64,000 nt of DNA. It comes from Planctomycetales bacterium 10988. GTDB taxonomy: Bacteria > Planctomycetota > Planctomycetia > Pirellulales > Pb10988. The stretch spans positions 5,546,709 to 5,610,708 of the forward strand of contig CP043547.1 of assembly GCA_009664345.1 (NCBI GenBank), read 5' to 3'. Below are positions 1 through 64,000 of this stretch, piece by piece (the first letter of the stretch is position 1; each line of letters opens with the position of its first letter). Made by a program: the position numbers and the translations under genes. The notes under the pieces are model-generated. The model was not told where the DNA came from, did no database searches, and worked only from the letters and a program-made list of their open reading frames with translations.

Positions 1-197
1 ATTCCCTAGAAAAATAGGCAGTACCATGGGATTGAGACCATTAGAGCAGTTTTCATTGTCTTCTACAAATGAAAACAAGGCTGTCCCTTCCATTCCATGA
101 AATCGAAGGAGAAAGCCTTGTAAAGATTGAATCGTAGTGCTGAAGCGATTCAACGATTTATTATGAAAGATTTACCAAAAGCGAATCATGGAAGTCC

Positions 198-2990
198 TTA
201 GCTTCCATCGAAGTTACGCACTAGCGGAGCCGAACAATTGAAGAATTGATTCGCTTGCTCCAGCGACAACCCTTCGCCACCAAAGAGGTTCGGTGGGCTA
301 CCGTTGGGATTGGCGGGGAAGTTTCTTAGCTGGAAGACTCCATTATAGAAATTATGGAAAATATTCTGATTGACACCGGTTCCCCCGATGTAAGCGGTCA
401 CGCCGGGGCCTTGGGCAAAAATCCCCCCAGCGTCGGTGTTGTTAACGTTTGCTTGAATCGTATTGCCAATGATGGTGACTTGGACATCTCCTTGATCGTA
501 CGTTCCCAGAGGATATCCCAAGAGTCCGATCCCGACATAGTTGTCATCAAAGAGATTGCCTTGAATGGTAATATTTCGGCCATTACCCACAAACAATCCG
601 AAGGCGGAGTTCGTGCGGAAGGTCGTTCCTTCAATTCTCCCAGTGCTGTCCGCTGAGGTATCCACTTCCAAACCATTGAAACCAAGGTCCGCACCGCGAA
701 TCGTTCCATTCGATTGGAAGAGGGAATTGCGAATGACGAAATTCACAAAGGCATTGAAAATCGCCCCGTTGGAATTTGCATTGAAGCTAAAGGAGGAACT
801 TTCGATCAAGGCATCAATGAAAGTCCCTGAAAGGGTGTTTTCCAAAATCAAACCGTGATCTTTATTATAGGACCCACTCACACCACGCAGGGTGACGCGG
901 CTATTGTTGATGACCACAAAACCACGGCCATATTGCTGGGCACCGGTGTTGACCGTATCGGTTCCATTGAAATTCGAGGAAACATTCCACGCCCGGAAAA
1001 GTCCGTTGCGTTCAATTAAGAGGCCGGCTTCTCGCTGACTTTGTCCCACATCGGAATCTTTCAAATCAAGGTAAGCCGTCGTTCCGTCTGGGGAAGAAAC
1101 ATAGACCCCGATCTGCATATTCCCAACCGTGCGGATGCCGGAACCAAAGAACTGCGAGCGGTGAACGACGAAGCCACGTCCTTGATTGGCAGCGGTCCCC
1201 TGGTTGGCCACGGTGAAGTTATAGCCATAGATATTCGTCGATTGATCGAGAACAAAGGCACCACCCCAACCGGCCATTCCCGTCCCCGGCGTGATCGAGG
1301 TATTGAATCGGCTGTTAGCATAGTAGGTGATATTTGACTTCTGGAAGGTGAAGACCGTTTGGCTGTAATTCCCTGGAGCCAAACGAATGATTTGGCCGGA
1401 AGTCGCCGCATTGGCAGCGGATTGCAGCAAACCAAAAGGATTTGCCTCGGTGCCATTGCCCGTTCCGCCTGGGCGGACAAAAATCGAATTGGCGGTATTC
1501 CAGAAACCAGGGATCGGAATGTCACCCGCTTGGCCGTAGGTGGAGGCTCCTGCATAGATGATCGAAGGGATGCCACTCATCGCGGTATCAATGAACCAGA
1601 CGCCATTGCGGAAGACGGCGAGGTCGGACTTCTGATCATTATTAAAGTCGAAGACCACCGGAATATCGGCAGGGTCTCCACCAAAGATGACGAACTGATC
1701 AAGGGTGCCATCGAAGGAATAATCAAGATACCACAAGCCGGAACGATAGATGCCTCGATCGAGGTTGCCGTCATTGTTAAAGTCTCCGACCACGGGAATA
1801 TCGCCGTTTTGCCCAAAGACACTTGTGATATCAGGCACCCCATTGCGATCAAAGTCAACGAACCAAGTACCACTGCGGAAGAGCATTAAGTCCGCGAGAC
1901 CGTCGTTGTTTCGATCCCCGGCCAGTGGAATATCACCGGCTGCCCCAAACGTGTGGGTGGCTTCCGGCCCGCCGTTTCGATTGACATCGATAAACCAAGT
2001 TCCATTGCGGTAAATGGCGGCATCCGTCACGGTGTTGCCATCAAAGTCGGCAGCTACCAAACGATCGCCAGGAGCCCCAAAGACCCAGGCAGCTCCCGGC
2101 TTGGTATAGATGAGCGAATTGCCAGGACGATAAACGCTAAGATCGGCTTTCAATCCGTGGATCACGGCATCGACGTTATAGTAGCCAGGGATGGGAAGAT
2201 CGCCGGCTCCGCCAAAATTGATTTGATTTGTAATCGGGCCAGAGCGAGCAAATTCGTTGGTATTGATGAGCATGGCCCCATTGCGGAAGATCCCGATGTC
2301 GTCATATTGATCATCGTCGAGGTCCATGACGAAAGGAATATCTCCAGCCCCTCCACCAAAGACCCAGTTCTCATCATTCGTCCCATCGAAATTTAGATCG
2401 ACACTCCAAGCTCCGCTGGAAGTATAAACAGCGCGATCCAGTCGAGCATCCGCATTGAAATCCCCAACGACGACTTGATCAGAGGCATTCAACCCATAAG
2501 GGCGGTTGAGGTCCGCAGTTCCATCAAGATTGGTATCGACCAGCCAAGAATTATCACTGGCCCGCGCGAGAATGAGGTCGTCTTTGCCATCCCCATTCAC
2601 ATCGCCCATCAGGGCTTTATCGCCTGTAGTCCCGAAGCTGACCATTCGATCAGCGGCCCCATCGCGGTTGAAATCAAGGAACCAGGTCCCATTTCGGAAG
2701 ATAGCAAGGTCCGTCAAGCGGTCCCCGTTGGCATCGCCGGTGACAATCTGATCGCCGGGACTACCAAAATTATAAGAAACTTCCGCACTTCCATTCAGAT
2801 CGTAATCGATATAGACCTGAGAGGTGCTGGGTCGATAAATCGCGGAGTTGACAGCAAAGGGAGTTCCAAACGAAGTGGTCGACAAGACTTCGCGGGATTC
2901 GAGCTGTTCGAGTTGGAGGGTTTCGGAAGGAATGTCTAGACGACGAACCGAAGACTTTTTCCACAAATGGGAAAGCCATTCTATCACCAT
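198..2990 (-). CDS. Surface protein, FG-GAP-like repeats plus parallel beta-helix
   Basis: Large predicted extracellular protein (about 930 residues). The N-terminus, WLSHLWKK followed by LEQLESREVLS, matches the N-terminal motif of the giant protein at 21-27.8 kb and is a pattern I know from planctomycete secreted proteins. Residues about 50-530 are some fifteen repeats of the form GDxNxDGxxDxxxxRNGxWFxDxNxDGxxD, FG-GAP/VCBS-like calcium-binding beta-propeller blades. The C-terminal 400 residues begin IFVRPGGTGNGTEANPF and carry N-rich repeats typical of right-handed parallel beta-helices (DUF1565/pectate-lyase-like). I take the start at 2990 (MVIEWLSHLW) by comparison with the other protein; the frame is open to 3077. 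It probably serves in surface adhesion or glycan binding; no catalytic residues can be assigned. Confidence 0.8.
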   Translation of the reverse strand: MVIEWLSHLWKKSSVRRLDIPSETLQLEQLESREVLSTTSFGTPFAVNSAIYRPSTSQVYIDYDLNGSAEVSYNFGSPGDQIVTGDANGDRLTDLAIFRNGTWFLDFNRDGAADRMVSFGTTGDKALMGDVNGDGKDDLILARASDNSWLVDTNLDGTADLNRPYGLNASDQVVVGDFNADARLDRAVYTSSGAWSVDLNFDGTNDENWVFGGGAGDIPFVMDLDDDQYDDIGIFRNGAMLINTNEFARSGPITNQINFGGAGDLPIPGYYNVDAVIHGLKADLSVYRPGNSLIYTKPGAAWVFGAPGDRLVAADFDGNTVTDAAIYRNGTWFIDVNRNGGPEATHTFGAAGDIPLAGDRNNDGLADLMLFRSGTWFVDFDRNGVPDITSVFGQNGDIPVVGDFNNDGNLDRGIYRSGLWYLDYSFDGTLDQFVIFGGDPADIPVVFDFNNDQKSDLAVFRNGVWFIDTAMSGIPSIIYAGASTYGQAGDIPIPGFWNTANSIFVRPGGTGNGTEANPFGLLQSAANAATSGQIIRLAPGNYSQTVFTFQKSNITYYANSRFNTSITPGTGMAGWGGAFVLDQSTNIYGYNFTVANQGTAANQGRGFVVHRSQFFGSGIRTVGNMQIGVYVSSPDGTTAYLDLKDSDVGQSQREAGLLIERNGLFRAWNVSSNFNGTDTVNTGAQQYGRGFVVINNSRVTLRGVSGSYNKDHGLILENTLSGTFIDALIESSSFSFNANSNGAIFNAFVNFVIRNSLFQSNGTIRGADLGFNGLEVDTSADSTGRIEGTTFRTNSAFGLFVGNGRNITIQGNLFDDNYVGIGLLGYPLGTYDQGDVQVTIIGNTIQANVNNTDAGGIFAQGPGVTAYIGGTGVNQNIFHNFYNGVFQLRNFPANPNGSPPNLFGGEGLSLEQANQFFNCSAPLVRNFDGS

Positions 2991-3336
2991 GACTAAATAG
3001 AACCTCTGTGTAATTCGTAGATTAAGGGAGGGAAAAGGAGATGATAGTCGCGAAGGGAGAGAATTCGTCGCCATCATCCATGCTAATCGAACTACCGCGA
3101 ACCTGACGGGAGAGAACTCAAGGTTCGTTTGAAGGTTGATTCAACCAACTCTAGCAATTCGACTCGTCGACCCAATGGAGAGGAAAGCAACTGTAAACCA
3201 CAATAAAAGGAGAGGTATGCACAGTGATTTTCAGCTATTAGCTTTACAGAATATCCAAGAGTCGTAACATCTGCAAACCTTTTTCCCATAGAATAAGGAA
3301 ATGTAATAGGGCAGAATCCCCTGTTTAACGAACCGT

Positions 3337-3768
3337 CTATCTCCTGTCTTCCGGATGGAGATAAGCTTCAAGATTAGAATTTAAACTACGGCAGAAAATA
3401 CCATGATATCTTGGTTGCATTACCTCATAGCCGATGAGAAGGACGGTCACAAGAAACTGCAATCCAAAGACGATCTCCAAGGGAAATGACTGAATAAGAT
3501 ACAACCAAATCGTGACATGCAGGACAAAAGTCCCCGCCCAGATTAATTCTAAATAACGATGGATGCGAAAGACATTACAGAAAAGAAAGAAATGTCCTAC
3601 CGTGAACAATACGAACCAACTAAAGAGTGGTTCGATAAAAAATCCAGGAATAGCAATACATGAAGCGACAACGAGAACGCCTGCATCAAATCGCGAAAAT
3701 TGAAAGCCACAAGTGCGGGGTCTTCGCAATGCCAGATTCGATTCCGCTGGTTCAATCATCGTCATCAA
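3337..3768 (-). CDS. Small integral membrane protein, unknown function
   Basis: A 143-residue protein with about four hydrophobic segments (for example VLVVASCIAIPGFFIEPLFSWFVLFTVGHFFLF and LIWAGTFVLHVTIWLYLI) and a polar C-terminal tail. I do not recognise a family. It begins MMTMIEP just beyond a strong hairpin (3773-3809) that ends the phosphatase gene upstream, so it is probably transcribed separately. It is not obviously linked to its neighbours. The coding call rests on length, the membrane pattern and the lack of any competing frame. Confidence 0.6.
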   Translation of the reverse strand: MMTMIEPAESNLALRRPRTCGFQFSRFDAGVLVVASCIAIPGFFIEPLFSWFVLFTVGHFFLFCNVFRIHRYLELIWAGTFVLHVTIWLYLIQSFPLEIVFGLQFLVTVLLIGYEVMQPRYHGIFCRSLNSNLEAYLHPEDRR

Positions 3769-3772
3769 AAAT

Positions 3773-3809
3773 GGTCTACTGAAAGGAAGATCTCTCCTTT
3801 CAGTAGACC
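3773..3809 (-). terminator. Perfect 15-bp inverted repeat
   Basis: GGTCTACTGAAAGGA pairs perfectly with TCCTTTCAGTAGACC around a 7-nt loop, between the end of the PhoD-like gene (3865) and the start of the small membrane protein (3768). It is a likely transcription terminator or mRNA-stabilising hairpin for the phosphatase transcript. No long T-run follows, so the mechanism is uncertain. Confidence 0.65.
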
Positions 3810-3864
3810 AAATTGATAGGAAGTTTCAAGTAAAAAGTTGTTGACTGAGAACGACTCAAGAGAG

Positions 3865-5934
3865 TTATTTCGCAGGTAGAACGACTTTCTCCATGCCGGC
3901 TTCGTTGATCCCCAAAGGTTCAAGCCCTTTGAGGGTTTTGCCATTTGGCTTGTCGTAGCCAACTTTGACCGTATAGGTTCCCTCATAATAAACAGGAGCC
4001 CGGAAGGTCGAACGCTCGGCACGAACCGTGTAGAGAATTTCCTTGCTCTGATCATGAATCACCTGAATCACTGGGCGATCGGTTCCTTCAATTTGAAGAA
4101 CCGGCAACCAGCCCACCGGGTCACGGCTATCATTTTGATCCATCGAGAACGTGACAGGCCAACCCGGATATTGGGCGACATCGCCATCATTCACATCGTT
4201 GAATCGTGGCCAGCATTCGAACGTGATTTCGCGGGTCTTCTTGTTGAACCGCACAATCCCGTACCCATCGCCGCGTAACTTTTCATTCTTGCGATCTTCC
4301 GGGTTGGCATAGGCAATCATACGAATGTGATTTCCTAACCCGTCAAGAAAATCACCGGTCCAGGCCAGCGGGCTTCCTTCGACGGCATTCGGACCGGGTT
4401 GTTCATCAAGCGGATGCCACCATCGACCATAGATCGTGTTAACAATGGCGGGACTGGTGAAGGCAAAAGGCCCATCGCCGGCTTCTTCGATCCCATGCTT
4501 CACCACGACGGCCAAGTGTTGATCGCCACAGATATGCGTTCCCCAGACACGGCGGATTTCTTGCAAAGCTTTGTTCCGACCAGTTTGCGGCCAGCCATTA
4601 CAGTCAAGGTCCGCCAGCAGGCGATTATCTTCTTGACCATGCAAGTGGACCGCCCCACAGAAAGCGGTCTGCGAAAGAACGGCCTTCATATCTGCCCCGG
4701 TCCAGTCTTGTCCCCACTTATGCAGGAACTTCAATTGTCGATCTCCAAGTAATTTCAACCCTTCGACATCGACGGAGGAGCGGTCATAACTCGGATCGTT
4801 GATGTGATCCGGACGTGGACCCATTTGAGGAATTTTTCCTTCGGGACCACTTTTGAACTTCCGGTCTTCAACGATGGCAAAATCAATCCCACCGATATTG
4901 ATACTGGTGTAATAGACGCCGATGCCACGTTTGATAGGCGTCGAATCATAAGCATCAGGCAGGTGCCAAGTTTGGCATCGTTCGACCATATTTACATACT
5001 TGGCAGGATAATAATAGCCACCCGCCGGGCCTGCGGGAGTTTGGGCTTTCTTCCCATATTCTCCCCAAAGATTCGCCTGTCCGACATCATGATCATCGGG
5101 AATCGTGATCGTTGGACGATCCTTCATCACCTCACGAAACTGAACTCCAAACTCCAACCAACCAAAAGTATGTTCGGTATGGTGATACGATTGATCCCCA
5201 GCAAAGAAGAGCATATCCGGGTCTTGTTCGATTAGGTTATCGACAATGCTCTTTCTGGAACCAGGGGTCCGTCGCGAGTTACAAGACATCGACCCAATGA
5301 CGATTTCGTCTTTGTCGATCGGGTCCTTTCGAATCAAGCCTTCGAAGGTCGATTTCGTTTCGGCTCCATAACTTAGACGATAAGGAACATTCTTCGTATT
5401 ATCCCAATCTTCAATCCGGAAATGGGCACTCCAACCGAGATCATGAATCTTCTCTTCGGCGACCTGTTCCCATTTCCCTTCCTTCTTGAACTCAAGTCGG
5501 ACGGTACGTGGTTCTTCCGGTTGCAGTGGGTAGAGCTGAGCCGTCAGCTTTAAAACCCCGTGAGCATGGGCATAAACTGCAAACGCCAGGACCTCCTCAC
5601 GCGGGACTAAGAGTCGCGGCTTCTGGCCACCTTTGGGGCCTTTTGGCTTCCACCATTCTCCGGTTGCATCCGTCTCAAGCATGTCGAACTCTTTCCCAAA
5701 CGGATACATCTCGGGCTGGTTCTTCGAAGCTTGATCCGGGCTCTTCTTCTCAGCTGGCTTTTTCTCAGCAGGTTTCGTTGGCTTCTTTTCTTTCTTCACA
5801 GACTCTTTTGGCTGCGAGGCTTTCTGCTCCTGAGGCTTCTCTTGCGCATTCCCTTCGCCACAAGTGATCAAGAAGCCTAGACAGATCGCTCCGACCAGGG
5901 GAAATAAATAGAAACGTTTCATAGGTAAGATCAT
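3865..5934 (-). CDS. PhoD-like metallophosphatase, secreted
   Basis: A 689-residue exported phosphatase of the PhoD/alkaline phosphatase D superfamily. A signal peptide (MKRFYLFPLVGAICLGFLITCG, possible lipobox-like Cys) is followed by a Lys/Pro-rich linker (residues about 30-75). Metallophosphatase motifs appear in order: GSMSCNSRR, FFAGDQSYHH, IPDDHDVGQ and ICGDQHLAVVVKHG, giving the Asp/His/Asn ligands of a dinuclear metal centre. A C-terminal beta-rich domain follows. The family hydrolyses phosphodiesters or monoesters, and planctomycete members are often found near sulfatases, as here. The first Met is at 5934; MKRF at 5922 is an equally good start. Single gene, probably ended by the 3773-3809 hairpin. 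Confidence 0.85.
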   Translation of the reverse strand: MILPMKRFYLFPLVGAICLGFLITCGEGNAQEKPQEQKASQPKESVKKEKKPTKPAEKKPAEKKSPDQASKNQPEMYPFGKEFDMLETDATGEWWKPKGPKGGQKPRLLVPREEVLAFAVYAHAHGVLKLTAQLYPLQPEEPRTVRLEFKKEGKWEQVAEEKIHDLGWSAHFRIEDWDNTKNVPYRLSYGAETKSTFEGLIRKDPIDKDEIVIGSMSCNSRRTPGSRKSIVDNLIEQDPDMLFFAGDQSYHHTEHTFGWLEFGVQFREVMKDRPTITIPDDHDVGQANLWGEYGKKAQTPAGPAGGYYYPAKYVNMVERCQTWHLPDAYDSTPIKRGIGVYYTSINIGGIDFAIVEDRKFKSGPEGKIPQMGPRPDHINDPSYDRSSVDVEGLKLLGDRQLKFLHKWGQDWTGADMKAVLSQTAFCGAVHLHGQEDNRLLADLDCNGWPQTGRNKALQEIRRVWGTHICGDQHLAVVVKHGIEEAGDGPFAFTSPAIVNTIYGRWWHPLDEQPGPNAVEGSPLAWTGDFLDGLGNHIRMIAYANPEDRKNEKLRGDGYGIVRFNKKTREITFECWPRFNDVNDGDVAQYPGWPVTFSMDQNDSRDPVGWLPVLQIEGTDRPVIQVIHDQSKEILYTVRAERSTFRAPVYYEGTYTVKVGYDKPNGKTLKGLEPLGINEAGMEKVVLPAK

Positions 5935-6014
5935 TACTTTCTATAGCTAGGATCGTGGGGGATAGAAGCTGGGTGTGTTCAGAAATTTAAATACGGTCCG
6001 ATCTCTTTCGAGTG

Positions 6015-7520
6015 CTAGCGAATGTCCACATCGGGCAAGCTCGATTTAATGCCTTCATCGATGGGCATTTTTTTATAGGAGACATTGCCGGTTTCTTCAA
6101 TCAATCGATCGAGTTCACTTCGCAATTCTTTGACGACATGTTGAAATTTTGGGTCCTTAATCAAGTTGACCTTTTCGCCGGGATCATTCTTCAGATCGTA
6201 AAGTTCCGCAAGATGTTTATCGGGGCTGCCGTCCCCGTGCGGGTATCTCATATATTTCCAACGATCAGTCCGCACGCCACGAACATTCGGGGTATAAGGG
6301 AATTGCACCTCATAGTTGTATTCGTAATACCAAGCTTTACGCCACTTCTTCGATTTCCCTTTCAACAAAGGCACCCAAGACATGCCGTGTACCTTTTCGA
6401 AAGGTTCCGCACTCGCCAACTCCACAACACTCGGAGCCATATCAATATTGAGCACTTGCTCCTCGATGACCGTGCCGGGCTTGATGAGTTTCGGATAACG
6501 AACGATTTGCGGAACACGAATGCTCGGCTCATGCATCGCTCGTTTGTCGGACATTCCATGCTCACCGAGGAACATTCCATTATCGCCGGCGAAAATGAAG
6601 ACGGTGTTTTCCAGCTGTCCCAAGTCTTTCAACGTTTGATAAAGCCGACCGACGCTGTCATCCACCGAGCAGATCGTGGCGGAATAAGATTGCACAAAGC
6701 GATCGAAATCAACGACCGCGGCCGCGGAACGATCGGGATAATCTTTGCGAAAACCGTAAAGAGGCCCATAAATTCCATGCCAAGTATCAAGACGTTGCTC
6801 AATCCACTTCGGTTTTCCTTCCAAATGAAAAGCCGTTCGGGGGTATCCAATCGGAATCTCGGAATAAATGTCTTGGTATTTCGGTTCCGGGGTGAACGGC
6901 GTATGAGGGGCTTTATGCCCAAGAATCAGGAGAAAAGGTTGACCTTGATGATCTTCCTTTAACCAATTGATCGCCAGTTCCGTGACAACTTTGGTGTAAT
7001 ACCCCGGCACAACTTTACGATCCCCATCCACATTGAAGGTGGTGTCAAAATAATCCCCTTGCCCCTTATGCGTCACCCAGTAATCAAAACCAGGACGCTT
7101 ACTGTCGTCGGCTTCTCCCATATGCCATTTACCAATATAGGCCGTTTGATAACCGGCATCTTGCAGCTTTAAAGGAAAACTCGGTAGATCACGGGGATAA
7201 TCGGTAAAGTTATTCACCACCCCATGGGTATTTGCATAAACTCCGGACAAAAACGAGGCTCGACTCGGAGAACAGAGCGAAGTCGTCACAAACATGTTGT
7301 CAAAACGGGCCCCTTCTTCCGCCAATCGGTCAATATGCGGGGTTTTCAAAAAGGGATGGCCTGCACAACTGAGCTGATCCCACCGTTGATCATCCGTTAG
7401 CACGAAAACCACATTCGGCTTTTCAGCAGCCAAAAGTTGTGAAGTGAGAGCATTGCCCACCATCATCATTACACAGCTACTCCAAAGGAGTACACTTCGG
7501 GAAAAGTCCATTGGTTTCAT
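6015..7520 (-). CDS. Sulfatase, type I (formylglycine-dependent), secreted
   Basis: Arylsulfatase-family hydrolase of 501 residues with a signal peptide ending near [11 protein letters not shown]. It shows the metal-binding start [15 protein letters not shown], the catalytic motif C-S-P-S-R at Cys83 (to be oxidised to formylglycine), the GKWHMG signature, and the distal metal site [17 protein letters not shown]. The family cleaves sulfate esters from polysaccharides in the periplasm or at the surface; the substrate cannot be read from sequence. The length is typical. It lies head-to-head with a second sulfatase across a 272-bp gap and ends about 80 bp from the PhoD-like gene. Confidence 0.92.
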
Positions 7521-7792
7521 AAAAGTTCCTTTGCAATGAAAGCATCAATCGTTTAGATAACGCGGTGATTCCATTCAAGAATGAGAAAATCCAAACTTGC
7601 GAACACAAGTCCTCTAATCTAGTCGATTGCCTCTCCGAAATGAAGCATCGCAAGAAGAATGCAACAATCGCGAGGCGAGAGAGTATGACACATTGCAGTT
7701 GCCAGTGTAGATGACAACGAAGATCCGGGTCGTTATGATAGAGCCTCATTTGAGGTGATTGAACAAACCAAGAAAACAATAAGAGGAAAACA
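7521..7792. other. Divergent intergenic region between two sulfatase genes
   Basis: This 272-bp stretch separates the start codons of two divergently transcribed sulfatase genes and must carry both promoters. I see no RNA gene or convincing ORF. A weak ribosome-binding stretch (aagaggaaa) precedes the ATG at 7793. Confidence 0.5.
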
Positions 7793-9349
7793 ATGAATAA
7801 TAAACTTCACTTTATTCTGACAATGCTCTTGATGGCTGGAGGTTCCATATCGACCCTTACATTGTCTGCAATCGCTGAAGAAACAAAACAACCGAACATT
7901 TTATTTATCATGTCCGATGATCACGCGGCACATGCGATCGGTGCCTATGGAGGACGACTTGCTTCATTGAATCCTACTCCGACACTTGATGAACTTGCGG
8001 CCGAAGGCGTTCTGTTAAAAAACGTTTTTTGCACCAATTCAATTTGTACTCCTAGTCGAGCCACGCTGTTAACTGGTCAATACTCCCATAAAAATGGAGT
8101 CACAACCTTAAACGGATCGATTGAAGAAGAAAATCAACACCTCGCCCGCTTGATGAAAGAAGCTGGTTATGAAACCGCAATGATTGGAAAGTGGCATCTC
8201 AAAGCGGAACCGGCGGCTTTCGATCATTACGCAGTCCTTCCAGGACAAGGAAGTTATTTTAATCCAGAGTTTCGGGTACAAGGCTCTTTACCTTGGCCAA
8301 AAAATGTAATCCGTGTAGCAGGCTATGACTCTCTACATTCTTCCGATGCCATTACAAATCTCTCTTTAAAATGGTTGAAACAACGTAAACAAAAGAAGAA
8401 GCCTTTCTTCTTGATGCATCATTTTAAAGCGCCGCATGATAATTTTGAAAATGCCGAACGCTACGACTGGCTCTATGAAGAGGTAGAAATTCCTGAACCG
8501 GAAAGTCTCTGGGATCGACAACAACACGGACCGTTAAATCATCCTCTCTATGGAACATCCGTCGGCAAAAGAAACCAACGACGTAATATGGGTCATCATA
8601 TGTTCGTAGAGGAAAGTTTATCCACAGAGGAATACAAAAAGACAGCCTATCAACGGTATTTAAAAAAGTTTCTACGATGTGTGCGTGGAGTCGATGACAA
8701 TATCGCCAGATTGATCGATTATTTAAAAAACAGCGGCCAATTAGAAAACACGATTATTATCTATACGGCCGACCAAGGATTTATGTTAGGCGAACATGAC
8801 TATATTGATAAACGTTGGATGTATGAAGAATCTTTGCGGATGCCCTTCATCGTCCGATATCCGAAGTGGATTCAATCAGGACAGGTTCAAGAGGCGATCA
8901 TCAATAATGTAGACTTTGCCCCGACTATTTTAGCGATGGCAAATATTGAAAAGCCGGAATACATGCAAGGACAAAGTTTTCTAGGTTTATTAAAAGGCGA
9001 AACACCTTCTAATGATTGGCCGAGTGCAACTTATTATCGCTATTGGATGCATATGGCTCATCACGATAACCCAGCTCATTTTGGCATTCGCACAAAAGAC
9101 TTTAAATTAATCTTTTTCTATGGTTTGCCATTGGATGCTCCCGGCGCGAAAAAAGAGGCAACAGAACCCTATTGGGAACTGTACGATCTCCGCAACGATC
9201 CACAGGAGATGAACAATGTCATTGCTGAACCTGCCTATCAAGAAATCTTGAAGGACTTAAAAGAACAACTCTGGGGGTTAAAAGAAAAAGTTGGTGATAC
9301 CGACGAACAATACCCCGACCTCCAAACACGCATTAAACAATTTAAATAA
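7793..9349 (+). CDS. Sulfatase, type I (formylglycine-dependent), secreted
   Basis: A 518-residue arylsulfatase-family protein. The signal peptide (LHFILTMLLMAGGSISTLTLSAIAEE) is followed by ILFIMSDDHAAHAI, the catalytic C-T-P-S-R motif at Cys85, GKWHLK, and YTADQGFMLGEHDYIDKRWMYEESLRMPF, which resembles iduronate/heparan-type sulfatases. It shares fold and motifs with the neighbour at 6015-7520 but is clearly divergent, so it is not a recent duplicate. Base composition is noticeably more AT-rich than that neighbour. The sugar porter 62 bp downstream on the same strand suggests a small sulfated-glycan desulfation and uptake unit. Confidence 0.92.
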   Translation: MNNKLHFILTMLLMAGGSISTLTLSAIAEETKQPNILFIMSDDHAAHAIGAYGGRLASLNPTPTLDELAAEGVLLKNVFCTNSICTPSRATLLTGQYSHKNGVTTLNGSIEEENQHLARLMKEAGYETAMIGKWHLKAEPAAFDHYAVLPGQGSYFNPEFRVQGSLPWPKNVIRVAGYDSLHSSDAITNLSLKWLKQRKQKKKPFFLMHHFKAPHDNFENAERYDWLYEEVEIPEPESLWDRQQHGPLNHPLYGTSVGKRNQRRNMGHHMFVEESLSTEEYKKTAYQRYLKKFLRCVRGVDDNIARLIDYLKNSGQLENTIIIYTADQGFMLGEHDYIDKRWMYEESLRMPFIVRYPKWIQSGQVQEAIINNVDFAPTILAMANIEKPEYMQGQSFLGLLKGETPSNDWPSATYYRYWMHMAHHDNPAHFGIRTKDFKLIFFYGLPLDAPGAKKEATEPYWELYDLRNDPQEMNNVIAEPAYQEILKDLKEQLWGLKEKVGDTDEQYPDLQTRIKQFK

Positions 9350-9411
9350 AAGGTTATCGAAAGTTGCGCCCCCAGAAAGCTCTATCGCTCTCAGAAAGTT
9401 GAATTGTTGTT

Positions 9412-10770
9412 ATGAAGAAATACTTCTATTTGTTTCAATGCACACTTGTCGCAGCGCTAGGGGGATTACTGTTTGGATTCGATACAGCAGTGATCTCCGG
9501 TGCGGAAGAAAAACTTCAATCTCTCTGGGAGCTAAGTAATTTTTGGCATGGCTTTACAACTGCGAGCGCATTAATTGGAACCATTGTTGGCTCTTTGATC
9601 GCAGGAAAACCGGCAGATCGCTTTGGCCGTCGCACGACTTTATTTGGCATTGCATTTTTATATTTATTTTCAGCCTTAGGAAGTGCATTGGCTTGGGATT
9701 GGTATTCGTTTGTATTATTCCGATTGATGGGAGGAATTGGAGTCGGGGGGGCTTCGGTTGTTTCTCCACTTTATATAGCTGAAACTTCACCTGCCAACAT
9801 CCGAGGACGGCTGGTAGCGCTTGTTCAATTTAATATTGTCTTTGGAATCTTGCTGGCTTACCTTTCCAACTTTTTTATAGATGCTTTAAAGCTTGGGGAG
9901 GTCGAGTGGAGATGGATGTTTGGAGTGGAGGCGTTTCCTGCTTTTCTATTTTTCCTTTTGTTACTTCTAACCCCGCGTAGTCCACGTTGGCTAGTGACTC
10001 AGAATCACCATGAAGAAGCCGAAGAGGTTCTGCTGAAGTTAGGAAATAGTAAGGAACAAACAGCTACGGAGTTAGCAGCAATTGAGCAATCGCTGAAAAT
10101 GGATCAACATCGCCTTGAAGAACCATTCTTTCAAAAGGTTTATGCCCAACCCATTTTCTTAGCGATCGCGATTGCCGCTTTCAATCAACTGTCAGGAATC
10201 AACGCGATTCTGTATTATTCAAAAAGAATCTTTGTCATGGCAGGAGCAGGCGACAGTGCAGCTTTGTTAAATTCTGTCGGGATTGGAATTGTCAATCTAT
10301 TGTTTACATCTCTGGCGATCTTTGTCATTGATTATATTGGTCGCAAGAAACTGATGATCGTCGGATCGATTGGATATATATTAAGTTTAAGTATCACCGC
10401 TTGGGCCTTTTTACAGTTTGACTCAGGGGAACAGGCCGAAGGGGTGGGAAGTCTCATCGTTCTTGGGAGCTTGATGCTCTTCATCGCCGCCCATGCTTTT
10501 GGACAAGGGGCAGTTATTTGGGTGTTTATTAGTGAAATTTTTCCGAATCGTGTCCGTGCCCGAGGTCAAGCGTTGGGAAGTTTTACTCACTGGGTGATGG
10601 CCGCGGTCATTTCATGGACGTTCCCACTTTTTGCGGATTTGACAGGTGGGTATATCTTTGCCTTTTATGCTTTAATGATGGTCTTTCAACTAATTTGGGT
10701 CATTTTTTATATGCCAGAAACAAAAGGAGTTCCACTCGAAGAAATCCAAAAGCGATTGGGAATCGAATGA
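9412..10770 (+). CDS. Sugar porter, major facilitator superfamily
   Basis: A 452-residue 12-TM transporter. Sugar-porter signatures are present: GGLLFGFDTAVISGAE at the N-terminus, GKPADRFGRR (loop 2-3 motif A), PLYIAETSPANIRGRLV, the RSPRWL motif after TM6, NQLSGINAILYY in TM7, and the C-terminal PETKGVPLEEI. The family imports hexoses or pentoses by proton symport. It lies 62 bp after a sulfatase gene on the same strand, so the two are probably co-transcribed and may take up sugar released from a sulfated glycan. AT-rich like the sulfatase before it. Confidence 0.9.
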   Translation: MKKYFYLFQCTLVAALGGLLFGFDTAVISGAEEKLQSLWELSNFWHGFTTASALIGTIVGSLIAGKPADRFGRRTTLFGIAFLYLFSALGSALAWDWYSFVLFRLMGGIGVGGASVVSPLYIAETSPANIRGRLVALVQFNIVFGILLAYLSNFFIDALKLGEVEWRWMFGVEAFPAFLFFLLLLLTPRSPRWLVTQNHHEEAEEVLLKLGNSKEQTATELAAIEQSLKMDQHRLEEPFFQKVYAQPIFLAIAIAAFNQLSGINAILYYSKRIFVMAGAGDSAALLNSVGIGIVNLLFTSLAIFVIDYIGRKKLMIVGSIGYILSLSITAWAFLQFDSGEQAEGVGSLIVLGSLMLFIAAHAFGQGAVIWVFISEIFPNRVRARGQALGSFTHWVMAAVISWTFPLFADLTGGYIFAFYALMMVFQLIWVIFYMPETKGVPLEEIQKRLGIE

Positions 10771-10884
10771 AACTCCATTTGTATATGAGCTAATTTCTGA
10801 CACTTTGATCTTATAAACTCAATTTTTATGACTCACTTGTTAATTTCAAGAAAGAGTGCAATTGGTTATTTTGTCCGCATGCGA

Positions 10885-11661
10885 TTAAGCTAGAGTATTT
10901 AGTCGAAGTGAAACCAATAAATCGTTCAGTTCTTCTTCCGCGGAGCTTTGTTCCGGAAGATGTGTCTTGTAGAACTCATCTTCCAATTCTTTCCGAAGGC
11001 GTTCGTATTCATGTTGATAGAATTCGAACTCGACCGCTTCTAGGGTTGCCTTTTCATGACCTAGAATTTTGCGATCGATTAATTCTGGAAGATAGGATAA
11101 TTTTGCATCTTCATTTAACGCGACGAGATTCGCTTCAATCCGACCGGTACGCATCAGATGAATTCCGGTAAGTAACACTCGAAATAAATAGAGTAAAGGC
11201 TTGACACGTGGAGGACTATCTTTCTGAAAGAGCTTCCATTGTGTTGCGGCAAACCCTAAATAGTGGTAAGCATGAAATTTCGTAATACAGCGAGAGGATA
11301 GGTCCTTGAGTTGATCGTGAACAGGTGATGTTGTCACAATCAACGGAGACATTAGTTGCTCCAAAACATAACCATTTTTCTTTAACATCATTCCCATAAA
11401 TTTCTTGATATCATGGGTAACTAAATCAATTTCCATCTTCTCTTTGATCTCACTTTTTTCAATGGTTTCCTTTCCACTTTTAAGTCCGATGCAATTTTCA
11501 ATAGGGAGGATGTGGATTCCTCTTAAATCGAAATCGGAATCCGGGGATGGAAATCCATACAAATGAGAACCGCTGACAGTTACAAATAACAAAGGATAAG
11601 GATGGTCCTCTACGGTTTGCTTTAGCACAGGATTTAAATGGAATTGTTCTTCAGTTTTCAT
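10885..11661 (-). CDS. RlaP-like nucleotidyltransferase (YcgL superfamily)
   Basis: A 258-residue predicted nucleotidyltransferase of the DNA polymerase beta superfamily. The active-site pattern G-S-x(2)-YG-x(5)-DSDFDLRG is seen at about residues 31-48 (GSHLYGFPSPDSDFDLRGIHI). A helical C-terminal half with a conserved YLGFAATQW stretch follows, as in COG3541/RlaP proteins. RlaP-type proteins are often encoded beside RNA ligases and are thought to work in RNA repair; no ligase is visible here. A paralogue lies 88 bp upstream on the same strand, so the pair probably forms an operon. Confidence 0.8.
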   Translation of the reverse strand: MKTEEQFHLNPVLKQTVEDHPYPLLFVTVSGSHLYGFPSPDSDFDLRGIHILPIENCIGLKSGKETIEKSEIKEKMEIDLVTHDIKKFMGMMLKKNGYVLEQLMSPLIVTTSPVHDQLKDLSSRCITKFHAYHYLGFAATQWKLFQKDSPPRVKPLLYLFRVLLTGIHLMRTGRIEANLVALNEDAKLSYLPELIDRKILGHEKATLEAVEFEFYQHEYERLRKELEDEFYKTHLPEQSSAEEELNDLLVSLRLNTLA

Positions 11662-11749
11662 GTTTTTGAAAGTTTGTAAAAATTATTGTCGAGAGCTCTT
11701 CAGTTCCAGCTACTTGTAAGAAAACCTTACTATTAATTTTGATGGAGTT

Positions 11750-12766
11750 TTAGGGTAAAGATTCTTGAATTGCTGCATTTCGTGCATAAATGAGAAAGCG
11801 ATTTGCTCGCTCGTAGTCTGGCCGATCTGGAAGGGATGACTTCTGAAACGCCGCATCAAACGCTGTTTGTAATTCTAGTCGCCATGCCTCTGTTTCTTCA
11901 AAAGTGACCGATCCATGTTTAATTGCCAGTAATCGATCTCGATGTTGATCCACACGAATTTTCATCTTTCCTTCTTTGAGTAAAAAGGTGCCGGAAAGAA
12001 GAAGTCGAAGCAGATGCATCACATGTTTCCAATTTATAGGTTTCTTTCGTTCTCTTCGTGATTGAATCTTTTTAAACTGGGAGGCGACATATCCACTGTA
12101 GGTCTGATAAACAAGCTTCGAAAGAAAGATCTCTTTAAGATCAAGAAGCTCTTCCATGAGCGGTGTCGCTCTTTCAATGTAAGAAGAATAGAGGCATTCC
12201 AAAATGTTCGGGTTCGCTTTCAATGCCATTACTAAAAATTTTTCTAACTCCCAATAAACTTCTTGCGTCTCATCACATTCAAGTTGTTCAGGTGCACCGG
12301 ATAGAGACCACTGTAATTCCGCTGGTGGTAAATAAATTCCTCGATAGTCTACATCGGATTCATCATCGTCCAATCCATAGGCCCTTGAACCAACAATACA
12401 GCGATAGATGATTCTTTGATAAAGTGGATGTTGCTGAAAGGAGCCGGTTTCCTCTCCAAGGCTCTCGGCAACACTATTTGAATGAGAAGTCCCCTTGTTT
12501 AATTCCTTCTCTTTAAATTTTGAAAGCATGACTACTTGGTTGAGAGGCAGGTAATGTTCAGAAGTGTCAGGAAATTTAACAAGATACTGTTCTCTTGTGT
12601 TCTTCGGTGATCTGACAACGATCCCGATTGCCCCGGTGGGAAAAAGAATTTTATCCTTGGGATTCTTTATAGCGACGAGCGTTACAACGATGGTTCCAGT
12701 TTGTAGAAACTGCACTGGCTTATTATTGAATGGATCTTGATCCATTTTCCCTAACCTCCTTGGCAA
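11750..12766 (-). CDS. RlaP-like nucleotidyltransferase with N-terminal beta-barrel domain
   Basis: A 338-residue relative of the downstream gene. The N-terminal ~80 residues (TGTIVVTLVAIKNPKDKILFPTGAIGIVVRSP) look like a small SH3-like beta-barrel absent from the neighbour. The nucleotidyltransferase site follows as YRCIVGSRAYGLDDDESDVDYRGIYLPP, with both metal-binding Asp residues, and then the helical YSGYVASQFKKIQSRRER region. It is first gene of a probable two-gene operon. RNA-repair nucleotidyl transfer is an inference from the family; the substrate is unknown. Confidence 0.8.
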   Translation of the reverse strand: MPRRLGKMDQDPFNNKPVQFLQTGTIVVTLVAIKNPKDKILFPTGAIGIVVRSPKNTREQYLVKFPDTSEHYLPLNQVVMLSKFKEKELNKGTSHSNSVAESLGEETGSFQQHPLYQRIIYRCIVGSRAYGLDDDESDVDYRGIYLPPAELQWSLSGAPEQLECDETQEVYWELEKFLVMALKANPNILECLYSSYIERATPLMEELLDLKEIFLSKLVYQTYSGYVASQFKKIQSRRERKKPINWKHVMHLLRLLLSGTFLLKEGKMKIRVDQHRDRLLAIKHGSVTFEETEAWRLELQTAFDAAFQKSSLPDRPDYERANRFLIYARNAAIQESLP

Positions 12767-12859
12767 GCAAGATTCCTTTTCTCTTCACCTCAATTAGACA
12801 CTTCTTCTAATTCATAGTTCGCTTGTATCCCAAAATCTTCCCAGGATTTGCAAAAGAAA

Positions 12860-12882
12860 AGCCTGCTATGATCTAGCAGGCT
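12860..12882 (-). terminator. Rho-independent terminator of the MFS gene
   Basis: AGCCTGCTA and TAGCAGGCT form a 9-bp stem with a short loop. On the minus strand the stem is followed by TTTTCTTTT, and it sits about 40 bp past the stop of the transporter gene at 12919. Confidence 0.75.
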
Positions 12883-12918
12883 CCAGGTACTTTTCGTTTT
12901 AAGAAAGCTAGTCTCAGC

Positions 12919-14190
12919 TTAGTTACTTGGTGGGGCTTGTGGATCGGGGTTTTCCAGGACAGGGTCTGGAAGTTCTTCTACTTTCTGACTGGCAACTTTG
13001 TCATGGAAACCAATCCAGAAGAGAATCAAGGTCACCAATGCCATCCCGGCTGGCCAGAGCCAAATGGAAACCCAATCATGAGGAGCGTCAGCAGTAGCAC
13101 CTGGATAAGCATCGACAATCCGGCCACTTACCAATGTTCCCACAGCCATTCCCAAGCCTAAAGTAACAAAAGCGATGAAGCTTTGGGCACTCGCTCGGAG
13201 GTGTTCCGGAGCTTTTCGATCAACGTACAGCTGACTTGCAACAAAGAAAAAGTCGTAACAGATTCCATGTAAAATTAAACCTAATACAATAAAGACATAC
13301 TTTCCTGTCCCTTCCGCGGCGAAAGGAAGATCACTTCCTGCAAAACATCCATAACGCAAGAGCCAGGCAAGCATCCCCAGGGCGAGCATTTTCTTCGCAC
13401 CCAACCGAATAATAAACCAAGGCATTGCCAGCATGAATCCAATTTCAGACCATTGCCCTAAGGTCATCAAAGCCGTTGCGGATTCGATCTGTAATTCCTT
13501 TAAAAAAGCATTGGCGAAATTATAGTAAAAGGCCAAAGGAATACAGATTACGAAACAGGCTAAGGTAAAGACTGCGAAAGACCGCTCTGCTAATAGAGAG
13601 AGTGCATCTAAGCCGAAAACACTACCGACATTTTCTTCATTCGTCTCTGGAGGAGTATGGGGGAGCAAGAGAGAAAAGATTGCCAACACGCCCGATCCAC
13701 CTGCGGCGAGATAGAAGAAATACTCGTTCCCTTCGCCGATTAAAAAGCTATAAGCAAGGCCAGACGCAATCCATCCAATCGTACCCATCACCCGAATCCA
13801 AGGGAATTCCGCATCAGGGTCTTTAATATTTCGTAGCGAAATAGAGTTAGAAAGTGCCAGCGTCGGCATATAACAAAATGAGTAGCCCAACATAATCAGA
13901 AAGAGAGGCGTAAAGTCTGTCACCATGGCAGCACTCGCCAGGAGAATGGCACCAACCCCATGCAACACGGCCAACATCTTCTCCGTCGCAAAATAGCGAT
14001 CGGCGATGTAGCCAATAAAGAGTGGAGCGATCATTGCTCCGATGGCTGTCGTTAAATAAATCCAAGCAATCTGAGAACCAGCATATTGTAAGTTTTCGGT
14101 AAGATACCCACCGGCGGGAACGGCCCAGGCCCCCCAAATAAAATATTGCAGAAACATCATCGCACGCAAGCGACCCGTGATGAACGTCAT
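12919..14190 (-). CDS. MFS transporter, nucleoside permease-like (NupG-type)
   Basis: A 423-residue membrane protein with 12 predicted helices, beginning RLRAMMFLQYFIWGAWAVPAGGYLTENL and containing IGYIADRYFATEKMLAVLHG in the loop after TM2. Both resemble nucleoside:H+ symporters of the NupG/XapB group. The C-terminus is short and polar. It is monocistronic: the next minus-strand gene is beyond a tRNA, and a terminator follows at 12860-12882. The substrate assignment is tentative because the planctomycete branch of this group is poorly characterised. Confidence 0.75.
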   Translation of the reverse strand: MTFITGRLRAMMFLQYFIWGAWAVPAGGYLTENLQYAGSQIAWIYLTTAIGAMIAPLFIGYIADRYFATEKMLAVLHGVGAILLASAAMVTDFTPLFLIMLGYSFCYMPTLALSNSISLRNIKDPDAEFPWIRVMGTIGWIASGLAYSFLIGEGNEYFFYLAAGGSGVLAIFSLLLPHTPPETNEENVGSVFGLDALSLLAERSFAVFTLACFVICIPLAFYYNFANAFLKELQIESATALMTLGQWSEIGFMLAMPWFIIRLGAKKMLALGMLAWLLRYGCFAGSDLPFAAEGTGKYVFIVLGLILHGICYDFFFVASQLYVDRKAPEHLRASAQSFIAFVTLGLGMAVGTLVSGRIVDAYPGATADAPHDWVSIWLWPAGMALVTLILFWIGFHDKVASQKVEELPDPVLENPDPQAPPSN

Positions 14191-14516
14191 CGTAAACCCA
14201 ATCGTTGATCATTCTAGTGAAAACGTATTTTAGAGTTATGATCAAAAACCTTGAGAGCCACTTTTTCCGAGTGCCGAACGATACTTGCCGGGTTTTGACC
14301 ACTGGCTCTTAGGCTGAACGTTCAGCCCTTGTTGATAAATCCGGGTCCATTCTAATGTTAGGAGAGAAAGAGAACTAGAATCGCCATTGGGTTAAATTCG
14401 CTTTCCTGCTGAAAATTCTCGCTGGCCCCGTTTTCAAACCCGGCACAATCGATTAAAATTCTTTTTCAACAAGCGGGAACCTTCTAAGTTCCCGAATTGT
14501 CCATGCTGATAGAAAT

Positions 14517-14589
14517 GGGGCGGTAGCTCAGTTGGGAGAGCGCTGCGTTCGCAATGCAGAGGTCGGGAGTTCGAATCTCCTTCGCTCCA
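14517..14589 (+). tRNA. tRNA-Ala (anticodon CGC)
   Basis: This 73-nt cloverleaf has a 7-bp acceptor stem (GGGGCGG with TCGCTCC), D-loop TAGCTCAGTTGGGAGAGC, anticodon arm CTGCG-TTCGCAA-TGCAG reading CGC, and T-arm GGGAGTTCGAATCTCC. The G3-U70 pair, the alanine identity element, is present. No CCA is encoded. Mobile-looking DNA begins just downstream. Confidence 0.95.
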
Positions 14590-14655
14590 CTTGTAAGTCA
14601 AATAATGACAATACCTTACGTCATTTCCTGGTGATACCCTTTTCTTGTTTCTCTC

Positions 14656-14715
14656 CGAGATACCTTTTGTGATACCCTCGGAGATACCTTTGGGACGAGA
14701 TTGGGGTAAATTATT
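14656..14715 (+). repeat. GATACC element, left copy (inverted partner at 46983-47036)
   Basis: TCCGAGATACCTTTTGTGA, then TACC, a second CGGAGATACCTTT and finally GATTGGGGTAAATT. The reverse complement of 46983-47036 has the same order: CCGGAGATACCTTCGGTGA, TACC, then TTTTGGGGTAATTT. The left copy carries about 12 extra bases because the GGAGATACC unit is doubled. Confidence 0.65.
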
Positions 14716-15051
14716 CTTTCCATATCAAGAGATCCTTCCTCCCGTCGCTCAAAGTTTCTTTCTCAGAGCCTCCTTTTCCTTTCTGCGACAGTCCAACCAA
14801 GCCTGCGGAACCTCAATCTCAGCTGAAGTCTTGGCCCTTCTATAAGGCATATCCTTCCGCATTCATCAAGAGCGACCTTCTCTTCTCATACATTATTGTG
14901 ATCTCTTTGACCCCCCTTTGCCCTCTGTTATCAATTCTGATCAATACATTTTGGAATACCGTATCGATCTAGCATGCTAAATAATGGCCAAAAAAGGGGC
15001 ATAATAGATAGAGAGACCGATTAGCGATGCTGACTAGTTTTTACGAGGAAA

Positions 15052-15097
15052 GGCCTCGATTTGATCTTCTAATAGGGATCATGTCGAGGCTTTTTTT
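15052..15097 (+). terminator. Hairpin plus T7 upstream of DUF1257 gene
   Basis: GCCTCGAT-TTGATC and GATCATGTCGAGGC form a long, slightly imperfect stem, followed by seven T residues. It insulates cluster copy 1 from upstream transcription or acts as an attenuator for the gene starting at 15150. Confidence 0.7.
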
Positions 15098-15149
15098 GTG
15101 TTTAGTGGTGAGCTTGTTATTTAAGTCAACTGAAACAAAGGAGAAGGGA

Positions 15150-15518
15150 ATGTCGCACATTGTGGAAATTCAAACGGAAGTTCGAGATGTGAATGCGTTG
15201 CGGGCGGCGTGTGAACGGTTGCGTTTACCGCTGCCTACTGAGGGGAAGTTCAAGTTGTTTAGTGGGGATGTGGAAGGTTTGGGGGTGGAACTGCCAGGGT
15301 GGCGATACCCGGTTGTTTATAACTTGGCTAGCGGAGAGTGCCGGTATGATCACTTCAATGGCAGGTGGGGTGATCCGCAGGAGCTTGACCGCTTGCTACA
15401 AAGGTATGCGGTAGAGAAAGCGAAATTGGAGGCGAGAAATCGTGGCCATCTTGCTACCGAACAGCTGCTGGCGGATGGCTCGATCAAGGTGAACGTGAGC
15501 ATGGGAGGTGCCGCATGA
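15150..15518 (+). CDS. DUF1257 family protein (cluster copy 1)
   Basis: A 122-residue protein of the DUF1257 (Ycf35-like) family; function unknown. The start ATG at 15150 follows GGAGAAGGG and begins MSHIVEIQTEVRD. The conserved VYDLASGECRYDHFNGRWGDPQELDRLLQRY stretch is present (Y-N-L in this copy). Its stop overlaps the next ATG by four bases (ATGA), so it is translationally coupled to the DUF2997 gene. A nearly identical paralogue lies at 49768-50136. In other bacteria this family also travels with DUF2997 proteins and AAA ATPases, as here. Confidence 0.85.
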   Translation: MSHIVEIQTEVRDVNALRAACERLRLPLPTEGKFKLFSGDVEGLGVELPGWRYPVVYNLASGECRYDHFNGRWGDPQELDRLLQRYAVEKAKLEARNRGHLATEQLLADGSIKVNVSMGGAA

Positions 15519-15709
15519 GGAAAGTGATTGAAGTCATCGTCTCGCCGCAAGGGCAAAGTCGGATCGAGACCAAAGGTTTTACTGGAGATGAATGTCGAGA
15601 GGCTAGTGAATTTTTAGAGAAAGGTCTCGGCAAGACACACAGTGAAAAGTTGACAGCCGAGTTTTATACATCGCAAGTAAATGAACTTCGGCAACAACAG
15701 CGTGGTTAG
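15515..15709 (+). CDS. DUF2997 family protein (cluster copy 1)
   Basis: A 64-residue protein beginning MRKVIEVIVSPQGQSRIETKGF, a clear DUF2997 pattern in which the strand-turn-strand start is followed by GxxCREASxFLEKGLG. It overlaps the DUF1257 gene by 4 bp and is followed by a terminator. The function is unknown; the constant pairing with DUF1257 suggests the two proteins act together. The paralogue at 50133-50327 differs at only a handful of residues. Confidence 0.8.
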   Translation: MRKVIEVIVSPQGQSRIETKGFTGDECREASEFLEKGLGKTHSEKLTAEFYTSQVNELRQQQRG

Positions 15710-15745
15710 ATCGATTACTTAAAGACATTGTTTCTATTTATAGGG

Positions 15746-15767
15746 GCCGCCTTCGGGCGGCTTTTTT
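15746..15767 (+). terminator. Rho-independent terminator
   Basis: GCCGCC-TTCG-GGCGGC followed by six T residues, 36 bp after the DUF2997 stop and 27 bp before the ATPase start. The equivalent hairpin in cluster copy 2 is at 50364-50387, so this layout is conserved between the copies. Confidence 0.85.
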
Positions 15768-15793
15768 ATTTACTAACACTTCATGGTGAAAAG

Positions 15794-17284
15794 ATGACAC
15801 TTGCAGAACAACTGTCAGAATATGTGAGGGCGTGCTTTACCGGAATCTGGATCGAGTCGCATGAGCATGCCGATGCCTTGAGCGAAATGGCGGAACTCTG
15901 TCGAGAGGAAGGATGGCAGTTTGGTTCTTGGAATATCGAATCGGGGTTGAGGGTCGCTGGGCAGAGTACGGAGGAAACGAATAGTATTGATCCTCTGTCG
16001 GCGATTCGCTCGGTGAATGCAATGTCCACTCCCGAGGGAACAGCGATCTTGGTGCTGGAGAATTTTCATCGATTTCTGCAATCGGCGGAGATCGTGCAGG
16101 CCTTGAGCAGGCAGATTCTTTTAGGGAAGCAGAATCGAACGATCCTGGTGATTCTTTCGCCTCTTGTTCAGCTGCCGGTGGAACTGGAAAAGATGTTTGT
16201 GGTTTTATCACATGCTTTGCCGGGCCGAGAGCAACTCGACGAGATTGCTCAAGGGATCGCTACCGAAGAGGGGGAATATCCCGAAGGTCGCGATCGCGAA
16301 CGGATTCTGGATGCTGCTTCTGGCTTAACAAGGCTCGAAGCAGAGAACGCTTTCAGCCTTTCATTAGTACGTGAAGGTAGCATCGAGGCGGAGACCATTT
16401 GGGAGCTGAAAGCACAAACTCTCAAGAAGTGCGGTGCGTTGTCTCTTTGTCGTAGTGAGGAAAACTTCGAGAGTCTCGGAGGGCTGGGGGCACTAAAAAC
16501 CTTTTGTCGTAGGTCACTCTTGCAACCGAGCCGTGCGAATCCCCACAAGCGAGCCAAGGGAGTTTTGTTGCTCGGGGTCCCTGGCGTTGGAAAAAGTGCT
16601 TTTTGCCGTTCTTTAGGTAAGGAAGTCGGACGTCCAACGATCACACTGGACGTCGGGAGTCTCTATGGTTCTCTGGTCGGAGAAACCGAAAGGAAAATCC
16701 GACAAGCCCTGGTCACCATTGATGCGATGGAACCGTCGATCGTTTTGTTGGATGAAATTGAAAAGGCCTTCAGTGGTCTGGGAAGTTCCGGGCAAACCGA
16801 TAGCGGGGTTTCTTCTCGGTTATTTGGTACTTTCTTGCAATGGCTTTCGGATCACGAGAGCGATGTTTATGTTGTTGCTTCCTGCAATGATATCTCAAAA
16901 CTACCGCCGGAGTTTTCTAGAAGTGAACGCTGGGACGGTTTGTTCTTTCTCGATTTGCCTGGCCGAGATGAGAAAGACCTCATCTGGGAACTTTATCGTT
17001 CACAGTATGAAATGGATCCAAACCAGCAGCTGCCGAGCGATGATCTTTTCACCGGGGCCGAGATCAAAGCGACTTGCCGACTGGCGGCTCTGCTTGATTT
17101 GCCGCTGTCGCAGGCCGTGCAAAATGTCGTCCCCGTAGCGGTGACGGCGTCGGAATCCATCGAACGATTACGCAACTGGGCCAGTGGAAGATGTCTCGAT
17201 GCCAGTCAGCCGGGGATTTATCGGTGTATGCCCAACCACAGCCAATCGACACGCTCTATTTCGCGAACCCCTTCCAACAACTAA
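15794..17284 (+). CDS. AAA family ATPase, Ycf46-like (cluster copy 1)
   Basis: A 496-residue ATPase. The N-terminal ~250 residues (TLAEQLSEYVRACFTGIWIESHEHADALSEMAELC) match the Ycf46-type arrangement. The AAA module follows with Walker A GVPGVGKSAFC near residue 260, Walker B SIVLLDEIEKAF, and a VVASCNDISKLPPEFSRSERWDGLFFLDLPGRDEK sensor/arginine region. The start at 15794 follows GGTGAAAAG and matches the start of copy 2 at 50411; the frame is open upstream to 15728. It probably remodels a protein partner, perhaps the DUF1257/DUF2997 products. The paralogue at 50411-51901 is about 93% identical by eye. Confidence 0.85.
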   Translation: MTLAEQLSEYVRACFTGIWIESHEHADALSEMAELCREEGWQFGSWNIESGLRVAGQSTEETNSIDPLSAIRSVNAMSTPEGTAILVLENFHRFLQSAEIVQALSRQILLGKQNRTILVILSPLVQLPVELEKMFVVLSHALPGREQLDEIAQGIATEEGEYPEGRDRERILDAASGLTRLEAENAFSLSLVREGSIEAETIWELKAQTLKKCGALSLCRSEENFESLGGLGALKTFCRRSLLQPSRANPHKRAKGVLLLGVPGVGKSAFCRSLGKEVGRPTITLDVGSLYGSLVGETERKIRQALVTIDAMEPSIVLLDEIEKAFSGLGSSGQTDSGVSSRLFGTFLQWLSDHESDVYVVASCNDISKLPPEFSRSERWDGLFFLDLPGRDEKDLIWELYRSQYEMDPNQQLPSDDLFTGAEIKATCRLAALLDLPLSQAVQNVVPVAVTASESIERLRNWASGRCLDASQPGIYRCMPNHSQSTRSISRTPSNN

Positions 17285-17321
17285 GCGTAACCGTTTGTAA
17301 ATTGCAAAAGTACTTTTTAGA

Positions 17322-17366
17322 AGCCGGTGAAGAATCCTCCTCGATTCCTCACCGGTTTTTTCTTTT
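17322..17366 (+). terminator. Rho-independent terminator
   Basis: CCGGTGAAGAATC pairs with GATTCCTCACCGG, followed by TTTTTTCTTTTT. It lies between the ATPase stop and the next start codon (17382). Confidence 0.85.
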
Positions 17367-17381
17367 TCAGGAGTATCCACA

Positions 17382-18326
17382 ATGAGCACGACCCTCAACG
17401 AAACCACCAGCACGGTAAGCATCACCCCTAGCGAACGGATGCAAGCGACGATGGCGGCTGCCCGCGTCCGGTTCACTTGGCTCGGCGTCCGCAAATCATT
17501 GAACACGCAGCAGAAGAAGCGGGCAGCTGATTCCTTCGGTGCCGAGGGGAGTTTTCTCTCGGCCAACAAGAAGCTGATCGATACTTCGCATCCGGCCTAC
17601 AAGGCGGTGACCGCGATCCGCAGCCGAGCGGTGCATTATTGGAAGAGCATTTCCTTGCCATTCCCCGAGCCGGGCCTTCGCCTGATTCGGCAAACTGCGA
17701 TCGATGAGTTCGATTACCGGATGTCGGAATATCGGGGCGACCTTGAGGAAGCGGTAGCGGAACTCGATCAACATTATGAAGAGTTGCGAAGTGCGGCACA
17801 GAGGCGTTTGGGCGAGCTTTTCAATTCGGCGGACTATCCTCCCTCCTTGATCGGGATGTTTGCCATTGAACACGACTATCCCTCGGTCGAGCCGCCAGCC
17901 TACTTGCGACAGCTGAATTCGGCATTGTATACGCAGGAATGTCAGCGAATGCAGTCACGATTCGAAGAAGCCGTTCAATTCGCGGAACAGGCCTTCATCG
18001 AAGAATTGTCGAAATTGGTGGAGCATCTGCACGAGCGATTGAGCGGGCAGGTCGATGGCAAGCCGAAGGTTTTTCGTGATTCAGCGGTAACGAACTTCAC
18101 CGAATTCTTCGATCGCTTCCGCAGTTTGAGCGTCAGGTCCAATGAGGAACTTGATGCCTTCGTCGCACAGGCCCAAAGCATTCTGCGAGGGGTACAACCG
18201 CATCAGCTGCGAGACAATGATTCTTTGCGTGATCGCATTGCCGGGCAATTGTCCGAAGTTCGCGGCTCGCTCGATGATCTGTTGGTTGATCGTCCTCGGC
18301 GAAACATTCTCCGCAAACCCCGCTAA
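17382..18326 (+). CDS. Conserved hypothetical protein (cluster copy 1)
   Basis: A 314-residue, mostly helical protein that I cannot assign to a named family. It is soluble, with no signal or TM segment, and has heptad-like stretches (EEAVAELDQHYEELRSAAQRRLGEL). The start follows CAGGAG. The paralogue at 52506-53456 is collinear with conserved cores FTWLGVRKSLNTQQKKRAADSFGAEG and SLDDLLVDRPRRNILRKPR. A small gene follows after 10 bp in both copies, so the group behaves as a conserved block. Confidence 0.75.
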   Translation: MSTTLNETTSTVSITPSERMQATMAAARVRFTWLGVRKSLNTQQKKRAADSFGAEGSFLSANKKLIDTSHPAYKAVTAIRSRAVHYWKSISLPFPEPGLRLIRQTAIDEFDYRMSEYRGDLEEAVAELDQHYEELRSAAQRRLGELFNSADYPPSLIGMFAIEHDYPSVEPPAYLRQLNSALYTQECQRMQSRFEEAVQFAEQAFIEELSKLVEHLHERLSGQVDGKPKVFRDSAVTNFTEFFDRFRSLSVRSNEELDAFVAQAQSILRGVQPHQLRDNDSLRDRIAGQLSEVRGSLDDLLVDRPRRNILRKPR

Positions 18327-18336
18327 CTTCGAGGAA

Positions 18337-20124
18337 ATGATGGAACTCCATATCAAGCCCACCGGAAAAGTTCATTGTCTCTACGACGAAATAGTCTTCC
18401 CTGAAAAAGTCTTAAAAATTCAATTTTTCCTGGGTATGATAGCTTTAACACCGGCGAAGGGTAGGGTAAACTTTGCCAGGATTTTCGGCCTTGACCTTGC
18501 AAACCTTGCAAACGGAGAACGGTGATGAAGCCGCCTTTGAACCCAGAGTCGAACCAGCAGGACCTGTTTCGGGCGTCGTTCGAGCAGATTCTCAACCCCG
18601 AGCATCCGCTTGTTCGTCTCGCCGAGCGGATCGATTGGCGGCGGTTTGAGGCGGCGTTCGAGGGCTGTTATGCCGCCGACTTCGGGGCTCCGGCGAAGGC
18701 CACCCGGCTGATGGTCGGGCTGCATTATCTCAAGCACGCCTTCGGCGAGTCGGACGAATCGCTGCTGGATCGTTGGGTGGAAAACCCGTACTGGCAGTGC
18801 TTTTGCGGCTTCACGACGATGCAACATGTGCCGCCGATTCATCCCACCGCGCTCATCAAATGGCGGCAACGCGTCGGGGCCGAACGGCTGCAACAGCTGC
18901 TGGAAGAGACCCTCGCTCTGGCCGTTCGTAGCAAGCAAGTCCGGCCTCAAGAGCTGCGGCAGGTCACCGTCGACACGACCGTGCAGGAGAAAAATATCAC
19001 GCCGCCGACTCGAAGTTGCTGCTGAAGGCGATCCACAAACTCGGCAAGGCGGCCAAAACGCGGGGCATTCGCCTGCGGCAATCGTATGTCAACGTCGCCA
19101 AGCAGGCCGCCCTGCAAGCGAGTCGTTATGCCCACGCCAAGCAGTTCAAGCGGATGCGACGCCGCCTCAAAAAGCTCCGCACTTGCCTCGGTCGGGTGAT
19201 CCGCGACGTCCGCCGCAAGCAGCCGAAGCCCGATTTTTCCCTGGAAAAACTGCTGTTCTTGTGCGAACGCGTCCACCGGCAGCAGCCGCATGATAAGCAA
19301 AAACTCTACAGCCTCCACGAGCCGGAGGTGGTTTGCATCAGCAAAGGCAAGGCCCACCGGCGGTACGAATTCGGGCAAAAGATCGCCCTCGCGACGAGCA
19401 ATCGCGGCAATTGGGTCGTCGGCGTGCGGCTGTGCGAGGGCAATCCGTACGACGGCCACACCCTCGCCGCGACGCTGCAAACGGTCGAGTCGACGACCGG
19501 CCAAGCGGTGAGCGACGCCTTCGTTGACAAGGGATATCGCGGCCATGATTACCGTGGTCCAGCGAGGGTTCACTTGGCCGGCAGCAGCACGCGAGGCCTG
19601 AGTCGGACCCAGAAAAAACGCCGCCGACGCCGCAACGCGATCGAGCCAAAGATCGGCCACCTCAAGTCGGACCACCTTCTGGGACGTTGCTTTCTCAAGG
19701 GCTTGGCCGGTGACGCGATCAACGCGGTCTTGGCTGGAGCGGCGGCGAACATCCGAAAACTACTTTTGGCTTTCGGGCCTGCGCGGATTGGTTGGCCGTG
19801 GCAACAGCTCGCCCTGCTCCTCAAGCTCCTCAAAGAAGCGTTTACCTGCCCAGCAATGGCTCCCCCCCCGAACCCGCACTCCCCTCCTCGCTTGATAAAA
19901 GCGAGAAAAAAAAGACCTTTTTTCAGGGACGACTACTTCCTCTTCGTGAACTCGGCCAACTTGCCATTCGTCGAGGATCGCAGGTGGAACCAACCACGGA
20001 AGGAACTTGGCATGCTGATCTTGCTCTGGTGGGTGGTCCGCTGCTTGGCCCGTTCGCCACACGCTCCGAAGCCTTGGCGGCAGAAGTCTGCTGGCTGGAG
20101 GAACATTGGCTTCCACATCAATAA
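18337..20124 (+). pseudogene. Small conserved gene split by an IS5-family element
   Basis: The 5' part (18337-18393) reads MMELHIKPTGKVHCLYDEI and the 3' part (19936-20124) reads LPLRELGQLAIRRGSQVEP and onward to WLEEHWLPHQ. Together they match the intact 80-residue paralogue at 53472-53714 (MELLIQPTGTVRCLYEETLPLRELG). Removing the IS together with one TA copy restores an open frame. The family and function are unknown. Confidence 0.85.
18394..19933 (+). mobile_element. IS5-family insertion sequence, about 1540 bp
   Basis: The ends are inverted: left GTCTTCCCTGAAAAAGTCTT, right (reverse complement) GTCGTCCCTGAAAAAAGGT. A TA dinucleotide flanks both sides (18392-18393 and 19934-19935), consistent with a 2-bp target duplication as in some IS5 subgroups such as IS427. 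Removing the element restores the interrupted small gene, which confirms the borders. It encodes a DUF772/DDE transposase in two overlapping frames. Confidence 0.85.
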
Positions 20125-20134
20125 GCGGAACTGA
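18522..20134 (+). pseudogene. IS5-family transposase in two frames
   Basis: Frame 1 (18522-19025) carries the DUF772-type N-terminus (SFEQILNPEHPLVRLAERIDW, GLHYLKHAFGESDESLLDRWVENPYWQ) and the first catalytic Asp region (VTVDTTVQEKNI). Frame 2 (19016-20134) continues with LLKAIHKLGKAAK, VSDAFVDKGYRGHDY (second Asp) and IEPKIGHLKSDH (Glu). The two halves join near 19000, just after an A5 run, so expression needs a frameshift or the gene is dead. The second frame runs through the right IS end into flanking DNA before a stop, which is odd for an intact transposase. Confidence 0.8.
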
Positions 20135-20194
20135 GTAGGAACTCAAAAAGTGTTTTTTTATTTTTTATCGCCACTATATATATACGGAGAAAAG

Positions 20195-20593
20195 ATGACA
20201 ACCTCAAATGAAGGCTCTCATACTCAAGCGGTGAGCCATCAAGTCAATGCCTTTATTGACGGTTTGAAAGAAGCGATTGTCGTTTCGATGGCCGCTGCTG
20301 CTGAGGGCATTCGCCTGGAAAGCGAAGTCGCCCGTATGATGCAACGGATGGGGGCCTACCACGCGGTGCTGGAAGGAATCGAGTCACAAAAGCAGGCCCT
20401 TCGCCAGCAGATCAAACAGCGACGAAGCAAGGCTGAAAAGGAAAGCCTCCGCTTCCAGATCAAACTCCTCGACCAACAGACCATCGCCGTGCTCACCCGA
20501 TCCGGCTTACCTGCTGAAGTCGCCAAGCAAACGGTAACCAGGCAATTGCCTGAACCTACTCGTGACGACAGAGGCCGCTTCGCCAAGACCTAG
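20195..20593 (+). CDS. Conserved helical protein (cluster copy 1)
   Basis: A 132-residue protein starting MTTSNEGSHTQAVSHQVNAF after a GGAGAAAAG ribosome-binding site. It has a helical core GLKEAIVVSMAAAAEGIRLESEVARMMQRMGAYHAVLEGIESQKQAL, a charged coiled stretch, and a C-terminus PEPTRDDRGRFAKT. I do not recognise the family. The paralogue at 53741 is truncated by an IS4-family element after SGL. It is the sixth gene of the cluster and is followed by a terminator. Confidence 0.7.
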   Translation: MTTSNEGSHTQAVSHQVNAFIDGLKEAIVVSMAAAAEGIRLESEVARMMQRMGAYHAVLEGIESQKQALRQQIKQRRSKAEKESLRFQIKLLDQQTIAVLTRSGLPAEVAKQTVTRQLPEPTRDDRGRFAKT

Positions 20594-20630
20594 ACATCCA
20601 AACAACGATCTCAAAACCGAATCCCAAGAT

Positions 20631-20652
20631 AAGCCCGCCCGCCGGGCTTTTT
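20631..20652 (+). terminator. Rho-independent terminator
   Basis: AAGCCCG-CCCGC-CGGGCTT with a T5 run, between the stop at 20593 and the next small gene. Confidence 0.75.
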
Positions 20653-20675
20653 CTATTTCTCCAGGAGAAAACATC

Positions 20676-20894
20676 ATGACTCAACGTGAACTCGATCATG
20701 CCATCGCTACCCAAACCGGCGAATCACTCTGCGAAATCCGTCGTCTCGGGTTCAGTATCGCCGACCCTTTCGATCACGACTTCGACCCCGAGCCGGATAA
20801 CCTTCCTCCCCAAGTCATCGATTGGGATGACGTCGAAGTCGACCGCGCGATGGATCCCCTCAAACGATCCCTCGGTCGCCGTCTCGCTGCCTGA
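20676..20894 (+). CDS. Small acidic protein, unknown
   Basis: A 72-residue, strongly acidic protein (FDHDFDPEPDNLPPQVIDWDDVEVDRAMDPL). The start MTQRELDHAIATQTGESLCEIRRLGFS follows CAGGAG; this front part resembles small plasmid- or phage-borne planctomycete proteins, an impression only. It has no paralogue in cluster copy 2, whose end is lost. Confidence 0.6.
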   Translation: MTQRELDHAIATQTGESLCEIRRLGFSIADPFDHDFDPEPDNLPPQVIDWDDVEVDRAMDPLKRSLGRRLAA

Positions 20895-20954
20895 ACAATA
20901 CCACACGCGATCGCCTTTTCAAAACATCTTCCCACGAAGTACAAGGAAACCCCG

Positions 20955-21128
20955 ATGGCCTACACCGCCAGAGATAAACTGAATTTCATTTACCTCTCTA
21001 GCAGTCTCATTCTCGCCGGACTTTTCTCGGCACTCTCGGGCAGCTGGCTGATGTTCTTGATCATCGCAGCAGCCATGATCACCGCCTTGGTCTATACCAG
21101 CGACATCCGCCTACCTCGCAGAAGATAA
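20955..21128 (+). CDS. Small two-TM membrane protein
   Basis: A 57-residue protein, MAYTARDKLNFIYLSSSLILAGLF followed by SALSGSWLMFLIIAAAMITALVY and a basic tail. It has two hydrophobic helices, lies 60 bp after the acidic gene and is followed by a strong hairpin. AAGGAAACCCCG precedes the ATG. The function is unknown. Confidence 0.6.
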   Translation: MAYTARDKLNFIYLSSSLILAGLFSALSGSWLMFLIIAAAMITALVYTSDIRLPRRR

Positions 21129-21146
21129 CCAGTTACAACAAAAAAG

Positions 21147-21200
21147 CCCTCGTCCAATGCCAACAAGTTCCCAACTTGTCCCGGCGCTGGACGAGGGTGT
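21147..21200 (+). terminator. Long hairpin closing cluster copy 1
   Basis: CCCTCGTCCA pairs with TGGACGAGGG; inside is a second hairpin ACAAGTT-CCC-AACTTGT. It is preceded by A6 and followed by TGTTTCG, so it may work in both directions, also ending the minus-strand gene at 21247. Confidence 0.75.
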
Positions 21201-22542
21201 TTCGTCTTCGTTCTTCCACAGAACAATGAGGCCGTTTTTTTAGCTATCAGGCTGTTTTATCGATGCCTAAACCACTGAAGAGTTTGTCGATTTTTTCGGC
21301 GGATTGGAAGAACTCGTCGGCATCGTCTTGCCAGGATTTTTTCTTCGCCTGGTTGTCGAAGGGAAGGTCTTCCGGGGGTTCGGTGTTGGTAGTGATTGTT
21401 GGGCTAGAGAGAGGTGCTGACATCGGGGCGGGGTATTCGATGGGGAGGAGGCTAATGCCTCCGCCGATGAAGAGACCGTCGAAGATGTCTGAGGGGCCGG
21501 AGTAGAAGTTGGCAATGTCCGAGAGATCAACGCCACTGAAAGCCCTGGTGTGAGGACCGCCGGTCGTGCCGGGGACGGTCAGGATGTCGGCAAAGCCATC
21601 TTGGTTGATGTCCGCCGAACCGATACGAACACCGCCAACAAACGCGGCGTTGTAGGCATAGAAGTTTTGCAACAGCGAAGCATCGTCGGAACTAAAGACC
21701 TTCACGTGTGGGCCGCCACCGGCATCGGGAGCGACGATGATGTCATCGAGGCCATCGTCATTCACATCGCCCGAAGCGACAAACAGGCCGGTGGTAATAT
21801 TCGAGGTGTAGGCCAAGAAATTCGTGGCGGCACCCATGATGGTGTTACCAGTGGAACTATCGCCGTTGAAGACCTTGATGCGAGGCTCTTCTCCTGCTCC
21901 CGGAGCCGTGATCACCTCGGCTGTGCCGTCGCCATTGACATCGCCGGCGGCTACGCGAACTCCTCCGGCGAAGCTGGGATCATAGGCGTAAAACTCGGTC
22001 AAGACCGTGCAGTCTTCGCCGCTGAAAACTTTCACATGTGGACCACCGCCGGCATCGGCCCCGGTGATAATGTCATCATAACCATCGTCGTTCACATCAC
22101 CGACGGCCACAAACACGCCGCCCGTGAAGGCAGGATGGTAGGCATAAAACTCGGTAACTGGACCAGTGATCAGTTCGCCGGTTTGGCTGTCGTAGACTTT
22201 GACATGCGGTCCGCCGCCAGGTCCGGCTGCGGTCACAATGTCGAGAATCCCATCGCCATTGATGTCTCCGGTCGCGATGCGGATCGCTCCTTGATAGGCT
22301 TCGGAGTAAGGGGCAAAGTTGTAAAGCTCATTGCCGGCTAGATCGAAGACCCGCACCTTCGAGAAATCCTCGGGGTCGGAAACGGCATCGGTCGCGGTCA
22401 CGATCAGCGGGGTTTCATCGATGGCATTGTAAGTAATCGTCGCCGAATCGCCGACGTTATCATTCATGGCGGCGTCTTGAGCTACCCCATCAGCCACCGT
22501 CACAGTCACGTCGGTATCTTCGGCATCCGGCGTGACCTCTAG

Positions 22543-22552
22543 GGTGTAGAGG
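22543..22552. repeat. 10-bp target site duplication, left
   Basis: GGTGTAGAGG directly abuts the left IS end and is repeated exactly at 24096-24105. A 10-bp duplication is usual for IS4-family elements. Confidence 0.9.
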
Positions 22553-24095
22553 CAGCCCTTTGTAGCTGTCACTTTTTGGTGGGCTCGGATGTTCGTTCTT
22601 CGAGGATGCGGGCGGTGGAGACATGCCTACGATGTTTTTTGTTCATCTTCGAGGGTGGCTTCTTTTTGGGGCCGCGGGGATGTTTGCGGAACGCCGGCAG
22701 CCGAATCTGCTGGGCGGCCTCACGCAGAAGCTCGGCCATTTGCCGCGGTGTGCGGTCAGCGAACTGCTCTGTCCAGAACTCGCCCGGCAGCACGATCATC
22801 ATGCCTCGCCAGGTTCCGGCGACCTCGTCCGCCAGGTAGTAGCCGGAGACTTCGTGGTTGATCTTTTCCGCTCCGTGCTCCCCTCGCAACGCCGCCTTGA
22901 CGGTGCTCAGCACGTTGTACGCGGTCAGGGCCATCGCGAAGGCGAACAATGCCGCCCTCGGGTAGCAGAGCGTTTGCAGCTCGCCTTCGAGGGTGGCCTC
23001 CAGCTCTTGAAAGGCGGTCTCGATCGTCCAGCGACGGCGGTAAATCTCGGCGATTCGGCAGGCGTCGATCGACTCCGGCAAGTTCGTCAGCACGTGCAGC
23101 TCGGTGTCACCGTCGCGGGTCGGCTCGTCGAGCAGCACCGAAATCCGCCGCACGGGCCAAGGCTCTTTTTCTCTCGGCAGCAATCGCAGCGGCTGCTCGA
23201 ACACGCTGCCGGTCTCGATCTTTCCGGCCTCGCGGCGTTCGCCCTGCAGCTCCCCTCGCAACGCCTGTTTGTGCTGGCGGATGATAAAACTGCCGCCACG
23301 ATCGGCAATTCCCGCGAGGAAATCCATCGTGCAAAAGTTCCGATCGGCGACGAGGCAATCGCCCCGCTCGACGGTCGGCAGGACTTGCGGCAGCAGGCGG
23401 CGTTCTTGAGCATGCCCGTCTTCGCAAGGAAACACGTCGATCGCCAGCATCCGCTCCGGGTCGAGCAGCACCAGCGAATGCCCCGGCAGCGGGGCGGCAT
23501 TCCGGCTCCGCAACTCCTTGAGCCGGCGATCGGTCCGGCGAAGGTGGTTGCCATCGAGGATTTTGACGCGGTACCCTGGCAGCCACGGCGGCAGGGTCCC
23601 TTCGGTGTGGTCGACGATCTCCGCCAGCCGAGTCGCCGTCTCGCGGACCAGCGTTCGAGTGACGCCGGGTTCGATGCCCCGGAGCTTGTCGTACAGCGGC
23701 TTGATCGTCACCGCGATGGCCTCGGAATTCGCCTGAAACGCCGCATGCATCGAGGGCCGCACGCCGCAAACGACCGTCCCCATCAGGTCAGCGACGAGCG
23801 AAAAAGCCAACGCACTGGGCCGCTGGCGGACGGCGGTCTCGGCGAAGAGTTGGTCCAGCCGCTCGGCGGAAAGCACGTTTTCCATCGTCGCCCGGACCAT
23901 CACCGTCACCGGAGATTGTTTGACAAACAGGTCGAAGACTTCTGAGAGGATCATCACGTGACCTCCTGGAGGCGGAAATGCAGGACTAATCGCAGATTCA
24001 ACAGATAGTAAAAGAGCACCGATAACAAGTAGAACCGATTTCGCAACCCCTAAAAGCCCCTCCAAGCTGCCAGCAATGACAGCTACAAAGGGCTG
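22553..24095 (-). mobile_element. IS4-family insertion sequence, 1543 bp
   Basis: The terminal inverted repeats are CAGCCCTTTGTAGCTGTCA at both ends (exact over 19 bp), flanked by perfect 10-bp direct repeats GGTGTAGAGG. One transposase is encoded on the minus strand. The element sits inside an Ig-like repeat of the adhesin gene in the same orientation. Intact ends, perfect target duplication and open transposase point to recent insertion. Confidence 0.93.
22569..23954 (-). CDS. IS4-family transposase
   Basis: A 461-residue DDE transposase. The start ATG at 23954 follows GGAGGTCACGTG; the frame also runs upstream through the IS end into the adhesin repeats, giving a spurious fusion. DDE residues lie in VKILDGNHLRR (D), DCLVADRNFCTMDFL (D) and YRRRWTIETAFQELEATLEGE (Y-x2-RW-x2-E signature). 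It ends with a basic tail (PRGPKKKPPSKMNKKHRRH). It is full length for the family and without lesions, so probably active. Confidence 0.9.
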   Translation of the reverse strand: MILSEVFDLFVKQSPVTVMVRATMENVLSAERLDQLFAETAVRQRPSALAFSLVADLMGTVVCGVRPSMHAAFQANSEAIAVTIKPLYDKLRGIEPGVTRTLVRETATRLAEIVDHTEGTLPPWLPGYRVKILDGNHLRRTDRRLKELRSRNAAPLPGHSLVLLDPERMLAIDVFPCEDGHAQERRLLPQVLPTVERGDCLVADRNFCTMDFLAGIADRGGSFIIRQHKQALRGELQGERREAGKIETGSVFEQPLRLLPREKEPWPVRRISVLLDEPTRDGDTELHVLTNLPESIDACRIAEIYRRRWTIETAFQELEATLEGELQTLCYPRAALFAFAMALTAYNVLSTVKAALRGEHGAEKINHEVSGYYLADEVAGTWRGMMIVLPGEFWTEQFADRTPRQMAELLREAAQQIRLPAFRKHPRGPKKKPPSKMNKKHRRHVSTARILEERTSEPTKK

Positions 24096-24105
24096 GGTGT
24101 AGAGG
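24096..24105. repeat. 10-bp target site duplication, right
   Basis: GGTGTAGAGG, identical to 22543-22552; removing the IS and one copy rejoins the adhesin reading frame. Confidence 0.9.
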
Positions 24106-27100
24106 TAATCATCGAGAGTCGTAAAGGTTCCTGCCGTACCACCCGTCACCATGATGTCCCCGGCATCAAAGCCGATCACATCTTCGGAAAAGAAGAAGGT
24201 GAAGACAATCGGATCATCATTGCTTTCCCCACCGTCGGGCGTGATTTCCAAAGTCGGAGCGGTGCCGTCGTACTCGATGGTCACCATGTCCCCGACGAGT
24301 AAGTTTCCGGCGGAATCTTCAGCGGCTTCATTGGCAACACTCACCGTGATGTCGCCATCACCAGCTGGGGTAACGTCAATGGTATAAGTATCCCCATCGG
24401 CCATGGTGAAATTACTGCCAACACCACCGGTGATGGAAATGTCGCCTTCGATGAACTCAAAGATTTCTTCGGAGAACTCAAAGGTAAAGGTGATCGGATC
24501 GTCGTTGGTGACTCCACTATCGGGAGTAATCTCTAGAGTTGGAGCGGTTTCGTCATATCCGACCGTCACCAAATCGCCAACGAGCAGGTTCCCTGCGGCA
24601 TCCTCGGCGGCACCGTTGGACACACTGACGTCGATTTCCCCTTCGCCGGAGGGCGTTACATCGATCGTATAAGTATGCCATCGACCATAGTAAAGTTGCT
24701 ACCCGATCCTCCAGAGATATTGATGTCCGACTCGATGAATTCAAAAATCTCTTCGGAGAACTGGAAGGTGAAGGTAATGGGATTGGCGTTGGTGGAAAGA
24801 TTCTCCGGGGTGATCATTAAGGTCGGGGCGATGTCATCAAAAGTAATGGTGGCCGAATCGCCGGTATTCCCATTGCCCGCCGCATCGAAAGCCTCGTCAG
24901 CGGAGACCGACACGATCACATCGCCGTTCCCATTGGAGTGAAAAACTTCCAAAGTATAGGTATCTTCATCGACCGCGTTTAACATGCCGGTGCTTAAGTT
25001 CGGACCGTTACTCATCAAGTCCACATCGTCGATCGTGAAACCGGTAACCGCTTCAGAAAACTGGAAAGTAAAGAGCGTCGAACCCTGATTGTTCGCGCTG
25101 CCATCCGGGGTAATTTCCAGAGTTGGGGCGACATTATCATAAGTGATGGCCGCGGAATCGCCGATGTTTCCGTTGCCGGCGGCGTCCTGAGCGGCATCAT
25201 CCAACACCGCGATGATGAGGTCGCCACTGGAGCAAGGCGAGAAGACCTCTAGTTCGTACGTGTCACCATCGACCGGTATAAAGGTTCCTTTCGTACCATT
25301 CGAGAGGAAAACATCATCGATGGTGAACCCCGTGACCACTTCGGAGAACTGGAAGGTAAAGATCGTGGAGTTGAGATTCGTGACGAGTCCATCGGGCGTG
25401 ATCGTCAAGGTCGGGGCGATGCTGTCATATTCGACGATCACCCCGTCACCGACCAACAAGTTACCGGCGGCATCAGCGGCAAACCCATCCTCCACCGCGA
25501 CAATAAGATTCCCTTCCCCGCTCGGGGTGACATCCATGGTGTAGGTGTTGCCATCGATCATCATCAGCGTCCCTTTCGAGCCGCCGACCACCGCAAGGTC
25601 ATCGATCGTGAAACCGACGACGTCCTCAGAAAACTGAAAGGTAAATGTGATCGGGTTGTCATTAGTCGCGATCCCATCAGGGGTGATGTCCAACGTCGGC
25701 GCGGTCCCGTCATAGGTAACCGTCGCACTTCCAATCTGATTGCCATTGCCGGCGGCGTCCATGGCCCCATCAGCTAAAGCGTTGACAATCACATCGCCAT
25801 CGGCCATCGCAGTGACTTCGAGGGTGTAGGTATCGCCATCGACCTCCGTGAAGGTGCCTTTGGTACCGTTTGTTACCATGACATCATCGGCAGTAAAACC
25901 AAACACCTCCTCGGAGAACTCGAAAGTAAAGACCGTTGTCGCCAGGTTGGTTAATTCGTTTTCCGGCGAAACAGAAACCGTTGGAGCGGTCCCGTCGTAT
26001 TCGACCGTGGCGATATCGCCTATGTTCTCATTCCCGGCCGCATCTTGAGCGACCGCACTCGCCACTGTAACGGTGACATCGCCATCCGCAGTCGGCGTGA
26101 CTGAGAGGGTATAAGTATTGCCATCGGTCGTGCTGAAAAAGCCCTTGGTGCCATTGGTCACGACGATATCCTCGGTTGTGAAGCCGGTGACATCCTCGGA
26201 AAACTCAAAGGTAAATAGGAGGATTTCAGAGTTGGTAAGCGTTCCATCCGGAGTGATCATCAAAGTCGGAGCCGTACCGTCATATTCAATTGTAACGGAA
26301 TCGCCAACCAAGAGATTCCCGGCGTCGTCTTCAGCGAGATCATTCGCAACACTCACTGTAACATTTCCATCAGCAGAAGGCGTCACGTCAATGGTATAGG
26401 TATCGCCATCGACCATGGTGAAGTTACTGCCCAACCCTCCGGTGATACTGATATCCGACTCGATGAAGTCGATGATGTCTTCGGAGAATTCGAAGGTGAA
26501 CGTGATGGGGAAATTATTGGTGATCCCGCTATCTGGCGTGATCATCAAGGTCGGAGTGGTGCCGTCGTACTCGATCGTAGCACTGTCTCCGAGGAGGAGA
26601 TTTCCGGAGGCGTCTTCGGCGACATCATCGGCCACACTGACGGTAACTAGGCCATCACCACTTGGCGTAATGACAAGTGTAAAAGTATCTCGATCAATGG
26701 CAGTGAAAGTTCCCTTGGCTCCCCCGGTGACCATGACATCGGAGGTATCGAAGTTAAACACAAACTCCGAGAACTGGAACGTAAACGTAATCGGACTCTC
26801 GTTGGTGGCCCCGCCATCCGGGGTAATCCCCAGCGTCGGAACTTCAGTATCTTCCAGAACCCATACCTCCGCACCATGAATTCCATCATTCGCTTGGAAG
26901 AACAATGTTCCATTCGCATTGGTCAGATATTTTGGGGTTGAACTAGAGCCAAACTGAATATCTTTAACAAGTTGAGTTCCGGCCTCGGTTCCGTTACTCG
27001 TCCAAAGTTCATAGCTGGTCGAGTTCTCGAAAGCTCGAAAGAATAATGTTCCGTTCACATTAGTTAAATACTTAGGATAAGAGCTTATTGCACCATCAAA

Positions 27101-27822
27101 TATCTCTTTAACGAGTTGGGTTCCGGCACTTGTCCCATCACTTCTCCAAATTTCATAGCCCGTCGAGCCATCATTTGCACTGAAAAATAACGTTCCATCC
27201 ACGTTCGTTAGGTAGCGAGGAGAGGCACCATTGGACCCGGCTCGAATATCCTTGACGAGTTGGGTTCCGGCCTCGGTCCCATTACTCATCCAAAGCTCGT
27301 AGCCCGTCGAGCTTTCACGGGCACGGAAAAACAACGTCCCGTTTACATTCGTCAGATAGCGGGGAATTCCCCAATTAAAGCCAGACCAGATATCCTTGAC
27401 GAGCTGGGTGCTGCCCTCTGTCCCATTACTCCTCCAGAGTTCGAGGCCTATCGAGCCGTCATGGGCTTGGAAAAACAACGTCCCATTTACATTCGTCAGA
27501 TAGCGGGGAAGAGAACTGACGGAGTCAGGCCTGATATTCTTGACGAGTTGGGTTCCGGCGTCGGTCCCGTTACTTATCCAAAGTTCATAGCCCGTAAACC
27601 TTTCACGGGCAATGAAAAACAAGGTCCCGTTTACATTCGTCAGATACCGGGGGGAAGAACTAAGGGATTCCCGACTTGATTGATATCAATCAGGAAGGGA
27701 TCTGAAGCAAGCAAGCAGCGTTGTTCCAGTGATTCGAGCTGAAGTGGGGTTTCTTTTTGTTGCCTGAGACGCGTTTGTTGTTGACGTTCGTTACGGTGTG
27801 AAAAGAAGGAGAGCCATGCCAT

Positions 27823-28164
27823 GAGTTCGATTCTTGCCCCGAAGAAAGGATAGTATTGAGAGAAGGAGTGTCTGGATTAGCTGTTGAGTATACTCTAAAA
27901 CGACTAGTTGGTAAAGTGGATTCTTAACAGTCCTGAGTTAGTGTAGGTTAGAAAATATTTTCATAAGTCTATATTCGGAAAATATTTAGCGATGATCATA
28001 TCATTCTATTTACTCGACGCAGGCCAACCCCTGACAGGTCTTAGAACAGCACTCGCCGGGGAGTAAAGCAGGAACGCAACCATCGTAGAGCTGGTATAAT
28101 AGCTTTAGCCGTGGATCGCGCTTGCAGATTGCAGGGAACCATCTCTTTGAAAGAAGGAGCTTTC
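27823..28164. other. Divergent intergenic region
   Basis: AT-rich upstream half (27900-28010), which would carry the promoter of the adhesin gene on the minus strand and of the gene at 28165 on the plus strand. I see no ORF or RNA gene. GAAGGAG lies just before the ATG at 28165. Confidence 0.5.
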
Positions 28165-29301
28165 ATGACTCAGCAACGAATGGATTCGGTGGGGCGATAC
28201 CTGGAGCGAGTGCCAGATGTGGGGGGTTCTGGGATTTCAGAGGGGGCTGAGGATGATGGGGATGTCACTGAAAAAGCTTGGGGGTTGCTGCTTGATCAAG
28301 TGAGGAGGGGGCGAGAGGAGGTTCTGCCGATGATCACGAGTCTGGTGGCGGGAAGGGATTGCTTGGAGTTCAGAGTGGAGGAAATAGAGGCGATCTTGAA
28401 GGGTGCCGAGCGGCTTCTCGACGAGGCACGACACTGGGTGGAAGTGTTGGCTCGGGCTTCGTTTTTGCCTGTAAATAGTGATGCTAGGGAGCGGCTTGCA
28501 TGCGGGAACCCGGAGTTTGAGTTCGAGCCGTTTGGGATGTCGGCTCGGCAGGTGGTTCAAGGCTTGGAGCTTGTTTGCAGGCGATGGAAGGAAGCTCGGG
28601 AAAGCTCGTTGCTCTCGGATGGGGAGAATACAGCAGGCCCGAGCGCCGCAGTGGCTGCTCAGGTCTTGGTTGAGATCACCCGGCTTTCGCAGGGGTTGAA
28701 GGTGTTCCAGGCGGTGCTGGAGTTCCGAAGCCCTCACCCGAATATCGACTACCGCGAGGCAGACCCTTGGGGGGTCGGGAAGGAGAATGCCACGCACTTC
28801 AAAGCTTGGGGCCTTTCGCTCCTCCCTCCGGTGAAGATCGCGACGCAGAAGCGACCCGATGCCGACGCATTGGTGGCGACGTGGCTTATCCAGCGTACTT
28901 CGTCGTTCTCCACCCCCTGTCTTGTCGAGTTCGTGTCGAGGAGTCTGAGCCCTCGAAAGTTCGAAAATTATCATGCCTTGATCGAGGTGGGGAAGGTTTT
29001 TGATCCTCGGCGGAAACACTTCGATTCCAATCACAGGCTGACTTTCAGCCCCGATGAGGAGTGTGCCACCAGTCTGGTGGGAAGGCACGTATCCGCATCC
29101 AGCCCTGAAATAAAGAAACTGATTGAGTTGATTCGGGCGGGTGACAGGATTGCCGGAAGGCAGACTTCTTCGGCCTATCAACAGAGTGCCTCGAACGGGC
29201 TGCATGCCTTGATCGCCTGTGCGAGGACGTATAGCCAGGGTGACCAGATGCTCTATCAAAGCCTCGCCGCCTATCTCGATGCTCGATATTCCTCGATTTA
29301 G
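28165..29301 (+). CDS. Protein with MYG1-like C-terminal domain (tentative)
   Basis: A 378-residue soluble protein. I place the start at 28165 (MTQQRMDSVGRYLERV) because GAAGGAGCTTTC precedes it; the frame is open to 28111. Residues up to about 220 are helical with no family I recognise. The C-terminal part has KRPDADALVATWLIQR, a VGKVFDPRRKHFDSNHR stretch and ELIRAGDRIAG, which recall metal-binding Asp/His motifs of DHH/MYG1-type hydrolases; this match is by eye and weak. G-rich codon use differs from the adhesin next to it. A sigma-like gene follows after about 200 bp. Confidence 0.55.
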   Translation: MTQQRMDSVGRYLERVPDVGGSGISEGAEDDGDVTEKAWGLLLDQVRRGREEVLPMITSLVAGRDCLEFRVEEIEAILKGAERLLDEARHWVEVLARASFLPVNSDARERLACGNPEFEFEPFGMSARQVVQGLELVCRRWKEARESSLLSDGENTAGPSAAVAAQVLVEITRLSQGLKVFQAVLEFRSPHPNIDYREADPWGVGKENATHFKAWGLSLLPPVKIATQKRPDADALVATWLIQRTSSFSTPCLVEFVSRSLSPRKFENYHALIEVGKVFDPRRKHFDSNHRLTFSPDEECATSLVGRHVSASSPEIKKLIELIRAGDRIAGRQTSSAYQQSASNGLHALIACARTYSQGDQMLYQSLAAYLDARYSSI

Positions 29302-29471
29302 AGCGTGTCTCGCTCACACCTCCTCGTCTGCTAATTCTGGCCAGAAAACGCGTCAAGTAAGGTGTTGGCGTTGGGTTACCCATCCGTGGTGCCCCGCCGA
29401 CAGGAACCTTTTCGATGAGAAGGTTTTGCCAGTGTCCTCGCACGAGCGGGGGCGGTTGTGTTTCTTTCGCA

Positions 29472-29488
29472 GCCGCCTTCGTGGCGGC
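29472..29488 (+). other. GC-rich hairpin before the sigma-like gene
   Basis: GCCGCC-TTCGT-GGCGGC, the same stem type as the terminators at 15746 and 50364 but without the T-run. It lies 19 bp before the start at 29508, so it could affect translation or be a decayed terminator. Confidence 0.4.
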
Positions 29489-29507
29489 CTAGCCTGCGAG
29501 GTTCACC

Positions 29508-30188
29508 ATGAACACCTTGACTTGTACTGCTGAGACTTCGACTCGTTCTGCCCTTCAAAATTCCACTCCCTGCTGGCATCCCGAGTTTCTCGCCATGCTG
29601 CCGAAGATCGAGAATCACGCCCGGATCGCGTTTCGGTACCTCCAGGGCGACGACCGCGAAGAAGCGATCCAAGAGGTCCTTTGTCATTGCTGCTCGGCCT
29701 TTGCTCGGTTGGTCGAGCGGGGCAAGGCAGGCTCGGCCATCTGGAGCACGCTGGCCAAGTACGCCGTGGCCCAATTCCGGACGGGTCGCCGGGTCGGGAC
29801 TTCGCTGAATGTCCGTGATGTGTCTTCTCCCCATTGCCAACAGCGGAAGGGTGTCCGGCTGCGAAGCTTGGCTGTCGAAGAAGAACGCGAGGGGTCTTGC
29901 TGGAGGGAGATGCTGGTGGAAGACAAAAAAGCTCCTCCGTCGGAGATCGCCGCCAGCCGACTGGATTTCTCGGCCTGGCTCAAAAGCTTGAGTCGACGTA
30001 TCCGCCGGATCGCCGTCCAGCTGAGCCTTGGTCGTACCACCGAGGAAGTCGCTCGCCGGTTCCGACTTTCGAAGGGCCGCATCAGCCAAATCCGCCGAGA
30101 ACTCGAACGCTCCTGGAAGGCCTTTCAAGGAGAGCTCGGAGGCGAAGTCTCTGCCTATCCAGCGAAGTCGGCGGTGGCTCCTGCCTGA
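29508..30188 (+). CDS. Sigma-70-like factor of mobile-element type
   Basis: A 226-residue protein. The region-2-like part is YLQGDDREEAIQEVLCHCCSAFARLVERGKAGSAIWSTLAKYAVAQFRTGRRVG. The C-terminal helix-turn-helix, LGRTTEEVARRFRLSKGRISQIRRELERSWKAFQ, looks like sigma region 4. It is therefore a DNA-binding sigma or sigma-like protein. It lies on its own between two mobile modules and is closed by a hairpin at 30229. Whether it binds core polymerase cannot be told from sequence. Confidence 0.7.
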   Translation: MNTLTCTAETSTRSALQNSTPCWHPEFLAMLPKIENHARIAFRYLQGDDREEAIQEVLCHCCSAFARLVERGKAGSAIWSTLAKYAVAQFRTGRRVGTSLNVRDVSSPHCQQRKGVRLRSLAVEEEREGSCWREMLVEDKKAPPSEIAASRLDFSAWLKSLSRRIRRIAVQLSLGRTTEEVARRFRLSKGRISQIRRELERSWKAFQGELGGEVSAYPAKSAVAPA

Positions 30189-30228
30189 ATGGGGCACCCT
30201 TCCTTTCGCTGCTTTGATCGACACCTGG

Positions 30229-30260
30229 GAGGCTCGGGCGGAGCCTCTTGGGTATTTTTT
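30229..30260 (+). terminator. Rho-independent terminator
   Basis: GAGGCTC-GGGCG-GAGCCTC with TTGGGTATTTTTT downstream, 40 bp past the sigma-like gene stop. Confidence 0.75.
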
Positions 30261-30976
30261 AGCTATCAGAAGATGCAAAGATTATCACCATAACAAACGA
30301 AAATCGATGGGACCGACCGGATTGGAGAGGACAAGACCGCTGCGGGCTTTCATGTCCGGGCGGGGTCGCGTCTACCCTGGTGGAAGGCGCGCAAGAGTAA
30401 GTGAAAAAAACGGTCGATATCTCGACATTTCGAGCCCTAATAGCATACGCAGAGTGTCCACGGATAAGCATAAAACGACTTGGTCAGAGCCTGATCCATG
30501 AGTCCGGTCTACGAGGAAGAGTGACAGATCATCACTTTTTCCCTGGTTTCAAGGGATTTTTGCAGAAAAAGGATTGTTGGAGAAACTGGTTCCCCGAAGT
30601 GAGGAGCACGAATCGCCGTCCATAAAAGCCCAACCAGAAGTCATCCATCTTCATGGACTGAGCAGAGTGAAAAATCGCTTCCGGACACGGAGTGACGGGC
30701 AATATTGGGCCAACGGTCCTTCCTTTTTTCAATTTAGCGTCGCCTGGGTGACCGAAAAAAGTACTTAGACCCGCGCGGAGTAAGGGGGGTTTTCTTTCGG
30801 AAGGGGGCTAGGCCGCCCTCCCTTTTTTCACCAACCACTCATCCAGCGTCCCCATTCCAGACTTGAATTCTCACCGAGAGGGCCTCCCCGAAAAGCTATG
30901 ATTAGGTTCGTTCTCCACCTGCCTCTTCGCGGGTGGAGGATTCTCTTGGCGATCACCATTCAGGTAGAGGGCAAAG
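30261..30976. other. Gene-free stretch of 0.7 kb
   Basis: No ORF here has convincing length, start site or family resemblance, and I see no tRNA. The segment 30530-30770 contains short frames on both strands that overlap each other and look random. It may be debris between the sigma-like module and the RT/CRISPR module. Confidence 0.5.
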
Positions 30977-31666
30977 TTACGTCTTTACTTCTCGGTAGAG
31001 CGCTAAGATGACCCCTACGATCTCTCCAATCTCCACAATTTCCTCGCCGGGCGTGCTTGCAGGGAGAGGCTTTGATCTTTCAGGTAAATCCGGAAGCCGG
31101 AGCATTCTTGGTGTCTTCGACCCATCAGAAGTACTCGATTGACGTTGGAAGTCACGCGTCGATTCGGCGACCGACTTGATCGTTAGCTTCGGCTTAATTC
31201 CAGCATCCTCGACCTTCAGCACCCTGAGCCCCAAGTAGTAGCCCTCCTCGGATGGGGATCGATAAACACAAATTTTGTTGTGTAGATACAGCGGGGATTT
31301 TTGCCAAATCTGTTTGTCACTCTCGATGATCAGAGAATCACCAGGCTCCACTTGGATCCATTGGACCCATTCAGGGGGGACCACAAGCCGCGCGTTCACG
31401 AGATAGACACTTCCCGCCCGCCGTGGTTTACAAAGGGCCGCCCGCTTCTCGATCAAGTCGAAATGCTCTTCCGGAGGACCTGGCAAGAGGCTACTCGCCA
31501 TGGGAACTAGCTCGTCGTTTGAATTTTCTAGCAGGGGAAAGGGTTCCCCCTTTCCGATCAGGAGCCAGTTTGCATCTACCCCTGTATGTTCAACGAGGGC
31601 TTGCAAAAAGCCGAACGAGGGAAGCCGTTGATTATTGACCGTTCCCCAGACTCGGTAGCAAATCAC
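30977..31666 (-). CDS. Phage-repressor-like protein, N-terminally truncated
   Basis: A 229-residue protein (GTG start at 31666). The first residues, RVWGTVNNQRLPSFGFLQALVEHTGVDANWLLIGKGEPF, match the end of an XRE-type DNA-binding domain as found in CI/LexA-like repressors. The later VEPGDSLIIESDKQIW and ICVYRSPSEEGYYLGLRVL resemble the S24-like C-terminal domain, though I see no clear Ser-Lys pair. The frame is closed 18 bases upstream by TGA, so the front of the helix-turn-helix is missing. A different frame starting at 31733 (MPKTSIIKLRIF) could supply it through a one-base frameshift near 31660. It lies head-to-head with the RT operon, a position fit for its repressor. Confidence 0.6.
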   Translation of the reverse strand: MICYRVWGTVNNQRLPSFGFLQALVEHTGVDANWLLIGKGEPFPLLENSNDELVPMASSLLPGPPEEHFDLIEKRAALCKPRRAGSVYLVNARLVVPPEWVQWIQVEPGDSLIIESDKQIWQKSPLYLHNKICVYRSPSEEGYYLGLRVLKVEDAGIKPKLTIKSVAESTRDFQRQSSTSDGSKTPRMLRLPDLPERSKPLPASTPGEEIVEIGEIVGVILALYREVKT

Positions 31667-32270
31667 GTACAGCCGCCACGGATATCAACTCAACAGAAAA
31701 GATCCGGAGTTTGATTATCGATGTCTTTGGCATAACGAGCGAAGAAACCGTGCAATCGCCAACCTAGCGAAAAGCCTCTCTGAAATCAATCGCTCAAAAG
31801 AAGCCTCCAGGTTTCACAGTGGTACGATCCTGGTCGATCGGCTGGAGCATGCAATCGCGCTCGGAAAAAAACTTCCTGATTGGCCACTAGTCGTTGGAGA
31901 GGAGCTCTCGCTTCATGGGCTGCCGGGGAGTGTCCGAAATCGGCTCAAACGCGATCGAAAGAAGTTCCTAAACGGTCGATATCAAATTGTTCTCACCCAG
32001 GTTGCTGAGACGTTTACCAGTAGCCCAGACGTCCTCTTCTGGGCAAGTGGGGGGCCGATCGCAGCGCAAGTCCCTCGACATTGGCTGCGGGACGATTCGA
32101 CTGAAGCACGACCTTTGAGGATGATTGATTTCCTGGATCGCTTCAATTCTCAAACGAAGAAATGGGCAAAGGCTCGCGAGGAAGGATACGCGAAGCACGA
32201 TATCTATGATGTTGAATTAGCGCCTGACGAGGGACGGATCGGACACTTTCTTGATAAACTGCCGAGGTAG
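31659..32270 (+). CDS. RT-coupled ORF with no canonical start codon
   Basis: The frame is open for 203 codons with no ATG, GTG or TTG until near the end. It reads DPEFDYRCLWHNERRNR and continues through ILVDRLEHAIALGKKLPDWP, LHGLPGSVRNRLKRDRKKFL and FWASGGPIAAQVPRHWL to DKLPR. It looks coding: charged, soluble, mostly helical, consistent composition. It stops three bases before the RT ATG, so coupling is likely. I recognise no family. Either translation starts at a rare codon (ATC, CTG) or the 5' end was lost, as in the opposing repressor gene whose 5' end meets it here. Confidence 0.55.
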   Translation, partial: QITYSRHGYQLNRKDPEFDYRCLWHNERRNRAIANLAKSLSEINRSKEASRFHSGTILVDRLEHAIALGKKLPDWPLVVGEELSLHGLPGSVRNRLKRDRKKFLNGRYQIVLTQVAETFTSSPDVLFWASGGPIAAQVPRHWLRDDSTEARPLRMIDFLDRFNSQTKKWAKAREEGYAKHDIYDVELAPDEGRIGHFLDKLPR

Positions 32271-32273
32271 GTT

Positions 32274-33506
32274 ATGGTCAGCGGCTCAGGTACATCCCGA
32301 CTTCGAAATGCCAGGGTTTCTCAGAGACGTGAGCGAAGGGAACAAACGTCTCCTCGGCGAAGATCTCCTTATACCGTGGAATCTCTCGATTCCTTCGAGC
32401 TGGAGCGATTCGCCGCTGCGGACAATCTTCACGTAGCCTATCAAACCTTGGAGCGTGAAGGGGGAGACGCCCCTGGAATCGATGGACTGCGCTTTGAGAA
32501 CCTCTCGCCGGGAGAGGTCTTTGGAATACTTCGCGCTACCTCGAAATGCCTCTTGAGGCAGACCTATCGGCCCCAAGAAACCCGCCTCGTCCAAATTCCC
32601 AAGGGAGATGGACGGTATCGCGAACTGCGATTGCAATGCTTGGCAGACCGTACGGTAGCCAAGGCGCTCCAACTTACCCTCAAACCTTATTGGCAAACAC
32701 GGCTTCCCCGACTTGGCCAAGACGTTTGGCAAATCTTCGCCCAGATGCAGCGCGTCATGCGAGAACGAGGGGCGTACATCCTGGCCATCGACGACATTCG
32801 CGACTGCTTCCCCAGCGCTCGGATCGAAGATGTCCTAGCATGCCACCGAGAACAGATGACCCAGCCGGACTTGCTCTGGCTGGTTGAACGACTTGTTCGG
32901 GGTTACGAAGGCCCTGATCGGACGACCGGACTGGACCAAGGCTCGCCCTTCAGTCCGCTCGCCATGGAGCTTCTGCTCCACCACCGCCTTGACCTCCCGT
33001 TAGAAACTCGAAGTCAAGGATACCCGCTACCCTTACGCTACGTCGATAATCTGACGTTCGTCTGTAGTAGCGAGCGTGAAGGCCATGAGACTCTTCAAAC
33101 AACGGGCTCCATTCTTTCTGGGATCGGACTCACCCTCAAAGGACAAGATGGAGAACCGCAAGACATTCGGGACCCTCAGTTCAACACAGCCGTCTTGGGG
33201 TTCATACCTCAATGGCAGAACGGACAGTTGACGTTTGGGATCCCTGAGTCTGCTTATGAAGACCTCGGACAAGGACTTTTTCATACGATCAATCACCCAC
33301 AGACGGCTAAGGTGGCTAACCGAGTCGTTGAAGGATGGATCGAAGCAAAAGGACCTGCTTTCACGAATCGCGCAGCACCCGAAGTGATTGACCGGATTCT
33401 TCATATTGGAAGAGAGTATGGATATCGATGTTTCTGTAAGAAGGGACTTCGTCGTACTGCATCCAAGGCGAGGAAGAGATGGATTGAGTTCTCTCAGCCT
33501 TCTTAA
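32274..33506 (+). CDS. Reverse transcriptase with YVDN active site
   Basis: A 410-residue RT. The motifs run in order: AYQTLEREGGDAPGIDGLRF (RT1), YRPQETRLVQIPKGDGRYRELRLQCLADRTVAKAL (RT2), YILAIDDIRDCFPSARI (motif A, catalytic Asp), GLDQGSPFSPLAMELLLHHRLD (motif B) and LPLRYVDNLTFVCSS (motif C, residues about 255-258), where the usual YxDD is YVDN. A basic C-terminus, CFCKKGLRRTASKARKRWIEF, may bind RNA. It is not fused to Cas1 and has no maturase/HNH tail, so it is not a complete group II intron protein. It follows a coupled ORF and lies about 410 bp from the CRISPR array. Candidates are a defence RT (DRT/UG type) or a CRISPR-linked RT. Confidence 0.85.
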   Translation: MVSGSGTSRLRNARVSQRRERREQTSPRRRSPYTVESLDSFELERFAAADNLHVAYQTLEREGGDAPGIDGLRFENLSPGEVFGILRATSKCLLRQTYRPQETRLVQIPKGDGRYRELRLQCLADRTVAKALQLTLKPYWQTRLPRLGQDVWQIFAQMQRVMRERGAYILAIDDIRDCFPSARIEDVLACHREQMTQPDLLWLVERLVRGYEGPDRTTGLDQGSPFSPLAMELLLHHRLDLPLETRSQGYPLPLRYVDNLTFVCSSEREGHETLQTTGSILSGIGLTLKGQDGEPQDIRDPQFNTAVLGFIPQWQNGQLTFGIPESAYEDLGQGLFHTINHPQTAKVANRVVEGWIEAKGPAFTNRAAPEVIDRILHIGREYGYRCFCKKGLRRTASKARKRWIEFSQPS

Positions 33507-33565
33507 GAGGAATAGAAGGAAGTTGAACCTCCTTCTGATCGTCTCTCCGTGTACTCCTTGGGAAA

Positions 33566-33627
33566 TGTGCTCCGCACATACCGCCGACACCGCTCGAACG
33601 ATCGAGCAAGTGGGAGAGAGCTCCCAC
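33566..33627 (+). other. Three tandem hairpins after the RT gene
   Basis: Within 62 bp lie TGTGC-TCC-GCACA, GCTCGA-ACGA-TCGAGC and GTGGGAG-AGAG-CTCCCAC, all perfect stems. They begin 60 bp past the RT stop. No T-run follows, so a simple terminator is unlikely. They could be part of a structured non-coding RNA used by the RT, or a processed 3' UTR. Confidence 0.5.
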
Positions 33628-33918
33628 ACGTTGTAATGAACCCTATGGGCGAGCCATTTTTTCTTTACCGGGAGCGTCTAGAACCAGAGCACACGTACAG
33701 CCCGTATAGCACGTAACCTAGCTAACATCCATGATGTGAGCTTGCCGTCACTTGATGGCAAACGGTAAGCCTTGCGCGTTCATCATCCCACGATGACTCG
33801 CTCCGCTCGCTGTTGTCTCACCTTGCGCATTGCCAGTCCAATGAATGTTCGTTCCTTTCATGATACGAGCATTTGCATTCCTATGCGCAAATCAAACGAT
33901 TGTTTCGTTTTCAAAAAT
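33628..33918 (+). promoter_or_regulatory. Candidate CRISPR leader
   Basis: This 291-bp gene-free stretch becomes AT-rich just before the first repeat (aaatcaaacgattgtttcg). The repeat's 3' end contains ATTGAA, usual for the 3' part of type I repeats in transcript orientation. That makes the plus strand the transcript and this side the leader. Orientation is inferred; all repeats look identical, so no degenerate end decides it. Confidence 0.45.
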
Positions 33919-36252
33919 GTGCTCAACGCCTGACGGCGTCATTGAATGAATCACGCGGTGGAATGATCGCCAGTGTTTGGCAGTAGAACGGGTGCTCAAC
34001 GCCTGACGGCGTCATTGAATGAATCACACCGGCATTCGTCCACAAATCGAAATGGGCAAGCAGTGCTCAACGCCTGACGGCGTCATTGAATGAATCACGC
34101 TGTGGAGGTGGAATCTCAAGGCCCCTGACAGAAGTGCTCAACGCCTGACGGCGTCATTGAATGAATCACTTCGCCGTTTCGCGGGACGATCACCCCGTTG
34201 ACTTTGGTAGTGCTCAACGCCTGACGGCGTCATTGAATGAATCACATTGCTTCCGTGAGGGTTTCTTTCTGAAACTTTAGGTGCTCAACGCCTGACGGCG
34301 TCATTGAATGAATCACGAAGAGTATCACAAAATCGCGGCTCCGATCGCGGAGTGCTCAACGCCTGACGGCGTCATTGAATGAATCACTGCTCGAGGGGTT
34401 GAAATCGCTCGCGACCAAAACAAGTGCTCAACGCCTGACGGCGTCATTGAATGAATCACCAAATTCACGATTCACCAAGGCTTCAATGCCATCGTGCTCA
34501 ACGCCTGACGGCGTCATTGAATGAATCACTCGTGATCCGACACCCCGTCTAGAGGGATCCGGAGGTGCTCAACGCCTGACGGCGTCATTGAATGAATCAC
34601 TCGGAAAACCCCAAAACTCGTGAAAAAAAATAGCGGTGCTCAACGCCTGACGGCGTCATTGAATGAATCACCTTGGCTTTCGTGAGGTCGACGCCCCAAG
34701 CATCTTGGTGCTCAACGCCTGACGGCGTCATTGAATGAATCACGAAGTCTTTCTTTGGTTCGATCAAGGATGGTATCACGTGCTCAACGCCTGACGGCGT
34801 CATTGAATGAATCACAGATTAGGGAAGTCGTAACCCGCGTCGCGAATGAGGTGCTCAACGCCTGACGGCGTCATTGAATGAATCACGCGTATATTCTTTC
34901 ACGTCGTTGATAAATCCAGGGAGTGCTCAACGCCTGACGGCGTCATTGAATGAATCACGCCCCGGCTCAAACGGTTCGGCATTGCTTGAGAAAAGTGCTC
35001 AACGCCTGACGGCGTCATTGAATGAATCACAGCAACCGGCAGAGTTCTCTGGCTTCTTCGTCAGACGGTGCTCAACGCCTGACGGCGTCATTGAATGAAT
35101 CACACTCAACCAGTTGTTTCCCGTATATCCGGAGAGGGGTGCTCAACGCCTGACGGCGTCATTGAATGAATCACAATGATGCGGGAGATAAAGAGGGCCT
35201 GGAGTACGCAGTGCTCAACGCCTGACGGCGTCATTGAATGAATCACTGCACTGGAGGCACTGGAAAGAGAGGGCAAAGCAATGTGCTCAACGCCTGACGG
35301 CGTCATTGAATGAATCACGAGGGTCGTTACTGATCGACGAACTGAGGCTTAGAGGCGTGCTCAACGCCTGACGGCGTCATTGAATGAATCACCTCGGGGC
35401 CATCCTGCGAGAGGCGACCAGTGAGAGGTGCTCAACGCCTGACGGCGTCATTGAATGAATCACAGATGCCGCAGGGATCGAGGCGACCAAATTACAAGTG
35501 CTCAACGCCTGACGGCGTCATTGAATGAATCACACAAGTGTTTGATTTCGAAGACCAACTCGTTCGAATGGTGCTCAACGCCTGACGGCGTCATTGAATG
35601 AATCACTTGTTGGCCTCGTAATAACCCATCTGCTTGTTGAGTGCTCAACGCCTGACGGCGTCATTGAATGAATCACTAAATTTGCGAACAGAATGCGGTT
35701 TTCCGCCTTCGGTGCTCAACGCCTGACGGCGTCATTGAATGAATCACACTCCTTGATAGTGAGGACGCAAACAAGGGTGTTGGTGTGCTCAACGCCTGAC
35801 GGCGTCATTGAATGAATCACTCGCAATCGCCTCGAAGCTTCTTCAAAATCTCCTCTGGTGCTCAACGCCTGACGGCGTCATTGAATGAATCACTCATTCT
35901 CTTTTTGTTTTCGAAGTTCCTGATTTTTGTGCTCAACGCCTGACGGCGTCATTGAATGAATCACACCCTTGTTGCGTGATTCCGACAGGTGGCGGGAAAA
36001 CGTGCTCAACGCCTGACGGCGTCATTGAATGAATCACACTTCCTCAGCCCGTTTTTTTGAGTTGGAAATAATGTGCTCAACGCCTGACGGCGTCATTGAA
36101 TGAATCACAATGAACATTTCAGAAATTGGGAGGGAGCTAAAAAGTGCTCAACGCCTGACGGCGTCATTGAATGAATCACATTTCGTCGATTTTCGTTTGG
36201 TTGAGAGTCATCATTTGTGCTCAACGCCTGACGGCGTCATTGAATGAATCAC
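33919..36252 (+). CRISPR. CRISPR array, 33 repeats and 32 spacers
   Basis: The 36-nt repeat starts GTGCTCAACGCCTGACGGCG and ends TCATTGAATGAATCAC. The ACGCC-TGAC-GGCGT hairpin inside is the likely Cas6 recognition site. By my count there are 33 copies with starts 70-76 bp apart, giving spacers of 34-40 nt. I see no mismatch in any copy and no duplicated spacer. Repeat length and stem fit the Cas6-containing type I operon that ends 280 bp to the right. If transcribed on the plus strand, as repeat orientation suggests, the array converges on the cas operon. Confidence 0.98.
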
Positions 36253-36535
36253 GGCGGGTGATCGAAGTGATGGCTATTGTGAGGGTTAAGCCCAGCGAAA
36301 TCAAGCATCTGAGGAGTGAAAGCGGCAAGCAGTGATTTTAGCTGAAAAAGAAGAGATAGTTTGATAAATCGACTTTGTGGAAGTCGTTGCGGTGAATGAC
36401 GTTCGGTCAAAGAGATAAAAGAATCACGGATCTCCCACAGCAGGTTGATAACATAAAGGCATAAAAGGCCCAGAGTTATGGACGGATTCGAACGGAAATG
36501 CTTTACCACGGAGGGGGCCATGTTTTGCGAAAGGG
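36253..36535. other. Spacer region between array and cas2, no gene
   Basis: A 283-bp stretch with no convincing ORF. It holds either the array's distal flank or, if the array is read on the minus strand, its leader. It is not as AT-rich as the stretch on the other side of the array. Confidence 0.45.
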
Positions 36536-36835
36536 TTAGAGGATTTGGAAGGTGGGTGGAGGTTGTCCCCAATCACTTTGGTCACCAGAGGAGTGCGTTG
36601 GAACCTTTGCGGCACAGCCAGGACAGAGGGGAATGACCAGCAAATCATCCTCCGCTTCCATCAGTTTGTTCAGCTCCCAATGTAGCTTTTCCATCGCACG
36701 CGGATCAAGCCGACAACGGAAAACACTATATTGTATTCGTGTGCCATAGCCTTCCAAAGCTCGGGCCACCTTGCGGAGCCGCTTGGGATCGCGGACGTCA
36801 TACGTGATGAGATGCCAATGTTTTTCTGCCATCAT
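36536..36835 (-). CDS. cas2: CRISPR-associated endonuclease Cas2
   Basis: A 98-99 residue protein beginning M(M)AEKHWHLITYDVRDPKRLRKVARALEGYGTRIQYSVFRCRLDPRAMEKLHWEL, the classic Cas2 ferredoxin-fold start with the conserved Asp in YDVRD and the R-x-Q-YSVF strand. The frame runs upstream to 36928, but GGAGG lies just before ATGATG at 36835/36832, and the upstream part overlaps cas4-cas1. With Cas1 it forms the spacer integration complex. Last gene of the cas operon. Confidence 0.92.
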   Translation of the reverse strand: MMAEKHWHLITYDVRDPKRLRKVARALEGYGTRIQYSVFRCRLDPRAMEKLHWELNKLMEAEDDLLVIPLCPGCAAKVPTHSSGDQSDWGQPPPTFQIL

Positions 36836-36851
36836 TCGACCTCCGAGGGAG

Positions 36852-38561
36852 TTATCGCATTCGTAAACAGGCAAAATGACCGGGGCTGCCCGTCCATTCC
36901 TTTTCGAGTAGCCGAACCTCCAGTTCAATCATCCGGGCGTAGCTGAGGGATTGCCCGGTGTGGGGGTGTTGATGAGACTCTTCCAATCGTTGCTCGAAGA
37001 GCGTTAGTGCCTTCTTTCGTCCGGTTTCCGAAAGCCAGACATGACGAGGGCGGATGTCGAAATCGGTATCCGGATGCCATTGTCCTCGATTGAGAGACCC
37101 CATCAAAGGCATATCCCAGAGCGGCACTCGAAACAACTCCATAAGATCAAGAACAAGCGGTTGTGCTGCGGATCGAGGCCGATGGTAGAAGCCGAGCGAA
37201 GGTTCTAGCCCCACGGCGAGGATACTTCGCTGCACGGCCGATTGCAGAAGAGAATATCCATAGCCCAACAAACAATTGAAGCGGTCCTTCGGGGGGCGAC
37301 GGGTGCGGCCTGAGAAGTGTAAGGCTTCGTTGACTTGCCCGCCTAATAGATAAGGCAAGGCAGCGAAATAGGCCTTGGCCGAAATGCCTTCCAAGCCGCG
37401 TAACGTATCGGGTGAGCTGGCCCGATCGAGCTTGCCCAGGGATTCGCGGATCTGATCGATTCCCACTTGGCAAGAAGTCCGGGCTTCTGTATCGCCTCTG
37501 GTGCCTCGCATCAAGTATCGGAGTTGCGATTCGATTTTTCCCTGGACCAATCGACGAGCCAGTTGAAGACAAAGACTTTCGCTGGAAAGGGCCGAATATT
37601 GCCGCAGGCGTTGTTGAACACGACCGAAGGAGGCGGTTGTGCTGGCCGCGTATTTTCCGCCAGCGGTCAGCCACTGGACGCCGATTCCATGATAGGCACA
37701 GAGGTGAATCGCTTGGGTGGTTATCTGGGCATGTCCGTGGAGGATGACCGAATCGAGCATCCTGGCGGGAACCTTTTGCTTTTGCCCATCCTCAAGGCGA
37801 ACCACCAGCGTATCGCCACTGCGGGAGACTTGCGATCGGGGAGAAACGACATGCAAAGTTTGGCCTTCTCGATTGGAAGGAAAGAAAGTCGGCGCGGAGT
37901 CGGCCTTTCCTTCTTCGAGTCGTTCTTCCTCGGGCAAGCAAACCACATTTAACGAGCAACGGCCACAGACCTTTTCATTCTCATGCACCGGAGGTCGTTC
38001 GGTAGATCGCCGCAGGGAGCGAGCGCGATGGATCGCTTGGCGAAGTTCTTCCTTGGCCTCGTCGTCCACTTCGATAAAAGCGGTGACGCGATCCGCATGA
38101 TAGCGAACCCTGGCTTGAGGGACCGGCTGACCTAATTCCTCCTCAAGTAAGACGGCATACGCAATCGCTTGAAGCCGGTCACTCGGCCAGGCAAGCGGTT
38201 CTTTCTTCGGCCCCCTGCGACATCTGCCGCGTTTATGTTCGTAAACGACCCAAGCCGAATCGCGACGGCGAAAGGCATCGAGCTTTCCAAAGATGCCCCA
38301 CTGATTGCTAGCCAGCTCGAAACTTCGCAGCTCCGGCGTGTCATCGTCTTGGGTTAAGAGGTCGTCGTGCAATCGCCGCCCGGCGTAAACTGCGGCATCG
38401 GCCACGCGGATTTCTTCGACTTCTTCCAGATAAAAAAGTCGTTCACAATACGACAAGGCATGTAAGGCCATCACCCGCACGAGCGGTTCATCCTCGGAGG
38501 GATGGCTTTCGGTCTTCGATGCTGTCGTTCTCAATTCACTTGCGGAGGGATCCATTGCCAA
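36852..38561 (-). CDS. cas4-cas1: Cas4-Cas1 fusion protein
   Basis: A 569-residue fusion. Residues ~25-215 are Cas4: SYCERLFYLEEVE with Cys39, GKLDAFRRRD and YEHKRG (RecB-type nuclease residues), then the iron-sulfur cluster cysteines CGRCSLNVVC. Residues ~230-569 are Cas1: TLHVVSPRSQVSRSGDTLVV, VILHGHAQITTQAIHLCAYHGIGVQWL, FNCLLGYGYSLLQSAVQRSILAVGLEPSLGFYH and PLVLDLMELFR, giving the Glu/His/Asp metal site. Fusions of this kind occur in type I-G (formerly I-U) and in the MYXAN/Dev type I loci. Cas4 would choose PAM-proximal prespacers for integration by Cas1-Cas2. The start overlaps the end of cas5 by 31 bp. Confidence 0.93.
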   Translation of the reverse strand: MAMDPSASELRTTASKTESHPSEDEPLVRVMALHALSYCERLFYLEEVEEIRVADAAVYAGRRLHDDLLTQDDDTPELRSFELASNQWGIFGKLDAFRRRDSAWVVYEHKRGRCRRGPKKEPLAWPSDRLQAIAYAVLLEEELGQPVPQARVRYHADRVTAFIEVDDEAKEELRQAIHRARSLRRSTERPPVHENEKVCGRCSLNVVCLPEEERLEEGKADSAPTFFPSNREGQTLHVVSPRSQVSRSGDTLVVRLEDGQKQKVPARMLDSVILHGHAQITTQAIHLCAYHGIGVQWLTAGGKYAASTTASFGRVQQRLRQYSALSSESLCLQLARRLVQGKIESQLRYLMRGTRGDTEARTSCQVGIDQIRESLGKLDRASSPDTLRGLEGISAKAYFAALPYLLGGQVNEALHFSGRTRRPPKDRFNCLLGYGYSLLQSAVQRSILAVGLEPSLGFYHRPRSAAQPLVLDLMELFRVPLWDMPLMGSLNRGQWHPDTDFDIRPRHVWLSETGRKKALTLFEQRLEESHQHPHTGQSLSYARMIELEVRLLEKEWTGSPGHFACLRMR

Positions 38562-39259
38562 GCCTCCTTGGGGATGGTGGAAGAAATTTCACTCGTCGGT
38601 GCGAAGAGATCGGATTTCGTTTTGGTCATATCTTGACGGTCGATCCAAGTTGTCAGCCGCGTGGTCGTTGGGACTTGCTCGGAGTCGGAATTCTCCTTCA
38701 CAAGCTGATACCAACGACAACCGGGTATCTTGGAAGGGTCTCGTTCTGCAAGACGATCAATCAAGAAAGCGTTGTCGCCGACAAAAGGCAAACCATACCG
38801 CTGGTCGTTGAATGCTCCTGCCAGCCCCTGCCGGATTCGCGTTTCCAGTTCATCATTCCCATCCATACAAACAACCACGTGGAGGTTTGAAAGAAACTCT
38901 CGTCGGACCGGGGAAATATTGTTCTTCGAGCCTTTCGTCCACTCCGCAGGAACGCCTGCATCTTTTCCAACCGGATAGTTATGAAGTTGTTGAAAGATGG
39001 TCTGAACCTGCGGGGCAGGTGATGCTTCCGGGATGCCGATGGCCAGACGAACTTGCGGAAGATCAGGCCGGGTGAGTGAGGAAGGGATTCTTCCCGGATG
39101 GCTTTTCTCTTCCTCTCGGAGCCTTGTTTCAACGCAAGCAACATTCAACAACAGGCCATAAGCCGCAGAGTGGGTTAGCATCGTCGCCGTGGGACGATAC
39201 CAACCTGCTGCCATTGGACGGCAAGCGGCGAACGGGGCCTTAAGTTCCAAAATCAACAT
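38531..39259 (-). CDS. cas5: Cascade subunit Cas5 (DevS/Cmx5-like)
   Basis: A 242-residue protein between cas7 and cas4-cas1. It begins MLILELKAPFAACRPMAAGWYRPTATMLTHSAAYGLLLNVACVE, the Cas5 N-terminal RAMP pattern (PxAxxRxxxxxxxxxTxxxPxxxAxxGLL). Cas5 caps the 5' handle of crRNA in Cascade. Length and gene order match DevS of the Myxococcus dev locus. It starts 3 bp after the cas7 stop. Confidence 0.85.
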   Translation of the reverse strand: MLILELKAPFAACRPMAAGWYRPTATMLTHSAAYGLLLNVACVETRLREEEKSHPGRIPSSLTRPDLPQVRLAIGIPEASPAPQVQTIFQQLHNYPVGKDAGVPAEWTKGSKNNISPVRREFLSNLHVVVCMDGNDELETRIRQGLAGAFNDQRYGLPFVGDNAFLIDRLAERDPSKIPGCRWYQLVKENSDSEQVPTTTRLTTWIDRQDMTKTKSDLFAPTSEISSTIPKEAWQWIPPQVN

Positions 39260-39262
39260 GGC

Positions 39263-40219
39263 TCACTCTCCCAAGGCTTTTTGGCTCACCAGCGAAATCA
39301 AACGTTGCGGATTGCGATCGAGCGTGACGCCTCGTTCCGTCAGTGCTGTTTGGAGTGATTCGTCCATCTCTTTGACGATTCTTCCGCCGAGGTAAAATTC
39401 TTGCGGAGGATAATCTGGAGGATCAATCAAAAGACCTTCGATCAACTCGGGAAACTCGTATTCCCCCGATTTCTCTTTCTTGGGTTTGAACCCATAGGTT
39501 TCGTAGCCGGCAACCAGCGAATCCGTGAGCCGAATGACAATACTCGCTGGTGCAAATTCGAAGTAACTTCGGGCGTGGTTTCCTGACACTCCGTTCAGTT
39601 CCCCAATCGCTTGCAGTAACTTCCGCGTCCAGTCATGCGGGGCCTTTCCGCAATCATTCAAGTTCAGTGCGAAGGGATATTGAAAAGCAGTGACCACGGT
39701 TTCTCGATGGAGCAAGGCCGACTCGGTTCCCCCTTGTTTATCGCCCGCTTGCCAGGGATTATCGCTCGCTAGTTTTGGCGATTGTGTGAACACCGTGCTA
39801 TACCGATACGGTTCCAAGGCCTTGGCCAAGTTCATGCGAAGCACCGAATCACGCTTCAACGGAAAGTCTTTGCCTCGCTCCTTGCGAAGTTGCTCTAACT
39901 GTTTGCCTTTGACCGCGAGGAGATAGCCAAAGAAAAAATCATCAGCGAACTCTTGGGGATTGGGGTATTCGCTGAATCGCACCATGAGTTGTTGCTTTTC
40001 CCCTTCGCCGGTTTTCGGTTCGAGTCGCTCCCGATTCGTGGGCAATCCATACCCTGTGAGAACCTCCCGCAAGGCGTTTCGCATCGCCTCAGGGGAGATG
40101 ATCGGGTAATCAAATCTTCCATCGGTCACCTTCTGGATGACCGTGCGATTCAATTCACTTTCGCCTCGGTAATTCGCGGAAGGGGCAGGATACGTAAGGA
40201 CCGTTCCAAATAGATTCAT
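39263..40219 (-). CDS. cas7: Cascade backbone Cas7 (DevR-like)
   Basis: A 318-residue protein starting MNLFGTVLTYPAPSANYRGESELNRTVIQKVTDGRFDYPIISPEAMRNALREVL, the Cas7/Cst2/DevR pattern in which the RGESExN and P-x-I-S-x-EAxRxALR stretches are typical. Six or so copies of this RRM-fold protein line the crRNA spacer in Cascade. GGAGAAAC precedes the ATG. It lies between cas8 and cas5 as in the dev operon. Confidence 0.9.
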   Translation of the reverse strand: MNLFGTVLTYPAPSANYRGESELNRTVIQKVTDGRFDYPIISPEAMRNALREVLTGYGLPTNRERLEPKTGEGEKQQLMVRFSEYPNPQEFADDFFFGYLLAVKGKQLEQLRKERGKDFPLKRDSVLRMNLAKALEPYRYSTVFTQSPKLASDNPWQAGDKQGGTESALLHRETVVTAFQYPFALNLNDCGKAPHDWTRKLLQAIGELNGVSGNHARSYFEFAPASIVIRLTDSLVAGYETYGFKPKKEKSGEYEFPELIEGLLIDPPDYPPQEFYLGGRIVKEMDESLQTALTERGVTLDRNPQRLISLVSQKALGE

Positions 40220-40270
40220 CGTGTTTCTCCAGAAGTTGAGTTTGAAAAGGTTAAAGGTTTGAAACTGCGA

Positions 40271-40660
40271 CTAGGAATTCGCCGAGAGTGCCAAGAGGGT
40301 CAGAATACGGACTTGGTCGGGCTTGGTGAGGATCGCCTGGGTGATCGCTAAGAAGTCTTCATCCTTGTTGATTCGTTGCTTGACGGAACCAAAACAAAAC
40401 GCGAAGTAGTCCGCAAATTCATCCCCATGTCGGGAACGAACCTCTAGGAACGTTTTCTCGGCAACATGCTCTTGTTCTTCCTTGAAGGGCTTCGGCACAT
40501 CGATCCATACTTTCTTTGTTTTCTCATCCTGAATTTTCTTATCCTTAAAGGAATCCCATGGAATCCCACAACGGTCCTCAGCCTTCAGTCGTACATAATC
40601 ACGCACCATTCGTAAGACGATCAATGCGAGATGATCTTCGGAATTCGGTTCCTTTGTCAT
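40271..40660 (-). CDS. cas11: Probable Cas11 small subunit from internal start in cas8
   Basis: Inside cas8, GAAGGAG is followed nine bases later by ATG (40660), in frame, yielding a 129-residue helical protein MTKEPNSEDHLALIVLRMVRDYVRLKAED and onward. The site follows a low-complexity linker (SNLPNPSKEKTT), as expected at a domain border. Known type I-B, I-C and I-D systems make Cas11 from just such internal starts. No separate cas11 gene exists in this operon. Confidence 0.65.
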   Translation of the reverse strand: MTKEPNSEDHLALIVLRMVRDYVRLKAEDRCGIPWDSFKDKKIQDEKTKKVWIDVPKPFKEEQEHVAEKTFLEVRSRHGDEFADYFAFCFGSVKQRINKDEDFLAITQAILTKPDQVRILTLLALSANS

Positions 40661-41989
40661 GGTTGTTTTCTCCTTCGAGGGATTAGGAAGGTTAGATTTC
40701 AAGGCTTTAAATTTTCGATTGACATCGGCAGGAAAGTTCCTCATCAAAGGAGGTGTTTGATTCCCGATACGAATGAAGAACTCATGCGGAAATTGTTCGA
40801 ATAATTCCGCGAAATAGGCATACCACTGAGGCTCTGCCGGATCGAGCAATGCCTTGAGAAGCGAGGCCCGAAAGACTGGGTTTTTATAGGTTTCTTGGAT
40901 CTGTTGATACTTGATCAATAGGTTTCTATTGGGAGTAATGCGGCCGGATCCCAATGATTTCACATTGTTGCCAAGCTTGAGTAAATGCTGATACTCAACA
41001 GCATTGAAAAGCCCACGGATAATTCCGTGTTCATATCCCAGCTTTTTGTTCACCAATGCCGCAAGGTTGGACAAAAATTCGAGCGCCGACTGGGCAGGGA
41101 GTTCGATGCAGGCAGCTTTGGGCCGAAATTTCTTCATCTCCTTTTGATCGCCAAGGTTTTGCAACAGATCAGGAAATTCTTCGCAAAACATTTCGAGATC
41201 GCAAATCTCAGGAATCGCCAAGGAATATCCTACGGGCTGATCATCACTCCGCTTCGGATCGGAGTAATTGACATCCAACAGCCACGGGACATATATCAAA
41301 GAAGTCAACGGCCAAAAGTGGAGGAGTAAAATCTGATCGACACGATCCTCGAAAGGCACTTGCTCCGCGTTAATATCTTGTGCACCCAGAAGCAAGGCAC
41401 TGGAAACCGAGATCGTGCGGAACTTTCCTTTTTTGAGTTGCTTCTCCCACTTAATCATCTCCTTCCAGAACTTGCCCCCTTCGCTGCAAGGCTCGTCATT
41501 GGCACGTTCGTTAAACGGACGACGCGTGGTGGGCTTGGCGCGTGGAATTTGAAAGAGCATGTCCCGCCACAGCTTTTGCCAAAGCTCATTGTCCAGATAC
41601 GTAGTTAAGAAGGGATTGATAGGATTGACGACGTTGTAGACAAAAAGCTTCGATTTCTTCTTCTTGCCGGTTTTGGGATCATCCTTCTCTTCAACCTCCT
41701 CTCGAAGCGGCTTGGCTCCCGGCCATTTACTCTTGACCTTGGTTTCAACTATTTTCGCAGTATAAAGTTCATCGAATAGCCGCTGGCAGGATTTCTCGGT
41801 CAGGGTGATCGAAACCGAGTCGGTCGTTACGTCGTGAAGTTCGGGCACTTCCTCTTCAGGAATTTCCTGCTTCTGCATGTGTTGCACCTGGAGCACGAGT
41901 CCCGCGAGGCCGGCCTTATGCTGGGCGGTGGGGAGTTCACTCAGTCGGTAGCTCAGGGTTATACAATCAAGGGCGCTTGCTTTGGACAT
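40271..41989 (-). CDS. cas8: Cascade large subunit Cas8, MYXAN type (Cmx8-like)
   Basis: A 572-residue protein in the cas8 slot between cas3 and cas7. The N-terminus LDCITLSYRLSELPTAQHKAGLAGLVLQVQ and YNVVNPINPFLTTYLDNELWQKLWRDM, together with the long helical C-terminus, recall the type I-MYXAN Cmx8 family; this is recognition by eye. It would read the PAM and open the target for Cas3. It starts inside the end of cas3 (31-bp overlap). An internal ATG at 40660 with a near-perfect Shine-Dalgarno probably makes a separate small subunit. Confidence 0.75.
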   Translation of the reverse strand: MSKASALDCITLSYRLSELPTAQHKAGLAGLVLQVQHMQKQEIPEEEVPELHDVTTDSVSITLTEKSCQRLFDELYTAKIVETKVKSKWPGAKPLREEVEEKDDPKTGKKKKSKLFVYNVVNPINPFLTTYLDNELWQKLWRDMLFQIPRAKPTTRRPFNERANDEPCSEGGKFWKEMIKWEKQLKKGKFRTISVSSALLLGAQDINAEQVPFEDRVDQILLLHFWPLTSLIYVPWLLDVNYSDPKRSDDQPVGYSLAIPEICDLEMFCEEFPDLLQNLGDQKEMKKFRPKAACIELPAQSALEFLSNLAALVNKKLGYEHGIIRGLFNAVEYQHLLKLGNNVKSLGSGRITPNRNLLIKYQQIQETYKNPVFRASLLKALLDPAEPQWYAYFAELFEQFPHEFFIRIGNQTPPLMRNFPADVNRKFKALKSNLPNPSKEKTTMTKEPNSEDHLALIVLRMVRDYVRLKAEDRCGIPWDSFKDKKIQDEKTKKVWIDVPKPFKEEQEHVAEKTFLEVRSRHGDEFADYFAFCFGSVKQRINKDEDFLAITQAILTKPDQVRILTLLALSANS

Positions 41990-44355
41990 GGTGGGTCAGT
42001 ACCTCCGGAAATTGGTTCGTCACAGAATCCCAAATGGGGTAAATAATGCGTGGAAGGAGCGACGGCAAGATAGTTGGGTAGCCTCGACGGTGCAGGAATA
42101 CGAAGACGTTGTGCGACCGGGACGACATACCCATCAATGGGCTGCTTCGAATCACAGAGCCGTTGCACGTAAGCTAAATCCGAATCCAAAATCGAGGGCA
42201 AGGTAAAGGCCTCGATATCGCGAAAGACCTCGACTCCGGAAGCCGCAAACGGGCCACTTCCTAGAAACTGGCACTCCTGCTTCATTTTTTCCGTAGGCTG
42301 CGGACAATTTCGGAGAGCAGTTTCCAGGTCTGACTGCCGGACAAACTCTCCGGTGGCAATCTCTTCTAGGAAATGGCTTACGCCAGTGAGGTCCTTCTCT
42401 TCGTAGGGTTTCTCACTGTCAGGCGTGTAGACATAGACTTCGCCGGCACTCTCGCGCGGCTGACCTGCTCGATTGCAGCGTCCCATCCTCTGAATTAGAG
42501 AAGTGGTCGGAGCAACTTCGGTGATTAAAACGTCAGCATCCAGGTCAAGGCCCATCTCACAAACCTGGGTCGTTACTGCGAGGACAGCGTGTTGTTCATT
42601 TGATTGAAAGGCAGTGATGACTTCCTGATGCCGCTCTTTTCGGTCACACAAACGATAGCGGCTATGGTAGCAGTAAAGAGGGACGCCATCGCTCGTTCGA
42701 AGCCCTGCGGTTGCCAGCCCGTCCTCGGCAAACTCCCGAGCCACCTGCTGAGCACGAGCCACGGTATTGACCACCCAGAGGACCTTCTTCCTTTCCGCTA
42801 ATTTTTGTTTGACAAGCTGATCAACGTCTTCCCTCAGAACCTGCTTGATCTTGTAGCGAGGGGCATCCCGCACCGCCTTCATGTCAGGAAAGTTCTCCTG
42901 ATAAACATCAAAGATATCGAGGCCCAACTCCTTCAACCGCCGTTGTCGTGCCTCGGGGAGGGTCGCCGTCATGCAGAGCACCGGGACATCAAACTTCTTT
43001 AAAAAGTCCGTCAGTCCCTGAAACATGGACTCGTCAAAACTATGCACTTCATCGACGACGACCACTGCATCCGCCAGGACCGGCAACAAGCAAACACTGG
43101 AATAGCTGTACTGAAGGAAAGCGAGGAACTGATCGACAGTCGCCGAAAAATAGTGTTTCGACCAATAGCCCAATGCAAAAAGGCGTTTTTCGGTTTCGTA
43201 GCGATTAGGATGACGAGTATCCTCGGGGTTCTCAAAAAGGCCTTCGAGCTCGTATTCGGCGGAACCATGCAGCATGGCCGCTTCTGTCTCCGGTGCCCAA
43301 GAGACATAATCACGAAACCCCTCGGTGGCCGTCGCTCGCGTTGGATAAAGAAAGAGACAATGCCGCACCCCTTCGTTCGCCTGTTGGGCGATCCATCTCC
43401 AAGCCGCCAAAGTCTTCCCACTTCCACAAGGAGCAAGAAGCAAAGCCCGTGAAGGAAGCTCCGCCGTTTGATCTTGAAACTCACTCCATGCGAACTCTAT
43501 ATTCTTTGCTTTGAGGCGAGACTCAAGTTGAGCTATTCGAGGCTCGATGATCTTCTGGTTCACGGATACCTTTGTGCAGAGTCCATCCGTTTCCGCAAAG
43601 GTCTGTATGATCCAATCGGTGACTTTCTTTCCTTCGCGAGGCAGACCGGAACCGGCGGCATCCGCTACGATCAACGCCGCTCTCACCGCCCACAAAAGTC
43701 GACTTTGCTCAAGATCCTTCTTAAGCAGTCTTCTATACTTAACGAGGCGATTTTCAAGCTTGATCATCTCATCTGGCAGTATCATCTGACCTTCACTTGA
43801 GGATTCAAGAATATTCCACAACTGTGGAAGCTCTTTTGGCAGTCCGCAGAGGCCGATCTCATTTCCGATGAATGAAAGAAACGGCTGCAAATCGGGATGA
43901 TTACTGCAAAAAACAACATGATTCTGATCGCTCTTAAAATATTTCCAACACATTGGGTCGAACTTGAGGTGATGACCGAGTACCGCGGAGAGGACCAATT
44001 CCCAATCAAGGTCACCTTTCTGCTCCAGCCATTTCCGCATCGGCCCATAATTCATCAGCACGCCGCTGAAATGTTCATGGCGGAGCAACTGGCCGTCCTG
44101 GCTACCTTGCACGGCCTTTTGAAAATCTTCATTGGCCTTACCGAGATCGTGCAGGACAACCGCCGCCGTGAGGGTGTGGTAAAAAGCACGTTCGTCTTGA
44201 ACTCGAAAGAAAGCCAACCAGCGTCGCCCTAATCGGGTAGGTTCCGTTTCAGTCCCGAAAAGTGCGCGGGCAGCCTCCAACACGTCTTGCGTATGGGCCA
44301 GCAACGTCTTCGGTTTTGCTCCTTTTCGAGGAGATTTCGCCAGCAAAGAACTCAT
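41959..44355 (-). CDS. cas3: Cas3 HD nuclease-helicase
   Basis: A 798-residue two-domain enzyme. The HD nuclease part has LAHTQDVLEAAR, LHDLGKANEDF (His69-Asp70) and LGHHLKFD. The SF2 helicase part has LLLAPCGSGKTLAAW (Walker A, near 306), VVVVDEVHSFDESM (DEVH box, near 430), CMTATLP, and VTTQVCEMGLDLDADVLITEVAPTTSLIQRMGRCNRAGQ (motifs V-VI). Recruited by target-bound Cascade, it unwinds and degrades DNA 3' to 5'. All key residues are intact. It overlaps cas6 by 4 bp (ATGA) and cas8 by 31 bp. Confidence 0.95.
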   Translation of the reverse strand: MSSLLAKSPRKGAKPKTLLAHTQDVLEAARALFGTETEPTRLGRRWLAFFRVQDERAFYHTLTAAVVLHDLGKANEDFQKAVQGSQDGQLLRHEHFSGVLMNYGPMRKWLEQKGDLDWELVLSAVLGHHLKFDPMCWKYFKSDQNHVVFCSNHPDLQPFLSFIGNEIGLCGLPKELPQLWNILESSSEGQMILPDEMIKLENRLVKYRRLLKKDLEQSRLLWAVRAALIVADAAGSGLPREGKKVTDWIIQTFAETDGLCTKVSVNQKIIEPRIAQLESRLKAKNIEFAWSEFQDQTAELPSRALLLAPCGSGKTLAAWRWIAQQANEGVRHCLFLYPTRATATEGFRDYVSWAPETEAAMLHGSAEYELEGLFENPEDTRHPNRYETEKRLFALGYWSKHYFSATVDQFLAFLQYSYSSVCLLPVLADAVVVVDEVHSFDESMFQGLTDFLKKFDVPVLCMTATLPEARQRRLKELGLDIFDVYQENFPDMKAVRDAPRYKIKQVLREDVDQLVKQKLAERKKVLWVVNTVARAQQVAREFAEDGLATAGLRTSDGVPLYCYHSRYRLCDRKERHQEVITAFQSNEQHAVLAVTTQVCEMGLDLDADVLITEVAPTTSLIQRMGRCNRAGQPRESAGEVYVYTPDSEKPYEEKDLTGVSHFLEEIATGEFVRQSDLETALRNCPQPTEKMKQECQFLGSGPFAASGVEVFRDIEAFTLPSILDSDLAYVQRLCDSKQPIDGYVVPVAQRLRIPAPSRLPNYLAVAPSTHYLPHLGFCDEPISGGTDPPCPKQAPLIV

Positions 44356-45002
44356 GAAAGGCTCCTAGGCTTCAAAGGGACAAAGATTCCGCAACCCATA
44401 TGCCGCCGACCTCCAAGGCCGGACTCTTGAATCACCAAGGACTCTTCCGCAGTCAGCCCTTCGAGAACTAACTCATACCCGACAACCACTCGACGCCTGA
44501 TCCTCAGTGTTCTTCGTTTCCCGATGGTGATCTGCACTTGCTCTGAAACATTCAAACCTTCCAATTGGCGACGCACGGCCTGAGTAAACAACTCCGGGGA
44601 GATCTCGTTGGCTGTCGGGGCATCCTTGATCTTGATGGTCACCAAACGGCTCCTTAAGGCAGGCAGAGGGCTGAGCCGTTCGATGCTGGGAGGACCGACC
44701 GCCAGCATTGTCTCTCCTACCTGAAGCGTCTTCCCCGTCACTTCAAGGACTTCCGAAACACGTCCATCTGGAACGCGAAATCGTAAGCGACTATGCGGCA
44801 ATAGCTCCAATTTGCGAGGCCCCGCACTTTTTCCCGAGATCGGATGGACGCCCATCTCCGACTCCCGATGAAGTTCTGGCAGTACCCGCGATAGGGCCGA
44901 ATACAACAGATATCCATGATCCGCCGGAAGCGGTCCATCCGCCCCAAGGGCAAAGTTCAAATCAAGGTAATTCATCTCGATGATTCCTGGTCTAATTTTC
45001 AA
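44352..45002 (-). CDS. cas6: Cas6 crRNA endonuclease (Cmx6-like)
   Basis: A 216-residue RAMP protein: DLNFALGADGPLPADHGYLLYSALSRVLPELH at the N-terminus and the C-terminal Gly-rich loop GLGGRRHMGCGIFVPL, the hallmark of Cas6. It processes the array transcript at the ACGCC/GGCGT hairpin and probably stays on the crRNA. Position and size agree with the MYXAN-type Cas6. It starts inside the last codons of the sigma-like gene (11-bp overlap), so translation is likely coupled. Confidence 0.85.
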   Translation of the reverse strand: MKIRPGIIEMNYLDLNFALGADGPLPADHGYLLYSALSRVLPELHRESEMGVHPISGKSAGPRKLELLPHSRLRFRVPDGRVSEVLEVTGKTLQVGETMLAVGPPSIERLSPLPALRSRLVTIKIKDAPTANEISPELFTQAVRRQLEGLNVSEQVQITIGKRRTLRIRRRVVVGYELVLEGLTAEESLVIQESGLGGRRHMGCGIFVPLKPRSLS

Positions 45003-45471
45003 GTAACTGCTTAAGGTGTTTCTTGGCTTCTTGAAGCCTTCGGCTTACAGTACTGGTAGAGATATTTAAGTTGGAAGCAATTTCTTTTAGTGTCTTTCCT
45101 GACACTTTCTCCCGTAAAATAATCTGGTGTTGAGATGGGAGTTCCTGTAGGTCTTCCTCTAATGAATTAGGCTCATTGTCTAATCCTTGTGGGGAAGAGG
45201 AGACCCATAGAGCTTTAGAATTTAAGAGATCTTCCTCCGAAATATTAACAGACCGAGAGTGCCTAAAAACATGCTTAAAAAGGGCTGGTACAAGAAAATG
45301 CTTGCATGAATAGTTGATGATTCTTTTGACCTCTTCTTTGTCCTCTGCACGATATATATAGAGGGAAGACTTTTGACCGAGAAATAGCTGGATATAGAGG
45401 ATATTTACCAATTCATTGGTATCGAAAGACTTTAGGATTTCTCTCTTTGACCTCATACATCCGTTTGTCAC
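44992..45471 (-). CDS. Sigma-70 region-4-like regulator, first gene of cas operon
   Basis: A 159-residue protein. The C-terminus EEDLQELPSQHQIILREKVSGKTLKEIASNLNISTSTVSRRLQEAKKHLKQLLE is a textbook sigma region 4. The N-terminal NELVNILYIQLFLGQKSSLYIYRAEDKEEVKRIINYSCKHFLVP is weaker and may be a region-2 remnant. It overlaps cas6 by 11 bp, so it is part of the cas transcript. The GTG start at 45471 or ATG at 45456 are both possible. It is more AT-rich than the cas genes. A sigma-like gene fused into a cas operon would allow positive autoregulation; this is inference. Confidence 0.75.
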   Translation of the reverse strand: MTNGCMRSKREILKSFDTNELVNILYIQLFLGQKSSLYIYRAEDKEEVKRIINYSCKHFLVPALFKHVFRHSRSVNISEEDLLNSKALWVSSSPQGLDNEPNSLEEDLQELPSQHQIILREKVSGKTLKEIASNLNISTSTVSRRLQEAKKHLKQLLEN

Positions 45472-45655
45472 GAATAGTTTGAGCGCCTCAACAACTTCAG
45501 CTTTTCTTTGGGAGGATCATTGCATCTTTAACTCTCTTCTAGTTATAGTAGGATAAGAAGTTACTAAACGTCTTACTTACATCATAGACAATTTATTACA
45601 TTATATGCCACCCTTTTTGGGTTTTACTAGATTTTACATTTCCTAATTTCTCTAA
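45472..45655 (-). promoter_or_regulatory. Probable promoter region of the cas operon
   Basis: A 184-bp AT-rich gap upstream of the sigma-like first gene and downstream of the crRNA-like element. No ORF of note is visible. It is the natural target zone for repression by WYL or by a Cascade-guided regulatory RNA. I could not define -35/-10 boxes with confidence. Confidence 0.5.
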
Positions 45656-45740
45656 GGATGCCATGCGGCGTTGAGCAAATGTTCGTAAGTCGTTGTTCGA
45701 AAACGATCTAAAGTTTTATTCGTTGATGCCGTCAGGCGAT
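45656..45740 (-). ncRNA. Solitary degenerate CRISPR unit (psiR1-psiS-psiR2), CreR/CreA-like
   Basis: On the minus strand, 45738-45711 reads CGCCTGACGGCATCAACGAA and then TAAAACTT, matching positions 9-34 of the array repeat at 21 of 26 bases. After a 32-34 nt spacer-like stretch (TAGATCGTTTTCGAACAACG...), 45677-45657 reads TGCTCAACGCCGCATGGCAT, matching repeat positions 2-22 at 17 of 21. Both halves keep the Cas6-type stem (GCC/GGC). Unit period 68, against 70-76 in the array. It sits between the WYL gene and the cas operon, 10 kb from the array. Known CreR/CreA RNAs have exactly this partial repeat-spacer-partial repeat design. Confidence 0.65.
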
Positions 45741-45742
45741 TT

Positions 45743-46774
45743 TTATTTGACCGAAGCATGTTCTAAATAGAGCTGAATCAAGCGATTTAGCTCCTCCAGC
45801 ACCTCTTCCCTTAAATCTTCGGGTTCCAGAACAATGGCGTCCGGCCCAAAGCTCTGCACCCAACTCTTGAGTTCTTCGAAGGAAGCAAGGTTGAAATCAA
45901 CCACGAGGCTACCATCCTCCTGCGAATAGAACTGCTGAGTGGAATGCCATCGATGCTCCCGCACATATTGCACAACTGGAGGTAAAAACTTCACCCTCGC
46001 CCGGCGAATCGGCCCACCATCCAAAAAGATCCCAAAGGCGTGCTCCAGGTAATGTTGAAGGTCAAACTTCTGGGGAGAAGAATAACGTTGCGTCTGCACC
46101 TCCACCCTGCGGATGCGATTTACTTTGTAATGACGGATTTGCTCGTGCTCTGGTGCAAATGCGATTAAATAGAGAGCCTGCCGATGCGAAACGAGCCCGT
46201 AAGGATGCACCTCATAGTCAGTAGTCTCGGCGGCTTTCGCGGAACGATAGAGAATCTTCGTTGCTTTTCGATCCTCAATCCCGATCATCAAAAGATCGAT
46301 CGTTTCCGCTTGCTGAGAGTAATCGGAGTGCCCAATGGATGTACAATGTAAGGCAACTGCCATCTTCTCCAGGTACCGGAGTGCTTCGTCCCCTAAACCC
46401 GTCCGAATTTTTTGGAAGGCTTTTTGCGAAGCTTCCCAGAAAATGGTCCCAGCCAGCGGCTCCAAGAATCGACGGCCCAGGTAGAGCGCAGCCACTTCTT
46501 CTAAAGTAAAGCCCAAAGGGGCGATCTTCTCGTTCATCAGGATCTGCCATCGTTTACGACCATGTTCCTCGACACACTCTTCCAACAGAAATCCCACGTC
46601 CTGGAGCGTCGTCAGGTCTCTACGAACGGTCTTTTGAGAAACTCCCAACTGCTCCGAAAGCTCCTTCAGAGAAACACCTAGCTGTTGACGGCTTAAGAGC
46701 CGGATCAAATTCCACTGACGTCGCAAAGGTTGAGAGTCTGACATATCCTGATTTTCCCTTTCAGAAGCTTTCAC
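45743..46774 (-). CDS. WYL-domain transcriptional regulator of the cas operon
   Basis: A 343-residue regulator. The N-terminal winged HTH (RQQLGVSLKELSEQLGVSQKTVRRDLTTLQDVGFLLEE) is followed by the WYL domain (RKATKILYRSAKAAETTDYEVHPYGLVSHRQALYLIAFAPEHEQIRHYKVNRIRRVEV) and a WCX-like C-terminus (RRARVKFLPPVVQYVREHRWH). WYL proteins commonly control CRISPR-Cas and other defence loci, sensing a nucleic-acid or nucleotide ligand. Start at GTG 46774, or ATG 46744 (MSDSQPLRRQW). The stop codon abuts the psi-repeat element, so read-through from this gene would transcribe it. Confidence 0.85.
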   Translation of the reverse strand: MKASERENQDMSDSQPLRRQWNLIRLLSRQQLGVSLKELSEQLGVSQKTVRRDLTTLQDVGFLLEECVEEHGRKRWQILMNEKIAPLGFTLEEVAALYLGRRFLEPLAGTIFWEASQKAFQKIRTGLGDEALRYLEKMAVALHCTSIGHSDYSQQAETIDLLMIGIEDRKATKILYRSAKAAETTDYEVHPYGLVSHRQALYLIAFAPEHEQIRHYKVNRIRRVEVQTQRYSSPQKFDLQHYLEHAFGIFLDGGPIRRARVKFLPPVVQYVREHRWHSTQQFYSQEDGSLVVDFNLASFEELKSWVQSFGPDAIVLEPEDLREEVLEELNRLIQLYLEHASVK

Positions 46775-46866
46775 TCATTTCGCTATCCACTCTACACTAA
46801 ACCTCTCCAGATTATGTCTCACGATAAATTTGTACACAAGTCGCAAGAGTTGGAGGTTAAAGGACT

Positions 46867-46910
46867 AAGCCAAAGGTACGATCCATTTCTTTGATCGATG
46901 CCTTTGGCTT
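46867..46910. other. Long perfect hairpin upstream of the WYL gene
   Basis: AAGCCAAAGG and CCTTTGGCTT form a 10-bp outer stem with an inner CGATC/GATCG pairing. It lies about 90 bp before the WYL start. No T-run follows on either strand; it may be an operator or an RNA structure. Confidence 0.5.
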
Positions 46911-46982
46911 CAATATGGACTGAGGAATTGGCTTGCTCAGCTGGATTGATTTGAGGGGGCTTGAAGGAGGGAAAGATCAGGG

Positions 46983-47036
46983 AAAAATTACCCCAAAATT
47001 CGCCAAAAAGGTATCACCGAAGGTATCTCCGGCGCA
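46983..47036 (-). repeat. GATACC element, right copy (inverted partner at 14656-14715)
   Basis: Its reverse complement is CGCCGGAGATACCTTCGG then TGATACC, TTTTTGGCGAATTTTGGGG and TAATTT. It shares order and most bases with 14656-14715 but lies in the opposite orientation, 32 kb away and 270 bp before a serine recombinase gene. Confidence 0.65.
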
Positions 47037-47308
47037 TGAAAAACGGCAAAGCCAAATAGATGACTTTGCCGCAAGTAGTTGTTTTCAAATTGTTTAGGAA
47101 AGAATCGGGGTGACCGGCGATTGACATTTCTTAACGACTTTTCGGGACAAAGCCTGTTTTGGCTTGCTATGTCACAAAGCCTTGATTTCCAAGCAGATAC
47201 GTTCTTTCAGCTTAGTCGAGAAGAACCAAGTTTGTCGTAATCAGCTACGAGTGACTGTCCGAATCACCTCTCCAGCGGTTTATTTTCCTCCGGTCGGGAG
47301 ATTTACCG

Positions 47309-49279
47309 ATGAGTCGTTCTACTCACACAATGTTACAACCACCCTTGGAGCCTCGGAATGGTCGAGAACTGAAGGTCCTTGCGATCTGCCGTATCAGTAC
47401 CATCCATCAAGACGCCCGAAGCCTTGAAGATCAAGAAACGATGTACCGCCAGTGGCTCATTCAGCATACTTCCCTTCCTTTCCAGATGGAAGTGATTGCC
47501 AGTCAAGGCAGTGGGGAAGCGCTGGATCGTAAGGAGTACCATCGTGCGATTGAACTTGTCGAATCCGATCAATTCGATTTAGTTATCTCGGAGGATTTAG
47601 GGAGAATTTGCCGTCGTGTGCATGCTCATATCTTTTGTGAGATCTGCGAAGATTCGGCGACCCGCCTGATTGCCCTGAATGATCATGTCGATACAGCCCT
47701 CGACGATTGGAGGTTAGGTTCTTTCTTCGCGGTGATGCGGCATGAAACCTCGAATCGCGATACGTCCAGGCGTATTCGTCGTTCGTTACGAAACCGCTTT
47801 AGCCAAGGGGGAGTCGTTCAAACCACGATCTACGGATACATCAAGCCGCGTGGTGAAAACACCGACGACAAATTACATAAAGACCCGGACGCAGAACCCA
47901 TTTATGAAGAGTGGTTTCAACGGTTAGAAAATGGAGAGTCGCTTCAGTCCATTGCTGATTGGCTCAATGGGCAAGGGATTCCAGTGGGGCCTTATGTTCG
48001 CGTGGATCAATGGTCAGGACCGTTGGTAGGTCGGGTTACACGAAATCCGATTCTCAAAGGTGTCCGTGTACGGAATCGTAAGATCTCCCGAAGGGTAAAT
48101 CGAACTGGGCGGCGACAATGTATCGATGCGCCGCCAGAGGAACGTCTGGAACGCCACTGTCCTCATTTGGCCTTCATCGAGCCGCAGCGATACGACCGGA
48201 TTGTTCAGCAGTTGAACGATAAAAACGAGATGTATCGGCGTGGAAGAGCGAAGGGGGTCGACTGCCGGAAAAATGTTCCTTTAAGACGGACTCGCTTTCC
48301 CGGCCAGATGGTGGATTGCGGTATCTGCGGCCACAAGTATGTCTTTGGTGGCCATGGCCAAACGGATCACCTCATGTGCAATGGGGCTCGCGGTTATCAC
48401 TGCTGGAATGGAGTTTCCTTTGATAGCGTTCTTGCTGCCATGAAAATTTCCGAGGCGGTATTTAGCGAGTTAGAGGCACTACCTGACTTCGATTCTGCAT
48501 TTCTGACGATGGTCCAGGAAGAATCGCAAAAAGCGAATGGGCAACGTGCAGAGAAACTACGATCCTCTACCAAGGAGGTGGAACGATTAGATCGTGAACT
48601 TGCCAATCTACTCAAGTTCATCCGAGAGGGAAGTAGTAGCAACACCCTTCAAGAGGAGTTGGTACGTATTGAGTCGGAGAAGTCCAATCTGGAGTATGAA
48701 ATAGGATGCCTGAAAAAGTCGCCTGTTCGCGAGTTAATTCTTCCTACTGCCAAGGAACTTCGAGAATTGGCTCGAAGCGAGTTTGCAGGACTTGCCCAGG
48801 ACAGCTATGAATTTGCCTCGCTGATGCGTCGACTGATCCCCAAACTGGTCGTCTTTCCGTGTCAACTTTGCGATGGTGGGCAGATTCTTTTAAGAGCAAA
48901 GTTTCGCTTGAAGTTAAGTGGACTGCTCTCAGATGCCCACGTTGAGGAAGTGTTGGCCACCCCTCTGGAACGAGTGCTTACCGTAGACCTGTTTGAACCA
49001 GTTCAACGAGCGGCGTTCCGAGAAGAAATTCTCAGGTTAAAAGCCAGTTTGAATCCGAAGACGGGAAAAAATCATACCGAAGAGGAGGTCTCTCAACTGT
49101 TAGGAATTACCCGAACGGCTGCTCAGCGATCGGCGTCAATGCAGAGAAAAATGGACCGTCTTGGAATCACCGATCCTTACATTCCCATCCTCGAACCTCC
49201 GAAGGACAATAAAAAGCTCTGCCGTCATAAACACAAGCGTTATTCATTCCAACCTTTAGAAAGCGCAGGCCAAATTTAA
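47309..49279 (+). CDS. Large serine recombinase
   Basis: A 656-residue site-specific recombinase. The N-terminal resolvase domain has VLAICRISTIHQDARSLEDQ (catalytic Ser in CRIST), DLVISEDLGRICRR and a long helix. The recombinase domain follows (GYIKPRG, WFQRLENGESLQSIADWLNGQGIP, RNPILKGVRVRNRK), then a zinc ribbon (MVDCGICGHKYVFGGHGQTDHLMCNG) and a coiled coil. GGGAG precedes the ATG. Such enzymes integrate, excise or invert DNA between short att sites, often beside their own gene. It may act on the GATACC elements or on a site outside the window. Confidence 0.92.
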   Translation: MSRSTHTMLQPPLEPRNGRELKVLAICRISTIHQDARSLEDQETMYRQWLIQHTSLPFQMEVIASQGSGEALDRKEYHRAIELVESDQFDLVISEDLGRICRRVHAHIFCEICEDSATRLIALNDHVDTALDDWRLGSFFAVMRHETSNRDTSRRIRRSLRNRFSQGGVVQTTIYGYIKPRGENTDDKLHKDPDAEPIYEEWFQRLENGESLQSIADWLNGQGIPVGPYVRVDQWSGPLVGRVTRNPILKGVRVRNRKISRRVNRTGRRQCIDAPPEERLERHCPHLAFIEPQRYDRIVQQLNDKNEMYRRGRAKGVDCRKNVPLRRTRFPGQMVDCGICGHKYVFGGHGQTDHLMCNGARGYHCWNGVSFDSVLAAMKISEAVFSELEALPDFDSAFLTMVQEESQKANGQRAEKLRSSTKEVERLDRELANLLKFIREGSSSNTLQEELVRIESEKSNLEYEIGCLKKSPVRELILPTAKELRELARSEFAGLAQDSYEFASLMRRLIPKLVVFPCQLCDGGQILLRAKFRLKLSGLLSDAHVEEVLATPLERVLTVDLFEPVQRAAFREEILRLKASLNPKTGKNHTEEEVSQLLGITRTAAQRSASMQRKMDRLGITDPYIPILEPPKDNKKLCRHKHKRYSFQPLESAGQI

Positions 49280-49307
49280 TTGCGCCCATTATAAAGTTCC
49301 GCTATTG

Positions 49308-49335
49308 CCCTGAACATGTCGTTCAGGGTTTTTTT
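49308..49335 (+). terminator. Rho-independent terminator of the recombinase gene
   Basis: CCCTGAAC-ATGTC-GTTCAGGG followed by a T7 run, 29 bp after the recombinase stop. Confidence 0.9.
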
Positions 49336-49357
49336 ATGCGCCAAACAGGAGATTGAT

Positions 49358-49504
49358 ATGGATCGTGATCAACAAGCGTCGTCCGATGAGCGTTCCCATC
49401 AAGTCATCGTGAAATTGCTACAGCTGGTAGCAAAGGAAGTCGTCAGAAAACTGAAACAATCGAAGTCAGCATGGGAGTCAAGTGATAACCCGAAGGGAAA
49501 ATGA
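49358..49504 (+). CDS. Small protein following the recombinase
   Basis: A 48-residue protein, MDRDQQASSDERSHQVIVKL and onward to LQLVAKEVVRKLKQSKS, with AGGAGATTGAT before the ATG. It is a basic amphipathic helix with polar ends. Its position right after the recombinase terminator is reminiscent of small accessory genes on planctomycete mobile elements; function unknown. Confidence 0.55.
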   Translation: MDRDQQASSDERSHQVIVKLLQLVAKEVVRKLKQSKSAWESSDNPKGK

Positions 49505-49698
49505 GATTCAAAGTATTAATTGAACCGTTGCGTTGATGTTTAAAGGAATCGATGTCAGCTAAATCCAAACAGATTTTGCGTCAAGTACCATGAAGAGTGT
49601 CCTAGCTATTAATCCCACTCCTTTCTATGTTCTCGATTTGAAAATGCATTGAGTTAAATTCCCTGTGATGAGATCTGAGTTAAAAACTCTTTGTCATG

Positions 49699-49737
49699 AA
49701 TGTTCGACTCCTATCGTTGAGTTCGAGCATTTTTTAT
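49699..49737 (+). terminator. Hairpin upstream of DUF1257 copy 2
   Basis: AATGTTCGACTC and GAGTTCGAGCATT form a slightly imperfect stem followed by TTTTTATT, about 30 bp before the DUF1257 start. It occupies the same relative place as the hairpin at 15052-15097 in copy 1. Confidence 0.65.
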
Positions 49738-49767
49738 TGCCGTTCTTTAAAAAAGTAGGAGATGTTT

Positions 49768-50136
49768 ATGTCACATATTGTGGAGATTCAGACGGAAGTT
49801 CGAGATGTGAATGCGTTGCGGGCGGCGTGTGAACGGTTGCGATTGCCGCTGCCTACTGAAGGGAAGTTCAAGTTGTTTAGCGGTCAAGTGGAAGGTTTGG
49901 GGGTAGAGCTGCCAGGGTGGCGATACCCGGTTGTTTACGACTTGGCGAGCGGAGAGTGCCGGTATGATCATTTCAATGGCAGGTGGGGTGATCCACAGGA
50001 GCTTGACCGCTTGCTACAAAGGTATGCGGTAGAGAAAGCCAAATTGGAGGCGAGAAATCGTGGCCATCTTGCTACCGAACAGCTGCTGGCGGATGGCTCG
50101 ATCAAAGTGACCGTCAGCATGGGAGGTGCCGCATGA
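49768..50136 (+). CDS. DUF1257 family protein (cluster copy 2)
   Basis: A 122-residue paralogue of 15150-15518, differing by eye at about three residues (SGQVEG for SGDVEG, VYDL for VYNL, VTVS for VNVS). Two ATGs lie at 49762 and 49768; the second has proper spacing from AGTAGGAG and matches copy 1. It ends with a 4-bp overlap into the DUF2997 gene. Such similarity over 34 kb suggests recent duplication, gene conversion, or acquisition of two related elements. Confidence 0.85.
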   Translation: MSHIVEIQTEVRDVNALRAACERLRLPLPTEGKFKLFSGQVEGLGVELPGWRYPVVYDLASGECRYDHFNGRWGDPQELDRLLQRYAVEKAKLEARNRGHLATEQLLADGSIKVTVSMGGAA

Positions 50137-50327
50137 GGAAAGTAATTGAAATCATCGTCTCGCCGCAAGGGCAAAGCCGAGTCGAGACCAAAGGCTTTGC
50201 AGGAGGTGAATGCCGAGAGGCTAGTGAGTTTTTAAAGAAAGGTCTTGGCAAGACACACAATGAGAAGTTGACAGCCGAATTTTATACATCGCAAGTAAAT
50301 GAACTTCGGCAACAACAACGTGGTTAG
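50133..50327 (+). CDS. DUF2997 family protein (cluster copy 2)
   Basis: A 64-residue paralogue of 15515-15709 (MRKVIEIIVSPQGQSRVETKGFAGGECREASEFLKKGLGKTHNEKL). It overlaps DUF1257 copy 2 by four bases and precedes a GC-rich terminator. Function unknown; probably a partner of the DUF1257 protein. Confidence 0.8.
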   Translation: MRKVIEIIVSPQGQSRVETKGFAGGECREASEFLKKGLGKTHNEKLTAEFYTSQVNELRQQQRG

Positions 50328-50363
50328 ATCGATTATTTAAAGTCATTGTTTCTATTTCTACAG

Positions 50364-50387
50364 GCCGCCTTCGGGTGGCTTTTTTTG
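50364..50387 (+). terminator. Rho-independent terminator
   Basis: GCCGCC-TTCG-GGTGGC plus T7, the counterpart of the hairpin at 15746-15767; one stem pair has become G-T. Confidence 0.85.
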
Positions 50388-50410
50388 TTTACAAATACAC
50401 AAGGTGAAAA

Positions 50411-51901
50411 ATGACACTTGCAGAACAACTGTCGGAATATGTGAGGGCGTGCTTTACCGGGATTTGGATCGAGTCGCATGAGCATGCTGATGCCTTGAGC
50501 GAGATGGCTGAACTTTGCCATCAAGAAGGATGGCAGCTTGGCTCTTGGAATATCGAATCGGGGTTGAGGGTCGCTGGGCAAAGTTCCGAGGAGACGAATT
50601 CGATCGATCCGCTGTCGGCGATTCGGTCGGTGAATGCAATGACCACTCCCGAGGGGACGGCGATCTTGGTACTGGAAAACTTCCATCGGTTTCTGCAATC
50701 GGCGGAGATCGTGCAGGCGTTGAGCAGGCAGATTCTCTTGGGGAAGCAGAACCGAACGATCTTGGTGATCCTTTCACCTCTCGTGCAGCTGCCAGTGGAA
50801 CTGGAAAAGATGTTTGTCGTTTTACAACATGCTCTGCCGGTCCGCGAACAGCTCGACGCGATTGCTCAGGGGATTGCTACTGAAGAGGGTGAATATCCCG
50901 AAGGCCGTGATCGTGAACGGATTCTGGACGCCGCTTCTGGCTTAACCAGGTTAGAAGCGGAAAACGCTTTCAGCCTTTCCTTAGTACGTGAAGGTAGTAT
51001 TGCGGCGGAGACCATTTGGGACCTGAAAGCGCAAACTCTCAAGAAGTGCGGTGCTTTATCGTTGTGCCGTAGTGAGGAAAACTTTGACTGTCTCGGAGGG
51101 TTGGCGGCACTAAAAACCTTTTGCCGCAGGTCGCTCTTGCAACCAAGTCGGGCGAATCCTCACAAGCGGGCCAAGGGAGTTATGCTGCTCGGGGTTCCTG
51201 GAGTTGGGAAGAGCGCTTTTTGCCGTTCCTTGGGCAATGAAGTCGGACGACCGACCATTTCGCTCGATGTCGGCAGCCTCTATGGTTCGCTCGTTGGCGA
51301 GACCGAGCGAAAGATCCGGCAGGCCCTTGTCACCATCGACGCGATGGAACCGTCGATCGTCTTGTTGGATGAAATCGAAAAGGCCTTCAGTGGCCTGGGA
51401 AGTTCTGGGCAAACCGATAGCGGGGTTTCTTCCCGGCTATTTGGCACTTTTTTGCAGTGGCTATCGGATCGCGAGAGCGATGTCTATGTCGTTGCTTCTT
51501 GTAATGATATTTCTAAATTGCCGCCGGAGTTTTCTAGAAGTGAACGATGGGACGGTTTGTTCTTTCTCGATTTGCCAGGTCGAGATGAGAAAGACCTCAT
51601 CTGGGAACTTTATCGTTCACAGTATGAAATCGATCCCGACCAGCAGCTGCCGAGCGACAATCTTTTCACCGGGGCCGAAATCAAATCGACCTGCCGACTG
51701 GCGGCTTTGCTTGATTTGCCACTTTCACAAGCCGTACTCAATGTCGTCCCAGTAGCGGTGACGGCGTCGGAATCCATCGAACGATTACGAAACTGGGCCA
51801 GCGGACGCTGTCTCGATGCCAGTCAACCAGGGATTTATCACTGCCCACAGAATGAAGAGGTGGCACGGACTTGCGTGCCGGGTGATCCTTCCATCAATTA
51901 A
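50411..51901 (+). CDS. AAA family ATPase, Ycf46-like (cluster copy 2)
   Basis: A 496-residue paralogue of 15794-17284, collinear throughout. Walker A (GVPGVGKSAFC) and Walker B (IVLLDEIEKAF) are intact. The copies diverge mainly at the extreme C-terminus (HCPQNEEVARTCVPGDPSIN here against RCMPNHSQSTRSISRTPSNN there), after which the gene orders differ: copy 2 has an extra small gene, copy 1 a terminator. Confidence 0.85.
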   Translation: MTLAEQLSEYVRACFTGIWIESHEHADALSEMAELCHQEGWQLGSWNIESGLRVAGQSSEETNSIDPLSAIRSVNAMTTPEGTAILVLENFHRFLQSAEIVQALSRQILLGKQNRTILVILSPLVQLPVELEKMFVVLQHALPVREQLDAIAQGIATEEGEYPEGRDRERILDAASGLTRLEAENAFSLSLVREGSIAAETIWDLKAQTLKKCGALSLCRSEENFDCLGGLAALKTFCRRSLLQPSRANPHKRAKGVMLLGVPGVGKSAFCRSLGNEVGRPTISLDVGSLYGSLVGETERKIRQALVTIDAMEPSIVLLDEIEKAFSGLGSSGQTDSGVSSRLFGTFLQWLSDRESDVYVVASCNDISKLPPEFSRSERWDGLFFLDLPGRDEKDLIWELYRSQYEIDPDQQLPSDNLFTGAEIKSTCRLAALLDLPLSQAVLNVVPVAVTASESIERLRNWASGRCLDASQPGIYHCPQNEEVARTCVPGDPSIN

Positions 51902-51926
51902 CTTTCGCATTGGAAAGGAGAGATCG

Positions 51927-52241
51927 ATTCTCACTCCTGCTGAACTTGCCACCGTGCGAGCCGCCCTCCGATTTTGGGAGGATGAAATGATTCCTCATGG
52001 TATCGAGGCCGCTCACTGCTACTTCGACGGCGAACCACCCAAAGAGCAAACTGCCCAATCGATTGAAAAATTACGGGCGATGTTTCAACCACAGGCAGTT
52101 CGCTACGCCGTGCTTTCTGCGACTGACACAGCTTCTTTAAAGCGGGCTCTCTATGTTACCGAAGCGGACGCATTGCAGGCAACGCCGAACCTCAGCCGCA
52201 TCGCTACTGTCCTCTTGCCGACCGAGCCGACGGCAGGCTAA
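51927..52241 (+). CDS. Small conserved protein with apparent ATT start
   Basis: The frame reads ILTPAELATVRAALRFWEDEM and continues to LLPTEPTAG (104 residues). GGAAAGGAG lies at ideal distance before the ATT at 51927, and no ATG is near; the next upstream Met (51852) lies inside the ATPase gene. I therefore think ATT is the start, a rare initiation codon, or a mutated ATG. No family is recognised. Copy 1 of the cluster lacks this gene. Confidence 0.55.
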   Translation: MLTPAELATVRAALRFWEDEMIPHGIEAAHCYFDGEPPKEQTAQSIEKLRAMFQPQAVRYAVLSATDTASLKRALYVTEADALQATPNLSRIATVLLPTEPTAG

Positions 52242-52256
52242 CTACGGTTTTTCCCT

Positions 52257-52376
52257 TTAAAGACCCTGCATCAGCTCGGAAAGATTCACTTCGAACGCCT
52301 CGGCGATACGTTCGATATTTCGCAAAGCAACGTTCCGCTCGATGCCGCCGTGCTTCGCTACATCTGGAGGAACCAT
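52257..52376 (-). pseudogene. Fragment of an XRE-type HTH regulator
   Basis: The minus strand reads [39 protein letters not shown]. The GxERNVxLxNIERIAxAxxVxLSELM pattern is the C-terminal half of a small XRE repressor. The front (first three helices) is missing, so it is a remnant. Confidence 0.6.
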
Positions 52377-52425
52377 CGGTGGGAGCAGCCTGAAGATTAA
52401 ACAACGACGACCGTAGCGTGTTCAC

Positions 52426-52464
52426 GCCGGGTCTCCTTCGCTACCGAGGGAGGCCCGGTTTTTT
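52426..52464 (+). terminator. Rho-independent terminator
   Basis: GCCGGGTCTCC and GGAGGCCCGG pair imperfectly, followed by TTTTTTAT, 40 bp before the next gene start (52506); equivalent to 17322-17366 in copy 1. Confidence 0.75.
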
Positions 52465-52505
52465 ATGCGCCGATCCAGTTTTCTAGGCTTTTTAGGAGCA
52501 AACCA

Positions 52506-53456
52506 ATGACAACGATTACTGAAACTTCGACGTCGACGACCGTGCAGAATCAAGTGGCATCGAGTCGGCTTCGCGCCACGATGGCTGCGGCGCGATTGAG
52601 TTTTACCTGGTTGGGAGTGAGAAAATCGCTCAATACCCAGCAGAAGAACCAAGCGGCGGACTCGTTCGGCGCGGAAGGGAGATTCCTTTCCGCAGGGAAA
52701 AAGGTGATCGATACCACCCATCCCGCCTACAAAGCGGTCACCGCGATTCGCAGTCAGGCCCTCAGCTATTGGAAGGGGATGAGCCTCCCCTTTCCCGAGG
52801 CCGGGATTCGTCTGATCCGCCAGGATACGATCGGCGAGTTCGATACCCGCATCGCCGGCTTTCGCGAGGAGCTCGAAGAGGCGGTACTGGAGCTTGACCG
52901 TCATTACGACGAGCTACGGCAGCAAGCCCGTGAGCGATTGGGCGATCTGTTTGACGCTCGCGATTATCCGCCGACTTTGCTTGGGATGTTTGGGATCGAG
53001 CATAACTACCCGTCGATCGAACCACCGAACTATTTGCGGCAGCTCAATCCGGAACTCTATCAACAGGAGTGCCAGCGGGTGCAGGCCCGCTTCGAAGAGG
53101 CAGTGCAACTCGCCGAGCAGGCATTTACCGAGGAATTGACGAAGTTGATCGAGCATCTCCACGAGCGGTTGAGTGGTGAGACCGATGGCAAGCCCAAGAT
53201 TTTTCGCGATTCGGCGATCACCAATCTGACGGAATTCTTCGAACGCTTTCGCATGCTCAACATCCGTTCCAATGCTCAGCTCGACGAATTGGTCAGCCAG
53301 GCCAGGGGGATCATGCAAGGCGTTCAGCCACAGTATTTGCGGGATAGTGGGGTCCTCCGTGAGCAGATCGCGACCCAATTGTCCGCCGTGCAGACTTCGC
53401 TCGATGATCTCTTGGTTGACCGCCCCCGCCGGAATATTCTTCGCAAACCTCGCTAA
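52506..53456 (+). CDS. Conserved hypothetical protein (cluster copy 2)
   Basis: A 316-residue paralogue of 17382-18326, helical and soluble. The conserved blocks are FTWLGVRKSLNTQQKNQAADSFGAEGRFLSA, PPTLLGMFGIEHNYPSIEPPNYLRQLNPELY and DDLLVDRPRRNILRKPR. Divergence is greater than for the DUF1257 pair: the N-terminal 20 residues are unalike. AGGAGC precedes the ATG at suitable distance. Confidence 0.75.
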   Translation: MTTITETSTSTTVQNQVASSRLRATMAAARLSFTWLGVRKSLNTQQKNQAADSFGAEGRFLSAGKKVIDTTHPAYKAVTAIRSQALSYWKGMSLPFPEAGIRLIRQDTIGEFDTRIAGFREELEEAVLELDRHYDELRQQARERLGDLFDARDYPPTLLGMFGIEHNYPSIEPPNYLRQLNPELYQQECQRVQARFEEAVQLAEQAFTEELTKLIEHLHERLSGETDGKPKIFRDSAITNLTEFFERFRMLNIRSNAQLDELVSQARGIMQGVQPQYLRDSGVLREQIATQLSAVQTSLDDLLVDRPRRNILRKPR

Positions 53457-53471
53457 AACCAGGGAAAAACG

Positions 53472-53714
53472 ATGGAACTCTTAATTCAACCAACGGGGAC
53501 GGTTCGCTGCCTCTATGAAGAAACCTTGCCGCTACGCGAGCTCGGGAGCGTCTCGATCCGTCGTGGCTCGCACGTCGAACCCGATGCGGACGGCCGTTGG
53601 AGGGCGGACCTCTCTCCGGTTGATGGACCAAACTTAGGGCCATTCACCACTCGTTCGGAAGCCCTGGCGGCAGAAGTCCAGTGGCTTCATCGGCACTGGC
53701 TCTTTCCTTATTAA
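53472..53714 (+). CDS. Small conserved protein (cluster copy 2, intact)
   Basis: An 80-residue protein (MELLIQPTGTVRCLYEETLPLRELGSVSIRRGSHVEPDADGRWRADLSPVDGPNLGPFTTRSEALAAEVQWLHRHW). It is the intact reference for the IS-split gene at 18337-20124. The fold is probably beta-rich with a final helix. Function unknown. It lies 15 bp after the preceding gene, so it is probably co-transcribed. Confidence 0.75.
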   Translation: MELLIQPTGTVRCLYEETLPLRELGSVSIRRGSHVEPDADGRWRADLSPVDGPNLGPFTTRSEALAAEVQWLHRHWLFPY

Positions 53715-53740
53715 TAAAAACCACTTTTAGAAAGGTACGA

Positions 53741-54055
53741 ATGTCATCACCCACCGAGCCCTCGCATGCCCAGGCCGTGAGTCATCAAGTCACCGCCTTC
53801 ATTGAGGGATTAAAGGAAGCGATCGTCGTCTCGATGGCCGCGGCTGCCGAAGGCATTCGCCTCGAAAGTGAAGTTGCTCGCGTTATGCAACGGATGGGTG
53901 CCTATCACGCGGTGCTGGAAGGAATCGAATCTCAGAAGCAAGCCCTTCGCGAACTGTTGAAGCAGAACCGTAGTGCCGCGGAAAAGGAAAGGTTGCGGTT
54001 TCAACTCAAACTCCTCGATCAGCAAACCATCGCCGTGCTCACCCGTTCCGGCTTA
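53741..54055 (+). pseudogene. Helical protein (cluster copy 2), truncated by IS4-family element
   Basis: It starts MSSPTEPSHAQAVSHQVTAFIEGLKEAIVVSMAAAAEGIRLESEVARVMQRMG and matches the intact paralogue at 20195-20593 up to TRSGL, then runs into the IS end. About 27 C-terminal residues of the paralogue are absent and are not found on the far side of the IS. Confidence 0.8.
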
Positions 54056-55607
54056 CGCCGTAGCGGATTTTTCACCCCGTCATATTGGGGTTTTCTTGAT
54101 TTTGTAGAAATGAGAAAAGTCAGACTCCTTCCCTCAACCAAATGGAAGACGCTTCAGTTTGAAAGGAGTCTGGCTGATGAAAGCTCGAAATGGATGTCGG
54201 AGCCGCAGGGCGAACCACGGCGTGAAGGCTCCTACGCAGGGCGAACTGCTGCAGCGATCGCTTGAGTGGGTTTTGCGTGAGGACTTATTCGCCGATCTGC
54301 CCTTGCACGGCAATACGAATTGGTGCCCTAAGATGTTGGTCGCTCTGGCGGTCCTCTCAGCCTGGTCCGGGGCTCCTCGCCTGACCGATGCGTTTGCCAA
54401 AGCGACGCAGCTATCGCAGGCCATGTTCTCGGTCGTTGCGATCCAAACCTACCAGGGCATGATGCGGGCCTTGGTTCGCTGGACGCCCCAGCTATTGCCA
54501 CGGTTGTGGCGGCGGATCCAGAAACTAATGTGCCAGGCAGGCCCCGAACACTTTCGCATTTGCGGATGGGTTCCGCTAGCGGTCGATGGCTCCCGGTTCA
54601 GCACGCCGCGTACCCTGAGCAACGAGCAAGCCTTCTCCGCTAAAAACTTCGGACAAGGCAAAAAGGCCCAGTCGCGTCGCAAGTGGAAAAATAAAAGGCA
54701 ACGGACCAAGAAGCTGGGAGAACCGGTCAAGCCGCAGATTTGGCTCACCCTCGTCTGGCACATGGGCCTGAAACTTCCCTGGTGCTGGAAATCGGGGCCC
54801 TCAACCGCCAGCGAGCGGCATCACTTGTTGGACATGTTGAAATCACACCGATTCCCGAAGAAAACGCTCTTTTGTTGTGATGCGGGATTCGTTGGTTACG
54901 AACTCTGGAGTGCGATCCTGCATGCCCGTCACAGCTTTCTGATTCGTGTCGGCGGCAATGTGCGGCTCTTGAAAAATCTCGGCCGCTTCCGCAGGGGAAA
55001 CGGGGTGGTGTGGCTCTGGCCGCGAGCCGTTGCCCGGCGAAGAGAGCAGCCCTTGGTGCTTCGATGCATCGAAGTTCGCGGCCTGCGGGGATCGATGTGG
55101 CTGGTCACGAACGTTCTCGATCCCAAGGAGCTTAGCGAGACGGCGATAAAGCAATTGTATCCGCTGCGTTGGGGCGTCGAACTCCAGTTCCGCACGGTGA
55201 AACAGACGTTCGGTCGCAGCAAGCTCCGCAGTCGTAATGCCCAGCACGCGCTGGTGGAGCTGGACTGGTCGCTGATCGCGCTGACCCTGGTTCAACTTCT
55301 GGCGATACGCGAGCAAATCAAACTCGACGAGCCGCCTGAGCGAACGAGTGTCGCCGCCGCGTTAGCCGCGATTCGACACGCCATGCACCACTGGCACCAA
55401 CCCGCCCGCGGAAAGAGCCGCTTGCCGAAGCGACTGGCTCAAGCGACCAAGGACACCTACCACCGCAGGTCCTCCAAAGTCAGCCGCTATCGAAAGGAAC
55501 ACATCGATCAACCTACCGCTGCCAAGCCAGAAATCAAACAAGCGACGGAGAAGCAGAAAAAGGATTACCGCAACCTACAACGAACAAGCTAAAATCCGCT
55601 ACGGCGT
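54055..55607 (+). mobile_element. IS4-family insertion sequence, about 1.55 kb, without target duplication
   Basis: The inverted ends ACGCCGTAGCGGATTTT lie at 54055-54071 and, reversed, at 55591-55607 (exact over 17 bp). The flanks share no direct repeat (left TTCCGGCTT, right TGCCAAAAGG), and the right side is not the continuation of the interrupted gene. That implies deletion or recombination next to the element after insertion. Confidence 0.85.
54177..55592 (+). CDS. IS4-family transposase
   Basis: A 471-residue DDE transposase. The catalytic Asp residues lie in LAVDGSRFSTPR and FCCDAGFVGYELW, the Glu in YPLRWGVELQFRTVKQTFG (Y-x2-RW-x2-E signature). I choose ATG 54177 because GAAAGGAG precedes it; the frame is open to 54159. 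It is not closely related to the transposase at 22569-23954. No lesion is visible. Confidence 0.9.
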   Translation: MKARNGCRSRRANHGVKAPTQGELLQRSLEWVLREDLFADLPLHGNTNWCPKMLVALAVLSAWSGAPRLTDAFAKATQLSQAMFSVVAIQTYQGMMRALVRWTPQLLPRLWRRIQKLMCQAGPEHFRICGWVPLAVDGSRFSTPRTLSNEQAFSAKNFGQGKKAQSRRKWKNKRQRTKKLGEPVKPQIWLTLVWHMGLKLPWCWKSGPSTASERHHLLDMLKSHRFPKKTLFCCDAGFVGYELWSAILHARHSFLIRVGGNVRLLKNLGRFRRGNGVVWLWPRAVARRREQPLVLRCIEVRGLRGSMWLVTNVLDPKELSETAIKQLYPLRWGVELQFRTVKQTFGRSKLRSRNAQHALVELDWSLIALTLVQLLAIREQIKLDEPPERTSVAAALAAIRHAMHHWHQPARGKSRLPKRLAQATKDTYHRRSSKVSRYRKEHIDQPTAAKPEIKQATEKQKKDYRNLQRTS

Positions 55608-55815
55608 TGCCAAAAGGGGCATCCAGATACAACCGAGGACCGCTGACTTGCTGCCAGAGACGCGAGCCACACTTGCTGCAGAAAACCAGTCCCTGAAGCA
55701 AACCATTAGGATAGATTTCCGTGTGATGGACCTTGGGTCCCCGCGGTTTTTGACCGGCTTTTCGCCCATAAAGTTCCTTCAACTCCGCCAGTGGCGTTGG
55801 GCAAACTTTCAGTTT
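55608..55815 (-). pseudogene. Remnant of a serine recombinase (zinc-ribbon part)
   Basis: The minus strand reads PTPLAELKELYGRKAGQKPRG and NGLLQGLVFCSKCGSRLWQQV, a recombinase zinc-ribbon with one CxxC knuckle, cut at the IS border and stopped by TGA upstream. It is distinct from the intact recombinase at 47309. It shows that another mobile element once adjoined this site. Confidence 0.6.
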
Positions 55816-55946
55816 TCATCATCAAGAATGCGTAGCTCGGGACGATTGACAACTGGCTCACGTTCAATGTTCTGGTTTGCAATACCCGAGGAAATGCAAG
55901 TTCAATCAGTTGAGTTAGTGATTGCTTTGGATTAAGATTGATGCGT

Positions 55947-56135
55947 TTAATTTCGGGATCGATATCGTTCAATTGCCCGAAGCAGAAGTCTGCAAAATTC
56001 GCTCAATCGCTCGGCAGGTGACAAAACCCTGGGATCGGGGCGATCGTCGCTGGCTATTGAAATAGAATCCGAAAATGGTTCACTGTTGTGGTCTTTGGGA
56101 TGAACGGTGCTCGATCTCGTGTTGGTTGACGCCAT
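55947..56135 (-). CDS. Small hypothetical protein
   Basis: A 62-residue protein, MASTNTRSSTVHPKDHNSEPFSDSISIASDDRPDPRVLSPAERLSEFCRLLLRAIERYRSRN. Its C-terminal helix (LSPAERLSEFCRLLLRAIER) looks like small proteins encoded upstream of recombinases on planctomycete elements, an impression only. It lies upstream of the recombinase remnant on the same strand. Confidence 0.45.
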   Translation of the reverse strand: MASTNTRSSTVHPKDHNSEPFSDSISIASDDRPDPRVLSPAERLSEFCRLLLRAIERYRSRN

Positions 56136-56233
56136 GGTTTCTGCTCCGTGAAACGAGGTTCGTTTCTGCGAGGCAGACGTTGCATCAAGCTACAGCGTCG
56201 AAAAATTCAGGAGCAAAAACGTTCGTAACGTTG

Positions 56234-56545
56234 ACCATGGACCAAACAACAGATCAACAACAAATAACCTATCTGTTCGGCAATGTGGAAATTCACAAAG
56301 GAAGAAAGGACATGCCAGATTTAAAGTAAAGCGAGATCAAGGCGTTGATTCAGAAACATTCCAACAACACCCACGATTTCGTGTTTTGCACGTTCTCTGG
56401 AAAAGAGCATCCGACGGTCCAAGTCATTCATCCGATGCAGTTGCTTGGATTGGATCTGGCTGCCTCTATCTTGGAGCGATTCGCAAATAATAGCCATAAT
56501 GGTAGTGGCAATTCCCCTTTGCCGATTGCTGGCACCTTGCCTTGA
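56234..56545 (+). pseudogene. Small gene interrupted by an in-frame TAA
   Basis: One frame reads MDQTTDQQQITYLFGNVEIHKGRKDMPDLK, then TAA (56327-56329), then SEIKALIQKHSNNTHDFVFCTFSGKEHPTVQVIHPMQLLGLDLAASILERFANN to a stop at 56545. The continuity of protein-like sequence across the stop suggests a nonsense mutation in a gene of about 100 residues. Family unknown. Confidence 0.4.
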
Positions 56546-57639
56546 GTATCGAGGGAATCGACGCCACTTAATCGGGGATAACTGGTCCTAGAGTGACCTC
56601 AGAGGTAAACGCTTTTTGAAGACACCCGATCCCAGATCTCGCGAGAATTAGCCGTTCGGCAAAAAGGAAGATTATCGCCTGATTACCAGTAGGAGCGAAC
56701 CGCCAGTCCAGTCGTTAGTGGAGGTATTTTGGGTAGCGGATACTTCGTTACCCAATTTACCCATCGTGTTCGAGGATTCGGACATGTCCAATTTTGTCAA
56801 GGTTCTTTACCGGGACTTGGTCGGCCAAACTGATGAGCGGAAAACCATCGAGACTTCCTCTCTGATCTGAAAATCGGATCTGGACGCTCTGGTCAGGCAG
56901 TTTTCGGGAACTCGATCTTCGGGTATTTCCCTGCCAGCGACGGACTGTGTTTAAGCGACTTCTTGAAGCAACAATTCGTCTGGCCAGTCAACTGAACGGC
57001 TTGGTCGCCAAAGCACTCGTATTCAAGCGACTGGGTGCCCACCATAAACCTCGTGATGCCAAACGTTGACTTCCTCAGAAGAGGCACTACTTGAACTTCG
57101 TTATGGGGAAATCGAGTTTTCAAGATATCAACATTGGTCTTCTGTTTGAATATGCTCATTTGTAGCTATGGTTAATCAATTTTTTTGCGTTTGCCCATAT
57201 CGCTGGTGTGTCATCCAGCGAGTTGCAGGCAAGAGGTAAGCGACTGCATCAATATATTGATCTTCTTGCTAAGTTACGCGACCGGCGGAAACCAGCGAGG
57301 GCTTCCGAACGGTGCGAAACTCTTAAGGCTCGTGCAGACTGATTGCCATGCCCTTGGCAATCTGCGGATAGCCAAGCCGACCAGAAAGCGGTTCAACCGA
57401 GTGATCGCGCAGTTTTCAATGAAGAATTGCGGATGATCGAGGCAATCTTGCCTCACCTCAAACTGCGTGATGCCCAAAGGCTACAAGCATTGATTAACTC
57501 GCATGGAGACCGGGGCTTGGCAGCCAAAGAACTGGGAGTTACACTAGTAACCTAAGTGAACGGGCGTGCTAAGATAAACGTGGTGTAGCTTGCGAGGTCA
57601 GCGGTATTCCAACAGTCTTTAAATCAACTGGGGCATGAA
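56546..57639. other. Mostly gene-free 1.1 kb before the endonuclease operon
   Basis: I see only weak candidates: an 88-residue minus-strand frame at 56893-57159 (MSIFKQKTNVDILKTRFPHNEV) and overlapping plus-strand frames ending at 57436 and 57555 whose tail (MIEAILPHLKLRDAQRLQALINSHGDRGLAAKELGV) looks like a gene end. None has a firm start or family. The stretch is probably decayed sequence plus the operon promoter. Confidence 0.4.
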
Positions 57640-58860
57640 GTGAATGACAATTTAACTTTGGAACAGCGGGCCAAGCGTTTGGCCAAATACATCGAGTCCA
57701 TTTCTGGATATCAACCTGCCGAAGAGTTTATGCAGATTGTCGATAACGACCCGGCTTTAGAGGCACTATCAAAACGCGAGGTTCGTAAATCCGCGGACGC
57801 AGTCGAGCGGGCCTTGCAGGGATCAAAGCTGTCAGCACAAGATTTGTTTCAGGCTGAGGCAACTGTGCATAAGACCAAGCGTCCATCCCACAAGATCCAA
57901 GACAACAAGTTCGCCCCCTTCTTCGGGGAAGTCACCATGGAAATCCCGCTTTGCATCACCGTGTCTTTGGATGGAGCCAAACCGACAGGCTCGTTGGCGA
58001 CCGTTGACGATGGTTCCGACGACAACGCGGTGGCCGAATGTACCAGCAGCGGCTATGACGTTGGTTTCCTTTCCAAGCCTGTTCCAACCCCGCTGCTCAC
58101 TGACGACATCGCAGATGACGCATTTCGGTTGCGAGGCTCGCACCAGATTCCCTACACGCACTTTTCCGTCTGTCAAAGCAAGTCTCGGACGTTGCCGCGA
58201 TTAGTGGCATGGGACGTAGACGGAGGTCGGCTAAAGCAAATCCCTCAAGGCAATAACTCCCGCAGCGATCGCCGCGTGCCCGACGAGTTTCAAGCCGACA
58301 ATGCACTTTACCGTAGCAACCCGTACAACCGGGACCACATTGCTCGCCGAGCCGATTTGAACTGGGGTTCGTTGTGTGAAGCCAGACAAGCGAATTCTGA
58401 TTCGTTTTTCTACACGAACATCGCGCCGCAGCACGAGAAATTCAATCAGTCCAGCCGAGCCGGACTGTGGGGCGAGTTGGAGAACGCCATCTTTGAGGAT
58501 GTCGAAGTCAAAGACATCAAAATATCGGTGATGGGCTGTCCGGTCTTTAGGGACGATGACCCCGAACATCGTGGCGTCCAAATTCCACGCGACTACTGGA
58601 AGCTAATCTCCTTCTGCGACACCGCCTACGGGCAGTTCAATGTGTCTGCCTACATTCTCAGCCATAATGAGTTCGTCCCCACCGAAAGTCTGGAACTCGA
58701 CGCTTTCCACCTGAATCAGATATCGCTCAGCAAACTTAGTGAAGAGACCGAACTCAACTTCGATGATCTCTTGGCTTTCGACACATTCGGCGATTCGCAT
58801 CAATCAGTCAGCGGAAGCGGAGTAAGGGAAGTCAAGGGAAGGGATGATATCGTTGCTTAG
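57640..58860 (+). CDS. DNA/RNA non-specific endonuclease (NUC1 type) with N-terminal helical domain
   Basis: A 406-residue protein. Residues 1-90 (LTLEQRAKRLAKYIESISGYQPAEEFMQIVDNDPALEALSKREVRKSADAVE) form an acidic helical module I do not recognise, perhaps an adaptor. The beta-beta-alpha metal nuclease follows: NPYNRDHIARRADLNWG (catalytic His233, variant of DRGH) and DSFFYTNIAPQHEKFNQSSRAGLWGELENAI, the NUC1 Asn/Gln signature. No signal peptide is visible, so it is probably cytosolic. GTG/ATG choice is unclear; ATGAATGAC context supports 57640. First gene of a four-gene set; the protease follows after 51 bp. Confidence 0.8.
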   Translation: MNDNLTLEQRAKRLAKYIESISGYQPAEEFMQIVDNDPALEALSKREVRKSADAVERALQGSKLSAQDLFQAEATVHKTKRPSHKIQDNKFAPFFGEVTMEIPLCITVSLDGAKPTGSLATVDDGSDDNAVAECTSSGYDVGFLSKPVPTPLLTDDIADDAFRLRGSHQIPYTHFSVCQSKSRTLPRLVAWDVDGGRLKQIPQGNNSRSDRRVPDEFQADNALYRSNPYNRDHIARRADLNWGSLCEARQANSDSFFYTNIAPQHEKFNQSSRAGLWGELENAIFEDVEVKDIKISVMGCPVFRDDDPEHRGVQIPRDYWKLISFCDTAYGQFNVSAYILSHNEFVPTESLELDAFHLNQISLSKLSEETELNFDDLLAFDTFGDSHQSVSGSGVREVKGRDDIVA

Positions 58861-58911
58861 ACGTGTTCGTCACGTACAAGGTTACGTCCATCAGTGGACC
58901 GGAAAGGTTAC

Positions 58912-60063
58912 ATGAGCATTGACTATCCTCAAAACACCGTCTGGTACGTTGAAGGCCACGACGCCTACGGGCAGGTCGTAACGTCGGGCAGCGCGGTGGC
59001 TGTACGGTTGAGGCATGGTGACGATCCTGCGGAGACGTACCTTCTCACGTGCTCGCACGTTGTCAGAGGGCTTTCTTCCGACAGACAAAAGGGACATGGG
59101 GAAATTCTCAGTTCCATTAAAGTCTGGCCGCCGGGGCGAGGCTTTGATGACGATGATGGGATTGCTGCACACATTCAACAGGACGCAAAGGCCACTAACC
59201 TAAACGATGTGCCCGTTGACAAACGCTTGAACGTGACGGACGACTGGTTGTTGCTGCGGATTGATGATGATACCAGTTGCCGCGGTGCGGACACGGTGGT
59301 TTGGGCCGAGGCTATTAGCAACGACCAACCTGTCTCCGTGTTGGGTTATCCCACTGGCAGGGATTCGTTTGTTGACAACAATATCATTCCGACCAAGTCT
59401 CCCCAGAATATCACGATCCGAAGTCAGAGTAATGGCGTTGTTCAACTGACTGGTAGTGTGACTGAACCAGGAATGAGTGGCGGTGGCGTCTTCGATGAAC
59501 ACGGCAACTTTGTCGGTTTGCATCGAGCAAACTATAAGGGTGCCATCCAGCTTCATGGCGTCTACGCTCCTAAAATTCGTCAGTGGCTGGGTGAAAACGA
59601 TTACTTGGTTGTCTCGGAAGCACCAAGGTTGCCGGACGCGGAGGAGGCTGATACGGAGCAGGCGGATGTAGCTGAGTTAACCGTCTCACAGATTCAAGCG
59701 ATCTCGGAATTCATGCTCACGAGAGAATTCTACGACGCGCCGAGCGGGACTATTGTTAATTGCGCCGTTGGAACGTCGCTATACGTGAGACTGGCACCGA
59801 GTGCGTTCGTTTCTGACCCAATGCAACGACTACAGTTGAAAGGGGACTTGGAATTACTCCGCGTTCAATTGGCAGCGATTCAAGGTCTCAGACGGAGACA
59901 AACAATTAATCCGACAGGCCCTGTCGCCTACGAAATCCTGATACAGGAACAGGTCGAAGCAAGTACATCGACCGAGGAAACGATAAGAGAACGTGTTTCT
60001 CTCTTTGCCGAAAAGATCACAATCTTTAAGAGACCGATCGTAACTCGAAGGAGTAAGTCATGA
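58912..60063 (+). CDS. Trypsin-like serine protease, cytosolic
   Basis: A 383-residue chymotrypsin-fold protease with catalytic His49 (LLTCSHVV), Asp110/111 (VTDDWLLLRID) and Ser189 (EPGMSGGGVFDEHG). No signal peptide or zymogen region, so it acts inside the cell. The C-terminal ~130 residues (LTVSQIQAISEFMLTREFYDAP and onward) form an extra alpha/beta domain of unknown type. ATG 58912 follows GGAAAGG. It overlaps the next gene by four bases. The 5' third is nearly identical in DNA to the second protease gene at 62485. Cytosolic trypsin-like proteases next to nucleases occur in bacterial conflict systems. Confidence 0.85.
   Translation: MSIDYPQNTVWYVEGHDAYGQVVTSGSAVAVRLRHGDDPAETYLLTCSHVVRGLSSDRQKGHGEILSSIKVWPPGRGFDDDDGIAAHIQQDAKATNLNDVPVDKRLNVTDDWLLLRIDDDTSCRGADTVVWAEAISNDQPVSVLGYPTGRDSFVDNNIIPTKSPQNITIRSQSNGVVQLTGSVTEPGMSGGGVFDEHGNFVGLHRANYKGAIQLHGVYAPKIRQWLGENDYLVVSEAPRLPDAEEADTEQADVAELTVSQIQAISEFMLTREFYDAPSGTIVNCAVGTSLYVRLAPSAFVSDPMQRLQLKGDLELLRVQLAAIQGLRRRQTINPTGPVAYEILIQEQVEASTSTEETIRERVSLFAEKITIFKRPIVTRRSKS
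58942..59310 (+). repeat. Segment nearly identical to 62515-62883
   Basis: Over about 370 bp only a handful of bases differ (for example CGAC/CAAC, CTAACC/CTGACC, GATGAT/GACGAT), whereas sequence before and after diverges strongly. A second shared block lies at about 59570-59668 against 63140-63243. Confidence 0.85.
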
Positions 60064-62450
60064 AGAACTTCGTAATAGTTGCGCTCGTTTTGGGACTCCT
60101 AGGCGAGATTGGCGCGGGGTATTGGCTGTCACAGCGCCATGCCTCAGTCGCCGAGCGCGAAGAGATCGCTATGAAACGAGAGACCGACCTGTCTCAAGAA
60201 GAAGCCAAGGTAAGTCGCGAGAAACAGACTCTTGCTTCACAGCATGATAAGCAGGAGTTGCGGGAGAAGTCACAAAATCAGCGAGCTGAACTTCTGGATT
60301 CGGAGAGAGAAGAACTCGCGCAGCAGGAAGAGGAGTTTGCGGAGAAGGAGAAAGCAGAAAACGAGGAAGACGAAGATCAGGTATTCGCCTTTGATTTGCT
60401 GGACGATCATCTCAGGCGTATACAGGAATCAATCGTCAAACAGCAAAAGAATGACCGGAATTGGCCACCATCCGGACCGTCCCAGCCAATCGAGCCCGAC
60501 TCCTCGGGTGATCCGGAATCGAAGCCGCCGACTGCACCAGAAATACTCACCGACTTGGAAGAACGATATGTTGTCGTAGAAAAGTCGAAACCGATTGACG
60601 AATCCGGAATCGCAGGCCGCAACGCGGCATTGAAAGAGCTGGCAACGCATTGCGCTCAGTTGCTGTCTCGAGGTTCCGTTGATTCGTACACGATTCAAGC
60701 TGCAATTGATGTCGACTTGGAGAATCTTCGTGAATTCGCAAGAGCACTTGAGCTTGACGCAGCAATCGTTCCACCGAATCTGTTTGAGTTACTTGATTCA
60801 TCACAACTTAAGGAATTGGAATCGCTTCAAATCAAGAAACTGGCTTCCGTCAAGCAACGCGAGGCTAAGTTTCCCGGACTGTATCGGCTCGCGATCGAGA
60901 ATGAGGGTTCGATTCTTGAGCAGATTCAGGAAGCTCGCTCGAAGCGACCAGTTGACCTCACGTCCACATTTGCGAAAGCAATCCTTCAGAAGCAACTCAC
61001 ACGTCAAGAGGTCGTAGGTCTTCGAGAACGAACTACTGATTCGGCTCGTGTGGCAGCAATAGAGACGCGGGAACGACAGCTTCTTGCCAAGCAATTGGCA
61101 ATCGACGGGTCAGACATAGCTGTACGACTTCGACTAAGGCACATCACAGATGAGAGTCATCCTGAATTCGAGGTGCTTCGTCAATCAACAACACGTAGTG
61201 CAGTTCGTGAACTTGTCATCGCTTCAAGCCCGGAATCACCAACGACATTAAAAAGCCGATTGGCCGAATTAGCAACGAACCCTGAAACAGTGGGAGTAGC
61301 GGTAAAGGAGTTTGTTGAGTCAAGGTACTCCGACCCAATCAAGTCCGCAGAACTCAGAGTGATGCTCGAATCCACATTTCAGGCTACTACGGGCAACTCA
61401 GTGACTCCTCAATCGTCACGCGAGTTCAAACGGTGGATGGCCGCCCATTTGACTTCGTCTGAGGCTTACGAGTTAGACGTTCGATTTTTGTCTCCAACAA
61501 TTGAAGCATTAGCCGTGTTGCAGGCTGTAAACGATCCACGTGCGCCACATGCTGATGACGCTCGCGACGTTGAAGAAACAAGGTCCGAGTTTCGGCAAGA
61601 ACTTGCTGGTCGAAAAGAGTCCGAAAAAGACACTCCTCGTTTAACCACGAGATTTACTGAGAGCAAGGCAAGTCCACAACAAATTTACAATCGCCTCAGG
61701 ATCATTGCCGAGTACGCTGATTCCGAGGCTACAAAGCAAGAAATGGCCAAGCTCGCTGTCGCAGGGTTGGAGTTTCAGCTTACGAGAGTTGAGGATACGC
61801 GTCGCCGGACTGAGGGAGCTATTTCAGAGAATGCACGCGAGTTGAGAGCACTTGGAAATCTTGGGGAACACATTGATCCACCGGCAGCTAGAACGTTCGC
61901 GAAGTCATCTCTCGGTCGCTGTTATGAGTCGATCCGATTGGCTGCTAGCGACTTAGTTGATCGCTTTCCGGAGCTTGCAGAAGGCAAAACGCTCTTGAAT
62001 TCAATTGAAGTTCGGCTTCGAGAGTTACGGTTGCCAAAAATCGACAGCATCAAAGCTGCTGCCCCCTTTTCAGACCCGACAATCGCCAAATTACTTGGAG
62101 AGACCATTCCCCGGAGAGTCTCGCAAATCGAATCGTCAACATCAACAGTGTCGGCATCAATCAGTCGGATTAAGCAAGCGAAGATGTTAGCTGAGCGTCG
62201 GGCGAGATTGAAGGTCGATGTCTACGGACTAATGACGTGTGGGAGAACAACGCAAGTATTGGAAATCTACAAGCGCCAGGGGATCAAGGCGACATTTCAC
62301 GACATAGACAGTGATGATGTCGCGAAGGCTGAGGTGAGGACCGCGATCTTGAAGAAGAACGAATTACCGTTGGTGAAAGTGAACGGCATAAGCATAAACG
62401 GAAGGGGAGAAGAACTATCATACGAGAGTATTCTCAAATCATGTAAGTAG
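60060..62450 (+). CDS. Membrane-anchored coiled-coil protein with glutaredoxin-like tail
   Basis: A 796-residue protein. One N-terminal TM helix (MKNFVIVALVLGLLGEIGAGYWL) is followed by a long charged coiled coil (EREEIAMKRETDLSQEEAKVSREKQTLASQ), an acidic/proline linker, then a very long helical region. The last ~80 residues (LKVDVYGLMTCGRTTQVLEIYKRQGIKATFHDIDSDD, LPLVKVNGISINGRG) fold like glutaredoxin, with a CGRT active site that keeps only the first Cys. It overlaps the protease by ATGA. It may be a membrane scaffold or redox sensor tied to the flanking proteases; no known family covers the whole protein. Confidence 0.75.
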   Translation: MKNFVIVALVLGLLGEIGAGYWLSQRHASVAEREEIAMKRETDLSQEEAKVSREKQTLASQHDKQELREKSQNQRAELLDSEREELAQQEEEFAEKEKAENEEDEDQVFAFDLLDDHLRRIQESIVKQQKNDRNWPPSGPSQPIEPDSSGDPESKPPTAPEILTDLEERYVVVEKSKPIDESGIAGRNAALKELATHCAQLLSRGSVDSYTIQAAIDVDLENLREFARALELDAAIVPPNLFELLDSSQLKELESLQIKKLASVKQREAKFPGLYRLAIENEGSILEQIQEARSKRPVDLTSTFAKAILQKQLTRQEVVGLRERTTDSARVAAIETRERQLLAKQLAIDGSDIAVRLRLRHITDESHPEFEVLRQSTTRSAVRELVIASSPESPTTLKSRLAELATNPETVGVAVKEFVESRYSDPIKSAELRVMLESTFQATTGNSVTPQSSREFKRWMAAHLTSSEAYELDVRFLSPTIEALAVLQAVNDPRAPHADDARDVEETRSEFRQELAGRKESEKDTPRLTTRFTESKASPQQIYNRLRIIAEYADSEATKQEMAKLAVAGLEFQLTRVEDTRRRTEGAISENARELRALGNLGEHIDPPAARTFAKSSLGRCYESIRLAASDLVDRFPELAEGKTLLNSIEVRLRELRLPKIDSIKAAAPFSDPTIAKLLGETIPRRVSQIESSTSTVSASISRIKQAKMLAERRARLKVDVYGLMTCGRTTQVLEIYKRQGIKATFHDIDSDDVAKAEVRTAILKKNELPLVKVNGISINGRGEELSYESILKSCK

Positions 62451-62484
62451 GATTTTCGTTTTGTAGCTAGTTAATTGTGGACAT

Positions 62485-64000
62485 ATGGCACTCGTTTATC
62501 CATTCGATACAGTTTGGTACGTTGAAGGCCACAACGCCTACGGGCAGGTCGTAACGTCGGGCAGCGCGGTGGCTGTACGGTTGAGGCATGGTGACGATCC
62601 TGCGGAGACGTACCTTCTCACGTGCTCGCACGTTGTCAGAGGGCTTTCTTCCGACAGACAAAAGGGACATGGGGAAATTCTCAGTTCCATTAAAGTCTGG
62701 CCGCCGGGGCGAGGCTTTGATGACGATGATGGGATTGCTGCACACATTCAACAGGACGCAAAGGCCACTGACCTAAACGATGTGCCCGTTGACAAACGCT
62801 TGAACGTGACGGACGACTGGTTGTTGCTGCGGATTGACGATGATACACGGCGCCGCGGTGCGGACACGGTGGTTTGGGCCGACGAGGTGAGTGCTGGTCA
62901 ATCTGTCGCTGTATTTGGATACCCCGCCGGAAGAGCCTCGATAAGTGATACCAACGTTGTCGTTCCCACTAAAGCACCACAGGATATCACGGTGCGCAGC
63001 GAAAGCAGTGGCGTTGTTCAACTGACTGGTAGTGCGACTGAACCGGGAATGAGCGGCGGTGGTATCTTCGATGAACACGGTAACTTTGTCGGTCTACATC
63101 GTGCAAAATACGCAGGTGCGATCCAGCTTCACGGCGTTTACGCTCCCAAGATTCGTCAGTGGCTGAGCGAAAGCGATTACTTGGTTGTCACGGAAGCACC
63201 AAGGTTGCCGGACGCGGAGGAGGCTGATACGGAGCAGACGGATGGACTTGCCAGTGGCACACTGCGGGAACAACCTGATGATCCGATGAATTGGAGGAAA
63301 CTCATTGCGTGGATTTCGGCCAGTGTCTTGGTAGTTGGCGGATTGATTGCCGCGATTCCTTATTTGATTCCCGACAATCCCGACATCGTTCCCGTCGAAC
63401 CAACAAGTCAGACGACTCACGTTCGCCTGAATGCCTCGTTGCTCACAATCGGTGAGAGTGGTTTTGTAAAAGAACGGACACCATTATCGAATGCAAAGAT
63501 CAGTATACATCCCTCTTCCTTTGACGCACTTAGAATCGTCCCCACACTGACCGACGAGAATGGTGATTCCATTGTCGAGATCGACCACCCACCATTGACT
63601 TCGCAGCAACAGTTGAAGGGACACTTTGTGGTGCTCGATGTTCCCGATGAACTTGAGGGCGACTCACCGTACGCGACAACAGAGCATGGAGCGGTCATGG
63701 AGGGAGAGAGTCTGCGAATGCTGCGAATGACGCCCCGCGTCTTCGCAGATGGCGAGCAAATTGAGCTTCAGGTCGTACCGGAGAAGGACATACCACGGTT
63801 CTACCTTGCCAGCGTCGCACCGTCATTGGCCGATGACCCGTCTGGTAATCCCGTTTACACCACATCTTCACATCGGGTGTTTGCAGACATTCAACAAACG
63901 GAGGCGGATGCAACGCTTGCCCTTTGGAGCGAGATACTTAAACGTCAACGACCTGTGCTTGGCCCCGACGATTTAGAGCGAGCGGATGAATGGAAAAATA
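62485..64000 (+). CDS. Trypsin-like serine protease with TM anchor (cut by window end)
   Basis: The frame starts MALVYPFDTVWYVEGHNAYG and is open to the window end (505 codons seen). Residues 1-235 are a chymotrypsin-fold protease with the same triad as the first one: TCSHVV, TDDWLLLRIDDD, EPGMSGGGIFDEHG. A TM helix (LIAWISASVLVVGGLIAAIPYLIP, about residue 275) separates it from a C-terminal region of beta-rich, possibly carboxypeptidase-regulatory-like repeats (TPLSNAKISIHPSSFDALRIVPTLTDENGDSIVEID). With the protease first and no signal peptide, the protease should face the cytosol and the rest the outside. It could transmit a signal across the membrane. Confidence 0.8.
   Translation, partial: MALVYPFDTVWYVEGHNAYGQVVTSGSAVAVRLRHGDDPAETYLLTCSHVVRGLSSDRQKGHGEILSSIKVWPPGRGFDDDDGIAAHIQQDAKATDLNDVPVDKRLNVTDDWLLLRIDDDTRRRGADTVVWADEVSAGQSVAVFGYPAGRASISDTNVVVPTKAPQDITVRSESSGVVQLTGSATEPGMSGGGIFDEHGNFVGLHRAKYAGAIQLHGVYAPKIRQWLSESDYLVVTEAPRLPDAEEADTEQTDGLASGTLREQPDDPMNWRKLIAWISASVLVVGGLIAAIPYLIPDNPDIVPVEPTSQTTHVRLNASLLTIGESGFVKERTPLSNAKISIHPSSFDALRIVPTLTDENGDSIVEIDHPPLTSQQQLKGHFVVLDVPDELEGDSPYATTEHGAVMEGESLRMLRMTPRVFADGEQIELQVVPEKDIPRFYLASVAPSLADDPSGNPVYTTSSHRVFADIQQTEADATLALWSEILKRQRPVLGPDDLERADEWKN
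62515..62883 (+). repeat. Segment nearly identical to 58942-59310
   Basis: Partner of the repeat in the first protease gene. It covers the His and Asp active-site regions. The sharp borders in an otherwise diverged pair suggest gene conversion. Confidence 0.85.

Follow-up and report, generated by a model that had tools for sequence, protein, structure and literature searches.

Results

The cas locus and its neighbourhood

The window analysed here is a stretch of 64,000 nucleotides from Planctomycetales bacterium 10988, whose 6.65-Mb genome (class Planctomycetia) is assembled as a single contig. Its minus strand carries a complete type I-B MYXAN operon, in the order sigma-70 region-4-like ORF, cas6, cas3, cmx8, cas7, cas5, cas4/1 and cas2, followed by the CRISPR array. 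The genes from cas6 to cas2 occupy 36536-45002 (TIGR02807, TIGR04413, TIGR02586, TIGR03983, TIGR01573), and the TIGR04413 match reaches 497.6 bits against a cut-off of 150. All the marks of the Cmx8 group are present (Cmx8, Cmx5, Cmx6 and a Cas4-Cas1 fusion), and the window holds a complete Cascade gene set. The array (33919-36252, minus strand) comprises 33 identical 36-nt repeats, which read GTGATTCATTCAATGACGCCGTCAGGCGTTGAGCAC in transcript orientation; a cut 3' of the repeat hairpin would give the 8-nt handle UUGAGCAC. A gene for a group II intron-like reverse transcriptase (32274-33506, plus strand) adjoins the far end of the array.

The putative first gene of the operon is the sigma-70 region-4-like ORF (44992-45471, minus strand; PF08281, E 5.8e-9), which overlaps cas6 by 11 bp and possibly encodes a dedicated cas regulator. 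Across a 271-bp gap lies a gene for a WYL-domain regulator (45743-46774, minus strand; PF13280, E 9.9e-18); a WYL gene stands ahead of cas6 in several further Cmx8 loci as well. The element studied here, psi, lies inside this gap, so that its direct neighbour on the cas side is the sigma-70 region-4-like ORF, with cas6 only beyond.

A degenerate repeat pair with non-random decay

The original prediction described psi as two degenerate half-repeats in the same orientation around 32-34 nt. Our analysis bears this out: psiR1 (45643-45678) and psiR2 (45711-45746) lie on the plus strand, start 68 bp apart and enclose 32 nt. They match the array repeat at 24/36 and 23/36 positions respectively and are the two best ungapped repeat matches outside the array on both strands of the whole window, the next reaching 20/36. 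The partial identities first reported were too high, since, with stem and handle fixing the register, psiR1 agrees with repeat positions 9-34 at 19/26 rather than 21/26, and psiR2 with positions 2-22 at 15/21 rather than 17/21. A paired score, which combines the 3' part of the first repeat with the 5' part of the second in imitation of a creA gene, gives 36 for psi, compared with 30 for the best of 60 simulated 62-kb windows. Rfam recognises the array repeats weakly in the window and does not recognise psi, and a BLAST search of the psi region against plasmids gave no match.

Both half-repeats keep the stem, as had been claimed. The hairpin of psiR1 (GAUGCC-AUGC-GGCGUU, 45657-45672, plus strand) has a 6-bp stem and a 4-nt loop, as in the true repeat, and its 5' handle UUGAGCAA (45671-45678, plus strand) matches the true handle at 7/8 positions. 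Between this handle and psiR2 sits the 32-nt guide psiS (45679-45710, plus strand), ATGTTCGTAAGTCGTTGTTCGAAAACGATCTA. In psiR2, which overlaps the WYL stop codon, the stem-loop is kept (45725-45738, plus strand; 13/14) and the last 8 nt are lost (2/8). The decay of the repeats is therefore non-random: psiR1 spares hairpin and handle, while psiR2 spares the hairpin and loses the handle. Haloarchaeal creA genes likewise retain the handle in psiR1 and lose it in psiR2 (PMC9458426), and psi has the two divergent repeats, with the handle in the first, of a creA gene; its repeat remnants beside cas are equally those of a CreR-type crRNA-like gene. Both psi repeats contain GATGCC, as do most of the relatives' arrays, where the local array reads GACGCC. 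The element is directed away from the cas operon, opposite to the cyanobacterial psi elements described below.

A PAM-flanked seed match upstream of the cas operon

Only 5-base seed matches in the local promoters had been noted in the original prediction. Our search for a partial protospacer near these promoters returns a considerably longer match, in the gap upstream of the cas operon and 61 bp upstream of the psiR1 start. The predicted protospacer (non-target strand, minus strand 45551-45582) is the best seed match in the window, and reads 5'-tATG and then ATGTaaGTAAGaCGTT from 45582 down to 45551. The first 16 nt of the guide agree with it at 13/16 positions, with mismatches at 5, 6 and 12; two other sites in the window scan reach 12/16. 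In a type I R-loop the bases at positions 6 and 12 are flipped out, and in CreA these positions are unconstrained (PMC8501985); once they are disregarded the match is 13/14. Beyond position 16 the match is 2/16, so that a full R-loop is not expected. The perfect seed of creA at positions 1-5 and 7-11, all ten of which are essential in Haloarcula hubeiense (PMC8501985), is not found here: the window has 9/10, with the mismatch at position 5. An inner-seed mismatch also occurs in 4/7 of the other targeted elements, usually with a match that extends to 16-17.

The predicted PAM, 5'-ATG-3' (45583-45585, minus strand), gives with the protospacer a CreR-like target site at 45551-45585. The Cascade of Synechocystis PCC 6714 (8ip0/8h67), whose large subunit is a homologue of the window's Cmx8 (E 6e-62), prefers 5'-AYG and obeys 5+1 base flipping (PMC11096372). 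The recurring ATG/ACG flank in relatives was recognised without prior knowledge of the published AYG PAM. Since this PAM comes from biochemical measurement on a homologous Cascade and the target conforms to it, the prediction has a basis in independent data. An independent PAM was also sought by comparing all array spacers with phages, and no match was found.

The match is unique in the genome. The sequence ATGTNNGTAAGNCGTT occurs twice in the whole genome, in psi and in the target, and the search for AYG plus the guide seed suggested in the original prediction finds a single occurrence in 6.65 Mb, at the target. For comparison, 591 real spacers were taken from 17 Cmx8 arrays, and none scores equally well within 500 bp of psi. 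No second target was found in the WYL promoter or in the rest of the genome. One longer guide match, 23/32 at 27957-27988 (plus strand), precedes a 396-aa ORF by about 120 bp; it lacks an AYG PAM and is mismatched at seed position 3, and was therefore dropped as a target.

Inspection of both strands of the gap revealed no convincing promoter. A weak plus-strand promoter, CTTACA-N17-CATTAT, overlaps the target, and TTTACT-N15-TAATTT at 45623-45649, outside the target, is the likelier promoter of psi. Target and psiR1 are only about 60 bp apart. The one small ORF between them (45605-45646) encodes 13 aa and has neither a ribosome-binding site nor a rare-codon run; described CreT toxins have a start codon, a ribosome-binding site and rare codons (PMC8501985). 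No protein gene lies between target and psi in the window, while RNA toxins are not recognisable by sequence.

psi elements in other Cmx8 loci

We gathered Cmx8 loci from GTDB genomes and plasmids, where a single-sequence query found no relatives in genome contigs and an alignment query succeeded, and examined 32 loci for psi-repeats. Eight carry a further element: a second Planctomycetales locus (L070), Thiohalocapsa (L081; 6804-6910, plus strand), Thiosymbion (L085), Gemmata (L087), Thiocapsa roseopersicina (L093), Synechocystis PCC 6714 plasmid pSYLB (L094), Cylindrospermopsis (L095) and Nostoc CENA543 (L096). Most Cmx8 loci show no psi, among them L067, the closest locus that has this region; in 21 other loci none was seen upstream of cas6. 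In all further elements except that of Thiohalocapsa (7/8) an AYG-flanked target lies nearby, the flank being ATG in six and ACG in one. In the window, L070, Thiosymbion, Gemmata and Thiocapsa, the target surpasses any other AYG site in the sequence by 2-5 positions. The elements of Cylindrospermopsis and Nostoc have weaker repeats, a pair score at background and, in the register used, spacers of 44 and 19 nt; the main grounds for these two calls are that the handle is intact, psiR2 can be recognised and the seed matches perfectly (10/10). The Thiohalocapsa pair has an intact 3' part of psiR1 and no AYG target. Its guide weakly resembles the adjoining AAA-ATPase_like gene; this weak match, at 6344 inside that gene and flanked by TAT, was left out of the count.

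When 884 handle-like sites in 29 loci were scanned blind, the five elements whose targets were known at that time came back, together with two artefacts (array DNA and a self-match). As the random-seed control gave 0.5%, a few chance hits are expected, and the strength of the scan lies in its agreement with repeat pairs that were identified independently. Among eight elements, position 6 is mismatched in seven, position 12 in six and position 18 in all eight, and no mismatch falls on 1-4, 7, 10 or 11. Positions 6 and 12 were disregarded in the search, so their counts show freedom rather than selection; positions 17 and 18, which were unscored, match in 6/8 and 0/8 elements.

Some further features of these loci were observed. 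In L070, Thiosymbion, Gemmata and Thiocapsa all mismatches within positions 1-18 fall at multiples of three (6, 9, 12, 15, 18), which are the flipped bases and the centres of the 5-nt segments, and may weaken the R-loop without harm to the seed; the window and the cyanobacteria deviate from this. Lone ectopic repeats occur about 200-300 bp past the array end in Thiosymbion (18159-18194, plus strand, 27/36) and in locus L088 (18195-18230, plus strand, 24/36). At the place of the sigma-70 ORF, L070 has an ORF of similar size that looks unrelated and shows no BLASTP similarity to it.

Co-variation and the position of the targets

The guides of the two Chromatiaceae loci, Thiosymbion and Thiocapsa, are homologous and differ at 10/24 positions. 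At five of these (2, 4, 13, 16 and 19) the target has changed along with the guide, and at 6, 12 and 18 it has not. This is evidence for selection on guide-target pairing, in these relatives rather than in the window.

The targets occupy different places. In L070 the target adjoins the ribosome-binding site of the gene that opens the cas operon, in Cylindrospermopsis it overlaps the -35 element of TTGACA-N17-TATCTT about 200 bp ahead of cas6, and in Nostoc it lies just 5' of TTGACT-N17-CATAAT. With respect to cas, the target of the window has the same orientation as those of the three cyanobacteria. In the window, as in Thiosymbion, Gemmata and Thiocapsa, the target is on the strand opposite to psi and immediately upstream of it. 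Between target and psi, Thiosymbion and Thiocapsa have a small ORF of about 77-90 codons, and the target there probably belongs to a toxin-like gene. These ORFs (4990-5223 and about 6336-6608, both plus strand), possibly homologous and with hydrophobic C-termini, match no KilA-N, other Pfam or PADLOC family over cut-off, and we regard them as candidate CRISPR-controlled toxins. On pSYLB, a HicB/HicA toxin-antitoxin pair (6178-6980) is located between the psi target and cas6.

Discussion

The decay pattern of the repeats, the unique PAM-flanked target and the presence of psi and comparable targets in seven other Cmx8 loci support the original view of a CreR/CreA-type element in a MYXAN locus. 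Two of the findings named there as refuting this view, a lack of psi-repeats among relatives and a lack of any partial protospacer near a local promoter, are thus contradicted by the sequences. Since the guide matches the region at the start of cas beside the correct PAM, the psi RNA most likely lets the CRISPR system lower its own production, and we consider it probable that psi specifies an RNA of the CreR type that enables Cascade to repress its own cas operon. We infer that psi is transcribed, processed, bound and repressive, with cas rather than a toxin RNA as the regulated product.

In the mechanism we propose, the degenerate two-repeat mini-CRISPR would yield a crRNA-like RNA, which Cas6 would cleave at both conserved hairpins to leave the handle UUGAGCAA, the 32-nt guide and a 3' tag derived from psiR2. 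This RNA would enter the locus's own Cmx8-type Cascade and guide it to 45551-45585. The ATG PAM and a match over the PAM-proximal 16 nt or so, with positions 6 and 12 unpaired, would allow an incomplete R-loop, which would keep the cas operon from being transcribed while falling short of the complete R-loop needed for Cas3 recruitment. The outcome would be negative feedback on cas expression, lifted, as in the CreR mechanism, when array crRNAs or anti-CRISPR proteins draw Cascade off.

A CreTA-type addiction module would assign the same parts differently, with the target as the promoter of a tiny toxic RNA, creT, which would be transcribed towards psi on the plus strand, starting near 45605, and with psi as the creA antitoxin guide. 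We regard this as unlikely. It fits the Chromatiaceae-like and Gemmata-like placement of the target, the small ORF of Thiosymbion and Thiocapsa and the weak plus-strand promoter over the target, and it stays alive because no good promoter is recognised on either strand. The short distance from target to psiR1 and the 13-aa ORF, unlike CreT in its missing signals, argue against it. With no small protein gene in the window and the features of CreT absent, autorepression of cas is the better reading.

That psi controls itself only, through a target in the promoter of its own precursor and with cas unaffected, is very improbable: a promoter that drives psi might extend over the target, and autorepression of creTA is documented (PMC8501985), but the likelier psi promoter lies outside the target, and in L070 and Cylindrospermopsis the target is located at cas. 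Hardly more credible, and if anything slightly less so, is a functionless remnant of a dead array. The repeats are degenerate and the element is absent from many related loci, whereas decay has spared precisely the hairpin and the handle, a PAM-flanked seed target unique in the genome lies 61 bp off, and the same design is found again in other phyla. Least probable of all is that the shared sequence marks two copies of an operator, bound by WYL or another DNA-binding regulator, in place of guide and target. Psi and target do form a partly matching inverted pair within one intergenic region; however, their match begins exactly at nucleotide 1 past the handle and is PAM-flanked, and relatives follow the same rule with unrelated sequences, the two Chromatiaceae loci co-varying at five paired positions.

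Autorepression of cas has a precedent in CreR, the CRISPR-Cas autorepressor RNAs of type I and V-A systems (Liu et al. 2023, Cell Host Microbe), and judged by its sequence features psi would belong among them. In the account of CreR given by a review (PMC12737573), the two have in common a crRNA-like gene beside cas, without a protein toxin, whose guide matches the region upstream of the cas operon. As far as that account describes CreR, psi differs in belonging to the Cmx8/MYXAN branch of type I-B, in pointing away from cas beside a WYL gene, and in a longer seed match with one inner mismatch. With CreA of the CreTA modules of Haloarcula hispanica, H. hubeiense and Acinetobacter I-F (PMC8501985, PMC9458426, PMC10097628), psi shares the two divergent degenerate repeats with the handle in psiR1 and not psiR2, and a PAM-flanked seed match that is partial and leaves positions 6 and 12 unconstrained. 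Unlike CreA, it has no recognisable creT, an AYG rather than a TTC PAM, and a retained Cas6 hairpin. In CrePA a protein toxin is controlled by CreA (PMC12737573); likewise, a small ORF separates target and psi in Thiosymbion and Thiocapsa, in contrast to the window, which has no ORF of such size.

The closest experimental counterpart is the MYXAN Cascade of Synechocystis PCC 6714 (8ip0, 8h67; PMC11096372), which shares with the window a homologous Cmx8, the AYG PAM and a 36-nt repeat ending in GGCGTTGAGCAC. Its plasmid pSYLB carries psi with an ATG-flanked target between WYL and cas6; in contrast to the window, psi there is on the cas strand and hicBA separates target and cas6. Since production in E. 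coli and a solved structure have been achieved for this host's Cascade (PMC11096372), the idea is directly testable.

More tentatively, the Cmx8 psi may be a recurrent regulatory guide locus, found mostly at the WYL-cas6 junction, whose target depends on the lineage and for which autoregulation and addiction are interchangeable states. The target would be the cas region in the window, L070 and Cylindrospermopsis, a small ORF in Chromatiaceae, and hicBA together with cas in Synechocystis PCC 6714. If this is true, the small uncharacterised Chromatiaceae ORF would represent a new class of CRISPR-controlled toxin. In applications of Cmx8 systems, an overlooked guide of this kind would be a competitor for Cascade and would couple cas expression to the supply of crRNA. 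Psi would bring RNA-guided control by Cascade to the MYXAN/Cmx8 branch of type I-B, for which none is described in the literature searched.
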